Shown here piece after piece: positions 1-64,000 of a stretch of 64,000 bases of DNA. Below the pieces are notes generated by a model. It saw only the letters and a list, made by a program, of their open reading frames with translations. It was not told where the DNA came from and did not search any database. A program made the translations under genes and the position numbers. Numbering within the stretch: position 1 is the stretch's first letter; every line of letters starts with the position of its first letter. Source of the stretch: a virus; IMG/VR virus record IMGVR_UViG_3300030090_003481, positions 4,312 to 68,311 of that record; one strand, 5' to 3'.

Positions 1-41
1 CTTTATTTACAAATAAATCTTTATATAGTAATCTTGAAACT

Positions 42-2519
42 ATGGGAGGTAAATATAATAGAGATGGTCATTTTGAACCTAGTAAAACAAACATGCAATA
101 TAACAGTGTAGATATGTTATTAGAAGCATTAAGCGAAACAGGAGGAGCACTTGCTTTAGCTCCTTATTTTCAAATACCTGCTTCTCAGCCTATAGATCAT
201 ATGGCTAAATATTCTGAAAACGCAAGTAATATAAATAATGCTAGAAACATAAGACAAGTCGCTGAGCATGGTGGGACTGTACATAGTCAAATGAGTGACA
301 GAATAAAGTCTTTAATAAATGAAAATAGAAAGATAAGAACAGAATATGAAGGCCTTACTAAGTATCAATCTAAAATGGCTAAGTATCAAAACCAAGGCCG
401 AGTTATGTTAGATGCACAAGGCAATCCAGCTACTTCAAGGCAAGTAGCAAATATAAATTCATATAGAGCTGTACTTGAGCCTACTAATGCTCCTTCATAT
501 AGTGACTATACAATGTTTTTTGGTGATGATGGTACTGCATATAATTTTGGAGATGCTTATCAGCACGGTAATGATTGGTATTTTAAAAACGAAGGTGGCA
601 GAGATTACCGTGTAAGAGATAAAGAACGATCAAATCAAATTACACAATTCTCAAATATGGTTACATTAGAAAATAATTGGGATGTTATTTATGATAAAAA
701 TGATAAATTAAAAATAGATTTAAAAAATCCAAATAGTTGGACTGATCAGGAAGCTCTTTCTTTTCAGAAAATAAATAGTCTTATGCCTATTATTGATTAC
801 AATATGGGTTATTATGGAACAGACGATCCAGATAAAATTAGAGAAAAATATGATTTTAATCAGAATGATCTAATGTGGAACTATGCTAGTAAACCATTTG
901 TAAGTGGTGTAATGTGGCTTGGAGAAGGTGTAATGCCAACAAACTTTAATGAATTATTGATGATAACTGGAGGTGGTGTATTATTTAACAAGATATTTAA
1001 ACATGCGGCTAATTCTCCAAGATTACGTAAAGCTTTTGGTATGTCATCAAAAGATGTGAAAAAAGTTATAAATCAAAATAAGGCAAATCTTAGTGATGAT
1101 GGTGTAACACTAACTAATGTAAATGGAATTAAAAATACAACAGGAAGTCCTAGAATTGGTAAAGTTAAAGGATATGAGAAAAGAATAATGATAGATGGTG
1201 AACCAGGTATAGGGAACAGATTACCAGGAAATTGGGAATCGAGCTATTTACCTTGGTTAAAAAACTATATTAAAAAACGTACTAATTATTATAAAAGCGA
1301 TCAATATGTAATGGGTGAAATAAAAGCCCATTACCCTCATTTATTTGATAAACGTGGAAACATTTTAAGAGGACAAGAAAATTTAGTAAATAATTATAAA
1401 GATATATATAGAAATAATATTAATATGCATATCAAAGATATGGATGGTAATATAAATATTAATTTTAATGCAAATAAAAAAGGTGCTACCCTTGCTGATT
1501 TTGGAAATCGTAGTACTAAGACTCAGCCAAACTATAGTATAAATGTATATAATGCTGGTAATGTATCTGGAGCAAAGATGATGAATAGTATAACACATGA
1601 AATAAATCATATGTTTAGTGCTGTAGGTAGAAATGCTGGTGGTACACGATTTATGGCTAAAGGAATTGATATAATGGATAATTATTCTATAGGTCCTTAT
1701 AATCCTAGTTTAGCTAAAAATACAAATAAATTATATTTTACTACAAGCCAAACATCAAAAGATTTAAATATAAGAGGTCAAGGAGATTATAAAAATTATT
1801 TTACGCTAGAAGTTCATCCTAGTCTTAGAGGTAAATATTCTTTAAATGGAGAATACGGTACTCTACAATTTGGTAAAAATAACCTTCCGCAATTAAGAGT
1901 TGACTTACCAAATGGTAAATTTAAATTGATTGATCTTGTTGAAACAAAAACAGGCCAACAATTACTTAATGAAGTAGACAAAAGGATTGTTGGTTATACA
2001 CAAAATCTTGAAAAGAGAATGGGCCCTAAGTCGGGTTGGACTAAAAAAGAATTAGCTAGTTATGATCAATGGGTTAACGATCAAAAAGAATTGTTAAAAT
2101 TAAGTTATAATAATGGAGATAAGATTAATCCAAAAAGAACTTATATAACAAATAATAAGTTGCAAGGTAAAGAAGATTATTACACTTATCACATGAAAGC
2201 ACATGAGCAACAAGTTAAAGCAATGACTGCAAGAAATATTATAGCTAGGAAATATCCTGATTTAAAACTAGGTGATTATACTGAGGAACATGCACAATAT
2301 TTGTTTAATCAGTTATATAAGTTAAACGGAAATAAAACTAGGTATTTAAGTGTTGGTCCTCATCAAGATTTACACAGTCTTTATAATATTCTTAAAGCTG
2401 GTAATGGTGATGTACTTGAATTAGGATCACGTGAATGGTTTAAAGTAATAACAAGCCATTTAAATAAAGCATATGGTGTTGCAGGTGTGGGCACTGTAGG
2501 TAGTCAACTAGATGACTAA
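42..2519 (+). CDS. Large virion-type protein with zincin motif (probably 5'-partial)
   Basis: The reading frame stays open leftwards to position 3, and the ATG at 42 lacks the A-rich leader of most genes here, so the gene probably begins outside the window. I recognise no complete family. Visible is a zinc-protease signature HEINH at residues 519-523, with HEQQVKA around E722 as a possible third ligand. A Gly/hydrophobic segment lies near residues 310-320. The N-terminal third is Asn/Tyr/Gln-rich and looks like other internal virion proteins of this phage. It sits immediately before the scaffold-like protein and the capsid protein, which is where capsid-maturation proteases are often encoded. 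An ejected or capsid-processing protease is therefore possible, but catalysis is inference. The gene is followed by an AT-rich hairpin. A portal protein was considered, but no portal-like pattern is seen. Confidence 0.6.
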   Translation: MGGKYNRDGHFEPSKTNMQYNSVDMLLEALSETGGALALAPYFQIPASQPIDHMAKYSENASNINNARNIRQVAEHGGTVHSQMSDRIKSLINENRKIRTEYEGLTKYQSKMAKYQNQGRVMLDAQGNPATSRQVANINSYRAVLEPTNAPSYSDYTMFFGDDGTAYNFGDAYQHGNDWYFKNEGGRDYRVRDKERSNQITQFSNMVTLENNWDVIYDKNDKLKIDLKNPNSWTDQEALSFQKINSLMPIIDYNMGYYGTDDPDKIREKYDFNQNDLMWNYASKPFVSGVMWLGEGVMPTNFNELLMITGGGVLFNKIFKHAANSPRLRKAFGMSSKDVKKVINQNKANLSDDGVTLTNVNGIKNTTGSPRIGKVKGYEKRIMIDGEPGIGNRLPGNWESSYLPWLKNYIKKRTNYYKSDQYVMGEIKAHYPHLFDKRGNILRGQENLVNNYKDIYRNNINMHIKDMDGNININFNANKKGATLADFGNRSTKTQPNYSINVYNAGNVSGAKMMNSITHEINHMFSAVGRNAGGTRFMAKGIDIMDNYSIGPYNPSLAKNTNKLYFTTSQTSKDLNIRGQGDYKNYFTLEVHPSLRGKYSLNGEYGTLQFGKNNLPQLRVDLPNGKFKLIDLVETKTGQQLLNEVDKRIVGYTQNLEKRMGPKSGWTKKELASYDQWVNDQKELLKLSYNNGDKINPKRTYITNNKLQGKEDYYTYHMKAHEQQVKAMTARNIIARKYPDLKLGDYTEEHAQYLFNQLYKLNGNKTRYLSVGPHQDLHSLYNILKAGNGDVLELGSREWFKVITSHLNKAYGVAGVGTVGSQLDD

Positions 2520-2525
2520 AATATG

Positions 2526-2549
2526 TTTTGGCTATAAGTATAGCTAAAA
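2526..2549 (+). terminator. AT-rich hairpin after the zincin-motif gene
   Basis: A 10-bp stem (one G-U wobble) with a 4-base loop starts 7 bases after the stop of the upstream gene. It is followed by an A-rich rather than T-rich run, so it may be a weak terminator or an RNA-processing structure rather than a classical intrinsic terminator. Confidence 0.35.
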
Positions 2550-2574
2550 ACTTTAAAATTATAACAAAAGTTGT

Positions 2575-2605
2575 TATGATAACTAATTAAATTGAATTAT
2601 ATTTG
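2575..2605 (+). promoter_or_regulatory. Candidate Bacteroidetes-type promoter for the capsid operon
   Basis: TATATTTG at 2598-2605 matches the Bacteroidetes -7 consensus TAnnTTTG. Nineteen bases upstream is TATG (2575-2578), one mismatch from the -33 TTTG. A perfect 7-bp inverted repeat with a 3-base loop (2561-2577) abuts the -33 element and could be an operator or the end of the upstream transcript. The site lies in the 99-base gap before the scaffold and capsid genes. The promoter call is inference from the consensus. Confidence 0.4.
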
Positions 2606-2618
2606 TAAATAGTAAATT

Positions 2619-3833
2619 ATGTCAGAAAACAAAGATGAAATTTTAGAAGCCTTAAATACTGAGGCACCAACTGGTTCTACAGAAAGCTTAGATGCTATGT
2701 GGGACATAGATGAAACAGGTATAGACACAGCTTTAGGTTTAGATGAAGGAGAGGCAGATCCTCTTATGAATCTAGATTCTGTTAAAGAAGAGTCTAAATC
2801 TGAAGTGAATAAGGTTGAAGAAGAAGAATCAACAGAAAAAACAGAAGAAAAAACAGAGGAACCTGAGTTTAAAGAAGAAAATGTTGAAGAAAAAGAGGAG
2901 GTTGAGGAAAATGTAGAAGAAAAACCTGCTAAAAAAGAGACAATAGAGGCTGAAGATGAAAATGAATTCTCGCTTTTTGCTAAAATGTTAGCTGAAAAAG
3001 AGATTTTAGACATCGATGAAGACTTCGATTCAACAGAACAAGGGTTAATTGATGCATTTGAGAAGAGTATTAATGGAAGAGTAAACGAAGAAATTAATTC
3101 TTTTCAGCAAAGTTTACCTCAAGAAGGTAAAGAATTGCTTGCACATTTGATGAATGGTGGTAGAGTTAGTGATTTTACTAATGCTTATTCTGGTACAGAT
3201 GTACTAAACTTAGATATAAGTAAGAGTGAGCAGAATCAAAGAGCTGTTTTAACAGAATTTCTAAAATTAAGAGGCGATAGTAATGAAGAAATTCAAGAAA
3301 CACTTAATGATTATAAAGATTTAGGTAAATTAGGTAAGAATGCCGAGAAAGCAAAAGCTAGATTAGCAGAATACCACAGTCAACAAAGAAAACAATTAGC
3401 TAAAAAACAAGAAGAGTCTAAAAAAATGCAAGAGCAAAAACGAGTAGAAGTAATAAATACTATTCAAGAGACTATTAAGGACTCTCAAGAGATCAAAGGA
3501 TTTCCTCTGTCACGTAAGCATAAAAAAGATTTAGTATCATATATGACAAATGCGAATGTAAAGATTACAGGAGCAGATGGCAACCCAACATATGTAACTA
3601 AATTCCAAGCTGACGAGATGGAAGCATCTCAAGAAATTGATGATTTTATTTTAAGAGCGTATTTACGAATGACTAAATTTGATTTGTCTGGTACAAAGAA
3701 AAAGGCAGTTAGTAACTACAGCAGTAAACTAAAATCGGCTTTACAAAACAAAAAGTCGATGACAGATACTAAAGCTAAACTTAGTAATAAGGGAGGTGGA
3801 TCTAAAAATAATGATTTAAGTTGGGATATATAA
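2619..3833 (+). CDS. Acidic scaffold-like capsid assembly protein
   Basis: This is a 404-aa protein directly upstream of the major capsid gene. Residues about 55-120 are almost entirely Glu/Lys/Val/Thr, a strongly acidic low-complexity stretch. Residues about 245-285 form a Lys/Gln/Glu-rich likely coiled coil. The end is Gly/Ser/Asn-rich and finishes in Leu-Ser-Trp-Asp-Ile. An acidic, highly charged, helical protein immediately before the capsid gene is the usual profile and position of a phage scaffolding protein. It would template procapsid assembly in the cytoplasm and then leave or be degraded. No catalytic motif is seen, so it does not look like a protease-scaffold fusion. The assignment is by composition and position only. 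Confidence 0.5.
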   Translation: MSENKDEILEALNTEAPTGSTESLDAMWDIDETGIDTALGLDEGEADPLMNLDSVKEESKSEVNKVEEEESTEKTEEKTEEPEFKEENVEEKEEVEENVEEKPAKKETIEAEDENEFSLFAKMLAEKEILDIDEDFDSTEQGLIDAFEKSINGRVNEEINSFQQSLPQEGKELLAHLMNGGRVSDFTNAYSGTDVLNLDISKSEQNQRAVLTEFLKLRGDSNEEIQETLNDYKDLGKLGKNAEKAKARLAEYHSQQRKQLAKKQEESKKMQEQKRVEVINTIQETIKDSQEIKGFPLSRKHKKDLVSYMTNANVKITGADGNPTYVTKFQADEMEASQEIDDFILRAYLRMTKFDLSGTKKKAVSNYSSKLKSALQNKKSMTDTKAKLSNKGGGSKNNDLSWDI

Positions 3834-3861
3834 TAAATAATAATAATTAAAATTTGAAAAA

Positions 3862-5280
3862 ATGGCGAGAGCACAAAGTAAACTTACGGTTTTAACTAGA
3901 CCATGGCACGCCAATTTCACTGAAACGAATCATTTAGGAGCTGCGTTTATGGCAGAGCCGCATAAGTTCGACAAAGTGTTAACTCGTGTGTTTACAGCGT
4001 CTAGAATAGCAGATAATCCATTAACTGCTATGACTAAAGGTATGGGAAGAACTCAAGAAATTTCTTCATTCGATTGGGAATGGGAAATGATGGGATCATC
4101 TTCTAGACCTTTAATTGCAATAGAAGATATGGAAACTGGTACTACTCCAGGAAAATATGGTGTTGAGTTTAAAATTAAATTAGACGAAGACTGGTTTAAG
4201 CCTGGTGATGTAATTACTCCAGATAAGAAGTATTTATGTAGAGTACAAAGAGAGCCTGTTGCAGATGGTGATGGATATATCTATTACTTACAATTAATGG
4301 GTGATGATCAAAACGCGTTTTTAGATCCTGATTATACTAAAGTTGGAGTACAATGGAGTAAATTATTCTCTGTGTATGAAGAAGGTGGTGATCAAAGTGG
4401 TTCTACTACTTACGCAATGCCAATGAAGTTACGTTCTAATCTATCTACTTATAGAAAAGAATATTCTGTAACTGGTGATGCGGCTAACCAAGCTTTAGTA
4501 ACTGCACTTATGGATGCTAACGGTAAAGTATACAAAGACTATAAATGGTTAAAGTATGCTGAGGCTGAGTATTGGATCCAGTGGTATAAAGAAAAAGAAA
4601 GAGGTCTATGGTATGGTCAAACTAACAATTCTGTTAGTGGAGCTAATGGTAGAGTAGCAAGAACAGGTCCTGGTGTTCAGGAATTGTTAGCTGATTCTCA
4701 TGTACACCATTATTCACAATTAACTGAAAAGTTAATTAGAGAATACTTATTAGATATTTTCTTTGGAAGAGTTGATATGTCAAATAGAAATATTGTAGCG
4801 TATACAGGTGAGTATGGTATGTTAGCATTCCACCAAGCTATGATGAATTCTTCAGCTCCTTTCTTAACTACTGATTCTAAATTTATCCAAGGAAGCGGAA
4901 ACAATTTATCTTTTGGTGGACAATTTGTGAAGTACAATGGACCTAATGGAATTACTTTAACATTAAGACACAACCCTGTGTATGATGATAGAGAAATTAA
5001 TTTCAAACAACATTCTTCACTTCTTGTACCTACTGAGTCAATGAGATTTACTTTCCTTGATTTTGGTGGAAAAGGTGGAACAAGTAATATTAAATATGTA
5101 CATAAAAAAGGAGGTTATAAACTAGGTTACGTTTCTGGTTTACAAACTCCATATGGAGCAAATAAAGGTGGGTTAATGAGCAATGCAAAAGATGCTTATA
5201 CAATGATTGTTCACGATCAATGTGGTGTTCAAATTGATGACGTTACTAGATGTGGTGAATTAATCTTGTCTGAGAACTAA
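3862..5280 (+). CDS. Major capsid protein (crAss-like, HK97-fold expected)
   Basis: This 472-aa protein has the size and position expected of the crAss-like major capsid protein, directly after the acidic scaffold candidate and before several small head proteins. The N-terminus is basic and polar (Arg-Pro-Trp-His near residues 13-16). The body is a regular mixed alpha/beta sequence without low complexity, signal peptide or membrane segment. Codon use looks more balanced than in the neighbours, with more C in third positions, as is usual for a highly expressed gene. No proteolytic maturation site is evident. The start at ATG 3862 follows an A-rich leader. I rely on order, length and a remembered family resemblance. 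A different coat or decoration protein is the alternative. Confidence 0.72.
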   Translation: MARAQSKLTVLTRPWHANFTETNHLGAAFMAEPHKFDKVLTRVFTASRIADNPLTAMTKGMGRTQEISSFDWEWEMMGSSSRPLIAIEDMETGTTPGKYGVEFKIKLDEDWFKPGDVITPDKKYLCRVQREPVADGDGYIYYLQLMGDDQNAFLDPDYTKVGVQWSKLFSVYEEGGDQSGSTTYAMPMKLRSNLSTYRKEYSVTGDAANQALVTALMDANGKVYKDYKWLKYAEAEYWIQWYKEKERGLWYGQTNNSVSGANGRVARTGPGVQELLADSHVHHYSQLTEKLIREYLLDIFFGRVDMSNRNIVAYTGEYGMLAFHQAMMNSSAPFLTTDSKFIQGSGNNLSFGGQFVKYNGPNGITLTLRHNPVYDDREINFKQHSSLLVPTESMRFTFLDFGGKGGTSNIKYVHKKGGYKLGYVSGLQTPYGANKGGLMSNAKDAYTMIVHDQCGVQIDDVTRCGELILSEN

Positions 5281-5308
5281 GATTGAATTAATTAACTAAA
5301 ACTTAAAA

Positions 5309-6190
5309 ATGGCAAATATTTTTTTGAAACCAATAATGACTGAAAAATGGCACGGCTTACATAAAGTAGGCCGTACCAAATTTCAGGATACACAAGATGT
5401 AATTCAGGTATTATTTGATAGAAAAAAGGGAGCATTAGCTACTGGTCTAGATAATGATACCGAAGCTAGATTATCTTCTTCTTTAGGAGTTAATTTAGCT
5501 AATAACTCGACTAATGAATTTTGGCATGATTTTAAAATTAAGCTAAAAGATCAAACTATGATTTTTGATACTAGTAAACCTATGGAAGAACTTCAGGTTT
5601 TTGTATTAAAAGCATCAAAGTTTATAGCTAATTCTCAAAAAGAATTAGAACAAGGTCTTTGGCCTAGTGCAAAATATGTCATATATGACGAGCAAACTGA
5701 AATAGAGAAACAAGCAGCAGAAGTACAAACTAAAGCAAAAGCTATAGATATTTTTAATAATCTTTCTCCTGAAAAGAAGTTAGACATATTAAAACTTTAT
5801 GGTAAAGCTGTAGAAAATTCTTCTAATGATTTTGTTTACACAAAACTTTATGAAATTGTAGAAGATAATCCTATCGATTTCATAACACAAGCGACTAAGA
5901 GTCCAGAAGAAATTAAAGTAAAAGCTTTGATATTTGATTTAGAAAAACTTGGTATTTTGAGACGTAAAGGTACTGCGTATCTTTATAATGATCAACAAGT
6001 AGGTTTTGACTATGATGATACAGTAAGTTATTTACTTTCTCCTGGAAATCAGGAATTGCTTGTAAAACTTAAAGATACTCTTGAAATGAGAAAACCTGGT
6101 TATTCTCCTAAGAAAGAAGTTGTAGAAGAAATTACTGAAGAAGTAAAAGAAACCAAAACTACTGCTAAGAAGAAAACTAAAAAAGATTAA
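5309..6190 (+). CDS. Capsid-module structural protein, function unknown
   Basis: A 293-aa soluble protein encoded 28 bases after the capsid gene. It is mostly alpha-helical in appearance, with a Lys/Thr-rich basic tail (last 15 residues) preceded by a Glu/Val-rich stretch. Such a charged tail could contact DNA or scaffold inside the head. No enzyme motif is visible. Its place in the capsid cluster suggests a head-completion or auxiliary capsid role. I cannot name the family. Confidence 0.6.
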   Translation: MANIFLKPIMTEKWHGLHKVGRTKFQDTQDVIQVLFDRKKGALATGLDNDTEARLSSSLGVNLANNSTNEFWHDFKIKLKDQTMIFDTSKPMEELQVFVLKASKFIANSQKELEQGLWPSAKYVIYDEQTEIEKQAAEVQTKAKAIDIFNNLSPEKKLDILKLYGKAVENSSNDFVYTKLYEIVEDNPIDFITQATKSPEEIKVKALIFDLEKLGILRRKGTAYLYNDQQVGFDYDDTVSYLLSPGNQELLVKLKDTLEMRKPGYSPKKEVVEEITEEVKETKTTAKKKTKKD

Positions 6191-6193
6191 TAA

Positions 6194-6955
6194 ATGGACG
6201 TAGGGGAAATGCATTATGAGTTTAAGCTGAAGCTTAACAAGGTAGATAGCCTAGACTATAATAACTTCCTTGTTCCAGAAATTGATTGGTATCTTAATGA
6301 AGCCCAATCTATCTATATTAAAACTAGATATAGTGGGAATAATTCAAGAGCGGCTGGCTTTGAAGCTAGTCAAAAAAGAACTGATGATTTGAGGAATTTA
6401 GTTGTGAGAGATAAAATTTTCGCAGCTATTCCTACATCATCGGATCCGTCTGTTTATGAAGTTCTTTTACCTAGCACAGGTATTGAGCGTTATATGTTTG
6501 CATTACGTATGACAGCAAATGGCGCAAAATCTGGATGTGAAGGTAAATTAAATTGTATTCAGACACAGCATGATGATTTAAATGATACGTTAAAGAATCC
6601 TTTTTATGCACCCTCTTTTGAGTGGAGGGAAGTACCTATTGTATACGGTACTACAGGCGCGGGCGCGAGTGATATAAACAAGGTTTTCGTCTATACAGAT
6701 GGTTCTTTTTCTATTACATCAATTAATATTGATTATTTACGTCATCCTGCTAGGATTGCATATCCTTCTGGATTTGCTGGTAATCAGTATCTTTTACCTG
6801 ATAATAGTGGTACTCTTGTTACTGCTGATCAGAATTGTGAATTATCTGAGCATACACATAAAGAGATTGTGGATTTAGCTGTTCAAATAGTTGCGGGAGA
6901 TATTGACCATCCAGGGTTCCAGAGTAAAATGCTTAAAACTAGTATTAATGAATAA
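6194..6955 (+). CDS. Conserved virion connector-type protein
   Basis: A 253-aa protein whose N-terminal region (LVPEIDWYLNEAQ near residues 28-40) is a pattern I remember from structural proteins of crAss-like and other Bacteroidetes phages that lie just after the capsid gene. It contains a Cys pair (SGCEGKLNC, near residue 115) and otherwise looks like a mixed beta protein without membrane segments. Two starts are possible: ATG 6194 (3 bases after the previous stop) and ATG 6209 (MHYEF), which has a short purine-rich GGGGA just ahead and may be the true start. A head-tail adaptor or auxiliary head role is inferred from position. Confidence 0.6.
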   Translation: MDVGEMHYEFKLKLNKVDSLDYNNFLVPEIDWYLNEAQSIYIKTRYSGNNSRAAGFEASQKRTDDLRNLVVRDKIFAAIPTSSDPSVYEVLLPSTGIERYMFALRMTANGAKSGCEGKLNCIQTQHDDLNDTLKNPFYAPSFEWREVPIVYGTTGAGASDINKVFVYTDGSFSITSINIDYLRHPARIAYPSGFAGNQYLLPDNSGTLVTADQNCELSEHTHKEIVDLAVQIVAGDIDHPGFQSKMLKTSINE

Positions 6956-6966
6956 AATAAATTAAA

Positions 6967-8340
6967 ATGGAAAAGAAAAATTTAATGGTTTTCGTTGACA
7001 CTACAAATGCTATTGAATCAGACGATACTGCAATAAGCGGATTGACGGCTGGTAGAGTAGCATTAATTAGTGCTGAAGACCAACAAGTTACTGCATCTAG
7101 CTCTATTACATCAGCTCTAATGGGTAATGGTGTACAAGTTGCTATGTTAAATGCAGACGGTGAATATATGCTTTCAGATATTATTGACCCAAGAAACATT
7201 ACTATGCTAACACAACAAGCTGCTATTTCTGCTGCTGGTCAAGTTTATAGTATTGATTCTTTTGAGAATATTGATTGTGAAACAGAATATTGTGTAACAA
7301 TGACTTTTAATTCTCCTGTAATTGCTAAAAATTATGGATACCAAGCAATGAAAAAAACATATAGTTATGTAACTAGATGTTGTGGAGCTGCTTGTGGATG
7401 TCCTGATGGAGCTGCATGGGATGTAGCTATGGGACTTTCTGAGCAATTAAATAATGACTTAGAGTCAGGAATGAATTTAACAACTGCTACTGCAAAAACT
7501 CTTATGTATGCAAGAGTACTTAATAGTACTTCACCTACTGCTTCTAATGATCCAGATGAAATTTGGACATTAACTAAAGGTTCTAATGTTATTAATTGTG
7601 CAACTGACATTGATTACGCTTCGGGTACTGATGTTGCTGCTGGTGACTTTATTAGAATTATGAATGGTGGTGGAACTGTTACTACTGCTGCTGGTGATGT
7701 ATTTAGAGTAGAAGCTGCTGATGCATCTGCATTGACTATTACTTTAGATCGTCCTTGGCCTTATGCTACGCAAAATCTAGATACTACTGGTGATGCTGAA
7801 GTAATTCCTAAAGCTACTGCTGAAGCTTTTGCTGATTCTACGTGGTCTATGGAAGTTGCTATTGCTGATGGAGATAGTACTGATGGTATTGTTGATGATT
7901 CAGATCCAAGTGGTACTACATATGTTGCACCATATGTTGTAACAGCATCAATTGGTTTAGGATGTAACTTGGATTGTAATGCAACTGTTACTGAAACTAC
8001 TGCACCAGCTCAACCAGAACTAATTGGTTACTCTGTAATTCAAGAAGAACTTTGGGCTAATAAAGGAGCTAGCAAAAAGTGGGGTCCTTATGCAGGAAAT
8101 TCAATATATAATAGACCAACAAGCGGAAAAGATTATTTTGCTACTGCAGCAACTAACTATACGTTTGCTTTTATTATTGATTATGTGGATACTTCTCTAA
8201 GTGCGTCTACGGATTCGTTTATGCCAAGACCAAAGAGAATTAAAATCTATACTACTGGAACAACATGTTCTAATGAGTGGAATGCAATATTTGATAAATT
8301 CAATAGTGTATGGAACGCTCCATTTAAATTATTAGGATAA
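6967..8340 (+). CDS. Beta-rich, Cys-containing head structural protein
   Basis: A 457-aa protein rich in Ala, Thr, Asp and Ser, with alternating beta-type sequence and few charged helices, as in decoration or sheath-like virion proteins. Two Cys clusters stand out: RCCGAACGCP near residues 137-147 and GCNLDCNAT near residues 332-340. These could bind metal or form disulfides in the finished particle. The last 60 residues (PRPKRIKIYTTG) are more basic. It is the final gene of the head cluster and is followed by a strong hairpin. I cannot assign a family. A tail-sheath-like protein is less likely, because no other contractile-tail genes are present. Confidence 0.55.
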   Translation: MEKKNLMVFVDTTNAIESDDTAISGLTAGRVALISAEDQQVTASSSITSALMGNGVQVAMLNADGEYMLSDIIDPRNITMLTQQAAISAAGQVYSIDSFENIDCETEYCVTMTFNSPVIAKNYGYQAMKKTYSYVTRCCGAACGCPDGAAWDVAMGLSEQLNNDLESGMNLTTATAKTLMYARVLNSTSPTASNDPDEIWTLTKGSNVINCATDIDYASGTDVAAGDFIRIMNGGGTVTTAAGDVFRVEAADASALTITLDRPWPYATQNLDTTGDAEVIPKATAEAFADSTWSMEVAIADGDSTDGIVDDSDPSGTTYVAPYVVTASIGLGCNLDCNATVTETTAPAQPELIGYSVIQEELWANKGASKKWGPYAGNSIYNRPTSGKDYFATAATNYTFAFIIDYVDTSLSASTDSFMPRPKRIKIYTTGTTCSNEWNAIFDKFNSVWNAPFKLLG

Positions 8341-8364
8341 TCTAATATTTTAAATAACAGATTT

Positions 8365-8386
8365 TGGAGGGACTTAGTTCCCTCCA
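8365..8386 (+). terminator. Hairpin closing the head-gene cluster
   Basis: A perfect 8-bp GC-rich stem (TGGAGGGA / TCCCTCCA) with a 6-base loop lies 25 bases after the stop of the last head gene and 23 bases before the first fibre gene. It stands out in very AT-rich DNA. No U-tract follows, so it may be an attenuator or processing site that sets fibre-gene expression, rather than a full terminator. Confidence 0.5.
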
Positions 8387-8409
8387 TCTTCTGAATATAG
8401 TATAGACCC

Positions 8410-11400
8410 ATGTCAATAAATTATAATAGAAATTTACATAGCCCTAAAAGGGATTATAAAAAAGATAATACTGTTAATCAAGTTAGTGGTTGGAGACCTT
8501 ATTCTCCTAGTTTAAAAACACCACATAATAATACAGCATTATCTCAACTTTATAATACCCCAAACAGTAATTCTGTTAGAGTCGCTCAAGGTGTGCCTTC
8601 AGGTCCTATAGGATGTGATGTTAGTTTTACAGAAGGATGTGACTTTGGAGTTAATTATGTAATTTTAGAATGGGATTATCTTCATTTACAAAATATTGAA
8701 ACTAGTATAAATGGTGGTCCTTGGGTTAATCATGGTTGTGGCGCATTGTCTCCTATGACTAATAATACGGTTACACAAGGAGACACTATACAAGCAAGAG
8801 GAGTATGTAGTGTAAGTATAAATCATGATGGTGCTGCTGAATGTGGTACTAGTGAGATAGCTTCAAATACAAATATATATGTATTTTATGATGTAACTTC
8901 AATGGTATATGCTACTGCTCAAAATTTTAGAGATGCAATAGAAGATTGGGCTGCTAATAATATAGCTAATTATGAAGGTAATATTTATCACATACCTGTC
9001 ATGCACGAGAGATGGATACTATGGGTACAATACCCTTTAACAGGTATACTTCCTCCATATTATCAATTAAGTCAGTTTTCTCCTATTGATATGCAACAAT
9101 ATAACTCTTTTTGGGATGGATCAGGATATACAAATAATAATGGAACTACTATGCCTATTGGAAACCCAGGGCCTAAAAATTCTTCTGGTAGTCGAAAAAG
9201 AGTTCCTTGGGCTGGCCCTCTTGTTGTAGGAGAAACATTAGATGATTATAATCAAACATTACCTGATGCAAACGGTACACCAGGGGCAGGCTCTCAACTA
9301 CTACAAGGTACGGGATCTTGTAATATGGGTGAATATGGTAGAGCTAACTGGAGTTATAGAAAAGGAGGTGTTTTACCTTTTATTAATCTACCTAAAGCTG
9401 GAGATATAATACCTAATTTTCAAGGAAGTGGTTCAGATCATATTATAACTTTAGCAGAAGCTGCTGATTTAACAGATATAAAAAGCGGTGAATGGTTAAA
9501 TAATACTACAGGAGGTGAATGTGATGCGGGAGGATCTAGAGCACAATTTGTAGGGGGAGATGTAGATGCTTTAGTAATTTGTTTATCTGATGAAACAGTA
9601 CACGGTGTAGGATGGGAGCAAAAAACTGATGCTGGTTTAAAAATGGCAGAATCCTCATTATCTGGATTCTGGGAAGGTTATCATGGTAGGACTGGAAATG
9701 GAGATCATACTAAATTAACAGCAGAGTTTCATATGGCTGGATCAACACCAACAGTAAACGATTCTTTAGCAATATCAGAAGCTAAATCACACTATTATGT
9801 AGTATGTTTTGGTAATGGAGGAAGATTTAGACATCATGATGGTGCTACAAATTTATGTACTTGGAGTTCAAATCCTAGTAAAACTTATAAACCAAATAGC
9901 GGTACTCCTGGTTATTCTGATAATGAATTTAGTGGTGATTTTTATGTTGGAGCCTATGATTGGGAAAATGCTATTGCTGGTACATTTTTTAAACCAAGTT
10001 TATCACATCCTCAAGGAGATATTTTCTTACACTTTAGAGATGCTAATTTCAGTGACTATCCTTCTAATGGTTGGTATGATCAATGGGCAACTGGTGTATA
10101 TGACGTAGAAGTATTTTGTGGTCAAAACTGGTGTCCAGGGGCATCAAACGGTTGGGAATCAGGTAGTTGTAATTTTGAAGTATTAAGTCAACCTACTCCA
10201 GGATATATAGCTGATTTTAAATACCATTTAGAAAATATATATCCTATCATACAAAACGCTGATGCTGCTAGTTCAAATGGATGTAAGTTTAGTACTTTCT
10301 TTTATGTAGTAACTAATGATAATACAAATAATGCTAGAACAGGAAATTCTTTATGTACTGTAGCAGCTTTAGAAGGTACTACTATTGGAACTTTTGATCA
10401 ATATAAGACTTATAATAATGCAGCTGGTATAGCTACTTATTTTCCTGATACTAATAACGGAGGTAGTATGCCTAGAACAGCAGGAGGTGATATTAGTATA
10501 GACGCTTTAGGATTTTTTAATCCTTATGGGTATGAAGATAATACAGGTAAGCCTATATATTGGCATCCTGATAATGATCCAGGAGTAGGATTTGATATAA
10601 AAAATCACTCACATTTTAAACCTTCTGTAGGACCAAATAATATACCTGGTTATGGTTTTAAATGGTATGCAAAAGGTTCTGCTGGTAAATGTGGTTATAA
10701 TATAAGAAGAGGATCTGGTGTAACAGATGAAAATATAAATAGCGATTTAAATGATTTTATAGCAGGTGGAGGTATTTCTTGTGATGGTCAAGATTGTTTA
10801 TTATTTACAGTAGTAGATAATACTGGTAATCCAATACCTAACTATACATTTGATTTTAATAATACTAATGTAACTACAGATAATAATGGAGAGTATGGTA
10901 CTCAAGTAAATCCAGGAGTATATACATTCTTATGTGGTTATCATATGTTTAACACATCTCCAAGTACTTGGATTAATGGTAGTACTCCTGATCATACAGA
11001 TATGACAGTAGCAGATCCAAATACACAAGCTAATATATATGGCTGTAATGCATGGAATATAACTATTACGGTTGACACTTTTAATACTACTTTAACTCAA
11101 AATTGTAAACTAGGATGTACAGATGGAACAGGTTTATCGAATCCTGTAGGTTCATCTGCAGCATGTAATTATGATCCTACTGCAGGCGTAGATGATGGAT
11201 CGTGTATATATGCTGATTGTAGTGATATGTGTCCAGATCCTAGTATTATAAATTATACAGCTTATTCAGGTTTAGGTATTTATCCAAGTGGAGCTTCTTC
11301 AGTATTTCCTTTTGCTTTTCAACCTGGAGGTGGAGATGCTTATTATAGCCCTCAGTGTCCTAATTGTTGTGTTGGTGGTAACACAGGAGTATTACCTTCT

Positions 11401-11820
11401 GATTGTGTAGATTGTTTAGGAGTATGTGGTGGATCAGCTACTTATGATGAATGTGGGGTATGTGATGGTCCTGGGCCAGATGAATGTGGTGTTTGTTTTG
11501 GAGATGGTACTTGTTGTGTAGGATGTACAAATCCATTAGCAATAAATTATGATCCTACGGCTACAATAGATTGTGAAGAATGCTGTGAGATCCCAGATTA
11601 TGCCTGTCTAATAAAAGAATTAGCAATAAGAATTTTAGATTCTTGTCCAGAAGACTGTGATGACAGCTTAAAAGAAATGTATAATGAAGCATTTACATTA
11701 TACTATTCTTTAGGTTTTGTTGATCAAGCTTCTGATATAACTGATATAGAAGTTAATAGTATTATAAAAAAGCTTCATAGGTTATTAAGTAAAGTTGAAT
11801 GTGGTAATTGTTGTAAATAA
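8410..11820 (+). CDS. Large Cys-rich fibre/adhesin-like protein with VWA-like segment
   Basis: A 1136-aa protein without signal peptide or membrane segment, so probably a virion appendage. A strand-loop VFYDVTSM (residues 158-165), a later DALVICLSDE segment (about 385-394) and IFLHFRDA (about 540) are spaced like core strands of a VWA/Rossmann fold and recur in the next gene. The C-terminal 250 residues carry two divergent Bacteroidetes 'GCT(D/N)...NYDP...DDGSC' modules, a Cys-rich 'DECGVCDG' stretch, and a final 70-residue helical domain capped by CxxxC and CGNCC motifs. Members with GCTD modules are usually secreted host surface proteins; here the gene sits between head and lysis genes. 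A receptor-binding or head/tail fibre role is inferred. Catalysis is not suggested. Confidence 0.55.
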   Translation: MSINYNRNLHSPKRDYKKDNTVNQVSGWRPYSPSLKTPHNNTALSQLYNTPNSNSVRVAQGVPSGPIGCDVSFTEGCDFGVNYVILEWDYLHLQNIETSINGGPWVNHGCGALSPMTNNTVTQGDTIQARGVCSVSINHDGAAECGTSEIASNTNIYVFYDVTSMVYATAQNFRDAIEDWAANNIANYEGNIYHIPVMHERWILWVQYPLTGILPPYYQLSQFSPIDMQQYNSFWDGSGYTNNNGTTMPIGNPGPKNSSGSRKRVPWAGPLVVGETLDDYNQTLPDANGTPGAGSQLLQGTGSCNMGEYGRANWSYRKGGVLPFINLPKAGDIIPNFQGSGSDHIITLAEAADLTDIKSGEWLNNTTGGECDAGGSRAQFVGGDVDALVICLSDETVHGVGWEQKTDAGLKMAESSLSGFWEGYHGRTGNGDHTKLTAEFHMAGSTPTVNDSLAISEAKSHYYVVCFGNGGRFRHHDGATNLCTWSSNPSKTYKPNSGTPGYSDNEFSGDFYVGAYDWENAIAGTFFKPSLSHPQGDIFLHFRDANFSDYPSNGWYDQWATGVYDVEVFCGQNWCPGASNGWESGSCNFEVLSQPTPGYIADFKYHLENIYPIIQNADAASSNGCKFSTFFYVVTNDNTNNARTGNSLCTVAALEGTTIGTFDQYKTYNNAAGIATYFPDTNNGGSMPRTAGGDISIDALGFFNPYGYEDNTGKPIYWHPDNDPGVGFDIKNHSHFKPSVGPNNIPGYGFKWYAKGSAGKCGYNIRRGSGVTDENINSDLNDFIAGGGISCDGQDCLLFTVVDNTGNPIPNYTFDFNNTNVTTDNNGEYGTQVNPGVYTFLCGYHMFNTSPSTWINGSTPDHTDMTVADPNTQANIYGCNAWNITITVDTFNTTLTQNCKLGCTDGTGLSNPVGSSAACNYDPTAGVDDGSCIYADCSDMCPDPSIINYTAYSGLGIYPSGASSVFPFAFQPGGGDAYYSPQCPNCCVGGNTGVLPSDCVDCLGVCGGSATYDECGVCDGPGPDECGVCFGDGTCCVGCTNPLAINYDPTATIDCEECCEIPDYACLIKELAIRILDSCPEDCDDSLKEMYNEAFTLYYSLGFVDQASDITDIEVNSIIKKLHRLLSKVECGNCCK

Positions 11821-11832
11821 AAATTAAAAACT

Positions 11833-14800
11833 ATGGGATGTGCAACTAATTGTGGATTTGGTACGATAACAGTAACTTGTGTTACACCTTCATATCCTGT
11901 TCAAGCAACTGTTTGTTCTGGTAATGGTCCAGGTAATCTTTTAGGATCATGTGCTAGTTTTCCCAATGCTCCTAGCCCATTTGCTTATGGGTATCAAACT
12001 AATCCTGCATTATTTAATAATCTAGGTTTACTTCTTACTATTCCTGTAGTTGGTGATATACCTATTGTGTATATTGGCACACAAGTAACTAATGCTATAT
12101 CTAAAACTTTAGCTATTTCTGGTTCACAACCACTTCAATCTACAGCCTTATCTTTACAAGGAGGTACTGTAATATCTCAACAAAATCAATTTCCACAAAA
12201 TCCACAAAACGCTTTAATTCATTATAATTCAGGTGGATTAATAGAACATTTATTACCTCCTACATTTCCAACAGGTGCGACATTGTATTATGTTTGGGGA
12301 TTATGTAATGAATATGAAATAGAAGCAACTCCGTGGACTGATGCTCAATTTCAAGCTAATGGGTGTGAAAGTACTGTAACTACACCTAATCTTAATGTTA
12401 ATGATGATAAAATTGTTATATTTTATGATATAACTTCAATGAGTTCTTCTATTATAAGTAAAGCAAGTGATACAGTAGCTAATTTTTTACAGCAATATAA
12501 TTTTACTAATGATGTATTTGAATATAAAATTGGAGGTGAAAGATATTTACAATGGCCTACTGCTCTTGTACAACCAAGTAGTCTTGCAAGTTATTTAAAT
12601 AATGGTGTACTTAATGCACCATCTATAAGTTATCATACAAATCCAAGTATAGCGTCTGGTCCTTGTGTTGTTAATAATGGGCTTTTTCAACATAGTCCTG
12701 ATCCTCTTGGACCAGGTCCTCATGAAGATGTATTATGTTTAGTATTTTGTGACGAATCTGCATGGGGTATTTATTATGGATATAATAATGATACTGGTTC
12801 ACTTTGTTATCAATATGGTGCGAATCAACTAGGTTTAGCTAATAATTATAGTTTTAGCCATTTAGGAGCTAATGCTTTATCATGTGAAAATACACCTGCT
12901 AATAGTAGCTCAGCAAATGTAGGTTATGCTCACGTTTGGAAAGCGGGATGGCTTCAAGGGTTATCTTCTCACGTAGGTGGATATTTAGATACAGATTATA
13001 GAGATTATTTAGAAGCATATGATAATAGTCAAGGTGGAGATAATTTCCAAGATAATAATATTAGAACAATTGTTTTTGCAGAATGTGAAGAGCCTAATCC
13101 AAATAATATGGGATATGGTTCTACGCCTGGAAATAAGAAAAAAGCAATGACACAGCATTTAACAAGAATGTTTGGTGGAAATAATATATCTCAACTAAAT
13201 GATTATACAACTCAATTTAATTTTTCACCTAGTTATACTGTTAAAACTCCTTTTGATAATCCACCAGCTGGTAATAATAATCCTCAAGGTTATAGTTTTC
13301 ATGGTGTAAATAATATAGGGCCTATATCAGGTGGTTTTACTAATTATCATGATAGATATGTAAGCCCAACTCCTGGAGGAAATGGTCCTACAGATAGCCC
13401 GCCTAATTCTCATGACGAAGATTCTTATTGTAAATTAGATCAAATTGCTGAAAACATTTTAGGACCTGGATCAGATTGGTCATTAAAAGGCAGAAATATA
13501 ACTCCTGCTTTTATGGGTACTGGTGCAAGTATATACAATCAACATTATAGACCAGCAAATGATACTCCAGCAACTCCATGGAATGACATGAATGTAGTTA
13601 CTCACGATGGATTAGGAAATCCTCTTAATCCAGGGTATTGGCCAAATAGATTATTTTATGAATTATATAAACAAATTTTTGTTTCTACAGGTACTCCAAC
13701 TACTACAACAGTTTTAGGGTGTGGTCAGAATGATCCGAATAATCCATGTGGAGATACATGTCATGTAGATATTAGAGTTTTTAGAGATGTAGACGGTGAC
13801 TGTGAAAGAGATCTTGCTGAATCTTTAATTTCATATATAGATATTGCTATAGAAGATCCTCAAGGTAATATCACAATACATAATACAAGTCAATTTGGTT
13901 CAATACAATTAACTAATATACCTGTTGGTGTATATAATATAAATGGAAAAGTTTGTGATTTTAGCGCACCTTGTATGACATATAATTGTATGATACCATT
14001 ATATGAAACAACATTTACAAATAGTGCGCATTGTGTATTAGGTTGTACTAATCCAAATGCAGTAAACTATAACCCATTAGCAACTGTAGATGATGGTAGT
14101 TGTGAGCTTCCTGGGTGTATGCATGAGTGTGCAATAAATTACGATTCAGATGCAAATATAGAAGATGGGACTTGTTGTCCTTGTCTTGAATTAGAATATA
14201 TCGTAGAAGAATCAGTTAGAGGATATGCACATGAAATACAACTTACAATAGAATGGCCTCTTAATAGTTCTAACTTTGGTGGTAGTAGCACTGCTAGTCC
14301 ACCAGGAAGTACTTTAGCAGCAGGTCTTAGTACTACTACATATGGGGCACCTTTAATTATATATCAAGATACTTTTATATACGATCCTCTTCAAGGTATT
14401 ATTGGGCCTAATGGCGCTATATTAGGATTACATAGTTTTAGTTTAATACTAGATAAAGGTAATTTAATACTAGATGCAGGTTCATGTGAATTAAGCAGTT
14501 ATTGCTGGGTAGTTAGATGGGATGTTCAAAGTAATGAACCAGCTTTAGCATTTGATAACGCAGCGTGGACTAATATACAGATGGGTAAATTTAAATTATC
14601 TGCATATGATAATAACTCATTATATGTTTATGTACCATTTGAAGATGGTTGGGTTTTTATGGGTAATGCAATTGGCGGTATACCTTGGCCACAATCTCAA
14701 GATTTATATAGTCCTCAAAGTTATCAAAATTATTTAAACTTCCTCGACAATTATTATCAAGGTAATGTTCCTTGGCATCTAGCAGGAGGTTCTATAAATG

Positions 14801-16725
14801 GAGGAGGTGGTTTATCATCTTTTGCTGGTATGAATGCTTTATTTTGGGGAGCTATAGGTTGGGCAACAAATTGGTTTAATATAGCTATTTCAGAAGGAGT
14901 AGATTGGTTATCTCAAAATGGAGGAGTAATTGTTACACAAAATTCTACAGGAGGTGGTGTAACTGTTTCAATTCCTGATACTGATCAAAATGTATCATAC
15001 GCACATGGTGGTATAAAAGGAATAAATGATCAAGGATTTAATGCTCAATATGCTAATGTATGTGGTGATCCACCAGATGGTTGTACAGATCCACTAGCAT
15101 TGAATTATAATCCAGCTGCTGGTGTACAGTCTGTAGGTAATCCTGCTTCAGGATATTCTGGTCAGCAAGGTGCCTGTGTATATGAATGTGTAGAAATAAT
15201 TGTAGAATTATATTTTACTGCAGTTAGAGTTTTTGGAGAATCAAAACAAATAGGATCTATAGGACAATCAGGGACTTGGTCATATAAAGCAGTAACAAGA
15301 GATGAAACTATTCCAGCTAATCCACAATATGGTTGGTATAATGGAATACCTTTAAAAGAAATGGGGTCAGGAGATTTTGCTAATGATATTAAATTCCAAT
15401 TATTAGATGAACAAAATAACGTAGTTTATGAATCTGGTATAATAACACATCCTGATACAGCTACTGGAGGTTGGAGATTAAGATGGGGTTGTTATGATGA
15501 AAATGGTGCTTTTGTAGATACAGGTGGTATAGCGGGAATAAGTGAAACTAGTTTAGCATGGAATTCTCCAAATCAAACTGGTATACAAACTTGGCAACAT
15601 TCTATGGGTGTAAGTGGTTGGTCTCTTGGAGCTAATAATACAGGGACAACAACAAGTTCTGGTTTAGGTATAGGTATTGGAAATGAAGTAATTTCTGAGA
15701 GTAATCAACATTTATATCAAACATATAGATGTGAAGCTTTAGTACCATGTGCAGAAGATCCTTGCTATAAATTTAAAAGAGTAGGTACTTGGGAAAAAGG
15801 ATGGGAATCTATAGGAGCTAATATAACTATTTTAGTTAAAGGATCTAATGGAAATATAAATAATCCACCAACTTCAAATAATCCATATAATACAGCAGTT
15901 ACAAATAGATTAGCAGATTATCATATTCCTCCAGGATGGTATAAATTAAACTTAACTAAGTGGGGTGGTCTTAATGCAGCAAATTCAGTATGGGCTACAA
16001 ACTGGGAAAATGAAAGAGAAGTAGTTTTTGCTGTAAATTATCAAAGTGGTGCTAATCCTTTTATTGGTGATACTACTACTTTCCAAGGACAATATTGGAG
16101 TTTATGGGGTTGTGTTACTCCTGGTAGTAATATACCTGTTACTGGTGGTACTGGTCATAACTCAGGAAATCCAGGATCTTCTCCAAGGTTAGGATGTACT
16201 GATCCTTTCTCAGATAGATTTGATTTCTTTGCAACTGAGTCTGATGGTTTATGTAGAAATTCAAGAACTTATACTGAGTTTACAACATTAAAAGTAACTG
16301 TACAAGTAGGAGGTAGTACTATTTTAAAAAGTTTTATAGAAGCTGAAAAATTTGAATCTACTAATTCAAATATAGGACAAAGACCTTATGATACAGGTAC
16401 AAGACAAATGACAGAAGATCAAAGAAATTCAAAAAGAAAACTAAATAAAGTATCAACGTCAGGTAACTTTTTTGAATTTGTTATTAAAAGAAATCCTGAT
16501 GAGGATGAAGAAAAATTAGAAGATGGAGTACAAACTAATATGGAATTTGGTAGAGTTTTAGAAAAAGATGTTAGAGCAGGTGGAAAATATATGTATGAAA
16601 TAGATGTGCCTTATGGAGAAAATGTTAGTTTTGATATTATAGATAATTTTGGTAGAGATCTAGAATATAAAATAGAACAAACAGGAGTTAGAAAAAGAAT
16701 AAATAAAGGACCTAAAAAATTATAA
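11833..16725 (+). CDS. Giant fibre/adhesin-like protein, VWA-like segment and four GCTD modules
   Basis: A 1630-aa partner of the preceding gene, 12 bases downstream. Residues 197-203 (FYDITSM) and the later CLVFCDESAWG segment match the VWA-like segment of the 1136-aa protein, so the N-terminal 600 residues of both are probably homologous. After a Cys-containing Asp-rich stretch (HVDIRVFRDVDGDCERD, about residue 645) come four GCTD/GCMHEC-type modules: two adjacent near residues 737-775, one near 1083 and one near 1456. Two beta-rich domains sit between and after these. The last about 150 residues are charged and basic (GVRKRINKGPKKL). No signal peptide is present. Probable role: trimeric or multidomain virion fibre that contacts host glycans or protein. 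This is inference from repeats and position. Confidence 0.55.
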   Translation: MGCATNCGFGTITVTCVTPSYPVQATVCSGNGPGNLLGSCASFPNAPSPFAYGYQTNPALFNNLGLLLTIPVVGDIPIVYIGTQVTNAISKTLAISGSQPLQSTALSLQGGTVISQQNQFPQNPQNALIHYNSGGLIEHLLPPTFPTGATLYYVWGLCNEYEIEATPWTDAQFQANGCESTVTTPNLNVNDDKIVIFYDITSMSSSIISKASDTVANFLQQYNFTNDVFEYKIGGERYLQWPTALVQPSSLASYLNNGVLNAPSISYHTNPSIASGPCVVNNGLFQHSPDPLGPGPHEDVLCLVFCDESAWGIYYGYNNDTGSLCYQYGANQLGLANNYSFSHLGANALSCENTPANSSSANVGYAHVWKAGWLQGLSSHVGGYLDTDYRDYLEAYDNSQGGDNFQDNNIRTIVFAECEEPNPNNMGYGSTPGNKKKAMTQHLTRMFGGNNISQLNDYTTQFNFSPSYTVKTPFDNPPAGNNNPQGYSFHGVNNIGPISGGFTNYHDRYVSPTPGGNGPTDSPPNSHDEDSYCKLDQIAENILGPGSDWSLKGRNITPAFMGTGASIYNQHYRPANDTPATPWNDMNVVTHDGLGNPLNPGYWPNRLFYELYKQIFVSTGTPTTTTVLGCGQNDPNNPCGDTCHVDIRVFRDVDGDCERDLAESLISYIDIAIEDPQGNITIHNTSQFGSIQLTNIPVGVYNINGKVCDFSAPCMTYNCMIPLYETTFTNSAHCVLGCTNPNAVNYNPLATVDDGSCELPGCMHECAINYDSDANIEDGTCCPCLELEYIVEESVRGYAHEIQLTIEWPLNSSNFGGSSTASPPGSTLAAGLSTTTYGAPLIIYQDTFIYDPLQGIIGPNGAILGLHSFSLILDKGNLILDAGSCELSSYCWVVRWDVQSNEPALAFDNAAWTNIQMGKFKLSAYDNNSLYVYVPFEDGWVFMGNAIGGIPWPQSQDLYSPQSYQNYLNFLDNYYQGNVPWHLAGGSINGGGGLSSFAGMNALFWGAIGWATNWFNIAISEGVDWLSQNGGVIVTQNSTGGGVTVSIPDTDQNVSYAHGGIKGINDQGFNAQYANVCGDPPDGCTDPLALNYNPAAGVQSVGNPASGYSGQQGACVYECVEIIVELYFTAVRVFGESKQIGSIGQSGTWSYKAVTRDETIPANPQYGWYNGIPLKEMGSGDFANDIKFQLLDEQNNVVYESGIITHPDTATGGWRLRWGCYDENGAFVDTGGIAGISETSLAWNSPNQTGIQTWQHSMGVSGWSLGANNTGTTTSSGLGIGIGNEVISESNQHLYQTYRCEALVPCAEDPCYKFKRVGTWEKGWESIGANITILVKGSNGNINNPPTSNNPYNTAVTNRLADYHIPPGWYKLNLTKWGGLNAANSVWATNWENEREVVFAVNYQSGANPFIGDTTTFQGQYWSLWGCVTPGSNIPVTGGTGHNSGNPGSSPRLGCTDPFSDRFDFFATESDGLCRNSRTYTEFTTLKVTVQVGGSTILKSFIEAEKFESTNSNIGQRPYDTGTRQMTEDQRNSKRKLNKVSTSGNFFEFVIKRNPDEDEEKLEDGVQTNMEFGRVLEKDVRAGGKYMYEIDVPYGENVSFDIIDNFGRDLEYKIEQTGVRKRINKGPKKL

Positions 16726-16727
16726 TT

Positions 16728-17627
16728 ATGGCAGAAGAATATCCAGAACAAGCACCAGCTCAAGGAGAAATCCCAGAAAATACTCTAGCACCACAGACAC
16801 AGGTTAGTGACGAAGATGCACCAAGAGAAAGAAGAAGAACAACAACTCCTGGTGGAGGAGATAGTGGAACAGGAGGAGGTGTTTCCCAATCTGAAGATGT
16901 TATTTCTTCAGTTGGTAGATTAAACGTAAGAAGAGAATCTACTAGTAAAGCTGGTGGCTATGGTCGAGGTGGTGGTAATTTTAAAATAGCTTCTGATCAA
17001 CCAGGAGGAAGAGTTGCGGCAGGAGTTTATTTTGGATGCACAGATCCTAAAGCTGCTAATTATAATCCATTAGCTACATTAGATGATGGTTCGTGTAAAG
17101 AAGAAGAGATGACTAAACCAGATCCTAAAGTTATAAGTGGTTTTAGTAAGTATTTACAATACCCTGAAAAAAAACTTAAAAATTTTAATTTTGGGTTATT
17201 TAATTATTTACAAGGTTTTGATAGTTTAAATCCTGATGTACAAACACCTACAGGTGTTGTATTAGATACAGCGGTTGAAGGAGAGCAATCTAGCACTGGT
17301 AATAATAATACTTTTCGTGCAGGTGTAGAAGAACCAAGATCAAATTCTAATACTACATTTACTGATTCAGAAGATAATGAATTTGCGACTGAAATGGATA
17401 AAATACTTAATCTTTATATTCAAGCTTCATACATTGTTGCTTCACAAAAACAATGTGGAGATTGTAGTAAACAACTTGAAAAAGATTATTTAAATGCTGT
17501 AGCTTTAATAGATGCATTAATGATTGTATCAAGCGATGTAGGCGCTTTGTATGATTGGAAAGAATCAACAGATAAATTAAATACAACATTAACTAATATA
17601 GTTAATAGAAAATGTAAAGATTGTTAA
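16728..17627 (+). CDS. Fibre-associated protein with one GCTD module and Cys-capped helical domain
   Basis: A 299-aa protein starting 2 bases after the previous stop. Residues 1-90 are a Pro/Glu- then Gly/Arg/Ser-rich, probably disordered arm. A single well-preserved module, GCTDPKAANYNPLATLDDGSC (split here as GCTDPKAANYN, about 105-115, and PLATLDDGSC), follows. The C-terminal 80 residues form an all-helical domain bounded by CGDCSKQ and CKDC, the same type found at the end of the 1136-aa protein and the start of the next protein. This suggests the three proteins interact or share an attachment module. Function is otherwise unknown. Confidence 0.5.
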   Translation: MAEEYPEQAPAQGEIPENTLAPQTQVSDEDAPRERRRTTTPGGGDSGTGGGVSQSEDVISSVGRLNVRRESTSKAGGYGRGGGNFKIASDQPGGRVAAGVYFGCTDPKAANYNPLATLDDGSCKEEEMTKPDPKVISGFSKYLQYPEKKLKNFNFGLFNYLQGFDSLNPDVQTPTGVVLDTAVEGEQSSTGNNNTFRAGVEEPRSNSNTTFTDSEDNEFATEMDKILNLYIQASYIVASQKQCGDCSKQLEKDYLNAVALIDALMIVSSDVGALYDWKESTDKLNTTLTNIVNRKCKDC

Positions 17628-17628
17628 A

Positions 17629-19410
17629 ATGAGAAGAACAAGTAGTCAAAATAAAAACCAAGCTCCTGACTTTTTATCAAATATATTAAGTAATTGCGGT
17701 TTGAGTAATTTAGTAAGTTTAGAAGATTTTGTAAAATTTGCTTCATTTTATTCAGTAAGTCAAGCATATGGATCTAATTGTTCTGATTCTTTAAAAAGAG
17801 ATGCTAAACTAGCTATGTCATTACTTATGTCTATAAGTATAGAATCACAATTACAAGCTAGTCAATTAGGTAATTTAAATGAAATAGGTATATGTACTAT
17901 AGCTAAAAAAATAGCTAAACTTATTAAAAAGTGTTGTTCTCATCCAGATTTTTTTAGTGTACTTCGTAAACAAAAAGAAAAAGATAAACAAGCTAAAGGT
18001 AAGCATTTAACTATTGAAACTAAAAACGAAAGACTAGGTTTAACACCAGAATCTGATTTACAAAATATTGAGAATATAAAACTAGATCTTACTTATATCC
18101 CTAACTGTTCTAATGTTAGAGAAATGATACCAGGTAATAATAACCTAGGTAATAGAGTTACAGGTATAACTCATAGTGGTAAAAACATTCCTGTAAATAG
18201 AGATACTTGTTTAATCTCAGGTAAAATTTGGAATACTATAAATTCTACCTGTTATTGTATAGATGAGAAACAAACACCTCATCTTAGATACGGAGATACA
18301 AAAATAAGAAAAGATAATTTTCATTTAGGCCCTCCTAGAAATTGGTCTAAAGTTACTGCAATAACACAACTAAATCTAGACAAAGAAGCTAGAGAAAGAT
18401 TTGAAGATATTATTGCACATAAAGAAGGTATAAATCTAGATGATTTACAAAAAACAAAATGTGGTGAAGAAGATGGATGTGTATGGTATTCATGTTTAAT
18501 AGAAGGAATAACTAATTACTTTTTAGGTTGTAAAAAAGATAAAACAGGTAAAATAAATTCTTGTTATTTTAATAGAAACTTATTAAAAAGTACAAGAATA
18601 TCTTCTGAAGATAAAAGCAAGATTATGACAGCACAACAAAAAAGTATAGAAAGATGTTGTGATAAATGTTATGAATCTGGGTGCGGTTGTAAAGATGGAG
18701 CATATGGATGTGAATGTACAGGTGTAAGTAGTAATGGTGTACCATGTTCTCAGATAACTGCAAGATCTGCACAATCTTTAAATAGAGTAACTGAAGGCGA
18801 CCCTATTTTAAAAACTAATAATTTTAATTCTGATAGTCATATTATGACAGGACAAGAAACAACTGTAACATGTTGTGGAGCTAGCGCTCAATGCCCTCCA
18901 GATATGACTGATGCTGATTGTTGTAGACAAATATGTAAAGAAATAGAAATTCAAGATATTTTAAGAACAGATCCAAAATCTATTAGTAGAGTTAGGAATA
19001 ATGATACTCATGTAGGAAAACATATAGGAGGAACTTGTACATGTAAAAAATGTGGTGCTCAAGCAAAAGTAGCTAATGCGCAAGCATGTCAATGGTGGCT
19101 TAGTACACATAAAGAAACATGTAATCCACCGACTGATGATTCAAGATCTTTGCCTGAGACTTGTAACAAAATATCACATAAGAATTTTACTATAGCAGAT
19201 ATGTATGATTTTAAAATTACAAAAGATATAGTTTCTTATGGCAGTGATGTAGAAGGTTGTTGTAGAGGAAATGACGGTGGTTGTTGTACTTGTTACTCAG
19301 GTAAACTTTCTTGGCCTTGTTGTTGTAGCGGTACTAAAGAAGTGACAAATTGTTGTCATGATAGAATAGATTTAAAAATAACTACAGCAGGTAGAAATAA
19401 TAGATATTAA
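17629..19410 (+). CDS. Exceptionally Cys-rich protein of the fibre block
   Basis: A 593-aa protein with about 44 cysteines, many in CC, CxC and CxxC clusters (for example SGCGCKDG, GCEC, CTCKKC, CCTCYSG, PCCCSG). The first 100 residues are a helical domain with Cys at both ends, related to the C-terminal domains of the two proteins encoded upstream. The middle (about 110-330) is basic and polar. The C-terminal 250 residues hold most Cys clusters and end in a short basic tail. No signal peptide or membrane segment is seen, so disulfides would have to form after lysis or the cysteines bind metal. Its place at the end of the fibre block suggests a virion surface protein. I do not recognise the family. 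Confidence 0.5.
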   Translation: MRRTSSQNKNQAPDFLSNILSNCGLSNLVSLEDFVKFASFYSVSQAYGSNCSDSLKRDAKLAMSLLMSISIESQLQASQLGNLNEIGICTIAKKIAKLIKKCCSHPDFFSVLRKQKEKDKQAKGKHLTIETKNERLGLTPESDLQNIENIKLDLTYIPNCSNVREMIPGNNNLGNRVTGITHSGKNIPVNRDTCLISGKIWNTINSTCYCIDEKQTPHLRYGDTKIRKDNFHLGPPRNWSKVTAITQLNLDKEARERFEDIIAHKEGINLDDLQKTKCGEEDGCVWYSCLIEGITNYFLGCKKDKTGKINSCYFNRNLLKSTRISSEDKSKIMTAQQKSIERCCDKCYESGCGCKDGAYGCECTGVSSNGVPCSQITARSAQSLNRVTEGDPILKTNNFNSDSHIMTGQETTVTCCGASAQCPPDMTDADCCRQICKEIEIQDILRTDPKSISRVRNNDTHVGKHIGGTCTCKKCGAQAKVANAQACQWWLSTHKETCNPPTDDSRSLPETCNKISHKNFTIADMYDFKITKDIVSYGSDVEGCCRGNDGGCCTCYSGKLSWPCCCSGTKEVTNCCHDRIDLKITTAGRNNRY

Positions 19411-19430
19411 TAATAAATAAAATAAATAAA

Positions 19431-19820
19431 ATGGCAACACTAAATATACAATTAAGAATAGAAAGCAATGATGTTTTTTCTGATCAACTTGATTTATTAG
19501 TTTCTGATGTAATAACAACAGGAAATCCTTGTATAGGTATGTCTACAATAGCAGCAACTAATGTTGGAGGTGATAATATAATTGCTCCAAATGTTGACTC
19601 AACAAAATATGTATATATAAAACATACTGGTGTAGATGCAAATGGAGCTGCAGTTACAACGGATTTAACTGTTGAGGATACTGATAATGTAAGATTTGGA
19701 AAATTAGGACCTGGAGAATTTATGCTAGTTCCTCACTCTAAAGGAGCTGCAAAAGGAGTTCAACTAGAAACATCATCAGGAGTTATTGTAGCAGAATACG
19801 CTTACTTTACAAAAGCATAA
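19431..19820 (+). CDS. Small beta-rich virion protein, member 1 of a four-paralogue family
   Basis: A 129-aa protein sharing a pattern with three others in this window: a hydrophobic beta N-terminus, then KYVYIKHTG (about 62-70), then LGPGEFMLVPH (about 91-101), then a final GVIVAEYAYF. It has no Cys-rich or catalytic motif and no signal peptide. Small all-beta proteins in several copies are typical decoration, fibre-tip or ring subunits of virions. The start follows an AAATAAATAAA leader. It lies between the Cys-rich fibre block and the accessory cassette. The function is inferred only. Confidence 0.55.
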   Translation: MATLNIQLRIESNDVFSDQLDLLVSDVITTGNPCIGMSTIAATNVGGDNIIAPNVDSTKYVYIKHTGVDANGAAVTTDLTVEDTDNVRFGKLGPGEFMLVPHSKGAAKGVQLETSSGVIVAEYAYFTKA

Positions 19821-19821
19821 C

Positions 19822-20940
19822 ATGAAAAAACTACTACTAATATTAATAATGTTTTTGCTATCATGTGTAGCACCTAAACAATGCTGCGCTCAATTTACTT
19901 ATAAAGGTTATGAGTATAATTTAAATGATATATTAAAAAATCAATTAAAGTTTGCTACAGTATATGGGGCAGTTAATGGCGGTACATCTGTTTCTGATGT
20001 AAAACAATTTTCTGTATTAGATGGATTACAAACATCTACAATAGAAACTCCTTATGATTATTCATTAACTATAGGTATTAGAAAAATAGCTAGATTTGGG
20101 TATGAAAATAAAGCTCAAACGTTTTATGATGGTACAGAATCTAACTATACAGATGCAGCTACAGTAGGTAAAGTACAAGGTTTTGAGTATTTATTTGAGG
20201 TAGATTATGCTAGACAACAAGGATTAGATTATATAGATCAGCATCATTTTATTAGATATAGCTCTGATGATGATTGTGATGGTCCTTTATGTGTAGATCA
20301 TTTTGCAGCTAAAGTAGAATACTTAAAAGATGGTTTTGCTGATATAGAGTATTTTGAATTATCAGAAAGATATAGATATAAACATACTAGAGATTTATCA
20401 TTTAGTATAGGAGCTGCTCATAGATTAGCAGAACCTTATGGATATGATCCTTTATCTGAATGGTTACTTAGTAATGGTAATATACATTACACATATTTAG
20501 CAATACAAGAAGGATATACTGTAGATGTTGCCAACAGTATATACAAAGATCCTAATGGAAATGTAGTTGCTAATAGTGCTGGCGTATGGAAAGAAGTAGT
20601 TATACCGCAAGTATTATCAGACTATACACAAAAGAAAAGAAATGAGTTAACTAATATAATACAGCATTCTCTTATATTAGGGTTTGATTATTATAAATAT
20701 AATAAAAATACATGGTTACACGCATGGGGTAATTTAATGCCATATCATTATAATGATGGTAGTGAGTTTAGCTATCATAATTATATAGAAGATGATCAGT
20801 GGTATGACTACTCAGGGGGTGTGATATACGGTATAAAAGTAAATAAACAGTTAGGATATTTTGCAGAAGGTAAATATAACAAGTACTGGAATAGAGAGTG
20901 GTATGATTTTAAATTTGGAATTAATTATATAATAAGATAA
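19822..20940 (+). CDS. Secreted or outer-membrane protein of unknown function
   Basis: A 372-aa protein with a clear N-terminal export signal: Lys-Lys, a hydrophobic core (residues 4-13), then LLSC (12-15), which could be a lipobox, and CCAQ (21-24), which could be a signal peptidase I site. The mature part is rich in Tyr, Asp and aromatic residues in alternating patterns and ends in FKFGINYIIR, as in outer-membrane beta-barrels. It was probably acquired as an accessory gene to act in the host envelope, for example receptor masking or superinfection exclusion; that role is inference. The start ATG is 1 base after the previous stop. It opens a run of genes with export signals or membrane segments. 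Confidence 0.5.
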   Translation: MKKLLLILIMFLLSCVAPKQCCAQFTYKGYEYNLNDILKNQLKFATVYGAVNGGTSVSDVKQFSVLDGLQTSTIETPYDYSLTIGIRKIARFGYENKAQTFYDGTESNYTDAATVGKVQGFEYLFEVDYARQQGLDYIDQHHFIRYSSDDDCDGPLCVDHFAAKVEYLKDGFADIEYFELSERYRYKHTRDLSFSIGAAHRLAEPYGYDPLSEWLLSNGNIHYTYLAIQEGYTVDVANSIYKDPNGNVVANSAGVWKEVVIPQVLSDYTQKKRNELTNIIQHSLILGFDYYKYNKNTWLHAWGNLMPYHYNDGSEFSYHNYIEDDQWYDYSGGVIYGIKVNKQLGYFAEGKYNKYWNREWYDFKFGINYIIR

Positions 20941-20951
20941 AAAATAAAACT

Positions 20952-21065
20952 ATGAAAGAAAAATTTTGTAAATGGATTCAAGCTATAACGTTTGGATTAG
21001 TGTGTTTTAATTTATGTACAAAGCCTGAAGTATGTGATGCAGGTGATAAATGTTGTAAGTCATGA
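20952..21065 (+). CDS. 37-aa Cys-rich hydrophobic peptide
   Basis: A small frame, ATG 20952 to TGA, with the usual A-rich leader. It has a Lys-rich N-terminus, a short hydrophobic middle (residues 9-21) and six Cys, ending in KCCKS. It may be a small lipoprotein or membrane peptide of the lysis/envelope cassette. The stop overlaps the next ATG (ATGA). This is the only TGA stop among the genes called here. Real but short; no family recognised. Confidence 0.4.
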   Translation: MKEKFCKWIQAITFGLVCFNLCTKPEVCDAGDKCCKS

Positions 21066-21214
21066 ATTGGATAAACAGTTGGAAAAAAGGAAATAAAAAA
21101 GATAATATCTATGATATATCTATTAGATTAGGTAGATTAACTATATTAGAATTATATTGTAATCCTGGTGTAGAGCATAGATGTATAGTGTTAAACTTTG
21201 GATTTGAAATATAA
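21062..21214 (+). CDS. 50-aa hypothetical protein
   Basis: A frame overlapping the preceding stop by four bases (ATGA) and sharing its last base with the next start (TAATG), which suggests translational coupling in a chain of short genes. The product is Trp/Lys-rich at the N-terminus, then a beta-like stretch (YDISIRLGRLTILELY). No family recognised. Confidence 0.4.
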   Translation: MNWINSWKKGNKKDNIYDISIRLGRLTILELYCNPGVEHRCIVLNFGFEI

Positions 21215-21495
21215 TGGCAAAAGAATTAAACGAAGATACTAGTTTTAAACTAAGTATTAAAACAATAATAGGGTTAGGTTTTGCAATAGCTACATTAGCA
21301 GGTATGTGGTTTACACTACAAGCTGAAATAGCTGAAGCTAAAGAATTACCAGCTCCACCAGATCCAGAAGTTACACGTATGGAGTTTGATATGAAAGATC
21401 AAATGATACGTCAAACTATTCTGGATACTCAAGAAGATGTTACTGAGATAAAGGCTACTCTTGAGAAAATTGAAGATAAACTATACGATAGATAA
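21214..21495 (+). CDS. Small membrane-anchored coiled-coil protein
   Basis: A 93-aa protein with a charged N-terminus, one transmembrane segment (about residues 17-35), a Pro-rich linker (ELPAPPDPE) and a C-terminal helix with heptad-like spacing (residues about 60-90). This topology resembles small phage lysis-cassette proteins (spanin- or holin-accessory-like). A lysis role is inferred from topology and from the neighbouring holin candidate, not from a recognised family. Confidence 0.5.
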   Translation: MAKELNEDTSFKLSIKTIIGLGFAIATLAGMWFTLQAEIAEAKELPAPPDPEVTRMEFDMKDQMIRQTILDTQEDVTEIKATLEKIEDKLYDR

Positions 21496-21496
21496 A

Positions 21497-21853
21497 ATGA
21501 AAAATACAATATGGAAGACTATAGTAACCTATTTATTTGTATTATTCTTATTATCTGTCTCGTCAGATGCGTTTTCGCAGATCACGATAAAGAGTTTTAA
21601 TGCTGGTTGGAATAAGTCTAATGGTGTAGATTGGTTAGGTAAGCTAAAAGATGTTAAAACTATTAGCTATGTAGATGTTGCTAAAGATGTTAACGCACAA
21701 AAGAAATATAAGATAGCAGCTGTACCTACAATAATAATATTTAAAGATGGTGAAGAAGTCGCTAGATTTCAAGCTGATCTTAGCTTTACAATGGTAGCAA
21801 CTAGAGAAGAAGTACAGGAAGAAATAGATAATATATTAATGAGTGATTTTTAG
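21497..21853 (+). CDS. Exported thioredoxin-fold protein lacking the CxxC site
   Basis: I start at ATG 21497 (118 aa), one base after the previous stop, instead of the upstream TTG at 21461 that overlaps it; this start exposes a signal peptide (hydrophobic 8-20, cleavage near AFSQ 25-28). The rest matches the C-terminal half of thioredoxin: YVDVAKD strand, KKYKIAAVPTIIIFKDGEEV with the cis-Pro VPT loop, then a terminal helix. There is no Cys at all, so it cannot act as a disulfide reductase; a scaffold or binding role in the host envelope is more likely. Similar Cys-free thioredoxin-like proteins are, as I recall, common in marine Bacteroidetes phages. Stop is TAG. Confidence 0.6.
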   Translation: MKNTIWKTIVTYLFVLFLLSVSSDAFSQITIKSFNAGWNKSNGVDWLGKLKDVKTISYVDVAKDVNAQKKYKIAAVPTIIIFKDGEEVARFQADLSFTMVATREEVQEEIDNILMSDF

Positions 21854-21854
21854 T

Positions 21855-22070
21855 ATGTGGGAATTATTTAAAGATAAAAACGAGATTAACGAAAAGAATG
21901 TAATAGGATTTGCATCTTTTGTTCTTATGGTTATGTTTGCAATAACAGATTTAATTACAGGTTTTTGTGGTCAAGAGCTTGTAATAAATAATACTATATA
22001 TAATTCTTTTGTTATTATAACATTAGGATGTTTTGGAATAAGCTCATTTGAAAAAGTAAAAAGTAAGTAA
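21855..22070 (+). CDS. Two-TM membrane protein, holin candidate
   Basis: I prefer ATG 21855 (71 aa) to the upstream GTG at 21843. It has a charged N-terminus, transmembrane segments at about residues 16-37 and 47-65, and a basic tail (EKVKSK). Small size, two membrane helices and a position among lysis-type genes fit a class II holin, which would open the inner membrane for lysis. The last base of its stop is shared with the next start (TAATG). A second holin candidate lies at 25519. Confidence 0.5.
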   Translation: MWELFKDKNEINEKNVIGFASFVLMVMFAITDLITGFCGQELVINNTIYNSFVIITLGCFGISSFEKVKSK

Positions 22071-22417
22071 TGTATACGTATAAAGCAAAATTAGATAGAG
22101 TAATTGATGGAGATACTGTAGATGCTCATATAGATCTAGGGTTTGATATTACTATACATAAAAGAATCAGACTTGCAGGTATTGATACACCTGAGTCTAG
22201 AACTAGAGATTTAGAAGAAAAAGCAAGAGGCTTAGCTTCTAAAGCTAAACTAATAGAGTTACTAGGAGATGGTAATTTTATATTAGAAAGTAGAGAAGTT
22301 GGTAAATATGGAAGAGTATTAGGTACTTTACATATAGATGATATGAATATAAATAACACATTAGTTAAAGAAGGTTTTGCTACAGAGTATTGGGGTGGAA
22401 CAAAAAAGAAAAAATAA
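22070..22417 (+). CDS. Staphylococcal-nuclease-like (thermonuclease) protein
   Basis: A 115-aa protein with the full SNase signature: VIDGDTV (D15), RIRLAGIDTPE (R34, D39, E42) and GKYGR (R82), which align with D21, R35, D40, E43 and R87 of staphylococcal nuclease. These bind Ca2+ and hydrolyse phosphodiester bonds in DNA or RNA. It is near minimal length for the OB-fold domain and has no signal peptide, so it should act in the host cytoplasm, for instance degrading host nucleic acid, or be carried in the virion. The C-terminus is Lys-rich. It is translationally coupled to the upstream holin candidate. Family assignment is firm; its phage role is inference. Confidence 0.88.
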   Translation: MYTYKAKLDRVIDGDTVDAHIDLGFDITIHKRIRLAGIDTPESRTRDLEEKARGLASKAKLIELLGDGNFILESREVGKYGRVLGTLHIDDMNINNTLVKEGFATEYWGGTKKKK

Positions 22418-24811
22418 ATGAAAAAATTTGATATGTCTAGAGTTTTATATATAATATTGATGGTAATAATATTTGGTTTAAGCACAGCTTTTGCGCAAGA
22501 TAAACAAGTTATTATTAGTTTAAAAACAGATACTTATCCTTCTGAAACCAGATGGGCTTTATATGATTCTATATATCAAGGACCTATATTATCAGAAGTA
22601 CAGTATGGTCATTATACACAGCCTAATACAATGAGCTATGATACAGTATATATACCAGATAGTATTACTAATATATCATGGGTTATATTTGATTCTTATG
22701 GAGATGGTATAGCTAATGGTGAATATTATGTAACTATATGTGGAGACACAGTAGTTAATTATCCTGTATCTACATTTACAAATGGCTTGATACATAATAG
22801 AGTTGTTCCTCAATGTATGCCCCAACCACCACCTGTTCAGTTAGTTCCAGCTAAAGTTATAATAAACTTAGATCAATATCAAAGTGAAACTAGCTGGGAT
22901 ATTAAAGATACAAATGGTATAGTATACGCATCAGGTGGGGGATATAATGCACAACCTGATTATGCTACGGTAGTTATACCTGTACAAATACCTAAAGGAG
23001 ACTTAACATTTACTATATATGATACATATGGAGATGGTTTAAATGGTGCATTATGGCAGGGACAAGATGGTTCTTATTTTGTAAAACAATGTAATGATAC
23101 ATTAGTATATGGTACTAACCCTGCTTTTGGTAATGATACAACACATGTATTTGCATCTGATTCATGTCCACCTATATATGGATGTACAGATGATGACTAT
23201 GTAGAATGGAATCCTTTTGCAGATGTAGATGATGGAAGCTGTCAAACATTAAAGATATTCGGTTGTGTAGATAGTACTATGTTTAATTATGATCCAAATG
23301 CTAATACAATGGAGCTTATAGATACTTGTGAGTATACATTAATACTACATGATCTTATGGGTAATGGTTGGGTAGGATCACACTTAAAGCTTATACATCC
23401 AGATACATCTTATCAATTTACACATACAGGAGGTTTTAATGATGAGTATCAAGTAGGTCTAACTGCTCCAGATCCAGTAACATTTAGATTCCACATATCT
23501 TCACAAGCTAGTTTAACTACTATAGAATGTGGATTTACATTTATTAATCCCGAGGGAGACACCCTAATAAGTATACAACCGCCATTTATACAACCTTTAT
23601 TACCTTACAATATTATAACAAATTGTGGTAATACATGCGAAGAAAAGGTATTTGGATGCTTAGATTCGTTAGCAATTAACTATAATGATGAAGCAAATAC
23701 TAGTGATAGTAGTTGTTACTATGTACCAGGATGTACTAATTCATCATATCTAGAATATTATACACAGGGCTTTACAGCAGACTATGACGATGGGACTTGT
23801 TTAACATTAGCCGTGTGGGGCTGTATTGATAGTACAGCCTTCAACTATGACTCATTAGCTAACATCAGTAATGGTGGATGTATACCTGTTATAACTGGTT
23901 GTATGCAGCCTTTAGCATTTAACTATAATCCTAATGCTAATACACCTGATACTTGTATAGCAATAGTATATGGATGTACATCACCAATTGCTTATAATTA
24001 CAATCCATTAGCAAATACTGATGACGGTTCTTGTGAGGGCGTAGTTTATGGATGTACTGATACTACAGCATTTAATTGGAATCCTAATGCTAATGTAGAT
24101 GATAGTTCTTGTGTGCCTGTTATATATGGATGTATAAATCCAACTATGTTTAATTACTGTGATACGTGTAATACTAATGATGGTAGCTGTATAGAAATAC
24201 TATATGGATGTATTGACAGTACAATGTTTAATTATAACCCTTTAGCCAATGTTGACAATAATTCTTGTATCCCTTATATTTTCGGGTGTACTGATCCTAC
24301 TGCACTTAATTACAACCCCGAAGCTAATACAGAAGACTTTAGCTGTATTGATTATATTTATGGTTGTATGGATAGCACTGCTTTTAACTATGATCCGTTG
24401 GCTAATACTGACAATGGTTCGTGCATATCTGTGGTTGAAGGATGTATGGATGTCAACGCGTACAACTATGATGAGCTAGTAAATGTAAATGATTCAACAT
24501 CTTGTTTATATGATGCAGGATGTATTACAGGTCCTGGTAATCCTTACTGGTTAAATAATGAATGTTATGCTTGGGTAATAAGTGTAGATGATTATTGTTG
24601 TGAGAATAGCTGGGATACTATATGTCAATTAACATATGAACATTGTGAAAACAATTGGTCAGGACCATTGTTAACAAGAACAGAAGCAGATAAGAAACTA
24701 TTAATGATAACAGATATATTAGGAAGAGAATCAAAAGAGAATAAGAATCAAGTATTGTTCTATATTTATAGTGATGGAACAGTAGAAAGAAAAGTAATTA
24801 AAGATGATTAA
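22418..24811 (+). CDS. Secreted GCTD-repeat protein with T9SS-like C-terminus
   Basis: A 797-aa protein with a signal peptide (hydrophobic 9-25, cleavage after A26). The first 400 residues contain three related domains with a D(S/T)YGDGxxNG-type motif (FDSYGDGIANG, YDTYGDGLNG, HDLMGNGWVG). Residues about 255-700 carry thirteen GCxD-xxAxNYNPxANxDDGSC modules. After a small Cys-containing domain, the C-terminus reads TDILGRES...LFYIYSDGTVERKV, a tail I remember from secreted proteins of marine Bacteroidetes that leave by the type IX secretion system. It thus looks like a host-type surface adhesin captured by the phage. It would be displayed on or released from the infected cell; the biological purpose is inference. 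It starts right after the nuclease stop and overlaps the next gene by 8 bases. Confidence 0.65.
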   Translation: MKKFDMSRVLYIILMVIIFGLSTAFAQDKQVIISLKTDTYPSETRWALYDSIYQGPILSEVQYGHYTQPNTMSYDTVYIPDSITNISWVIFDSYGDGIANGEYYVTICGDTVVNYPVSTFTNGLIHNRVVPQCMPQPPPVQLVPAKVIINLDQYQSETSWDIKDTNGIVYASGGGYNAQPDYATVVIPVQIPKGDLTFTIYDTYGDGLNGALWQGQDGSYFVKQCNDTLVYGTNPAFGNDTTHVFASDSCPPIYGCTDDDYVEWNPFADVDDGSCQTLKIFGCVDSTMFNYDPNANTMELIDTCEYTLILHDLMGNGWVGSHLKLIHPDTSYQFTHTGGFNDEYQVGLTAPDPVTFRFHISSQASLTTIECGFTFINPEGDTLISIQPPFIQPLLPYNIITNCGNTCEEKVFGCLDSLAINYNDEANTSDSSCYYVPGCTNSSYLEYYTQGFTADYDDGTCLTLAVWGCIDSTAFNYDSLANISNGGCIPVITGCMQPLAFNYNPNANTPDTCIAIVYGCTSPIAYNYNPLANTDDGSCEGVVYGCTDTTAFNWNPNANVDDSSCVPVIYGCINPTMFNYCDTCNTNDGSCIEILYGCIDSTMFNYNPLANVDNNSCIPYIFGCTDPTALNYNPEANTEDFSCIDYIYGCMDSTAFNYDPLANTDNGSCISVVEGCMDVNAYNYDELVNVNDSTSCLYDAGCITGPGNPYWLNNECYAWVISVDDYCCENSWDTICQLTYEHCENNWSGPLLTRTEADKKLLMITDILGRESKENKNQVLFYIYSDGTVERKVIKDD
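23180..24505 (+). repeat. Thirteen-copy GCTD protein-module repeat
   Basis: Coding tandem repeat of about 21-25 codons per unit. Each unit has Gly-Cys at the start, an (A/M/Y)xNYNP core, and Asp-rich residues ending in Cys; two Cys per unit suggest one disulfide and the Asp/Asn ladder suggests Ca2+ binding. The first two units and the third are separated by a beta-rich domain. The copies differ at nucleotide level, so the array is old or under diversifying change, not a recent expansion. Confidence 0.75.
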
Positions 24812-25175
24812 ATATATGTATTTTAGGAAAGAAGCTACTATAGGCGATGATAATGCAAGTGGTGACTCAGCATGTTATAATGCTGCTAACCTTGTAGGTA
24901 TGCAGCCTTTAACTAATAGTATATTAGCTTTGTACTTTACTCAACTTAATAATATGTTTCCTGATGATCCTGATAGTGGTGAAGGTAGGAATGATAGAAT
25001 TAAATTAACTATAGGAGCTAATACTCATAAAACAGTAATGAAGAATATAGTAGACTGGATTGCTCATGGTAGTGAATGTTTTATGGTAATAGGTGATAAC
25101 TTATCTACTGATACAGAATATATAGAAGGTGTAACATCAGTAAATGATATAACTGTTAAAGCAGTAAATACCTAG
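24804..25175 (+). CDS. Small structural-type protein, unknown
   Basis: A 123-aa soluble protein (MIKYMYFRKEA start) with an alpha/beta pattern: YFTQLNNMF, RIKLTIGANTHKTVMKNIVDWI, then a beta end. I recall similar small proteins among virion genes of marine Bacteroidetes phages, but cannot name one. ATG 24804 overlaps the upstream stop by 8 bases; ATG 24816 is an alternative. Stop is TAG, one of only two in the window. Confidence 0.45.
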   Translation: MIKYMYFRKEATIGDDNASGDSACYNAANLVGMQPLTNSILALYFTQLNNMFPDDPDSGEGRNDRIKLTIGANTHKTVMKNIVDWIAHGSECFMVIGDNLSTDTEYIEGVTSVNDITVKAVNT

Positions 25176-25195
25176 GAAATATGAATAAATTTTTG

Positions 25196-25203
25196 TATCT
25201 TTG
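25196..25203 (+). promoter_or_regulatory. Possible -7 promoter element
   Basis: TATCTTTG matches TAnnTTTG and lies 5 bases before the ATG at 25209, which would give an almost leaderless transcript. No TTTG lies 19 bases upstream, so the support is weak. Confidence 0.22.
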
Positions 25204-25208
25204 ATAGT

Positions 25209-25508
25209 ATGGGAATTATAAAATATATAAACGGTAACCCTTTATTTAGTACAGCTAAAGAAGCTTTAGACTATGCTAGAGATATTGGATTTAAAACAAC
25301 TGATGTACATGTGCATAGGTATAAGGTAACTCCTGGTATTTATAGATCAGGTTTTATGCCAGGAAAAACACATGAAGAACATCAGATGTTTATAATAGGT
25401 AAACCCATAGTAACAGATCCTAGAGATCCACGAGATCCTAGAGATCCAGTAATTGTTACTGAAGTTCCTACTGATGACAGAGGAATTACTAGTAGCGGAC
25501 AATATTAA
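25209..25508 (+). CDS. 99-aa hypothetical protein with DPR repeat
   Basis: Small soluble protein with His-rich middle (DVHVHRYK, HEEHQMF) and a three-fold Asp-Pro-Arg repeat at about residues 72-80. No signal peptide or membrane segment. It lies just before a holin candidate. No family recognised. Confidence 0.4.
   Translation: MGIIKYINGNPLFSTAKEALDYARDIGFKTTDVHVHRYKVTPGIYRSGFMPGKTHEEHQMFIIGKPIVTDPRDPRDPRDPVIVTEVPTDDRGITSSGQY
25415..25450 (+). repeat. Four-copy 9-base in-frame microrepeat
   Basis: Units of the type AGATCCnnn, encoding Asp-Pro-Arg. Copies differ by one or two bases. Slippage could change the linker length between the beta N-terminus and the tail of the 99-aa protein. Confidence 0.6.
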
Positions 25509-25518
25509 ATAAAAAATT

Positions 25519-25905
25519 ATGTTAGATAAATTATTTACAGGTGGTGCATCAGACTTAGTTAAAAGTGTAGGCGGAGTTATAGATGGACTTCATACATCAG
25601 ACGAAGAAAGACTAGCTGCTGAATTAAAAGTAAAAGAGTTAGTAGCTAACTATGAAACACAAATGGAAAAAGAAATAACTGCTAGATGGCAAGCAGATAT
25701 GAAATCTGATTCATGGTTATCTAAAAATATAAGACCATTGACATTAGCCTTTTTAGTAGTGTCAACTGTATTATTAATATTTATAGATGCAGGTGTGATT
25801 AATTTTGTAGTAGAAGAGAAATGGACTGATTTATTACAATTAGTATTAATAACTGTGATCGGTGCTTACTTTGGTGGTAGATCACTAGAAAAAACAAAAA
25901 AATAA
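25519..25905 (+). CDS. Holin-like protein (gene-transfer-agent 3TM holin type)
   Basis: A 128-aa protein with an amphipathic N-terminal half containing a Glu/Lys/Ala-rich helix (residues 27-60), the WQADMKSDSWLSKNIRP segment, then two transmembrane helices at about 73-92 and 103-121 and a basic tail. The WQaDmxSDSWLsknIRP block before the first membrane helix is what I remember from the 'holin of 3TMs, gene-transfer release' family. It would permeabilise the inner membrane at lysis. A free endolysin gene is not evident nearby; the M15 peptidase is fused to a virion protein farther right. Confidence 0.6.
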   Translation: MLDKLFTGGASDLVKSVGGVIDGLHTSDEERLAAELKVKELVANYETQMEKEITARWQADMKSDSWLSKNIRPLTLAFLVVSTVLLIFIDAGVINFVVEEKWTDLLQLVLITVIGAYFGGRSLEKTKK

Positions 25906-25907
25906 TT

Positions 25908-26246
25908 ATGGATGCAAGTAGAATGAGAACTGGCGATAAAAGAATTAAAGACGCCATAGAACAAGGCAACTGTGCTCACTTTGGGTGTTGCGGTGCAAGA
26001 GTTCATAAAGGAGCAACAGCTATTACAGGTATAGCTCCTGGAACATATTATGCCGTATACTTTCCTATGACAGTAACTGTTGTTGATTTAAACTTCCACA
26101 ACTGGGAAGATGATAGTGGTGTTATAGGAGACACTAGTGATTTAGATAATATGACTATTAATGCAGGTACAGTATTATATGGAGATCTTTCAGCTATTGA
26201 TCTTACTAATGCTGGAGATGTTGTAGTATTATATAAATCTTGCTAA
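25908..26246 (+). CDS. 112-aa hypothetical protein
   Basis: Small, apparently all-beta protein after a basic N-terminus, with Cys clusters (NCAHFGCCGARVH, residues 21-33) and a terminal KSC. Its stop shares its last base with the start of the lectin-like gene (TAATG), suggesting coupled translation and a related structural role. No family recognised. Confidence 0.45.
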   Translation: MDASRMRTGDKRIKDAIEQGNCAHFGCCGARVHKGATAITGIAPGTYYAVYFPMTVTVVDLNFHNWEDDSGVIGDTSDLDNMTINAGTVLYGDLSAIDLTNAGDVVVLYKSC

Positions 26247-27238
26247 TGTTAGGATTAGGTTTAAATAGCGTAAAAACAGATACTATCTTTGATCCAGGAG
26301 CTATCCCAAATCTAGAGCTTTGGCTTGATAATAGAATTGATATGATCTCATATGCTAATGATACATTAAGTTCTTTTAACACAGATGTAGGAAATCATAC
26401 AATAACTAAAGAAGCTCATGGATTACAAATAGGAACACCTCTTAAATTTGATAGGGTTGTTAATACACAAGTAGGTGGATACGCATTAAACGTAGCTGCA
26501 TTAGCTGCACCTGATGGTGTATATTATGTAAGTGAGACTAATTTTGACCAAAACCAATTTCAACTAACTGAAACACCAGATGGTGGTTCGTCTGGTGATA
26601 TTATTTTATCAGGAACTAGTGATGAAGGAATACAATGTATTGTACAAAATAAAATAAGTGCATGGAAAGATAGAACTGGTAATACGTGGAATACTATAAC
26701 AGGTTATCCTACTATAGATATTACAAGACCTCATATAAACTTTAATGCAGATCAAGGGATAGGCGGGTCTTCATTAACTCTAGATTCAAGTGAAGGAGCT
26801 GCTCTTGTTTGGGTTTGTTCTATGGATGCATGGAATGTCGCAAACTTAACAATGACTGCTTCTAGTTCTCAAAACTTTTTTAAGACTTCGGGAACAGGTG
26901 GAAAATTATGGAGTGTAAAAGTAGGAGGTACGTCTAAAACAGTTACTATGTCTAGTAGTGCTTTAACAAATGGACAAGCCTATGTTTTTATTTTTAACTT
27001 TAGAGTACAAGACAGTAATACATATTTAACATCTTATACAAATGGTGTTCAAGGAGAAGACCAAGATTACGGTAGTGTTGATGTAGATTTTGTACTTGAT
27101 GAGATAGGTTTTAAAAGTACAGGTCTTGCACAAGGTATGAATGGTAAATTTTATGAGTTGTTAGCTTATAACAAACAATTAACAGATACAGAAATAATAG
27201 ATCTTAATGCTTACTTAATGGCTAAGCATAGTTTATAA
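26246..27238 (+). CDS. Lectin-like (concanavalin/LamG-type) virion protein
   Basis: I start at ATG 26246 (330 aa; TAATG overlap) instead of the TTG two codons upstream. The sequence has the hallmarks of a LamG/concanavalin A-like jelly roll: an opening 'PNLELWLDNR' strand, a central WKDRTGNTWN, then strands ending in 'GKFYELLAYNKQLTDTEI', where the last segment with Glu-Leu-x-x-Tyr is typical. Such domains bind glycans. It lies among small structural genes and lacks a signal peptide, so a fibre tip or capsid-surface lectin that binds host polysaccharide is likely. Family is inferred from pattern, not from search. Confidence 0.6.
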   Translation: MLGLGLNSVKTDTIFDPGAIPNLELWLDNRIDMISYANDTLSSFNTDVGNHTITKEAHGLQIGTPLKFDRVVNTQVGGYALNVAALAAPDGVYYVSETNFDQNQFQLTETPDGGSSGDIILSGTSDEGIQCIVQNKISAWKDRTGNTWNTITGYPTIDITRPHINFNADQGIGGSSLTLDSSEGAALVWVCSMDAWNVANLTMTASSSQNFFKTSGTGGKLWSVKVGGTSKTVTMSSSALTNGQAYVFIFNFRVQDSNTYLTSYTNGVQGEDQDYGSVDVDFVLDEIGFKSTGLAQGMNGKFYELLAYNKQLTDTEIIDLNAYLMAKHSL

Positions 27239-27282
27239 TTTCTGAAATTAAATAAATATTAACTTAAATAAATAAATAAATT

Positions 27283-27843
27283 ATGTCAAAGTATAGAAGT
27301 CCAATTGGAGGTAGTGGCAAAAGAACTACTAACCATTTTTACAGATCAGGGATAAGTTCCCTATTAAGCAGAATTGAAAAATTAGAACATCAAATCTTTT
27401 GTTGTAGTGATGATACAGATGCTGTTGTTGATGTAACAACTGCAACGTATACAGCTAGCGCTAAAACAGAAGACGGAGCTTTCTTCACACTTAATAGAGC
27501 AGGTGGAATTACATTTAACTTACCAGAAGCTACTGCAGCTAATGTAGGTTGGAATTGTACACTTGCAATTGAAACTACTTTTACAGGAACATTTACATTA
27601 GCTTGTGGAAGCACTAGTGATTTGTTTACTGGTGGTGTTACTATTCAAGCAGATGATGCTCAAGATGAAAGTTTCTTAGCAATACCAGATGTATCGGATG
27701 ATGATCAGTTAGTTGCTAATGCTGATACTAAAGGTAGATTAGTAGGAGGTACTCTTCATGTTAAAATTATAGATGCTAATAGAGTACACATTAGCGGAAC
27801 ATTGCACGGAGCTGGTGCTACATTAGCTACACCGTTTGCATAA
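27283..27843 (+). CDS. Fibre-like protein with N-terminal coiled coil
   Basis: A 186-aa protein. The N-terminal 20 residues are basic/polar, residues 22-40 form a short helix with heptad-like spacing (SSLLSRIEKLEHQI), and the remainder is an all-beta Thr/Ala/Asp-rich domain ending in LATPFA. A short trimerising helix plus beta domain is the layout of head or tail fibres. It is the last gene before the promoter at 27846. Function inferred. Confidence 0.5.
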   Translation: MSKYRSPIGGSGKRTTNHFYRSGISSLLSRIEKLEHQIFCCSDDTDAVVDVTTATYTASAKTEDGAFFTLNRAGGITFNLPEATAANVGWNCTLAIETTFTGTFTLACGSTSDLFTGGVTIQADDAQDESFLAIPDVSDDDQLVANADTKGRLVGGTLHVKIIDANRVHISGTLHGAGATLATPFA

Positions 27844-27845
27844 GA

Positions 27846-27876
27846 TTTGCAATTCTGGATTATTTTATTATCTTTG
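27846..27876 (+). promoter_or_regulatory. Canonical Bacteroidetes sigma-A-type promoter
   Basis: TTTG at 27846-27849 and TATCTTTG at 27869-27876 are separated by exactly 19 bases, matching the published Bacteroidetes -33/-7 consensus TTTG-N19-TAnnTTTG without mismatch. It lies in a 58-base gap upstream of the metallophosphoesterase start (27902), so transcription would begin about 20 bases before the ATG. This is the best promoter in the window. Confidence 0.65.
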
Positions 27877-27901
27877 TGCAATTTAACTAATTAAAAATCA
27901 C

Positions 27902-29173
27902 ATGGATAACATAAAAAAATTAAGAGAGCATCTACTCACGAAGGGTAGAAACAAAAGTTACAATGAGTTGGCCGAGCTTTATCAGATTAAAGATAAGGCT
28001 GGGCACATCTCAGGAGAAAGAGTAAGAGGAATATGGAGACGATTAAAAGTTTCTAGAGATCCACAATCAGATAAGAACCTTCCAAAGGTTACTAATGAGA
28101 ATGGAAAACAATTTATCGATTACTCAGGATCTGAAATTACAACCTTAGAAGACTTGGTTGATACTGTTGGTGTTAACCTTGACTTCTGGGATGTTAAAAG
28201 TTTTAGGGCTTCGACCTGGCAAGACTTTAACGGAGATACTAAGTATGCGGTAAAAGCATCCTTTAATCAAAGTAAAGGCGCTAGGGATCAAATACGTGAA
28301 GAGTTTATAGAACATGCTAAAAAGCATGCTCCTAAATACAAAGCCGTAAAGTACCCTAAAGCTAAAAGTAAAGAGAAGGTTGCTTATGAAGTTAACTTAC
28401 CAGATCTACATTTAGGTAAGTTAGGTTGGGGAAAAGAAGTAGGACATAGTTATGATGTTAACATAGCTAAAGCTATTTTTGTTCAAGCAGTTGATAAGTT
28501 ATTAGCTTATTCTAATAACTTCCATATTGATAAGATAATCTTTCCTATAGGAAATGATTTACTTAACTCGGAAGGGTTACATATGGCAACTACAAAAGGA
28601 ACACCTCAACATGATGATGTAAGATGGCAGCGGTCTTTTACTTTATGTAGAGAAATGCTTGTAGAAGTAATTGACAACTTAAGACTAATAGCACCTGTAG
28701 AGGTAATAATAGTTCCAGGTAATCATGACTACGAGCGTATGTTTTACATAGGTGATGTCATATATGCATGGTATCATAACTGTAAGGAAGTTGAAGTAGA
28801 CAATAGTCCTTCACCAAGAAAGTATACAACATATGGTGTAAACTTAATTGGACTTACACATGGTTCTAGTGAGAAGCAAGCTGATCTACCATTGATCATG
28901 GCTTCAGAAAGACCAGAGTTATGGGCAAAAGCTAAACATACTGAATGGCATATAGGTCACTTGCATAAAGCCAAATCTATGAATTGGGTAGATATAGATG
29001 AAAGATTTGGTACAATAATAAGGATATTACCTTCCTTATCTGGAACAGATGCTTGGCATCATGAGAAGGGTTATGTAGGTAATACTAGGGCCGCTCAAGC
29101 TTATGCTTGGGGAAAGGATACTGGATACAAAGGCCATTTCCAGGTAAATATGAACGAACTTAAAATAAAATAA
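27902..29173 (+). CDS. Calcineurin-like metallophosphoesterase with HTH-like N-terminus
   Basis: A 423-aa protein with the complete metallophosphoesterase set: D168-L-H170 (DLHLG), GND (217-219), GNHD (273-276), H320 (THGS) and GHLH (352-355). These bind two divalent metals and hydrolyse phosphate esters; relatives act on DNA ends (SbcD/Mre11-like), nucleotides or proteins. Residues 1-55 resemble a helix-turn-helix (YNELAELYQI...ERVRGIWRRL), suggesting a DNA substrate. It is the only clear soluble enzyme within the virion genes, and it has its own host-type promoter, so it may be made early or independently. A nuclease role is inference; the family is firm. Confidence 0.85.
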   Translation: MDNIKKLREHLLTKGRNKSYNELAELYQIKDKAGHISGERVRGIWRRLKVSRDPQSDKNLPKVTNENGKQFIDYSGSEITTLEDLVDTVGVNLDFWDVKSFRASTWQDFNGDTKYAVKASFNQSKGARDQIREEFIEHAKKHAPKYKAVKYPKAKSKEKVAYEVNLPDLHLGKLGWGKEVGHSYDVNIAKAIFVQAVDKLLAYSNNFHIDKIIFPIGNDLLNSEGLHMATTKGTPQHDDVRWQRSFTLCREMLVEVIDNLRLIAPVEVIIVPGNHDYERMFYIGDVIYAWYHNCKEVEVDNSPSPRKYTTYGVNLIGLTHGSSEKQADLPLIMASERPELWAKAKHTEWHIGHLHKAKSMNWVDIDERFGTIIRILPSLSGTDAWHHEKGYVGNTRAAQAYAWGKDTGYKGHFQVNMNELKIK

Positions 29174-29174
29174 A

Positions 29175-29612
29175 ATGGCAAAAAGTAGCAAAGTAACATT
29201 AGGTCTCACGATAAAAAGTGCAGATATTGTTCCTGGTGGAATGAACCGTTCTATTTCTCATACAGCTACAGCAAGTGACGATACTTCTGAATTTGGTAAA
29301 ATGACTGTTGGTACTAGTTATGAAAGAATAGACAAAAGTACTATAGCAGACAGAGCTTATGTATATATTAAAAATACTAGTTCAACTTCTACAGTAGTTA
29401 TCTATGTAGCTATGAGTGAAGCTAGTAATGCTTCTACAAACTCACATGCTCCAGGTACTCATAATGGGCCTAGGTATGCTGAGATCGCAGTAGGAGAATT
29501 TATGCTTCTACCTTTTAAAGATCTTGATGGTACTGATAGTACAACTAAAGGGGTTCACGTTAAGGGAAGCGCTGCAGGAGAAATAGAGTATCTTATATTT
29601 GAGATGGATTAA
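29175..29612 (+). CDS. Small beta-rich virion protein, paralogue 2
   Basis: A 145-aa protein of the same family as the genes at 19431, 29637 and 33503: AYVYIKNTS (about 58-66), VGEFMLLPF (about 105-113) and a terminal GEIEYLIFEMD. Slightly longer than the 129-130-aa members because of an inserted Ser/Asn/His-rich loop. Starts one base after the metallophosphoesterase stop. Confidence 0.55.
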   Translation: MAKSSKVTLGLTIKSADIVPGGMNRSISHTATASDDTSEFGKMTVGTSYERIDKSTIADRAYVYIKNTSSTSTVVIYVAMSEASNASTNSHAPGTHNGPRYAEIAVGEFMLLPFKDLDGTDSTTKGVHVKGSAAGEIEYLIFEMD

Positions 29613-29636
29613 TAATAATAATTAAAAAGAAATAAA

Positions 29637-30074
29637 ATGGCAGTAACAAAAAGATTTACAGCTAACTTATCTTTTACTACTACAAATGTATTTCCAAATG
29701 CATTGTCTTTAAGTGAAGGTATGACTGTAACAATAGATGGAGATTCGGCAACTACTGGTTCTTTAAAAGTAACAAGTAGTGATCATATCGCAGTATGTAC
29801 TTCAGATGCAAGTGCAGGTGATGATGGGGATGGGCTAGATTCTGATGCTAGAGCATTTCTATTAGTTAAGAATGTAGGTTCTAATACTGATGGGGATATA
29901 GAAGTAGAAGATAATGCAGAAGCTAGAATAGCACATCTTAAAGCAGGTGAATGGATGTTCTTTCCTTTTAGACATAGTGCTTCAGCAGATGCTTCTGTTA
30001 AGATTAGCGGAGCTAGTGCAACAGCTGGGTATTGTGAATATGTGGTGATAGAAACATCAATTACAGATTACTAA
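29637..30074 (+). CDS. Small beta-rich virion protein, paralogue 3
   Basis: A 145-aa member of the four-paralogue family with AFLLVKNVG (about 77-85), KAGEWMFFPF (about 103-112) and terminal GYCEYVVIE. It carries an Asp/Gly-rich acidic loop in the middle that could bind Ca2+. It is next to paralogue 2, so this pair may be a local duplication. Role as decoration or ring subunit is inferred. Confidence 0.55.
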   Translation: MAVTKRFTANLSFTTTNVFPNALSLSEGMTVTIDGDSATTGSLKVTSSDHIAVCTSDASAGDDGDGLDSDARAFLLVKNVGSNTDGDIEVEDNAEARIAHLKAGEWMFFPFRHSASADASVKISGASATAGYCEYVVIETSITDY

Positions 30075-30077
30075 GAT

Positions 30078-30326
30078 ATGGCTAAATGTATATGTGGTAA
30101 TGACATAGAGACTTGTGCTATATGTCATAGAAATAGAACTATAGAACAATTTGGTGGTCATCATAGTGGTGCAGTTAGTACTAGTAAACAAGGTGGTGGT
30201 TTAACTAAATTATATATGGAAGACTATTGTTCTGAATGTGAAGAGGAGTCTAACGAGGAGTTAATGAAAGAATATGTTTTAAATAGCTTTACAACTAAGT
30301 ACGAAAGCGAAGAAGAAGATGAGTAA
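30078..30326 (+). CDS. Zinc-ribbon-like small protein
   Basis: An 82-aa protein with Cys at C4, C6, C13, C16 at the N-terminus (CICGNDIETCAIC) and another pair (CSEC) near residues 52-55, together with HH in between, a spacing compatible with one structural zinc. The C-terminus is a Glu-rich acidic tail. It overlaps the next gene by 8 bases. Function unknown. Confidence 0.5.
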   Translation: MAKCICGNDIETCAICHRNRTIEQFGGHHSGAVSTSKQGGGLTKLYMEDYCSECEEESNEELMKEYVLNSFTTKYESEEEDE

Positions 30327-31401
30327 ATTTATTAGATTATATGATAGCAAGTATACTCCTATTACAGGAGATATGTTTACACTGGAAGCTATTAATTATA
30401 GTGAAGATCCTGATATTACTTGCGCGTGGTCTGGTAATACTACTACTTCTGGGACTTGTGCTAGTTATATAAGTACAGAAAAGAGTCAAGAGTTAGTAGC
30501 AAGTTTCCAAGCTAGAGGTAGAACTATGGTCGATAATGGAGCAGAGATAGGATCATCGTCTAGAACACCTGATTTATATCCTAGGCAGTTCTATATAAAG
30601 AATGATCAAAGTGGATCTGTTGATAGTGAGTTTACTACTGAGTTATCTTTTGGAGATGAAATAGTTCTTGTTGATAGATCAGATGGCAAAACAATACATT
30701 CTTTTAATGTATTATCTACTGATTGTGCTAATTGTACTGATGATATAGTTAAAGTAGAAAGTAAAGATATTTTAAATGAAGACGGTAATTGGGTAAAATA
30801 CGAAGTAGATGCTTTAGCTAAAGAGCTATTAATTGTACCAACTACATATCCTTATACTCCAGCTACTCAAACTGTTAATAATCATGCAATTAAAGCTGTA
30901 AAGAAAAGTAGAGAAGACACATATGTAGATGTAGATATAGATACTATTGCAGCTTATAAAGAAAATCCTGATTATAGAGCAGAGATGATAGTTTTATTTA
31001 AAGAAGGTATTTATCCTAAAGGGAGTTATACAGTATTAAAAGACATAGTACATACTGGAGATCTAAATGATATAGTTATAGATGCTTCAGGTTATACAGG
31101 AGATGAGATAGAAGTAAAAATAGAGATAGACAGTACAACTGTTCCAGAAACATTTAAATGGAGAGCAGGTGAATATATATCATCTACTACTCCTGCTAGT
31201 GCTTATGGAGAAACACAAAGAGGTTTGTCATTACAGTTTGTACCTTTAAATTTAGGTGATGGAAATATAAAAGTAAAATGGTTAGCTACTACAGGACACT
31301 CAACTGATACTTGGACATTTAAAGTATATCCTAATAATAAAAGAATATATAGAAATCAAGTAAAAGAATTAAATAAAATATTTAAAGATATAACATATTA
31401 A
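30319..31401 (+). CDS. Virion protein, unknown, before the connector genes
   Basis: A 360-aa soluble protein without membrane segments or enzyme motifs. It has beta-rich N- and C-terminal parts (KIEIDSTTVPETFKWRAGEY, NIKVKWLATTG) around a central Lys/Asp-rich alpha region, and Cys pairs (CANC near residue 140). It is encoded directly before three conserved connector/ring genes, so it is probably part of the neck or a neck-attached appendage. No family recognised. Confidence 0.5.
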   Translation: MSKFIRLYDSKYTPITGDMFTLEAINYSEDPDITCAWSGNTTTSGTCASYISTEKSQELVASFQARGRTMVDNGAEIGSSSRTPDLYPRQFYIKNDQSGSVDSEFTTELSFGDEIVLVDRSDGKTIHSFNVLSTDCANCTDDIVKVESKDILNEDGNWVKYEVDALAKELLIVPTTYPYTPATQTVNNHAIKAVKKSREDTYVDVDIDTIAAYKENPDYRAEMIVLFKEGIYPKGSYTVLKDIVHTGDLNDIVIDASGYTGDEIEVKIEIDSTTVPETFKWRAGEYISSTTPASAYGETQRGLSLQFVPLNLGDGNIKVKWLATTGHSTDTWTFKVYPNNKRIYRNQVKELNKIFKDITY

Positions 31402-31403
31402 TA

Positions 31404-32141
31404 ATGGTAAAGACAAGGCGTATAGATATAATTAGTCGTATACAGGCTATGTATAGTAAAGGAGCAGCTAGCGATGACTCTCGTTTATCAGCTAGACATA
31501 TATATTCTAAAATGAAAACATCTAGATCTTTTCTTTTAAAAAGAGAATTAGATAGACGTAAAAATGCTCAAGCGATTTCAGAATGGAACATACAAACTAT
31601 ACCTTGTGTATCTATGGTGTTAGTGCCTCCACATGAATGTCCATGTGCTCCACCTGTAGGATGTAAGATATTAAGATCAGAGTGCCCTATTCCTAAACCT
31701 ATACAAAGTAATTTTACTGGTCCTTATTTAACTGACGTTACTTCTTTAGACGGTAGTATTATATTTACAGCTACTACTTGGTCTAGAAAAAAATATAGAA
31801 GTGCAGATAAATATACTGCAAATAAACCAGATTATTTTTTAAGAGATGAGTATTTATATATAACAGTAAATACTGATTTAGAAGCAGTTTCTTTAAGTGG
31901 TATATTTGAAGATCCTGATCAAGCAGACTTATTTATAGAAGAGTGTACTTGTGCTGAAGATTGTGTAAATCCTGAGATAAGCTGTCAACCATACTATGAT
32001 AAATTTTTAGATATGGATGAATATTTAGTAGAACCTTTAATAGAATTAGTGATGAAAGAATTATTAATGTTAGCACAAATTCCTTCTGATCAAACTAACA
32101 ACGCAGTAGATGATAGAACAGGGCAAGGACAACAAAAGTAA
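31404..32141 (+). CDS. Conserved crAss-like connector/neck protein
   Basis: A 245-aa protein with a helical N-terminus (RIDIISRIQAMYSKGAASDD...LSARHIYSKMK), a Cys/Pro-rich middle (PHECPCAPPVGCKILRS) and the segment PDYFLRDEYLYITVN...VSLSGIFEDPDQADLF. I remember this architecture from a protein that precedes the IHF-like gene in crAss-like phages and belongs to the portal-to-tail connector. It overlaps the IHF-like gene by 32 bases. Exact position in the particle is not determinable here. Confidence 0.6.
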   Translation: MVKTRRIDIISRIQAMYSKGAASDDSRLSARHIYSKMKTSRSFLLKRELDRRKNAQAISEWNIQTIPCVSMVLVPPHECPCAPPVGCKILRSECPIPKPIQSNFTGPYLTDVTSLDGSIIFTATTWSRKKYRSADKYTANKPDYFLRDEYLYITVNTDLEAVSLSGIFEDPDQADLFIEECTCAEDCVNPEISCQPYYDKFLDMDEYLVEPLIELVMKELLMLAQIPSDQTNNAVDDRTGQGQQK

Positions 32142-32547
32142 AACACTAGTAGATTCTTATAAAGAATTTGAAAAGTCTGGTGATAATATCTATAATGTAG
32201 ATAAAGAAACATATAGAAATATATGTATAGATTTTAATGAAATGTTAATTGATTTAATTGTATCAGATGCAGAAGAAGTTTCTTTACCTTGTAGGTTAGG
32301 AACTTTAAGGATTAAAAAGATAAAGAGCAAAGAAAGAAAGATGGTTGATTGGAAGTTAACTAAAGAATACGGTAAACTAATATACCATTTAAATATGCAT
32401 ACAGATGGGTATTATTATAAATGGCATTGGAAGAAACAAAATGCTTTGTTTACCAATAAATCTGTTTACTCTTTTAAGCCTTTGCGTAAATATAAAAGAG
32501 GTATGGCAAAGTTATTAAAAGAAAATAAAGTAGATTATTTTATATAA
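32110..32547 (+). CDS. crAss-like IHF/HU-fold virion protein
   Basis: A 145-aa basic protein. After an N-terminal helix region (YRNICIDFNEMLIDLIV) it has the HU/IHF-type beta core SLPCRLGTLRIKKIK (about residues 58-72), an insertion, then NKSVYSFKPLRKYKRGMAKLLK at the C-terminus, which parallels the HU arm and final helix. This is the 'IHF-like' protein conserved beside the tail-stabilisation gene in crAss-like phages. It has been assigned to the tail/connector region of the virion there. The overlap with the upstream gene suggests coupled translation. Homology is from memory of the pattern. Confidence 0.7.
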   Translation: MIEQGKDNKSKTLVDSYKEFEKSGDNIYNVDKETYRNICIDFNEMLIDLIVSDAEEVSLPCRLGTLRIKKIKSKERKMVDWKLTKEYGKLIYHLNMHTDGYYYKWHWKKQNALFTNKSVYSFKPLRKYKRGMAKLLKENKVDYFI

Positions 32548-32558
32548 ACATTTAAGTT

Positions 32559-33491
32559 ATGAGTGAATATGCAATGGTAAGTATTGAAAGAGTTATCTCA
32601 GGTGTATACCGAGATCTTAGACCTAAAACACAATTAGAAGAAAACGATTTAATTGAATGGGCAGCAGAAGCTTTAGAGCAAATAGGCGCTTATACTCAAT
32701 ACACTGAAGCAGTAGAGTATATCCCAGTAGTTGATTATAAAGCAATGATACCTTGTGGTTTTCATCAATTAGTTAGAATTGCATATAAATATACTCCAGG
32801 GGATCCTTGTGGTTGTGCATTTAAAATACAAAGTAGTAGTGATGGTGAATCATCATGTAGTTGTACAAGTTGTTCTGGATGTTCTGCAGATCCTTGTGCT
32901 AGTTTATCTACTACATCAGAGTCTACATTAGTTACTCAAACTAAACAACTTATCGATTATCATCTAACGTATAGATTTACAAGAGGTAGTGGTTATTATA
33001 AAGAATGGAAACCAATGAGATTAGCTACAAGTAATTATGCTAAAGCTAAGACAGCACATTGTGAGAATTGTATTAATATAAGTAATACATGTGATGCAGA
33101 ATATAGTATAGACCATCCTTATATAAATACTAGTTTTCAAAAAGGACACATATGTATAGCTTATCTTAAACAACCTTTAGATGATCGGAATATACCTATG
33201 GTGCCTGATCAAGTATCTTATATAGAAGCTATAAAGAAATATCTGATTATGAAAATATCATATGCAGATTTTATTAAAGGAGCAATCAATCCTAATATAT
33301 TTGCTAAGCTAGAAGATGATTGGCATTGGTATTGTGCGCAAGCAAGAAATAAAGCTAACATGCCTGATACAGTAGACAAGTTACAAAATATGTTAGATAG
33401 ACATGTAAGACTTATACCATACAGAAGTGGCTACTATGGCTTCTTTGGTAATATGAACTCAAGAGAACAACTAAGATTTGGAAATGAATAA
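32559..33491 (+). CDS. Tail stabilisation/ring protein (P22 gp4-like, crAss-like)
   Basis: A 310-aa protein whose first 85 residues, with DLIEWAAEALEQIGAY (about 30-45), AVEYIPV and AMIPCGFHQLVRI, match the pattern of the crAss-like tail-stabilisation or ring protein related to P22 gp4. It joins the portal to the tail. Atypically, it carries a Cys-rich loop (CSCTSCSGCSADPC, about residues 105-118), absent from the usual pattern as I recall it, which may bind metal. The C-terminal half is helical and basic. It follows the IHF-like gene, the order seen in crAss-like phages. Confidence 0.7.
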   Translation: MSEYAMVSIERVISGVYRDLRPKTQLEENDLIEWAAEALEQIGAYTQYTEAVEYIPVVDYKAMIPCGFHQLVRIAYKYTPGDPCGCAFKIQSSSDGESSCSCTSCSGCSADPCASLSTTSESTLVTQTKQLIDYHLTYRFTRGSGYYKEWKPMRLATSNYAKAKTAHCENCINISNTCDAEYSIDHPYINTSFQKGHICIAYLKQPLDDRNIPMVPDQVSYIEAIKKYLIMKISYADFIKGAINPNIFAKLEDDWHWYCAQARNKANMPDTVDKLQNMLDRHVRLIPYRSGYYGFFGNMNSREQLRFGNE

Positions 33492-33502
33492 ATAAATAAA
33501 AA

Positions 33503-33895
33503 ATGGCAAGAAATTTAACAACAACATTAGCTTTAACTTTAGCTAGCGCGATTGGAGATTCTAATACACATCAAGTAGATGTTAGCGAAACATTATCTAT
33601 GGCAGATGAAAAAGCAGTTGTCAATACTTTTAATGTAGGTACTTCTAGTGCTGTAGATATATCTTTAGCAGATATAACTAGAGCATTTGTATATGTTAGA
33701 AATATAGAAACTACTGGTACTCATACTGTAAAAATTATAGACCATGCGGGTAGTATCGTATTAACAATACTTAAAAAACAAGAGTGGGCTGTGTTTCCAT
33801 ACACACCTTCTACATCTGCTGGTACTGCTGTACTTAAAGCACAGGCAGTTGGAGGTGCTCAAAAAATAGAATACGCGATTATAGAATACGCATAA
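33503..33895 (+). CDS. Small beta-rich virion protein, paralogue 4
   Basis: A 130-aa member of the four-paralogue family: AFVYVRNIE (about 65-73), KKQEWAVFPY (about 92-101), then QKIEYAIIEYA at the end. The GE of the shared core is QE here. Its place between the ring protein and the muzzle suggests that at least this member belongs to the tail or neck. Confidence 0.55.
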   Translation: MARNLTTTLALTLASAIGDSNTHQVDVSETLSMADEKAVVNTFNVGTSSAVDISLADITRAFVYVRNIETTGTHTVKIIDHAGSIVLTILKKQEWAVFPYTPSTSAGTAVLKAQAVGGAQKIEYAIIEYA

Positions 33896-33905
33896 AACAA
33901 GATAA

Positions 33906-36900
33906 ATGGCTGAAGAAGAAAAAGAACAATCGGCATCTTTAAAAAGCTCGTTAACTAGTTCTCCAGGTAAAGGGTTAAATACAGACACTAGTCCTGAAGC
34001 ACAACCTGAACGTAGTTATAGATTTGCTCTTAATGCAATGAATGAATCTCAAGAAGGAGATCAAGGGTTTCTAATTAACGAACAAGGTAATTATGAATGT
34101 GGTAGTTTAAATACTAGTGATTGGCTAGTAATAGGACATGTATATACTACTGAAGATACTGCTATTGTATTTCTAGCTCCTAGAGGTGCTGGTGATATTG
34201 GTATGGGTAAGATAGTAGAAATTACTGATTCTTGTAAGTCTACTACTATCATGACATCAGACTGCTTAAATTTTAGTGCAGAGTATCCAGTTCAAGCTGT
34301 TTATAGAATAAGACGTGGTTGTGAAAGACATATTTATTTTACTGATAATAATAATACAGTTAGAGTTTTAAATCTTGATTCATTAAGAGATTACTTAAAA
34401 GAAGGATTAGAAGATTTTATAATAGACAATCCTGATTCTTATCAAGAATCTCCTAGTATATGGGATTGTGAAAAAATGGGAATGTTTCCTAACATGACAA
34501 TTCCTGATATATTTATAGAATCTATAATAGATGGAGGGGGTACTTTAAAAGTAGGAGCATATCAATTTGCTGTAGCTTATCAAGATGAAGATTTAAATTC
34601 TACTAACTTTTTTGATATTTCAAATCCTATTCCTATTACAAAAGATCCTATTGGTAGCCCATTAAATGAAGCAGATGCTTTTGATATACAAGGATCAGAA
34701 CCTGGGGAGACTACTGAAAAAACGATAAACTTAAGGTTTGATAATGTAGATACTTCGTTTACATTTCTTAGATTAGTTTGTTTACCAAGTACAAGTGGTA
34801 CAGGTAATATAGATGGAGATGTATGGGAAATAGCTAATATACCAATTTCATCAGAAACAGTTGAATTTGCTTTTTCAGGATGGGATGAAACAGCTACACC
34901 TAAGCTAGGATTAGATGATTTATTAATACCTAGTTTAGTATTTGAAAGAGCTAAAACTTTAGAACAAATAGATAATAGATTAGTTCTTGGTAATATAGGA
35001 AATTCTGTAACTAACTGGTCTAAATTTCAACAAGCGGCTAATGATATAGCTATTAAGTATTATACAACTCCTTTGTATGCATATTCTACTCATCATGGTG
35101 GACCTACATCTTATAGATACTATTCAGACTATAGAACATTTATGAGAGATGAAGTATATGCTTTAGGAATAGTTTGGATATTTAGAAACGGACAAGAGTC
35201 GCCTGTATTCCATATACCAGGTAGAAAAGCTAATAGAGATCCGTTTGGAACTCCTTATGCTTTTAATGGTATACCAGGAGCTGATCCTAATAATCCAGAG
35301 TCTGTTGATCATAGTTCAGCAGCTAGAGCTCATTATAATGGAATGATTAGAGCAGAACATAATAGAAGACCTATTGAAAATGGATTTAGTAATAGCGATC
35401 CTGATAAAGGTGGGTGGGATACTGATCCTGTTGCTACTAGTTTAGGTGATAAAAGTGTGTCTGATGGTGATACTAATCATATAAACGCTATGTCACGTGA
35501 TTGTAATACTGAACATTTAGTAGGCTATTCTTCTGCTCAAGACGGTAATGTAGCTAGAACTCAAAGATGGAATGTTTGGAATACAGCAATAAGAGATAAA
35601 TATTATTGGTTAGATGAAGATGGTAACAGATCTACTAGATCTGAAGATTCTACGACTCTTATTACTGAAGGTCATATGGGATATTACGAATGTAGAGATA
35701 AAGCATATCCTGATAAAAAAGATTGTTCTGGTGCTAGAGTATTTCCAGACGGTAATATAAGACACCATAGAATGCCTGATACTACACTAGAGCCACATTA
35801 TTATGGAGATCCTTATAGAAGAGTTAGAGATAATTCTGGTACTGCACAATATTGTACAAATACAAATCCTTATTGTATAAACGATACTTGGGTAGATCCT
35901 TCTACAAAATATTTTCTTACAGGTAATAATGATTATGGAGCTGGATGGGGAATGGGTGATGGCGCAGGACCAGCAGAACCAGCAAATGATGATTCTTATT
36001 TACTAGAAAGAATTATAAGTTTAGGAATAAAAGCTTTAAATGTTAATATACCTGCAGGTTTTGAAGATAGATTACAAGGTTTTAAAATAGTTAGAGGTAT
36101 TAGAACTGATCAAGATAGATCTGTTTTAGATAAAGGTATAACTATGTATAATAACTGGGGTAGTATTGCAGGTCGTTGTGAACCAGAAACAGGTGTAGGC
36201 AATGCTGGAGCTTATGTAAATGGTTGGCAACCTGCTGTATCATCTGCAAGTAGTTGGGAACAGTGTGGTGGGTTAACAAAAGGATTTAGACATGGAGAAA
36301 ACTCAAGCGGTTGGGGTAATAAAAACGATTGGCGTCAATGTGTTAATGATGAAGTAACTACTTTATTAAGGCCTTATGGTAATTATCCTGAGAATTGTAA
36401 TAGTAATGTTGCAAATAATAGATGTATGCCTTGGTGGGCTGAAAATGATTGTGGTCCTGATCATAGTTGTATAGAAGGAACAGGTAGTAACGGAGGTTGT
36501 GGTTATGTAGAGCATAAACCTTTTGTAGGTTATCCTCATGCAAATATGCCTTGTTCTAGAGTAACTACTTCTGGTAGTGGCTGGGGAAGACATACTCAAA
36601 TATTTAGTGGTGGTTTATTTAATATAGCTTATCATGGTCCTTTAGGTAAATTTAGTACTTCTAATATAAATGCAGAATATGTAAAATATGAAAGAATACT
36701 TGTAGGTAGAGTTAATGTTACAAGACATAATTCTCATGAAGGTTGTGACGATTGTGGTTACAGACCAGCTAGTTGGACTTTTCAATACTGTGATTTTAGT
36801 ATGAGTTTTATACCTACACATGATCAAGGAAGATTATTTAGAGGGGGAGCTTATGATGGAGGTGATGATCAAGGAGGTAGTTATGATAGTTATGTTGGTC

Positions 36901-39479
36901 ATGAATATTATGACAAACCTTTAGTTAATAGACGTATTGTTGCACAAGCTTATGCAGCAGCTAAAGGAGGATCTGTTAAAGCTACTTTTAGTAGCGATGA
37001 TTTTAAAAATGGTTATTTCCAACAAGAGTGTTACGTATATGAAATAATGAATAGTATTTATGACTATGATCATTATGAAGATATGGAAAGTGCAGGAGAT
37101 AGAAATGGTATGATGAAAGTAGGAGTTCCTTATCCGTATCACAGATCTTATAGTAATGGTTGTAGTAGAGATCAAGATGTCCCTCGAAATAGATTTATGC
37201 AACCTCCTGCAGATAATAGCTGTTATCAACTAGATGATTCAAATAGCGGTATGGATCATTCAAAAGGTTATAGTGGTAAGGGTAAAGTACAAGCTAGTGC
37301 TTATTATGTTTCTCTTAAACAAAATGCTCCTAATGCATTTGGTAATTTATCAAATATTGATTATGTACAAACAGGTAATAAAATAAATAGATTAGGAAAA
37401 GATTATCCTGGTGTTGGATTAGTAGATGATCCTACTGATAATGGTTTTATTATGTTTGGAGGGGATGCTTTTATATCTAAATTCGCATTTAGAAAAACTA
37501 ACCATAATGTACTATGTTATAATTGTGATGGTGGAATTACAGGAGGAGAATTCTCTAGATTTGGAGGTATGTTCCATAATAGTATTGTACATTACTATGT
37601 AGAGTCATATATAAATTGTGAATATAGGCATAGTCAATGTACAGCATCACCTGGTACATCTACATCTTTATCTGGTTTAAGCACAAATGATTATGATTCT
37701 CATTATCCTTATTGTACACTAGGAAATATTAATGATGGTTTTGGTTTACATGGTGGAGGGTTTTTAGATTCAGAAGATAAATACGGAATATCTGACGGTA
37801 CAAAAAGTACAGAAAAAATACCTGGCAATAAAATACATATCAATAAATATAATTTAAATTATGATTTTATAAAATCTAATACAGAAAAAAGATATAGAGG
37901 ATTACCTATGACTTATGATTACTGTAGCGGATGTTATGAAAACTATCCAACAAGAATTGTTTATTCACAACAATCATTTAAAGAAGAAGTATCAGATAAC
38001 TATAGAGTATTTTTTGCTGAAAATTATTCTGATATACCTGGTCATACAGGAGATATTACAAATCTATTTACTATAGGTAATACAATATACGCACACTGTT
38101 CTGAATCTTTATGGAGATTATTTAAATCAAGACAAGAAGTAAAAACAGATAATGTTAGTCTTAGAATAGGTACAGGCGCTTTCTTAGCAGAACCACCACA
38201 ACAAATGACTGAAGCAGAGTTTGGTTATCTAGGATCACAATCTCAGTGGGCTACAATAGTAACTGAAAATGGTACATTCTTTGTTGATTCTAGGCAAGGA
38301 AGAGTATATTTATTACAAGGAGATAAACCTGTAGATTTATCTAATGTTAGTATGAGAAATTTCTTTGAGAATAATCTAACTTTAGAAATTAATGAACAGT
38401 ATGAAAGATTAACGGGTGATAAATTTCCTTTAGGTGATCATCCACATCACCCTGAAGGATCAGGATTTATAGCTGCATATGATTCTAGGCACACTAGATA
38501 TATACTAACTAAAAGAAGTTATGTATGTTTAGATGAAGATGCTTTATTAAATGGTTATAGAAAAGTAGAAGGTACTCGTGATTTTGATCCTGATAAACCA
38601 TACTTATGGTTAAAACAATACGGTACATCAGATAGTGGTTGGAAAAGATGGGTATACAAAGCAAACAAAACAGCTAGTATGCAGTTTGTAAATAATAGTC
38701 CAGCGTTTTTTAGAGACACAAGTTATACAGTAAGTTTTAATTTTAGTTTAGGAGCATGGGCATCATTTCATAGTTACAAGCCTAATGCATATGTAATATT
38801 TAAAAACTCTTTCTTTAGTAAAGAAAATAGTTGGAATGTTGATAACTCAGATACTTTATATAAACATGGCGTATCTCCTGAAGGAAATAATTATACTTGT
38901 TTTTATTCATCAAATCCATCACCATTTGCTGTAGATTTTATTGTAACTCAAAATGGATTAACAACTTTTGAATATAACAATATACATTGGATAACACATG
39001 CTTCTGTATATAACCCAACTACTAGAACATATACTGATCAAAGATATTTTACATTTGACCATGTATTATTTTATAATAGTTATCAATCTAGTGGCCTTAT
39101 TAATTTAATAAATAAAGATGGTGTTCCAACAGCCTTAACAACAATATCTAATTTTGATTCACTACATGTAGGACAAACTACTATAGCTAGAAAAGAACGT
39201 ACTTTTTCTATGAATGCTTTACGAGATGCTGTTATAGATAGAACACAACCTTTGTTTACAAAAGACTGGAATGATAATAATTATCAATTTGCTCATAACC
39301 AAGGTTATTTAGATGCTATTAACTCAAATGCAGTTGGTGTTAAGCCTTGGTTCCAAGCTGAGAGATTTAGAGATAAATACTTGGGAATTAGGTTAATTTT
39401 TAGTAACTTTGTAGGTACAGATAATTGTAAACTGATCTTTAATTATTTGTATACACAACAAACATTTACAGCTAGGTAA
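33906..39479 (+). CDS. Tail muzzle/tail-tubular protein (crAss-like, P22 gp10-like)
   Basis: An 1857-aa protein following the ring proteins. It starts with an acidic arm, then SPGKGLNTDTSPE (19-31) and SYRFALNA, the opening typical of crAss-like muzzle proteins, which form the distal tail tube and are beta-propeller-rich. Internal NNNTVRVLNL and, near residue 1460, ENGTFFVDSRQGRVYLLQ are propeller-blade-like. The central 1000 residues are unusually rich in Tyr, Asp, Gly, His and Cys, with low helix content, and are longer than I recall for the family; they may form a receptor-contact insertion. It shares its last base with the next start. Some members of this group carry spikes, so a receptor role is possible. 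Confidence 0.68.
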   Translation: MAEEEKEQSASLKSSLTSSPGKGLNTDTSPEAQPERSYRFALNAMNESQEGDQGFLINEQGNYECGSLNTSDWLVIGHVYTTEDTAIVFLAPRGAGDIGMGKIVEITDSCKSTTIMTSDCLNFSAEYPVQAVYRIRRGCERHIYFTDNNNTVRVLNLDSLRDYLKEGLEDFIIDNPDSYQESPSIWDCEKMGMFPNMTIPDIFIESIIDGGGTLKVGAYQFAVAYQDEDLNSTNFFDISNPIPITKDPIGSPLNEADAFDIQGSEPGETTEKTINLRFDNVDTSFTFLRLVCLPSTSGTGNIDGDVWEIANIPISSETVEFAFSGWDETATPKLGLDDLLIPSLVFERAKTLEQIDNRLVLGNIGNSVTNWSKFQQAANDIAIKYYTTPLYAYSTHHGGPTSYRYYSDYRTFMRDEVYALGIVWIFRNGQESPVFHIPGRKANRDPFGTPYAFNGIPGADPNNPESVDHSSAARAHYNGMIRAEHNRRPIENGFSNSDPDKGGWDTDPVATSLGDKSVSDGDTNHINAMSRDCNTEHLVGYSSAQDGNVARTQRWNVWNTAIRDKYYWLDEDGNRSTRSEDSTTLITEGHMGYYECRDKAYPDKKDCSGARVFPDGNIRHHRMPDTTLEPHYYGDPYRRVRDNSGTAQYCTNTNPYCINDTWVDPSTKYFLTGNNDYGAGWGMGDGAGPAEPANDDSYLLERIISLGIKALNVNIPAGFEDRLQGFKIVRGIRTDQDRSVLDKGITMYNNWGSIAGRCEPETGVGNAGAYVNGWQPAVSSASSWEQCGGLTKGFRHGENSSGWGNKNDWRQCVNDEVTTLLRPYGNYPENCNSNVANNRCMPWWAENDCGPDHSCIEGTGSNGGCGYVEHKPFVGYPHANMPCSRVTTSGSGWGRHTQIFSGGLFNIAYHGPLGKFSTSNINAEYVKYERILVGRVNVTRHNSHEGCDDCGYRPASWTFQYCDFSMSFIPTHDQGRLFRGGAYDGGDDQGGSYDSYVGHEYYDKPLVNRRIVAQAYAAAKGGSVKATFSSDDFKNGYFQQECYVYEIMNSIYDYDHYEDMESAGDRNGMMKVGVPYPYHRSYSNGCSRDQDVPRNRFMQPPADNSCYQLDDSNSGMDHSKGYSGKGKVQASAYYVSLKQNAPNAFGNLSNIDYVQTGNKINRLGKDYPGVGLVDDPTDNGFIMFGGDAFISKFAFRKTNHNVLCYNCDGGITGGEFSRFGGMFHNSIVHYYVESYINCEYRHSQCTASPGTSTSLSGLSTNDYDSHYPYCTLGNINDGFGLHGGGFLDSEDKYGISDGTKSTEKIPGNKIHINKYNLNYDFIKSNTEKRYRGLPMTYDYCSGCYENYPTRIVYSQQSFKEEVSDNYRVFFAENYSDIPGHTGDITNLFTIGNTIYAHCSESLWRLFKSRQEVKTDNVSLRIGTGAFLAEPPQQMTEAEFGYLGSQSQWATIVTENGTFFVDSRQGRVYLLQGDKPVDLSNVSMRNFFENNLTLEINEQYERLTGDKFPLGDHPHHPEGSGFIAAYDSRHTRYILTKRSYVCLDEDALLNGYRKVEGTRDFDPDKPYLWLKQYGTSDSGWKRWVYKANKTASMQFVNNSPAFFRDTSYTVSFNFSLGAWASFHSYKPNAYVIFKNSFFSKENSWNVDNSDTLYKHGVSPEGNNYTCFYSSNPSPFAVDFIVTQNGLTTFEYNNIHWITHASVYNPTTRTYTDQRYFTFDHVLFYNSYQSSGLINLINKDGVPTALTTISNFDSLHVGQTTIARKERTFSMNALRDAVIDRTQPLFTKDWNDNNYQFAHNQGYLDAINSNAVGVKPWFQAERFRDKYLGIRLIFSNFVGTDNCKLIFNYLYTQQTFTAR

Positions 39480-42247
39480 TGAAATATAGAAATAAATATC
39501 AAGCACAAGGAAGTGTAGGAGCATCATTCGGAAGAAACAATGCGCCACCTCCACCACCAGGCAAACCAAGATTAATGGATCATGTTATTGATGTTGGGGA
39601 GTTTGCTTTAAATCAAGTGTTAACTCCTTTTGAAACAATAACAGGAACTAACTTTTATGACCCTAAGTTTGAAAGTGATTTTATGCAAAATACTAGTGAT
39701 ATAAGTTCAGCTATTATAGGAGCTGGTACAGATATAGCTGGTACTATGGTAGCAGGCCCTTTATATCATGCAGGTAAATTTGGACTAACTAAAGGTAGTC
39801 AAGCTTTAGGATTAAAAGATAATACACATTCAGATCATAATGCATGGGCTGAAAAGACAGCTTCTACTATTGGTTTTGTAGGAGATGCTGCAGGTGTTTT
39901 AGCTGGAGGAGTTGCTGAGCACGGTGGTAAAATTAAAAAACACCAAACTACAGGATCTGTATTTAATACTAATTTAGGTCTTGGTGGTTATGATTTAAAT
40001 AATTTAGGTATAGGTATGAATATGTTTAATAATAATGCAGGTTCATTACAATTTCCTGAATTAGCTGGAAACTATCAAAATATGATGAGTACTGATTTAT
40101 CAGCTTCTACTTTTCAACCTAGTAATATGGGCTTTAATGTTACTCCAAGTAATTTTGGGGATCCAGGTACATGGGGTCAAAATACAGTACCAACTGAATT
40201 TGGAGGAGGAACATATTCTACAACAAGTAATTACTGGAGACCATTTACAACTGAGAAAGGTAATCTATATAGAGGTCTAGAAGGAGGTCAACATCTTACT
40301 AATAAAGATATAACTTTATTAACTCCAGACTCTAATGTTACTCAATTTGATCCAAATCTAAATTCATATGTAGATGCAGCAGGAAATCCAACAGAATATT
40401 CTGCGTCATTCACACCGAATAACTACAATATGTTTAATAGATTTAGTGATAAATTTATAAAACCATTTGCTAATCAAACTGCAGTAGGAGCTCAACAATA
40501 TGGTGATGCAATGGGAAGTAATTTTAAAACTTTATTTGGAAAAGGTCAGGGTAATCTAACAACAAGAATAGGTAATCTAGATGCTAAAAGTTTAGGACAA
40601 ACAGTAGGATTAGCATCTGCAGCTGCAGGTATATATAATACTTGGAAGCCAGGCGCAAGAACTCAATCTCAACTAGTAGGTGATGCAGAAGCAGCATTAG
40701 AAGCTAGTAATCAACAAAAGCTTCTTGATGAAGGATGGATGGGTGGTGGTAATACAGGGTTCTTTAGAGCAGCAGAAAGAGGAGGTAATATCGGTGAATG
40801 TAAAGAATGTAATAAGATGAGAAAACATATGATGAAATACTACAAAGGAGGCTCTGTCAAACCTCAAAAAATGGAGATGGGGACCAATCCTGATATAATG
40901 TCTTACTTAAGTAATTTAAAAGTAGGTGATAAATTTAGTAACTTATTAAATACTGCTACAGATAAATTTGGGGAACTAAAAAGTTATTTTAATCCTAGCG
41001 ATGAAATGCCTTATGGTTTAAAGAATGTTACTTATAGAGGTAATAAATTTACTAGAAACCAAAATATGGATGAGTTTGCAAGACTTGGTAAAAACACAGT
41101 AGTAGGACAAGATAGAACATATGATGATTCAGCTAGACAAAATAATGCAGGAATAGGTTATGATAAAAAAGGTATACTTTCTAACTTAGGGCCTAACCAT
41201 AGTAAATATAAAATGATGCAACAGCATTTAATGGCTGAGCGTGGCGGTAATATTCCTAAAGCACAATATGGTACTAGTAGTTTTATGAGCGCACAACCAA
41301 GATTTAGCACTCAGTATAATCTTCTAGGAGAAAATAAAGGGTTAACTACTTTAGGTTTTGGCGCAGATTTAAGAAATTGTTGGGGAGGTACTTGTAGAGA
41401 TATAGGCGGAGGACAATTTCTTCCAGGCTTCTTTGGTAACTTTACTCCTTATAAAGGTATGGTTCAATCTAATTTTTATAATCCTACTACAGGTGAACGA
41501 GATAGTGAAATGGTTGAAAAATTGAATATGAAAGGTAATATAGGAGCTAGAGGAAGACTTAATTTAGATTTATATTCATTAGGATCACCTTCAGGTGTAT
41601 TTGCAGAAGGGTTTGGTGGTATTAATATGGATTCAGATTTTAATAAATTTTATGGAGGTAAAGCTGGGTTACAATTTAAATCTACAAGACCTCAAAAATT
41701 ACCTACTTTCGGTAATTATAGAGCAAAATCACATGCAGACTTTATGCCTCAATGGCAACTAGATTTATATGGTAAATACGCTTCAGATAAAGGTAAATCA
41801 CTTGGCGCAGATTTTAGATATGGTGTATTAGGAGGAGGTATTGAACATAACTTAGATACAAAACAAACTAATATTATGGGAGGTCTAAGATGGAATCTTG
41901 AAAAAGGTGGTGGTGTCAATAACCCAGGATTTAAAGCATTACCTGGTTATGTACAAACTAAGATATTAAGTAATATGGAGATGGGTGGTAATGTAGATCC
42001 TAATTCTTCAGGAGATGTAGAGATAGAAGTAGAAGGTGGAGAGACTATAAAAACTATTGATGGACAAAATAAAGAATTTTTTGGACCATCACATGATCAA
42101 GGAGGTATTATTACAAAAGCTAATGATGGTGATTTCGTATATCCTAAAGGAACTTGGTCAAAAAGGCATATAAAAAGAACTGAAAGACAAGCCGCAATTC
42201 TAGCTAAGTTAGAAGAGGCAGGTATTAACACTGAAGGACTAGTATAA
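39479..42247 (+). CDS. Internal virion (cargo) protein with GGE...GPSHxQGGI C-terminus
   Basis: A 922-aa protein rich in Gly, Asn and Phe. It has a Pro-rich arm (PPPPPGKPR, about 22-30), a Gly/Ala hydrophobic stretch (about 75-145), two ERGGN motifs (433-437 and 587-591) and a C-terminal block VEGGETIKTIDG...FFGPSHDQGGI followed by a basic helix. That C-terminal block is one I recall from internal or ejected proteins of crAss-like and related Bacteroidetes phages. It is coupled (TAATG) to both the muzzle and the following gene. Likely packaged in the head or tail lumen and ejected with the DNA; function beyond that unknown. Confidence 0.55.
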   Translation: MKYRNKYQAQGSVGASFGRNNAPPPPPGKPRLMDHVIDVGEFALNQVLTPFETITGTNFYDPKFESDFMQNTSDISSAIIGAGTDIAGTMVAGPLYHAGKFGLTKGSQALGLKDNTHSDHNAWAEKTASTIGFVGDAAGVLAGGVAEHGGKIKKHQTTGSVFNTNLGLGGYDLNNLGIGMNMFNNNAGSLQFPELAGNYQNMMSTDLSASTFQPSNMGFNVTPSNFGDPGTWGQNTVPTEFGGGTYSTTSNYWRPFTTEKGNLYRGLEGGQHLTNKDITLLTPDSNVTQFDPNLNSYVDAAGNPTEYSASFTPNNYNMFNRFSDKFIKPFANQTAVGAQQYGDAMGSNFKTLFGKGQGNLTTRIGNLDAKSLGQTVGLASAAAGIYNTWKPGARTQSQLVGDAEAALEASNQQKLLDEGWMGGGNTGFFRAAERGGNIGECKECNKMRKHMMKYYKGGSVKPQKMEMGTNPDIMSYLSNLKVGDKFSNLLNTATDKFGELKSYFNPSDEMPYGLKNVTYRGNKFTRNQNMDEFARLGKNTVVGQDRTYDDSARQNNAGIGYDKKGILSNLGPNHSKYKMMQQHLMAERGGNIPKAQYGTSSFMSAQPRFSTQYNLLGENKGLTTLGFGADLRNCWGGTCRDIGGGQFLPGFFGNFTPYKGMVQSNFYNPTTGERDSEMVEKLNMKGNIGARGRLNLDLYSLGSPSGVFAEGFGGINMDSDFNKFYGGKAGLQFKSTRPQKLPTFGNYRAKSHADFMPQWQLDLYGKYASDKGKSLGADFRYGVLGGGIEHNLDTKQTNIMGGLRWNLEKGGGVNNPGFKALPGYVQTKILSNMEMGGNVDPNSSGDVEIEVEGGETIKTIDGQNKEFFGPSHDQGGIITKANDGDFVYPKGTWSKRHIKRTERQAAILAKLEEAGINTEGLV

Positions 42248-44793
42248 TGAAGAAAAAAAATAACATACCACTTACTGAAGAAGAGATTAACTCTTTAATG
42301 AAAGAACTCAAAAATATTGAGATCGAAGATATGGCAGATCGTGCTAAAATAATAGAGCGATCTGAGAAATTAGAAATGCAAGATAAAGCTGATTTAACTG
42401 CATTAATGGAGAGAGGAGGTAAAGTTAGTCACAAAAAAGGAGGAGGGTTTACCTATAAGATGGGTGGTAAGGTTAAGACTATGTCTGAGTACATGAAAGA
42501 TTTAATGGGAGGTAGAGAGTTTCTTGAAAACAATTTCCAAGGAGGAGGTTCAGTGCGAGACATTATGCTAATGAATGCGCAAATGACTAATATGCAACAA
42601 CCACCTATGATGCAGACTAGAGGAAATGTTGAGGATGATGGTTTTGAAACTAAACCTAAACAGAAAGATTATAAAGATGAAAGAGGTAGGTGGAAGCCAG
42701 AAGGATTTATGGATTATAATAATGCATTAATGGATTGGAATGCTATATATCATCCAGAAAGAAATAATCCAGATAATATAACAATTACAACTGAGCCTTC
42801 AGAAGGAAGTCGGACTGCTGAAATGATAAAAAGTATAGATGAAAAGTCAGTTACTAATCCACCTGTAGTTACATATACAGACGATGCTACAATAAATAAT
42901 GTAGAGACACAAAATGATTTTTCATTTGAAGATCTTATGAGAACTCCTACAATACCTATGGAAGGAGCGCCTAATACGCCTCCTCCTCGTACAGGTCCTC
43001 CATATACAGCTGATAATCCTAATCCTAACCCTAACTCTGGTGCAGAAATAGACGATGATTATGTTGTAACTTTAGATGATGTAGATCCTAATGCAACTAA
43101 TGTAACAGATCCTAATGCAATAGATTATAACAACTTAGGAGAAATAGATTATACTGTAGACCCTGATACAGGTGAGCCTTTAACAGACCCAAGAGATCCT
43201 AGAAGAGATCCATTGACTGCAGAAATACTAGATACATCTGAATTAAATCAACCAGTAGAGTCAACTGTATCTACTAATCCTTTACCTACATATAAAGAAT
43301 CTGTGCTACAAGAGCATGCAGATATGTATGGAGTAAAGCCAGAGGATATGGAGTGGTATGATAATAAACAACAATGGTTTCCTAAAGATGGTGCTGAAAG
43401 TATTTATGGAGATACTTGGATTAAAGATGTAGAAGGTGATGATCCTGAAGGACCAGTAGGTGCATGGGCAGATGATGCTAGAAATTATGAATTTGATGCA
43501 GAAGGTAATCCAATAAGAGAAGTACCTGCTAATAAGACTATGGATAGGCTAAGAGGTGAGTATGAAAATTTAGGCCGTACACCTTCATATGAAGAATATG
43601 ATCTTGCATGGCAAATGGAAAACCCAAACGCACCAGATAACCAACGGCCTAGTTTTGAAGATTATCAAGCATTGTTTGGTACTCCAGATCCTTCTCAATT
43701 ACCTATAGATGATCCTTTACATCCTGACTATTTAAAAAATAAATACCCTACAGTAGAAGGAGGTCCACCAAATGTAGGAGAGATTGATAGGAATAATAAT
43801 GGTATGCCTGATTATTTAGAAAGACAAGCAGAAATACCTACACTACCTATTCAAGAAATACCTAGTATTACTGATCCGAATGCATTACAACTTCCAGAAC
43901 TATCAACTGCTGACCCTATAGATGTGACTACTAGTGGAGGAGATTTACAAGAAGAAGCTGCAAAAAGATATGGGTTTACAATGGATGAAGATGAAAATAG
44001 TCCTACATTTGGAGAGTACTTTAAAGGAGATGATCAGTTAATGTGGGATGATAATATGGAAATGTGGGTACCTGGTAGTATGATGAATTTACCACCTGCT
44101 AACAATGTAGCTAAACCTAGACAAACGATTAAAGAGCTGCTTGAAGGAATGAACATTAAAAAGAATTTACCTGATATATTAGGAGGAGCAGGTTCAGCTA
44201 TATCAGGTTTTGGTCCATTAGCGACAACACTTAAAGCTGGAATGGATACAGATGAAATAAATTACTTTGAAGATATAGAAAATGCTGCTATTGCAGATCA
44301 AGAAAAAGCTTTAAATGTATTTGATGATGGAAAAGAAAGTGCAAGAAGAGTAATAGATAGACAAAGAAGACAAGGAATAAATAGGCTAGATGATTATGTA
44401 ATGAGTGCTGGACAAAGAAGAGCAGGTGCACGAGCATTAGATGTAGCAGCTATGGAACAGATGCCTTTATCTGATTTAAGATTTGATACACAAAAATCTC
44501 AACTATATAATCAAATAGCGCAAACAAGATTCCAAGGTGATATAGCAGATGCTACTGGAGCTACAGCAAGAGATGATAAATTAGATCAAAATAGAGATAA
44601 TTATTATAGTAATTTGTCAGAAAATTTAAGTAACTTGGGCACCCAAACACAGAACTTTGCAAAACAGATGGGTCAAAAAAGAACAAATCAATTACAAGAG
44701 TTAGCTTATTTAAACAATATGTCTAGAGGAGAAATGGATCCTTTTATTATTGTAGATGGTCAAATTGTACCAAATCCTAATTATGTAGGGTAA
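42247..44793 (+). CDS. Internal virion protein, acidic, with ERGGK motif
   Basis: An 848-aa protein. Residues 1-60 are a charged helix ending in MERGGKV (E55), followed by Gly/Lys-rich GGGFTYKMGGKV. The middle (about 110-600) is Pro/Asp/Glu-rich and probably disordered, with DPxxxDPRDPRRDP repeats. Residues 640-830 are helical (EKALNVFDDGKESARRVIDRQRRQG) with a Gly/Ala stretch before them. Together with the preceding and following proteins it makes the ejected cargo set. No enzyme motif seen. Confidence 0.5.
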   Translation: MKKKNNIPLTEEEINSLMKELKNIEIEDMADRAKIIERSEKLEMQDKADLTALMERGGKVSHKKGGGFTYKMGGKVKTMSEYMKDLMGGREFLENNFQGGGSVRDIMLMNAQMTNMQQPPMMQTRGNVEDDGFETKPKQKDYKDERGRWKPEGFMDYNNALMDWNAIYHPERNNPDNITITTEPSEGSRTAEMIKSIDEKSVTNPPVVTYTDDATINNVETQNDFSFEDLMRTPTIPMEGAPNTPPPRTGPPYTADNPNPNPNSGAEIDDDYVVTLDDVDPNATNVTDPNAIDYNNLGEIDYTVDPDTGEPLTDPRDPRRDPLTAEILDTSELNQPVESTVSTNPLPTYKESVLQEHADMYGVKPEDMEWYDNKQQWFPKDGAESIYGDTWIKDVEGDDPEGPVGAWADDARNYEFDAEGNPIREVPANKTMDRLRGEYENLGRTPSYEEYDLAWQMENPNAPDNQRPSFEDYQALFGTPDPSQLPIDDPLHPDYLKNKYPTVEGGPPNVGEIDRNNNGMPDYLERQAEIPTLPIQEIPSITDPNALQLPELSTADPIDVTTSGGDLQEEAAKRYGFTMDEDENSPTFGEYFKGDDQLMWDDNMEMWVPGSMMNLPPANNVAKPRQTIKELLEGMNIKKNLPDILGGAGSAISGFGPLATTLKAGMDTDEINYFEDIENAAIADQEKALNVFDDGKESARRVIDRQRRQGINRLDDYVMSAGQRRAGARALDVAAMEQMPLSDLRFDTQKSQLYNQIAQTRFQGDIADATGATARDDKLDQNRDNYYSNLSENLSNLGTQTQNFAKQMGQKRTNQLQELAYLNNMSRGEMDPFIIVDGQIVPNPNYVG

Positions 44794-44803
44794 ATTATAA
44801 ATT

Positions 44804-47800
44804 ATGAGTAGATATTATAAAACATCAAAGTCAGCACCTATAGTAGACTATGTACAAGAATATCCTTTTGAAGAGTTATTCAAAGCTACTAAATATAGAA
44901 ATGAGCTGCAAGATACAAGAATAGATAAACTTAACCAAGCATATGATGATGTGCTTGGATTAAATTTTATACCTGGTACTACAGATGCTAATGGGGTATA
45001 TCAACCTAGTCCATCTGAATTATATGTAAAACAAAAAAGACAAGATGCCGAAGATTTAATAAATAAATATAGTAATGTAGATCTAACTAAAAGTGCTTGG
45101 GGTAATATTAATAGAGATATTACAACAATAACTAATGATCCTAACCTTGCTGATATACAAACTAGTTATAATAACTATATCAAAAACATAGCGCATCAAC
45201 GTGAACTTGATAAAGCAGGTAGACTTCCACAAAATCCATGGGGAGTTTCAGGTGATCCTACAAAACAAATGTGGGATGTACAAACTCAAGGAATATACCC
45301 ATTTAATCCTGTAGCAGGATATGATGATCCATCAGTATTATTAGAAAGATATTATAAAGATATGAATGTTGATGAGCGATTAGATCCTAGTACTGGTCTT
45401 ATTCTTAAAGATGTTACTAAAGAAGATATTAGTAGAGTAGCTGCAGGTATGGATGAAACATTTATGAATACTCCTGCAGGTAAAGACGCTATAGCAGACT
45501 ATAGAATGAATAATGATGGGGCTCCTAATATGACAGATACAGATATAGCTAGACAAATAATATATGACTATGGTCAAAAATATTTAGGTAGAGATATTCA
45601 AGGAGGTACTAAAAGTAATACAAATAATAATACTAATAAAAATAATTCTAATACTACTGTATTAGATGATTTAGATCGTGCGTTTTTACCTGGTACAGCT
45701 TGGGCTACATCTAATGAAACTACTACAACTCCTGAGATAATGAATAAAATAGCTACTAATTTAGGAGACGGTATTTATACTTTAGAGAGTGGTACAAAAG
45801 TATATCTTAATCCTGTACAAATAAAAAGAGATGGTAGTACAAATGATATTATATCTGCTCACAATATATCTATTGCAAAAAGTTTTATGGATACATATGG
45901 TGAAAAAATTAGAGAATTACAATTTGATTATGGTATTTGGGAAGATGGTGAATTTGTAGGATGGAGAAATTTAGGTGGTGACTTAGATGCAATAAGAAAG
46001 CAACGTGGTATAGGAGAAGATTGGATGTCTGCTAGTGAAAGAAGCAGCTATAATAGTAAGGTAAGACAATGGAAAAAAACACTAAGAGATTTTGATAAAG
46101 ATAATGATGGTAAAATCACTGAAGCAGATTATAATATACTGACAAATAACGGAAAGAATAGTAAATTTTCAAGTTTTGAACAGTGGCAAACAAACCAACA
46201 GCTCATAATGAAAGATCCTGAGTGGTATAAAAATTGGGTAACAAGCGAAAATAAACAAAAAGCATCACCAGGCGGTGTTTGGAATGTTATATCTAAAACT
46301 GAAATTGAAGACAGAGATCGACTACAAAATGAAATAGATGTAGCAGTTGCAGATTATGTTACTAAGTATGGTGTAGATGTAATGAATCCTGAGTTACAAG
46401 AAATGCTTAAAAACTATCAAGCAGGTACTGCAAAAGATATGGAAGATTTAGATCTTGATAAAGACGATATGCATGCTTTAATGGCTGTAGAGCTAAGTGA
46501 GTTAGCAGGATCTGGAGGAGTATGGATGCATATACCTAATGCGCCTACTAAAACTATGGTTATAGGCCAAGAAGGTGGTATGCCTGTTACTGGTAAATTT
46601 GTACAAGGTAATATGCTATTTACTGAAGGACAATTAGATGAATATTTCCAAAGAAAAGGATATGACCAAGCTAGTGATTGGTTTGGTGATTGGGATGATG
46701 AATTTGTTGGTGAAAATAGTAGATATAATATGTTTAGTGTGTATACCCCATCACCTGCTAGTGAACTATATATAGACAAAGATAATAATGGAGAAGCTGA
46801 TGTTAATTATTTCCAATTAAATGGCGCATGGAGACAAGTGAATGATGATTGGGCAGTAGCAAATAATATTAACGAAGGTTTCTATGGTACAGGTAAGGCT
46901 GGTAATCAAGAAAGATTATTACAACAAGAATTATATAACCAAACAAGAAATGAAAATAGAAATGATGCAATTTTTGGTCAAGCTATATTCCAAAACCAAA
47001 CACGTAACTTTATAAATGCTAAACGATTGTATTCTGATAATATGCCATCTGGTACAGTAAATCATAGAAAGAAAATAGCTAATAATATAAATGACTTTAT
47101 AGAATCTGAAATTAATTCAGGTGATGCTGATAGAATAGATGCTGCAAATAGACTAGAAACATATTTAGTTGATAATGATTTATGGCAAGATGGATACTCA
47201 ACTAATGGTACTTTTGGAACTGGTAGCTTTAAGAAAAAACGTATCTATGATACTGATGAAATACCAGAAGGAACAATGCCTTGGGAGTATGAAGACAACA
47301 AAGATGCTATGTTAGGGGCTCAATTTGTAGATTTATTTAATACACCTATTGATTCTGAAGAAAAAAGAAATCTGATATATGAGCACATAGCTCCTTGGGG
47401 AGGCGGAGGCTCTTATAATGGAGTACAGTATATTAAAGATAATAAGTTTATAAATACAGAAGCGTCTATTAATGCTTATAAAACAGTAGCATCAAAAAGA
47501 GCTGAAGGTCTTGGATTAAATAAAGTATCTGAAGATTTATATAGTGACTTAAGATTCCTTGAAAGTGTATATGCTCCATATGTAACTAATACTACAAAAG
47601 CGGTAATGGTTAGTATTAATGATATTGCTAAAAGTTTAGGTGAAGAATTTGTTATAACTGGGTTATATAGAACTCCAGAATATAATAAGACTGTAGGCGG
47701 TCAACATGGTTCTACACATACAAAAGGTATGGGTATTGATGTGAGGTTAAATGAAAAATTTAGCGATTGGTTAAACACAAGTCCAGCGGCTAAGAAAACA

Positions 47801-47908
47801 AAAGATACTAGTCTAGGTCCAAAATATACAGTATATTCTATGACAGGTCAACCTATATTTACAGTTCTAGTAGAAGACGATCATTTCCATATTGAAAGTT
47901 TTAAATAA
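44804..47908 (+). CDS. Internal virion protein with EF-hand and C-terminal peptidase M15
   Basis: A 1034-aa protein. An EF-hand loop D431-K-D433-N-D435-G-K-I-T-E-A-D442 is canonical; a second DKDNNG loop lies near residue 655. The C-terminal 90 residues form a peptidase M15 domain: ITGLYRTPEYN, then S970-T-H972-x-K-G-x-G-x-D979, then H1027-F-H1029. H972, D979 and H1029 fit the zinc ligands of D-Ala-D-Ala carboxypeptidase/endopeptidase enzymes that cut peptidoglycan stem peptides. Joined to a large virion protein and located before the RNA polymerase gene, it probably opens the cell wall locally at ejection. It might also serve as the lysis endolysin, since no other is found. Confidence 0.72.
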   Translation: MSRYYKTSKSAPIVDYVQEYPFEELFKATKYRNELQDTRIDKLNQAYDDVLGLNFIPGTTDANGVYQPSPSELYVKQKRQDAEDLINKYSNVDLTKSAWGNINRDITTITNDPNLADIQTSYNNYIKNIAHQRELDKAGRLPQNPWGVSGDPTKQMWDVQTQGIYPFNPVAGYDDPSVLLERYYKDMNVDERLDPSTGLILKDVTKEDISRVAAGMDETFMNTPAGKDAIADYRMNNDGAPNMTDTDIARQIIYDYGQKYLGRDIQGGTKSNTNNNTNKNNSNTTVLDDLDRAFLPGTAWATSNETTTTPEIMNKIATNLGDGIYTLESGTKVYLNPVQIKRDGSTNDIISAHNISIAKSFMDTYGEKIRELQFDYGIWEDGEFVGWRNLGGDLDAIRKQRGIGEDWMSASERSSYNSKVRQWKKTLRDFDKDNDGKITEADYNILTNNGKNSKFSSFEQWQTNQQLIMKDPEWYKNWVTSENKQKASPGGVWNVISKTEIEDRDRLQNEIDVAVADYVTKYGVDVMNPELQEMLKNYQAGTAKDMEDLDLDKDDMHALMAVELSELAGSGGVWMHIPNAPTKTMVIGQEGGMPVTGKFVQGNMLFTEGQLDEYFQRKGYDQASDWFGDWDDEFVGENSRYNMFSVYTPSPASELYIDKDNNGEADVNYFQLNGAWRQVNDDWAVANNINEGFYGTGKAGNQERLLQQELYNQTRNENRNDAIFGQAIFQNQTRNFINAKRLYSDNMPSGTVNHRKKIANNINDFIESEINSGDADRIDAANRLETYLVDNDLWQDGYSTNGTFGTGSFKKKRIYDTDEIPEGTMPWEYEDNKDAMLGAQFVDLFNTPIDSEEKRNLIYEHIAPWGGGGSYNGVQYIKDNKFINTEASINAYKTVASKRAEGLGLNKVSEDLYSDLRFLESVYAPYVTNTTKAVMVSINDIAKSLGEEFVITGLYRTPEYNKTVGGQHGSTHTKGMGIDVRLNEKFSDWLNTSPAAKKTKDTSLGPKYTVYSMTGQPIFTVLVEDDHFHIESFK

Positions 47909-47916
47909 AAAGTATT

Positions 47917-50900
47917 ATGAGTAACGGTGACGAAAACACTAACAAACCTATAGATTTATATAATGTACAATTTGAAGATCCTACAATAACTGAGCAAGAT
48001 GATCTTCAAGATTTATTACAAAGTCTACAACCTCCAGGATTTACGGCTCCTATAATCAATGATTATAAGCCTAAAATACAATTAACAGAATCTTTATTAA
48101 GACAAAGAAGAACTAATGCAATTGATACTGCTCCAAGAATTACTGAAGCTTTTCCTGGATTTAGTGTAGAACCTGAGTATGTTGAAAATAATTTACAAAG
48201 CGATAGTAAAAACTGGTGGAATACTTTATATGCACAAATAGATCAAATACAATTATCTAAATATAAAGGTAGAAAGTTAATGCACCAAACTCGTATTGAT
48301 GAGCTTAAACAAGAATTAGATACTAATCCTGAATTAAGTCCTGAAGATATAGAAGTATATACAAGAGAAATAAAAAAGCTAGAATCTGAGATACAAGATA
48401 TTGAAATCGATATTGCAGAAGAAGAAGATGAATTATCTAGAAATCCTATTTCAGATTATTACAAAGAAGCTACAGCTGCACAACAACAAGAAGAAGCAAG
48501 TAATTGGTGGTCTTATTTAGGTAGTGGAGAAGCAGCGCAAGATATAGGAGGATCTATGTCTGAAGCTATGTCTATGGCAAAAGCTATTGTTGGTCCACAA
48601 CTTATTAAAAATGTAGGAATGAGATTAGCTGCTGCATGGGCAGGTACTAATGTAGCAAATGTTAATCCTTGGGTAGCTGCAGGTACTACAATTGCTGGTA
48701 TAGGTTATGGATTATATGAAACCTGGAATATGCGAGATGCTGAATCTAATGCAGAAGCGTGGGATGCATATGAAACTAGAGTAAAAGAAGATATAGCTCT
48801 TTGGGAATCTAGAAATAGATCAAAAGCGCCTAAAGAATTAATAGAAGTAATTAAAAAAAGAGCTGCTAAAGGTGTAAGAGAAGTGTACCAACAAAACATG
48901 TTATTAGGTTTTGGTGATGTAGCTCAGGTAGGAGCAGGTATTTTCATGCCATGGGGTAAATTAACACGTAATTTATTAGGTACTAGTAGAGCATCTAAAG
49001 TACTTGGTTACGGAGTAGGTATGAGCTTTCAAGGTGGTATAGAAGGTATGGAAGAAGGATACCAGTTTTTAACTAAACAAGATTATTTAGAAGGTACATA
49101 TGATAAAGGAAGTTCAGGAGGTACTTATGGTTTTGGATCAACGTTTGATGTTGGATTTTTAGATAGAGTATCAAGAGGTTTTAGTTTAGGTTTAGAAACA
49201 GGTCAAGCTATGATGGGTATGCTTAGCGGAGATTATGTAGGAGGCAGAACAAACAATCCAGAATTTAGAAATTCTGTAAGAGCAGGAGCTATATTAGGTG
49301 CTGGTATGGGTGCCACTATAGAGCTAGGACAAAATATATTTACTAAAGGATATAAAGAAGGACTTAACACTGTATATAATAAAGCTAATAAAAAACATAT
49401 AAATGATGTTATAGATAGTTATGGTAGAGAAGAACAAGTTCTTTATAGAGCAGGTAGTTATTATGATATGTTTTCAAAAGGTAAAACTGTAGAAGATATT
49501 ACAAAAATAATAAATAAATTACCTGAAGATAACTTTATTCAGCTTACAAAAGATGAAGCTTTAGCAGATCTTAATGTAATGAGAGGTATCTACGATAAAT
49601 TACAACAACCTGGATATAAAAATTTATCAGCAGATGAAAAGAAAGTAGTTATGGCTACTATGATGAAGTCTAAAGATAAAGCTAAAATTGCTAGAAATAT
49701 AGCAGCAGAAACAGAAAATACTATACAATCTATTTATGAAGCAGACTCAGGTATTGAAAGAAGGGACGGCTTTAAAGAAATGAATAGAGTAAAAAACAGT
49801 TTAAAAGCTGTTGATAAAGCTATAACAGATATTAATAGTATATTAAAAGATAAAAATAAAGCAGTTAACCCAAAGAAAGTTAACGAAAGAGTACTTAGAG
49901 ATACTCTAGAACAACTTGAAAATAAAAGAAAAGAATTATTAGGTAAAGTTGATGAAGCAATAGAAACATATGGAGGATACTCTGAAGCATCTTTTAGCCA
50001 AGATGATAAATTAGTAGATTTAGAAAGTAAAAAAATAATTGCAGAGTTAGAAGCTGAGAGACATAATAATTATTATCTTGAGATGGAAAAACTTGATGGT
50101 GAAAATATTAAATATTTTGAACCATATGCTGAAGAGCTTAAGTCTTTTGTTGAAAACAAAAAAGAAGGCCAAAAGAAAGCAGCTAAAGCAGAAGAAGTTA
50201 AACAAAAGATAAAAGATCCTGATGGGGATATAAATGAAAATGATTTAGTATACTATAAAGGAAATGAAGGAACTGTATTAAAACGTAATTCTGATGGTAC
50301 TCTTGATGTAAAAATAAAGTCTACAGGTATAACAGAAAAAATACCTGAAGACCAACTTGATAAATTAGAAACATTTGAAGGTGTTAAAGATAAATTATCA
50401 GAGACTAGAAAAAAGATAGAAGCTGGTGGATTATATGCTGACCAAGACCTTAATGAAGAAGGCGCTATAATACCAGATGATATATTAGATGAAACTCTTA
50501 GCTTAGCTGAAGTATTAGAAGGAGAACATAAAGGACGTAATGAAGGGTCTAATAGACAAGGTACTGTTGTAGGTAGTCATAAAAATGCTCAAATAAAAGG
50601 AACTAATCCAGATAATTTAGAAAACACAGGAGATGAAATAACTGCTGAACAAGCACAAAGAGATGCTAAAGAAGATGATATTAGATTAAAAAAAGAACCA
50701 AGACCTAGATTTGTATTTTTAAGAAGAGTATCAGGAACTAGTTCTTATGCATCAATGGAACCACAAACTTCTTATTTTTTATCTCAAACTCCTGAGAAAG
50801 AAATTATAGAAAACCATGATGTAATATACAGAATAAATTCTGCTGGATTTAGCCAAAGATTAATAGATAATCTTGGAGAAGGTGTAGTAAATTTATTTAA

Positions 50901-53900
50901 AAATCCTAAACCTATAACTCCAGGAATAGCAAAAGAATTAAATACTAATGTAGAAGATCTTACAAAAAAATTAATTAGTTTGCCAATAGAAATGGTGCTA
51001 GTTAATAAAAAAACTGGACAAATAGTAAAATCTAGAACAGAAGAAAGAGCTAAAGAACGTGAGGTAAGAGGTGTGTTGTATGATAATGCAATGATAGCAG
51101 AAACTAAAAACAACCTAATTAAATTAAAAACACAAATATATAATATACTAGCACTTAATCAAACTCCTATAGGTAGTATAGAAGATATATATGGTTATCA
51201 AAGAATTAAATATGGAGAAGAACAAAATGATCCAAGACAAGTATTTGGTGATACATTAGGTAGAGTTGCTATTGGAGATAAGAATGAACAAGCACTACGT
51301 GAAAATAAAACTAGTAGTGAATATATACATCCTCATTTTAAATGGCAAGATAAATTTAATGGTTGGGTATTTTTAGAAATAAATAGACCTAACAGTGTTA
51401 CTCCTGTTAAAGCAAATAATAGAAATATAAATACACAAGAAGCTAAAGTTATATTAAATATATATAAATCTTTTCTTAGTAAAAAGGCTAGTCCTAAAAC
51501 TCCTTATGCTAATTCAGGATTGACTTATGGGCAAATGTTAAATCTATTAGTATATGAAGGACCAGGTGCTAGTACATCTAAAATAGATAATAAATTATAT
51601 GTCGACCTTACTAACAAACGTATACATTATGGTAGTAATAAAACAGGTAAAGGTAAGTTAACACCACAAGAAGAAGAGGCTTTTATAAATCATATAAAAC
51701 AACATAAAAAACGTAGGATTGATCTACAATACACAAATAGAAGTATATTTTCTGGAGAGCTTGAGGCGCTAGAAAAAATAAATTTCTTAGGAACTGAGAT
51801 TGAGAAAGGAAAAAATGATGATTATAATACAATCTTAATGGACCAAGGAGTTATAACTGTTAATACAGATATACAAACTAATCCTTTTATGGATCCTAAT
51901 ATATTTTTAAGTAATGAAGTAAATGCTAAAGAGAAACCTCAAGTAATAAAAAAAGAAACTGAAACTACATTATCTAAACAAGATCAAGCTTTAGTAAATT
52001 GGCTATCAACATCAGAAGGTAGTTTAGATAATCAAACTGCTGCAGAGTCTGCAACAAAACTTGGTATAAAATTTACTCAAGCTAGAGATCAAGCTAGAAA
52101 TGCTGGTAAAACTCGGGAAGAGATAGAACAATTTATGAAAGAAAATCTTGGACAAGAAATGTGGGCAGCTGCTGCTATAGGACTTAGAGCTGCTGAATTA
52201 GCTCCAAGATTAGAACAATTGTATAAAAAGTTTGGAAAAGATATAATTAAACTGAAAGATACTACAAAAAAATTAGATTTTGGTAATGAGGATATGGGTA
52301 TGTTTTCTGAGGTTACACCAGAAACTTTAGGTAGCCCTATTATAGATGAAGCAGAAGCTAGAGCGTATTGGGAAAAAAGAACAGATTTTCCTTTAGAATT
52401 TATAGATGATTTTATATCTATAGGAAATGAATTAGGTTCTTATGCTCAAGGTATGTTCCAAGCAACAGGTGTTAAATTATCTAGACAAGCGGCAACAGGT
52501 GTAGAATACCATGAATTATATCATGCTATTGAAGAAACTATGTTAACTAATGAAGAGATTCAAGAGTTAAATAACGAGACTATGAAGATAGTAGGATTAC
52601 CTAGTGTTGCAGATTTATATAAATATAAAACAAGATGGGGTAATAAAATTAGTACTAAAGCTGTTAATGAATTAGGTTTTAAAACTAAAGATGATTACTA
52701 TAGACATTTATATTTATCAGAGCATAGAGCAAATAATTATCAAAACTATGCAGCATCAGACGGTAAAACTAGATTTGGTAAGAAAGAAACTAATTTCTTT
52801 AAAAGATTATGGAACTGGATTAAAGGATTATTTGGCAAGCCTAAAACAACAGTTGATTCTTTATTTAAAAATATTCATGAAGGTTATTATAAAGGTAAAA
52901 ATCCTAGACCAGAAAGAATGAAAGCTCTATCTGAAGCTGGAATAATATCTTATTCTGAAATAGCTGAAAGAGTATTTAATGAAGATCAAATTGGTGATAT
53001 AAGTTTATCTTTACTTAGACATGCAGTTGATAACTCAGGGGGTATTAGAACTTTACTTGAGAAAGATGAAATAATTGTTGATATAGAAAATACATTTAAT
53101 AATATTAAAGAACAAATAGCAAAAGACCCGAGTAAGCAATGGTTAAATAAAATTGTAGATCACGAAGAGTTCTTTAAAAACGAACTAAGAAGCCATTTAT
53201 TATTTATTAATGGTAAAGATACTACTGTAGAAACTGAGGTTGAAAATGCTATTGATGAGAATAATACAGAAATACTAGAAGCAACAAGACCTGCTTATGA
53301 AATATCTAATAGAGATAAAGCTAGGCCTGCTATAAAATTATTAGTATTACTTACACCAGAACTAAACTCTCTTAAATTAAAAGAAGGTAGTTATGATGTT
53401 AAGATTAGCCCATATACTAATTTAGTAAAACCTGCAGATGGTAATAATTTATTTTCTATACTAGAAAACGAACTATCTGATATAGTTAGTGACTATATAG
53501 GTGATGAATTTGTTACTTCAGAAAAACAAATGCTAGATAAATTAAAAAAATTAGAATCTACAGATCCTAGTTTTAGATATATCTATGATGCTATTAATAA
53601 AATACCAGGATTAAAAACTAAATTCCATGCTGCATTTAATTTAAGATCTATGAATTTCTTAAATGCAAATCACAGAGGAAAGCCTGGCGCAGTTAAATTT
53701 AATTTATATGATCCAGGAGAATTTTCTAGAAGGTCTAAAGTAGTAAACCAATGGTTAGAGAATTTCCAAGATTTAAATTTATTTGAAACTAAAGAAGGTG
53801 AGATAGTTGGAAACAAAGAAAATATAACACCTATTCTAACTGAATGGAAAACATTAAAAAACAACAGGCCGAATAATCCAGGGCTTAAGGCAAGATTTAT

Positions 53901-56900
53901 AGCAAATAACAGTATATTAACAGATAGTTTAGGTAAAGAAATATCAGATATATTAGCTAAAGTAGGTATAAATACATCTACAAAAGAATTACGAGATGCT
54001 TATCAATCTTTAAATGGTAAAGATAATTTACAAAAATTTATGAGACTTGTATCAGGTATCAATAAATTATTTTTAGGGTCAGGATACTCTCTACAAAAAA
54101 TGGGAGAAGGTAAAAGTATTGACTTTAATGATAATAACTTTTTTAAAGATGAAAAAATAATAAGAACGTTAGCTAATTCTACAGCTAAGTATTTAAATCA
54201 TTACGGAGAATCTGTTATACGTACAGCAAATAATAAATCACATTGGCTATTTGCTCCTTATAACTATATGACAAATATAGCTAGGATAGTAAAAAATGGT
54301 AGTTTAAATAATAATAAACATGTAAATGATTTACTAGCTTCTCCTTTTAATAGAACATCAAGATATTTAAATAGTCTAAAACAAAGCGAAGATACCAGAG
54401 TAGAACTAGAAGTTAAAACTATGGGCGCATTAAGAGGAGGAGAAACTATAGGACAATCATTTAAAAATTTAAAAAAGATTGATGAAGTAGCTATGAGAAT
54501 GGCTCTTGAATTAAATGGTTATAGTTTACCTATGACATATGCAAGTAAATCTGTATTTCAGTTTTTTAAAGGATTACCTAAAATAGATTTAGGAGCAGGT
54601 TTTCATTGGGAAAATGATGCTATTAGATTTTCTGATGGTATCAAAGGTATGTTTGCAGATAAAGTATTAGCAGAGTATAATAGAATGTCACAAGTTGCTG
54701 GTCATATTGCAGGAGGATTAGCAGTAAAAGATATGATTGTTGATTATCATTATAGTATAGATAAACAAGGCAAAAAAGATTTTAGTAAAGCTAAAGGATT
54801 ACAATTTTTAAATTTTCCTACATTAAACATAGACCAAAAACTAGCGCCTTTATTCTTTAAAAACGATGGTACACTTGTAGAAACATTAGATAAAGATACA
54901 GCTACTAAACTATATCCTTATATAGAAAAAGTGTTAGAAGAAAGAGTAAAAGAACAATATCTAGAATCTGTAAAAATAGGATTAATAAAAAGAGATAATG
55001 ATATACTTATAAATAAAGGTATTGATTTAAATATAATAAAAAAATACGAAAAAAAGTATTCTGAAACAAGAACACAAGCTATAAAAAGAGCAATTGCTGA
55101 GTATACTATAAATAGTATGATGAATAATCTTGAGATGCAGCATATGTTTTTAGGTGATCCTGCATTTTATAAAGGTACAAGTATAGAAAAAAGACCTCCT
55201 TCTTTATTAGCTACAGGAGATTTAATTGGAGAAATTAAAGATGAATATGGTAATATAAAAACTCATTATACAGCTGCAGTAATTAATGATATTATTAAAA
55301 ATTCTGATATACATCCACAATTAGGTAGAATTACAAGTAGTGATGGAAATGCTTATATAACAGCACAACATTATAAAGATATTGTAACAGGATTAGAAGG
55401 TTGGAGTAAGGACAAAGAAGAAGCTCACCAAAGATTAATCAGGGGAACTGCAAAAGAAAAAGATATAGAATTGATAATAGCACAGCCTATTAAAGGAATG
55501 CATTATCAGTTAAGAAATACAAAAGGAATGTCTATACCTACATATCTTAAATACTCACAAGTACCATTGTATCCACATTTTACAGAAGGTACTAAACTAG
55601 ATGAGTTAAGAGTAGCTATGGAAGATAATACAAATCCAATAGATGTTATAGTACATATGTCTGCTGTAAAAGCAGGAGCACAAAATCCTATTAATATATT
55701 AGATGAGCAAGGTAATATAAAAGACCCTAATCTTTTGAGCCAAGAGTTAACTCCAATGAGATTAGAATTTAGACATTGGAAATTACAACAAAAAAGCCCA
55801 GTAAAAAAAGGTGATCAGTTAATCGGATCACAACCTAAAAAACAAATTGTAGGGGCTCTTGAGGTTTTAAATCCTGATAAACCTAGACATAGAGAAATAG
55901 CTAAAGAATTAAATGATATATATGCAGCACAATCTAATAAACAAACAGAAGAATTAAAAAAGAAATATGGTATAGATTTAATTAATGAGGGTGTTAATGA
56001 TAATAATTATATGTATAGTAATCTAAATAAATTATCTGATGATATTAAAGATAATATGTCTAGAACTACAAATATATCACGTCATTTAAGAAAGCATTTA
56101 GATGTAGTCGATAATGATTTTGTAAATGAATTGTCTGCTAGCCCAATAAGACGTAAAGTACAACAGATAGTAGCATCAATGTATACAAAAGCAGCTGTTA
56201 AAGTTAAGGGTCCAGGTGGAGGTAAGATTTTAATTAATGCTAGTTTATACGAACCTGTCACTAAATTTAGCGAGCTAAGCCCTATAGAACAAGATATGTT
56301 GAGAAAGAGCGCTTTTGTAAATCCTGAAGAATTAAAACCTACATATATAAAAAATGGTAAAGTAATACCAGGACATGTTTGGTTGCCACATTGGATGGGT
56401 AAAATTATACCAAGCGGTAAATTATCTATGAATGAAGTTAAACAATACTTAACAGATCCTAGATTGCGTAAGTTAATTAGTTATAGAATACCAACACAAT
56501 TCCTATCTTCTATTGATCAGAATGAAGTTGTAGGATTTTTACCACAATCTATGGGTAATTCTGTAATTGCTTATAATGAAATGGTACCTAAAACAGGACA
56601 TGATTTTGATTTTGATAAGCTATATACTATACTACCTTATTTCACATATAATAAAAAAACAAAAGAAATTGAATACATAGAATTTGATAAGTCTAAGCCA
56701 GCTGGCGAGCAGAGTAAAAAAGCGTTACATAATAGAATGATAGAATTATATACAGAGATTTTATCAGATGTTGATGTACATAAAAGATCTATGAAACCAA
56801 TTGAAACACTAGATGATAGATATTTTGCTGCTAGAATTAGAGCCAAAGAAAATATTTCTAGATTATCTCAAGGAGATAAAGCTTCATTAACTAAACTAAG

Positions 56901-58926
56901 ACGTAATAAAGAAGAGTACATAGATAAAGTAAATGATTTATTAAGTATTAGAAAAGATTTAGAATGGGCAAGTCCAATGTATCAATTAGGTTTAAAAAGA
57001 ATTTTCCAAGTAGGAGCAGCAGGTACAGGCCAATTTTCATTACATACTTCAGATCATGGTATATCATCCTATAATACACTAGATGAAATATTTGGTGTAG
57101 AATCTATGTCGATAGGACATGAAGATAATGCATTAGGTATAACAGATCTAAGACAGATGTTTGATGTAGAAGGTAATCTTATAGCAGATACATTATCTTC
57201 ACAAGTAAATATAAATGTAGATATAGAAGGAGATCCAGAAACAGCGCAAGGATTAAATTTAAGTGCGGCTACTAATAATCACAGGGCTTTATTAATTAGA
57301 GCTGGGGCTCCAAAAGAATGGATTGCTTATTTTATGGCGCAACCTATTATAAAAGATTTGATTACTACTATGGATAATAACGAAGGTAATCTATCAGAAA
57401 AACAATATGACAAAGAAGGATTAATACCTGCACAAGAACTTGTATTAACAAAATATGCTAAAATAGGAGGATATAAATATAATAAAGAAGATAATGAATT
57501 AATTTCAACAGAAGGTAAAACTTTAAATAAATTAATAGACTCTAGAGAAGTAACAAGAGTAATACCTGCATCAAAATTATATGAAATGATAGGCCAGGGA
57601 GTATCTTTTCCTAAAGAGCAATTACAAATATTACAATATTTTAAAGATATTTCAGGTAGAGCAAAGTCACTAAATAGCCAAATGGCAGCAATGTCTGCAG
57701 ATGTATCAGGAACAGGTGGTAGTATAGCAGCATCATTAATTACTTTAGATAGAATGAATAATGCCATGAATGATGAAGTTTTATATGGTATAGAAGGTAA
57801 AATGAAAGGAACTGCTATTGAAGCATATACTGAAAATGCTCCTAAACTATTTATAAATAGTACTGAAAAAATGTTTTTAGAATCAAGTAATGCATTTGTT
57901 GGCGCGCTTAATGTATTTGCAGTACAATCAGGTAGAGATTTAAGTGATTTTAGTGTAGAAACAATTAATCTAATAGTAGATCATTTATATGCTTCTATGT
58001 ATATGGCTATAGATAATACTAGTAAAGCAGAATTAAAAAATATGTTTTATGGTGAAAATTCTACTGCAAATAAATTATGGAATTATAAACACGGTAAAAA
58101 TAAATTACAAAATGTAGCAATAATAGATTTTCTTACACCTTTAAAATCTAGAGAAGGAGGTATAGGGTACATAAAAGGTAACACATCTGCTATTAAAGAT
58201 TCTGCAACTAGTGATAGACTAGTAAACAGCTGGTCAAGCAGAACTGAAGAATTTTTTACAAAAGAATTACCTAAATATGCATTATATGCTTCAGCATGGA
58301 GAACTAATTTATTTTCTTTCCATGAATTAACGCCACAAGACTCAAGTCTATCTATTAAAATTAATGAAAGTTTTAAGAATTTAAAAAATCCAGAATTAAA
58401 AACAGAGAGAAATCTATTAAGTTTAAATGATTCTGAATATTTCATGGATGTAATTAATCAAGTATACAGACACTTACATCATAATAAAATTTTAGTGCCA
58501 AATGCGCGTAAAAATGATATTGTAAAGAAAAGTGTGAAAAGACATGAAAAGAAAAAAACAGGAGTTGCTATAGAATTTAAAACTGAGTCAAGTAAATTTA
58601 AATTAGATGATACAAACTATAAACCTTTTATTACTTTTGAAAATAACTTATATAAATTTACTGAAGTAAATAGTAAAGGAGAAGGCGTGTATAAAATAAC
58701 TCATAAATTAGGATTAAGAGATGCAAATAATCGTTATATTTACGAGTATTCTAAATCAGACGGAGATAGATCGTTTGTACCAGATAATAATTTAAATAAT
58801 ATTCTGAAACAATCAGAAGAAGAAGGATTTAGTTTTATAGAAGAAGATGATATAGAAACTTTTGAAGGTGGAATATATGACTCTACTGAAAATGATGAAT
58901 TAGATACTAATATAGAATGTCCATAA
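47917..58926 (+). CDS. Giant virion RNA polymerase polyprotein with zincin domain (crAss-like)
   Basis: A 3669-aa protein, 17% of the window. The region YRIPTQ...IDQNEVVGFLP...KTGHDFDFDK ends in D2896-F-D2898-F-D2900, the DxDxD catalytic triad of the YonO/crAss-like single-chain RNA polymerases, which bind Mg2+ through three Asp. Residues 1532-1536 (HELYH) with E1602 (SEHRAN) as possible third ligand form a zinc-protease motif. The N-terminal 500 residues include coiled coils and a Gly/Ala hydrophobic stretch (about 240-270); about 780-830 is a Lys/Gly-rich beta segment. The polymerase would be packaged, ejected and transcribe early phage genes. The polymerase motif is near residue 2900, so about 1500 residues precede the zincin. 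Whether the chain is cleaved is unknown. Confidence 0.82.
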   Translation: MSNGDENTNKPIDLYNVQFEDPTITEQDDLQDLLQSLQPPGFTAPIINDYKPKIQLTESLLRQRRTNAIDTAPRITEAFPGFSVEPEYVENNLQSDSKNWWNTLYAQIDQIQLSKYKGRKLMHQTRIDELKQELDTNPELSPEDIEVYTREIKKLESEIQDIEIDIAEEEDELSRNPISDYYKEATAAQQQEEASNWWSYLGSGEAAQDIGGSMSEAMSMAKAIVGPQLIKNVGMRLAAAWAGTNVANVNPWVAAGTTIAGIGYGLYETWNMRDAESNAEAWDAYETRVKEDIALWESRNRSKAPKELIEVIKKRAAKGVREVYQQNMLLGFGDVAQVGAGIFMPWGKLTRNLLGTSRASKVLGYGVGMSFQGGIEGMEEGYQFLTKQDYLEGTYDKGSSGGTYGFGSTFDVGFLDRVSRGFSLGLETGQAMMGMLSGDYVGGRTNNPEFRNSVRAGAILGAGMGATIELGQNIFTKGYKEGLNTVYNKANKKHINDVIDSYGREEQVLYRAGSYYDMFSKGKTVEDITKIINKLPEDNFIQLTKDEALADLNVMRGIYDKLQQPGYKNLSADEKKVVMATMMKSKDKAKIARNIAAETENTIQSIYEADSGIERRDGFKEMNRVKNSLKAVDKAITDINSILKDKNKAVNPKKVNERVLRDTLEQLENKRKELLGKVDEAIETYGGYSEASFSQDDKLVDLESKKIIAELEAERHNNYYLEMEKLDGENIKYFEPYAEELKSFVENKKEGQKKAAKAEEVKQKIKDPDGDINENDLVYYKGNEGTVLKRNSDGTLDVKIKSTGITEKIPEDQLDKLETFEGVKDKLSETRKKIEAGGLYADQDLNEEGAIIPDDILDETLSLAEVLEGEHKGRNEGSNRQGTVVGSHKNAQIKGTNPDNLENTGDEITAEQAQRDAKEDDIRLKKEPRPRFVFLRRVSGTSSYASMEPQTSYFLSQTPEKEIIENHDVIYRINSAGFSQRLIDNLGEGVVNLFKNPKPITPGIAKELNTNVEDLTKKLISLPIEMVLVNKKTGQIVKSRTEERAKEREVRGVLYDNAMIAETKNNLIKLKTQIYNILALNQTPIGSIEDIYGYQRIKYGEEQNDPRQVFGDTLGRVAIGDKNEQALRENKTSSEYIHPHFKWQDKFNGWVFLEINRPNSVTPVKANNRNINTQEAKVILNIYKSFLSKKASPKTPYANSGLTYGQMLNLLVYEGPGASTSKIDNKLYVDLTNKRIHYGSNKTGKGKLTPQEEEAFINHIKQHKKRRIDLQYTNRSIFSGELEALEKINFLGTEIEKGKNDDYNTILMDQGVITVNTDIQTNPFMDPNIFLSNEVNAKEKPQVIKKETETTLSKQDQALVNWLSTSEGSLDNQTAAESATKLGIKFTQARDQARNAGKTREEIEQFMKENLGQEMWAAAAIGLRAAELAPRLEQLYKKFGKDIIKLKDTTKKLDFGNEDMGMFSEVTPETLGSPIIDEAEARAYWEKRTDFPLEFIDDFISIGNELGSYAQGMFQATGVKLSRQAATGVEYHELYHAIEETMLTNEEIQELNNETMKIVGLPSVADLYKYKTRWGNKISTKAVNELGFKTKDDYYRHLYLSEHRANNYQNYAASDGKTRFGKKETNFFKRLWNWIKGLFGKPKTTVDSLFKNIHEGYYKGKNPRPERMKALSEAGIISYSEIAERVFNEDQIGDISLSLLRHAVDNSGGIRTLLEKDEIIVDIENTFNNIKEQIAKDPSKQWLNKIVDHEEFFKNELRSHLLFINGKDTTVETEVENAIDENNTEILEATRPAYEISNRDKARPAIKLLVLLTPELNSLKLKEGSYDVKISPYTNLVKPADGNNLFSILENELSDIVSDYIGDEFVTSEKQMLDKLKKLESTDPSFRYIYDAINKIPGLKTKFHAAFNLRSMNFLNANHRGKPGAVKFNLYDPGEFSRRSKVVNQWLENFQDLNLFETKEGEIVGNKENITPILTEWKTLKNNRPNNPGLKARFIANNSILTDSLGKEISDILAKVGINTSTKELRDAYQSLNGKDNLQKFMRLVSGINKLFLGSGYSLQKMGEGKSIDFNDNNFFKDEKIIRTLANSTAKYLNHYGESVIRTANNKSHWLFAPYNYMTNIARIVKNGSLNNNKHVNDLLASPFNRTSRYLNSLKQSEDTRVELEVKTMGALRGGETIGQSFKNLKKIDEVAMRMALELNGYSLPMTYASKSVFQFFKGLPKIDLGAGFHWENDAIRFSDGIKGMFADKVLAEYNRMSQVAGHIAGGLAVKDMIVDYHYSIDKQGKKDFSKAKGLQFLNFPTLNIDQKLAPLFFKNDGTLVETLDKDTATKLYPYIEKVLEERVKEQYLESVKIGLIKRDNDILINKGIDLNIIKKYEKKYSETRTQAIKRAIAEYTINSMMNNLEMQHMFLGDPAFYKGTSIEKRPPSLLATGDLIGEIKDEYGNIKTHYTAAVINDIIKNSDIHPQLGRITSSDGNAYITAQHYKDIVTGLEGWSKDKEEAHQRLIRGTAKEKDIELIIAQPIKGMHYQLRNTKGMSIPTYLKYSQVPLYPHFTEGTKLDELRVAMEDNTNPIDVIVHMSAVKAGAQNPINILDEQGNIKDPNLLSQELTPMRLEFRHWKLQQKSPVKKGDQLIGSQPKKQIVGALEVLNPDKPRHREIAKELNDIYAAQSNKQTEELKKKYGIDLINEGVNDNNYMYSNLNKLSDDIKDNMSRTTNISRHLRKHLDVVDNDFVNELSASPIRRKVQQIVASMYTKAAVKVKGPGGGKILINASLYEPVTKFSELSPIEQDMLRKSAFVNPEELKPTYIKNGKVIPGHVWLPHWMGKIIPSGKLSMNEVKQYLTDPRLRKLISYRIPTQFLSSIDQNEVVGFLPQSMGNSVIAYNEMVPKTGHDFDFDKLYTILPYFTYNKKTKEIEYIEFDKSKPAGEQSKKALHNRMIELYTEILSDVDVHKRSMKPIETLDDRYFAARIRAKENISRLSQGDKASLTKLRRNKEEYIDKVNDLLSIRKDLEWASPMYQLGLKRIFQVGAAGTGQFSLHTSDHGISSYNTLDEIFGVESMSIGHEDNALGITDLRQMFDVEGNLIADTLSSQVNINVDIEGDPETAQGLNLSAATNNHRALLIRAGAPKEWIAYFMAQPIIKDLITTMDNNEGNLSEKQYDKEGLIPAQELVLTKYAKIGGYKYNKEDNELISTEGKTLNKLIDSREVTRVIPASKLYEMIGQGVSFPKEQLQILQYFKDISGRAKSLNSQMAAMSADVSGTGGSIAASLITLDRMNNAMNDEVLYGIEGKMKGTAIEAYTENAPKLFINSTEKMFLESSNAFVGALNVFAVQSGRDLSDFSVETINLIVDHLYASMYMAIDNTSKAELKNMFYGENSTANKLWNYKHGKNKLQNVAIIDFLTPLKSREGGIGYIKGNTSAIKDSATSDRLVNSWSSRTEEFFTKELPKYALYASAWRTNLFSFHELTPQDSSLSIKINESFKNLKNPELKTERNLLSLNDSEYFMDVINQVYRHLHHNKILVPNARKNDIVKKSVKRHEKKKTGVAIEFKTESSKFKLDDTNYKPFITFENNLYKFTEVNSKGEGVYKITHKLGLRDANNRYIYEYSKSDGDRSFVPDNNLNNILKQSEEEGFSFIEEDDIETFEGGIYDSTENDELDTNIECP

Positions 58927-58948
58927 CATTCGCAAAACATATAAAAAA

Positions 58949-59053
58949 ATGATGAAAAAAAGAAAAAGTTATAAAAGAGGAACTGCAGTAAAAGCATATG
59001 GAAAAGGTGGACCAGTTAAAAAAAGAAAAGGATATGGCAGAAAGAAAAAGTAA
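58949..59053 (+). CDS. 34-aa Lys/Arg-rich small protein
   Basis: ATG-ATG start after an A-rich leader. The product is about half Lys/Arg with Gly, Tyr and no acidic residue, like a small nucleic-acid-binding or condensing peptide. It overlaps the next frame by 20 bases. Coding status is inferred from the compact layout. Confidence 0.4.
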   Translation: MMKKRKSYKRGTAVKAYGKGGPVKKRKGYGRKKK

Positions 59054-59156
59054 TAAGAAAAAAGGAGCCGATGGTAAAGCATGTTGGAAAGGTTATAGAT
59101 ATGCTGGAACTAAGAACGGTAAAGATAAGTGCGTAAAAGTTAAGAAAAGAAAATAA
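59034..59156 (+). CDS. 40-aa basic protein with CWKGYR...GTKNGKDKCVK motif
   Basis: A short basic protein (MAERKSNKKKGADGK start) followed by A-C-W-K-G-Y-R-Y-A-G-T-K-N-G-K-D-K-C-V-K. I recall a similar short CWKGYxxxGTKxK...CV motif at the ends of structural proteins and as tiny standalone genes in marine phages and viruses. The two Cys could bind zinc or form a disulfide. Its stop shares a base with the next gene's start (TAATG), which suggests it is translated together with the 1246-aa internal protein. Confidence 0.5.
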   Translation: MAERKSNKKKGADGKACWKGYRYAGTKNGKDKCVKVKKRK

Positions 59157-62100
59157 TGGCTAGAAAACCTTGTAAAATTAAAGTAACGTTACCTACTGGT
59201 AAACAAGTATATCCTACTTTAGGTAAAGAATTATCTGAAAAATTTGGGACTAATAAAGGTGATGAGATATTACAATCTGTATTGAGTAAAGAATTTTTTC
59301 AATACTTTGGTAATTTTATTGCTAATCCAAAAAGTGAATTTTTTGAAGGTAAGCTTGATAAGCAAGGTATGCCTTTATTAGAACATGTTTTAGATTTTAA
59401 ACAAAAAGTACTAGATCAGAAAAAAGAAAATCTAAAAGAAAAATATTTAGGTAAAAAAACTAAAGAAGTAACTGATTTAAAACTTAAGTATATACAACAA
59501 TCTATTGATACTTTAAATGTACAAATAAAAGAATTTAACAGGACTAAAGGTGCTGAATTATATATAGATAATTTAAAAGAGATTGAAAAACTTCTAGAAA
59601 GTTATACTGAGGCAGAAAACAAAAAAGCTTTTATTACATTTTTAGACAATGCCGCTGATCAAGCAGCTAAAATTTTACAACAGTTAGATAATATTGGTAA
59701 AATAAGTCAAGTCGAGTGGCAAAATAAAAAAGTTAGGGACCAAAAAGCTAAGCTAGTACAAGATATGTACAAGTATATAAAAGGTTATGGTGATTTAGCT
59801 GATGGTATACTAAATGATTATAACTCAAAAGCAGAGGAGGCAGAAGGATTAGATGTAATAACAGAAGACGAGCTTGAAGTTTTAGAAGAATTACAAGTAG
59901 CAGGAAATAGAATTGAAAATAAATATAAAATAGCAGCGGCTAATATACTAGCACATGAATATGCACCACATTTTACTACAGTTAAACAAAAAGTATATGT
60001 AGAAAAATATAGAAAAGATTTTCAAGAGAAAAATCCTATAGAAGGATGGTTATCTACTCGTAAATTAGATGGGGAAAAAGTCTCACAAGAAAAATATGAA
60101 GCTGCTAGAGATGAGTATGTATGGGAACAACTAGAAAAAGATAAAAGTGAAATATATACTGAATCAGTTAATTGGTTAAAAGATATTTTTCATACATCTA
60201 CTGGAGATATTAGCAGGTGGGACCAGTTTATGGTTGCATTAGGAAGACAAAAAGATAGTGTTGCGCAATTACTTTCTGAAAAGTTTGATGTAACAGATGA
60301 TAAGATTCGTCAAGAATTATTAATAAAAGTTACAGAATTATATGGTTTAACTAAAGCATATGAAGAGCATAGAAAAAAAGAAATAGGAGCACTAGCTACA
60401 GAAAGTTCTGAATTATATGCACCGTTTTTAGAATTAGATGATGATGGATTACGTACAGGTCATTTTGTAGAAAAATATAAAAGTGAAGTATATAGAGAAA
60501 AAAAGAAAATACTAGAAGAGTCTTTTGCTGAGAATATTAGTGAAAAAGAAGGTAAAGAAATGCGTAGACAGTGGTTCAAAGAAAATTGGTCAACTGATAA
60601 AAAATACTCAAGGCTAATAGCATCTAAAAAAGTAGAAGAAGCTAGACAATATCAAAAAGAACAAGCAGCTAAAGGTATTGCAGTAAGTAGACCAAAAGCT
60701 AAATGGGAAAATCCTCAGTATAATGAATTACTAAAAAGTGATGAGGCTGTTTTAAATTTGTATAAATATTTAATGGATTTACAAAGAGGAGCAGATTTAA
60801 TAGTACCAGGGCACTATAAACTAGGATCTAAAATTTACCAAATACGTAAATTAGCTAAAGAAAGAATTCTAACAGATAGTAAAGATGCAAAAACTGCAGG
60901 TATATCTATGTGGGATTCTTTTAAAGAATATGTAAGAGAAGCATGGCTTGTTCAAGAAGATGATGAAATAAGAGGAGAAGAAAAAAGATTGGATCAAGAA
61001 GAAACAGATCCTACAATAGAAGGAATAGACCAGTTATTAGAAGAACAAGAAGGTCAAGAAGTATATGCAGATGTACAAGGAGATGTTAGAAGATATATAC
61101 CTATACACGGTAGATCAGATGTAGGAATAGAAAATATGTCTTTTAACGTAGTAGATTTAGTTTTAAAAAATTATGCTACAGCTTTACATTTTCATGAATA
61201 TAATAATATACTACCTGAAGTACAAATGATAGAATACTTTATGAAAAAAAGACAAGTACCTATAAAAGAAGGATACGATAATGTCTATAATAAAGCTAAA
61301 AAGTATTTTACGCAAATGTTTAAACAAGGACAAGGAGAAGGAAAAGAGGGAACAAGTAATGCTTACCAGTTAATTAGAGAGCACATAGATCAACGAGTTT
61401 TTCAAATAAATGCGCAAGGTTGGATGGGTAAGTCGACTAAAATAGGTAAAGATATGGTTGTTGTTGATCCAGGTGATGGTAAATTAGTAATCAAAAAAGC
61501 AAAAGAAATTTCTAATGCAAAGATTATAAACAATCTTGGTACATATGCAGGAGCATTATTACTACAGTTTAACTGGATAGCAACTGGAGCTAATTATAAT
61601 TATGGTCAAACTATGTCTATAATAGAATCTATAGGAGGTTATCACTGGAATGGTAAAAATTTAATGACAGCATATTATAAATTTATAAATGGTACACCTG
61701 GTATATTAAATGATATAGGTAAACGTAAACCACAATCTTTTGTAGGACTTATATTAGAAAAATATGATGCAATGAATAATTTTAGTATAAGAGGATATAA
61801 TTTTGCAGATACTCATCGATTTACACAATTAGCAAAAGGTGATTCTTTATGGGCTACGATTAGTTTACCTGAATATTTTAACCACGGTGTCCCTGCTATG
61901 GCATTTTTAGATAATATAAAAGTATTTGATAAAGATGGTAACTATCTTACTAAAGGAGGCACAACTAAAGATATTAAAAAAGCAATGAGTTTGTTAGATG
62001 CTCATGAAAGAGTAGAAGATGAAAACGGTGTGTTTTCTTTAAAACTAGATGATAGGGTAGCAAGTACAAGTATAGATGGTAAATCTGATCCTAATAAAAC

Positions 62101-62896
62101 TGCTTTTGTATCTAAACATATAGTTAGACCATTACAATTAATAAATGGTTATCTTCAGGGTCACTATGCAAAAAATAATAAAAATGCAGCTGAGTTTAAA
62201 TGGTGGGGTACTTTAATGTTTTCTATGAGAAGATTTATGATTCCTGGATTTGCTAAAAGATGGAGAAATATTTCTAAAATTTGGTCTGAAAAAGCTAATA
62301 TGCCTAATCTACAGAATTACCAAATGGGTCTTAATACCGAAATGGATGGAGACTATGTAACAACTATTAGATTTTTTAAAAATGTATTAAAAGATTTACA
62401 TAGATTTAGATTTAAATTAGCAGGTATGTCTCAAAGAGAATGGAATACTTTAAATTCATATGAAAAAGCACAAATAAGAAGAACTATTGGAGAAGTAGGC
62501 TCTATGGTTGTTACTGGAGTATTAGGAAGTGTGCTTGCAGCATCTGCAGATGAAGAAGATGATCCATTATACTATGCAATGGCTCTTTGGGCAAATAGAT
62601 TAAACTCAGAGTTAATGCAGTATACAGATCCAAGAGAATTCTTAAGAATATTAGGTTCTCCAGCTGTAAGTATAACATTAATAGAGAGAATACTAAGATT
62701 AGGTGATCAGTTTATTGATGATAATTTAGGATTTGGTCCTTATGAAGTTTATCAAACAGGTAAGAGAAAAGGAGAAACTAAAATGAAATATAGATTTAGA
62801 GATGTAGTACCGTGGTGGAAACAATTAGAAAAACATAAAGATTTAAAAGAAGCTATGGAATACTACACTAGAGGTAATGCTAAATTTGGAAGATAA
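59156..62896 (+). CDS. Large internal virion protein following the RNA polymerase gene
   Basis: A 1246-aa protein. The first 550 residues are Lys/Glu-rich and largely helical or coiled coil. Residues about 800-840 (GALLLQFNWIATGANYNYGQ) and about 1120-1140 (GSMVVTGVLGSVLAAS) are hydrophobic, so parts may insert into a membrane during ejection. It ends in a basic tail (TRGNAKFGR). No polymerase or enzyme motif is visible to me. Position as the last late gene, after the giant polymerase, suggests another ejected cargo or polymerase-associated protein, as in crAss-like phages that encode two or three such proteins. A terminator follows its stop. Confidence 0.55.
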   Translation: MARKPCKIKVTLPTGKQVYPTLGKELSEKFGTNKGDEILQSVLSKEFFQYFGNFIANPKSEFFEGKLDKQGMPLLEHVLDFKQKVLDQKKENLKEKYLGKKTKEVTDLKLKYIQQSIDTLNVQIKEFNRTKGAELYIDNLKEIEKLLESYTEAENKKAFITFLDNAADQAAKILQQLDNIGKISQVEWQNKKVRDQKAKLVQDMYKYIKGYGDLADGILNDYNSKAEEAEGLDVITEDELEVLEELQVAGNRIENKYKIAAANILAHEYAPHFTTVKQKVYVEKYRKDFQEKNPIEGWLSTRKLDGEKVSQEKYEAARDEYVWEQLEKDKSEIYTESVNWLKDIFHTSTGDISRWDQFMVALGRQKDSVAQLLSEKFDVTDDKIRQELLIKVTELYGLTKAYEEHRKKEIGALATESSELYAPFLELDDDGLRTGHFVEKYKSEVYREKKKILEESFAENISEKEGKEMRRQWFKENWSTDKKYSRLIASKKVEEARQYQKEQAAKGIAVSRPKAKWENPQYNELLKSDEAVLNLYKYLMDLQRGADLIVPGHYKLGSKIYQIRKLAKERILTDSKDAKTAGISMWDSFKEYVREAWLVQEDDEIRGEEKRLDQEETDPTIEGIDQLLEEQEGQEVYADVQGDVRRYIPIHGRSDVGIENMSFNVVDLVLKNYATALHFHEYNNILPEVQMIEYFMKKRQVPIKEGYDNVYNKAKKYFTQMFKQGQGEGKEGTSNAYQLIREHIDQRVFQINAQGWMGKSTKIGKDMVVVDPGDGKLVIKKAKEISNAKIINNLGTYAGALLLQFNWIATGANYNYGQTMSIIESIGGYHWNGKNLMTAYYKFINGTPGILNDIGKRKPQSFVGLILEKYDAMNNFSIRGYNFADTHRFTQLAKGDSLWATISLPEYFNHGVPAMAFLDNIKVFDKDGNYLTKGGTTKDIKKAMSLLDAHERVEDENGVFSLKLDDRVASTSIDGKSDPNKTAFVSKHIVRPLQLINGYLQGHYAKNNKNAAEFKWWGTLMFSMRRFMIPGFAKRWRNISKIWSEKANMPNLQNYQMGLNTEMDGDYVTTIRFFKNVLKDLHRFRFKLAGMSQREWNTLNSYEKAQIRRTIGEVGSMVVTGVLGSVLAASADEEDDPLYYAMALWANRLNSELMQYTDPREFLRILGSPAVSITLIERILRLGDQFIDDNLGFGPYEVYQTGKRKGETKMKYRFRDVVPWWKQLEKHKDLKEAMEYYTRGNAKFGR

Positions 62897-62907
62897 AGTC
62901 TAAAAAA

Positions 62908-62931
62908 AAGGAGAACAATTAAGTTCTCCTT
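62908..62931. terminator. Bidirectional terminator between convergent gene blocks
   Basis: A perfect 9-bp stem (AAGGAGAAC / GTTCTCCTT) with a 6-base loop, flanked by an A-run on the left (62902-62909) and CTTT on the right. It lies between the stop of the last late gene and the stop (62934) of the convergent minus-strand gene, so it can terminate both transcripts. Confidence 0.75.
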
Positions 62932-62933
62932 CT

Positions 62934-63794
62934 TTAAAATATATACCTAATTTTATTCCAAGGTATGATACTATCATGTAATTCTATAAACTTATTTATA
63001 TACTTACGTTTAAGACCAGCCCTATATCTAATATTTTTACCACCATATTGAGAAGTTTTTACTTCCTGGATTTTTGGAACCCATAATTGTTTTTCTGTCT
63101 CAGGGTGATTTTCCATATTAGTTAAATGTTTGTCTTCATTATGTGTAAGAAAAATTACTTCTGCAAGAACATCCTTTTTGTAAGGACCGTCTACGTAATC
63201 ATCTAACATATGAAACAAATCAGCATAATCTTCTAACCAGTTTTTGTAAAGTATAACAGGACTAAAATTAACATGTACATCATAACCTGCTTCTATAAAT
63301 GCATTGATAGCTTTTATTCTATCAATAATTTTAGATGTGTGCGGCTCATGTAAATTAGCAATTTTTTGCGGCATCAAACTAAATCTAATACGAATTTTCT
63401 GTTTAGGATCAAACGTAGTTAATATAGGATTAACGCGTTTAGTAGCAAAACTACCCATGGCAATGGGGTGATCTCTGAAGAACTCAAAGATCTTTTCCCA
63501 TTCATGGTGCTTTGCATGTAATGCAAAATCCTCATTACAACTTATATCATATGTTGTATAAGTTGCATGAGTTTGATTAGGTTTATCTACAGCAGTGAAA
63601 AATGCATGATTATTAATCGCAGTTAATATATCACCAGTGTTGCTAGCTATAGTTAAACCTTCTGGCTTGCTACGTTTCATATAACAATATGAACAATTAT
63701 ACAAGCAACCGTGGCCGAAGCTAGGAGAAATAAAATCGGTAGACCTAAATGAAGGTCTAATAATCATTGATTTTCTAACTATTTCTTTTAGCAT
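62934..63794 (-). CDS. Spore-photoproduct-lyase-like radical SAM protein
   Basis: A 286-aa minus-strand protein with the radical SAM signature C30-L-Y-N-C34-S-Y-C37, which holds a [4Fe-4S] cluster and cleaves S-adenosylmethionine. The sequence after it (DISCNEDF with C86, and SFATKRVN) is like spore photoproduct lyase family members, which repair UV-made thymine lesions in DNA. Many short phage and bacterial SPL-like proteins exist whose substrates are not known. A repair role in surface seawater is plausible but inferred. Its start overlaps the upstream (right-hand) frame by 7 bases. Confidence 0.78.
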   Translation of the reverse strand: MLKEIVRKSMIIRPSFRSTDFISPSFGHGCLYNCSYCYMKRSKPEGLTIASNTGDILTAINNHAFFTAVDKPNQTHATYTTYDISCNEDFALHAKHHEWEKIFEFFRDHPIAMGSFATKRVNPILTTFDPKQKIRIRFSLMPQKIANLHEPHTSKIIDRIKAINAFIEAGYDVHVNFSPVILYKNWLEDYADLFHMLDDYVDGPYKKDVLAEVIFLTHNEDKHLTNMENHPETEKQLWVPKIQEVKTSQYGGKNIRYRAGLKRKYINKFIELHDSIIPWNKIRYIF

Positions 63795-64000
63795 ACTACA
63801 TAATTATCTTTAACTTTACCTTTAGTAAAAGGAGTAGGTAAGTGTGGATTATAAAATAATACTTGACCTCTTTTACCATATTCAAGAAAACTTTCACTTA
63901 GATGACTCATATAAATAGCAACTATGTAAAGTTTAGGATTATGCTTAAGATCTTTTTCTAAGTAATCATTACCATCAGTAATAAGTAAAGCAGGTCTACC
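63788..64000 (-). CDS. Partial minus-strand protein (C-terminal 70 aa)
   Basis: An open frame running in from the right edge (codon at 63998-64000) to TAA at 63788. The visible end has an alpha/beta pattern (KLYIVAIYMSHLSESFLEYGKRGQVLFYN) and a basic finish. It overlaps the radical SAM start by 7 bases, suggesting an operon. It is too short to identify. Confidence 0.55.
   Translation of the reverse strand, partial: GRPALLITDGNDYLEKDLKHNPKLYIVAIYMSHLSESFLEYGKRGQVLFYNPHLPTPFTKGKVKDNYVVC

Follow-up and report, generated by a model that had tools for sequence, protein, structure and literature searches.

The tail block of this crass-like phage appears to have multiplied a cysteine module of tail-hub type, and the 593-aa protein that closes the block, the one densest in cysteine in this phage, leads to a module family tying tail genes in marine crass-like phages to the structurally solved, disulfide-bonded hub of crAss001. 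On balance we favour a reading in which the 593-aa protein sits on the outside of the virion as a tail-appendage or hub-associated part, docks through its N-terminal module and has cysteines that form disulfides after lysis. The stretch of DNA analysed here (the window) covers 64 kb out of a viral record 95,091 bp long, and the phage is crass-like given its phrog_11589 capsid protein and a gene order (capsid, ring, auxiliary, tail block, ring proteins, muzzle and giant cargo proteins) that agrees with those of crAss001 and phi14:2. The capsid protein matches 146 phage records, chiefly crassviruses and Fipvunavirus, with FpV4 the closest annotated phage by this protein. The annotated relatives infect Bacteroidota, and the phage is presumably marine, judging from the original prediction and from phi14:2. 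The genes on which the argument turns are as follows.

3862..5280, + strand: major capsid protein (phrog_11589, E 9e-136; 46% identity to Flavobacterium phage FpV4)
6967..8340, + strand: 457-aa protein at the auxiliary-capsid (crAss001 gp36) position, at the start of the block (phrog_15060, E 1.3e-7; gene order)
8410..11820, + strand: 1136-aa protein with 48 Cys, adjoining the auxiliary-capsid-position gene, with a C-terminal Cys module (module hmmsearch E = 5e-11)
11833..16725, + strand: 1630-aa member of the block, 42 Cys, carrying a GCTNPNAVNYNPLATVDDGSC-type repeat
16728..17627, + strand: 299-aa protein immediately upstream of the 593-aa gene, with one GCTDPKAANYNPLATLDDGSC repeat and a C-terminal Cys module (...NRKCKDC; module hmmsearch E = 6e-7)
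17629..19410, + strand: gene of the 593-aa Cys-rich protein, closing the Cys-rich block
39479..62896, + strand: five large proteins at the cargo (ejected-protein/RNA polymerase) position, placed by comparison with crAss001 gp45-gp50

The Cys-rich block (8410-19410) thus follows the auxiliary-capsid-position gene and precedes the later tail-ring and muzzle-type genes. Repeats of the form GCTDPxAxNYNPxAxxDDGSC are present in the proteins that neighbour the 593-aa protein. Downstream of the block, a gene at 19822 encodes a signal-peptide protein and another at 25519 a holin-like protein. Between these, a small thioredoxin-fold protein (21461-21853; PF00085, E 5e-5) carries an apparent signal peptide, lacks the CxxC active site and is conserved in relatives close to the Cys-rich block. 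A 797-aa protein (22418-24811), again with an apparent signal peptide, carries many repeats of the GCTDP type; its 674-aa relative in locus L088 matches PF18962, the type IX secretion C-terminal sorting domain, at E 4e-5, which is under the curated cut-off, and the 797-aa protein is possibly a phage-encoded cargo of the host type IX secretion system.

The 593-aa gene starts with ATG and runs for 593 codons, and a count of its ORF turned the original prediction's figure of about 44 cysteines into exactly 44, or 7.4% of residues. The other 34 genes of the window hold 246 Cys in 19,771 aa (1.24%), against which at least 44 Cys has a binomial P of 1e-20; against the remaining proteins of the block (3.5%) P is 5e-6, and roughly 14 Cys would be expected from the base composition of the gene itself. 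The density was also said to be rare in tailed phages, a statement that needs limiting: in related phages, similar Cys-rich ORFs stand at the same position. Related contigs were gathered via the capsid protein (59 loci) and via a conserved downstream protein (80 loci); the same stretch in them holds different Cys-rich ORFs with up to 7.8% Cys, and ORFs of 561 aa with 41 Cys, 535 aa with 40, 531 aa with 40 and 333 aa with 26 occupy the position of the 593-aa protein. Clustering of the cysteines had likewise been proposed, and here the pairs fared differently when set against permutations of the same residues: CC is enriched (9 pairs vs 3.2 expected, P = 0.002), CxC occurs 6 times vs 3.2 (P = 0.095), and CxxC is at the level that chance gives for this composition (3 vs 3.1). 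Read by eye, the protein begins MRRTSSQNKNQAPDF and has no visible hydrophobic N-terminal signal, in agreement with the original prediction. Most of the cysteines fall into one part of the protein.

18460..19356, + strand: residues 278-576 of the 593-aa protein, Cys-dense and fast-evolving, with 35 of the 44 Cys and no detectable relative

AlphaFold2 (AF2) gave the complete protein a pLDDT of 39, a model unusable past the N-terminal helices.

The sole homologue of the 593-aa protein is at locus L002 (10001-11782) and is 96% identical. Pfam, PHROG, NCBIfam and PDB hold no match to the protein, tblastn found no relative among annotated phages, including FpV4, and scans of viral contigs with full-length and partial queries, and of GTDB genomes, returned nothing besides L002. 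The same was true of 43 related virus records, some of which are short fragments unable to show absence. The L002 copy is interrupted, with TGA at codon 352 where the window has TGC (C352); assembly or sequencing error, decay of a dispensable gene, or recoding may each account for it. Comparison with L002 gives a pN/pS of 0.61 for the 593-aa gene and 0.07 for the gene at 19822, rough values that rest on 31 differing codons. Retention of 43 of the 44 Cys in L002 was considered as evidence of conservation and dropped, because 22 changes placed at random over the 593 residues would be expected to strike Cys only about 1.6 times.

What links the block to known virion proteins is a three-helix Cys module of about 75 aa, newly defined here and without match in Pfam or PHROGs. 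Its profile was seeded from the C-termini of the relatives' Cys-rich ORFs, many of which terminate in CKDC, CKNC, CINC or similar, and the window's sequences were left out of the seed. Three places in the window are assigned to it.

11539..11817, + strand: C-terminal Cys module of the 1136-aa protein (hmmsearch)
17343..17624, + strand: C-terminal Cys module of the 299-aa protein (hmmsearch)
17719..17937, + strand: probable divergent Cys module, residues 31-103 of the 593-aa protein, with Cys 51, 89, 102 and 103 (hhalign, hmmsearch, low-confidence AF2)

The best match of the profile in a reversed database reached E 0.09, as against 5e-11 and 6e-7 for the two neighbours of the 593-aa protein. 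Iterating the profile brought in 28 copies, including stand-alone proteins of 75 and 91 aa, and the four most conserved cysteines of the module, kept in 27, 27, 25 and 21 of 27 aligned copies, sit where helix 1 turns into helix 2 and where helix 3 ends.

The N-terminus of the 593-aa protein is probably a divergent copy of this module, as judged from sequence comparison. Residues 49-101 taken alone align with the module in register at a score of 20.8 (maximum of 100 shuffles, 18.5). When the N-terminus is paired with an 84-aa ORF of locus L045, which phmmer ties to the 593-aa protein at E 0.023, hhalign scores 28.5 and the highest of 200 column shuffles 20.7, and the hhalign probability goes from about 10% for the single sequence to 59%. 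By hmmsearch the N-terminus scores 7.4 bits, a value reached by 1 of 500 shuffles, and a database search by the module profile gives no significant match for the 593 N-terminus alone. The low-confidence AF2 helices (31-46, 53-75 and 88-103) resemble the three helices of the module in its better model. Small Cys-rich helical proteins take the block-end place in loci L083, L087, L088, L089 and L045; the family from the first four of these scored 17.2 against the 593 N-terminus, inside the shuffles (maximum 17.8), and was not used. Two block-end proteins of relatives (L089 8748-9290 and L083 14061-14927) have a C-terminal YNNGLGYxxxDIVxxxxxYW that by eye resembles small chitin/carbohydrate-binding modules and has no Pfam match, and a 1290-aa block protein of locus L085 (6849-10721) shows, again by eye, an apparent intein/hint-like stretch, GGCFLEGTKVRTPKGEKMIESI...FANNTLVHN.

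The module profile also finds g087 of phi14:2 (19.5 bits, reached by 0 of 500 shuffles), which is recorded as a structural protein by MS/MS, and the corresponding stretch of that phage, g087-g080, consists largely of proteins recorded as MS/MS-detected in virions. In the window's relatives the module forms the C-terminal part of proteins of 167-205 aa (hhalign 93.6%), and AF2 models this hub-like family at a pLDDT of 81 as seven strands and three helices, a beta-sandwich plus the module. Three of the best viral fold matches to the model come from the gut crassviruses cr118_1, cr128_1 and cr111_1, whose genomes have proteins of matching lengths (184, 167 and 206 aa, the identity of fold model and gene being deduced from organism and length) at the position of gp38, the tail hub; two of these carry the TPR note of gp38. 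A profile of five hub-position proteins scored 29.0 against the 167-aa family, with a shuffle maximum of 19.9. By sequence the module profile did not match crAss001 gp38, and in a PDB fold search of the hub-like model the hits were generic Ig-like/FN3 folds, with 7qoj (gp38) not among the best 50 matches. The link to the hub is drawn from fold, gene position and phi14:2 g087. In both location and predicted structure, the module-bearing proteins of the relatives correspond to tail-hub-A orthologues of crassviruses. In crAss001, gp38 is tail hub protein A, and tail hubs A and B lie in the stretch that corresponds to the block. Cryo-EM of crAss001 virions shows disulfides joining the hubs to one another and to ring proteins (PMC10172136).

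Cysteine is also unevenly divided among the virion-position proteins of these phages. The window's cargo-position proteins have 6 Cys in 7719 aa (0.08%) and its other virion-position proteins 215 in 8370 (2.57%; Fisher p 8e-53). The corresponding counts for cargo and other virion proteins are 7/7478 and 75/7651 in crAss001, 6/6990 and 38/6816 in phi14:2, and 4/7213 and 72/5649 in FpV4, with the cargo assigned by position in the window, phi14:2 and FpV4, and Cys is the most depleted residue of the cargo proteins in all four crass-like phages. Proteins taken as ejected have 1 Cys in 2261 aa in T7, 0 in 4294 in N4, whose ejected set (gp50-gp52) was partly our own choice, and 0 in 1309 in P22, so that over seven phages the putative or known ejected proteins run from 0 to 0.09% Cys vs 0.56-2.6% in the other virion proteins. 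Text searches of the literature returned no statement of Cys depletion in ejected proteins, and cysteine goes unmentioned in a review of ejection proteins; the pattern may still be known.

The cytoplasm is reducing, and lysis releases the virion into an oxidising medium. The 593-aa protein would therefore be made in reduced form. Its N-terminal 100 residues or so, as a divergent three-helix Cys module, would attach it to the hub/fibre collar, with the C-terminal part, with its 35 Cys and many vicinal CC pairs, as the distal part. In the oxidising medium the cysteines would pair as disulfides, locking the hub/fibre assembly and stabilising the distal part. The putative ejected proteins would unfold through the tail later and, being nearly free of Cys, would not be trapped by cross-links. 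The original prediction had disulfides forming after lysis to armour the virion in oxic seawater. Virion location and extracellular disulfides are now the best reading of this, given the position of the block at the tail hub and fibres, the module in phi14:2 g087, the hub disulfides of crAss001 (PMC10172136) and the Cys partition; armour as such is not supported, an appendage of the tail being a better fit than a shell, nor is the specific link with oxic seawater, since a gut crassvirus has hub disulfides as well.

One might instead suppose that the cysteines stay reduced and bind metal, whether as a metallothionein-like store or in several structural zinc sites, and whether the protein is in the virion or in the cytoplasm. 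CxC and CC are also found in metal proteins, stretches such as CTCKKCG have a ribbon-like look, and the four conserved module cysteines could make one Zn site; but CxxC is not enriched, Pfam and NCBIfam searches returned no zinc-family match, and the paper on the crAss001 structure speaks of disulfides 7 times and never of zinc (PMC10172136). Metal clusters, the other option that the original prediction had named, thus seem unlikely to us. The 593-aa protein could also be a late protein from outside the virion, such as a Cys-rich host-takeover or lysis-related factor, that stands at the block end by chance. Its gene borders those for the signal-peptide, thioredoxin-fold and holin-like proteins (19822, 21461 and 25519), evolves fast relative to the gene at 19822, has L002 as its only close relative and is interrupted there. 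Against this stand the small Cys-rich helical proteins at the same block end in five related loci, the similarity of the 593 N-terminus to the module and a Cys density typical for the block, and we consider such a role quite improbable. That the gene is in decay or has lost its function, leaving its Cys content as a relic, is suggested by the TGA at C352 in L002 and is very improbable indeed, as the window copy is open across all 593 codons, pN/pS is below 1, L002 keeps its other 43 Cys, and one base error in a metagenome assembly could account for the TGA.

To the reading of an external, disulfide-forming appendage or hub-associated protein we would add, tentatively and as something on the doubtful side, a broader proposal: that short-tailed virions, including crass-like ones, follow a redox rule by which hub and appendage cysteines cross-link on release and ejected proteins are purged of Cys. 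In the marine clade the module would then have spread to several fibre proteins and a 44-Cys appendage, with redox as a checkpoint between assembly and extracellular locking. The data indicate a testable rule, with exterior tail proteins Cys-rich and ejected proteins almost Cys-free, and the proposal, if true, would explain how virions cross-linked after lysis can still eject proteins of multi-hundred-kDa size.

The nearest known systems share parts of this arrangement. FpV4, a Fipvunavirus, has the gene order of the window and at the hub position gp18, with 13 Cys in 248 aa, and differs in having no relative of the 593-aa protein. L083 (561 aa, 41 Cys), L089 (535 aa, 40 Cys), L087 (110 aa) and L088 (105 aa) share block position, Cys density and helical Cys modules, but have no significant sequence similarity to residues 125-593; as read from sequence, several Cys-rich ORFs of marine relatives have carbohydrate-binding-like or repeat stretches instead. 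In the cultured marine crassvirus phi14:2, g087 (186 aa) carries the module and adjoins the auxiliary capsid gene; unlike the 593-aa protein, it has 6 Cys and a single module copy with no Cys-rich extension. The layout of tail hub A, an N-terminal beta-sandwich and then a C-terminal helical Cys module, differs from that of the 593-aa protein, whose helical part is at the N-terminus with no beta domain ahead of it. Set against crAss001 gp38 (PDB 7qoj, 7qol, 8ckb), the 593-aa protein has only the hub-like module, at its N-terminus, followed by a 480-aa Cys-rich extension that has no counterpart, and the window's clear module copies are fused to the 1136-aa and 299-aa proteins. It is nevertheless like gp38 in its position after the auxiliary capsid gene and in being Cys-rich, gp38 having 11 Cys in 215 aa and a collar that is stabilised by disulfides.
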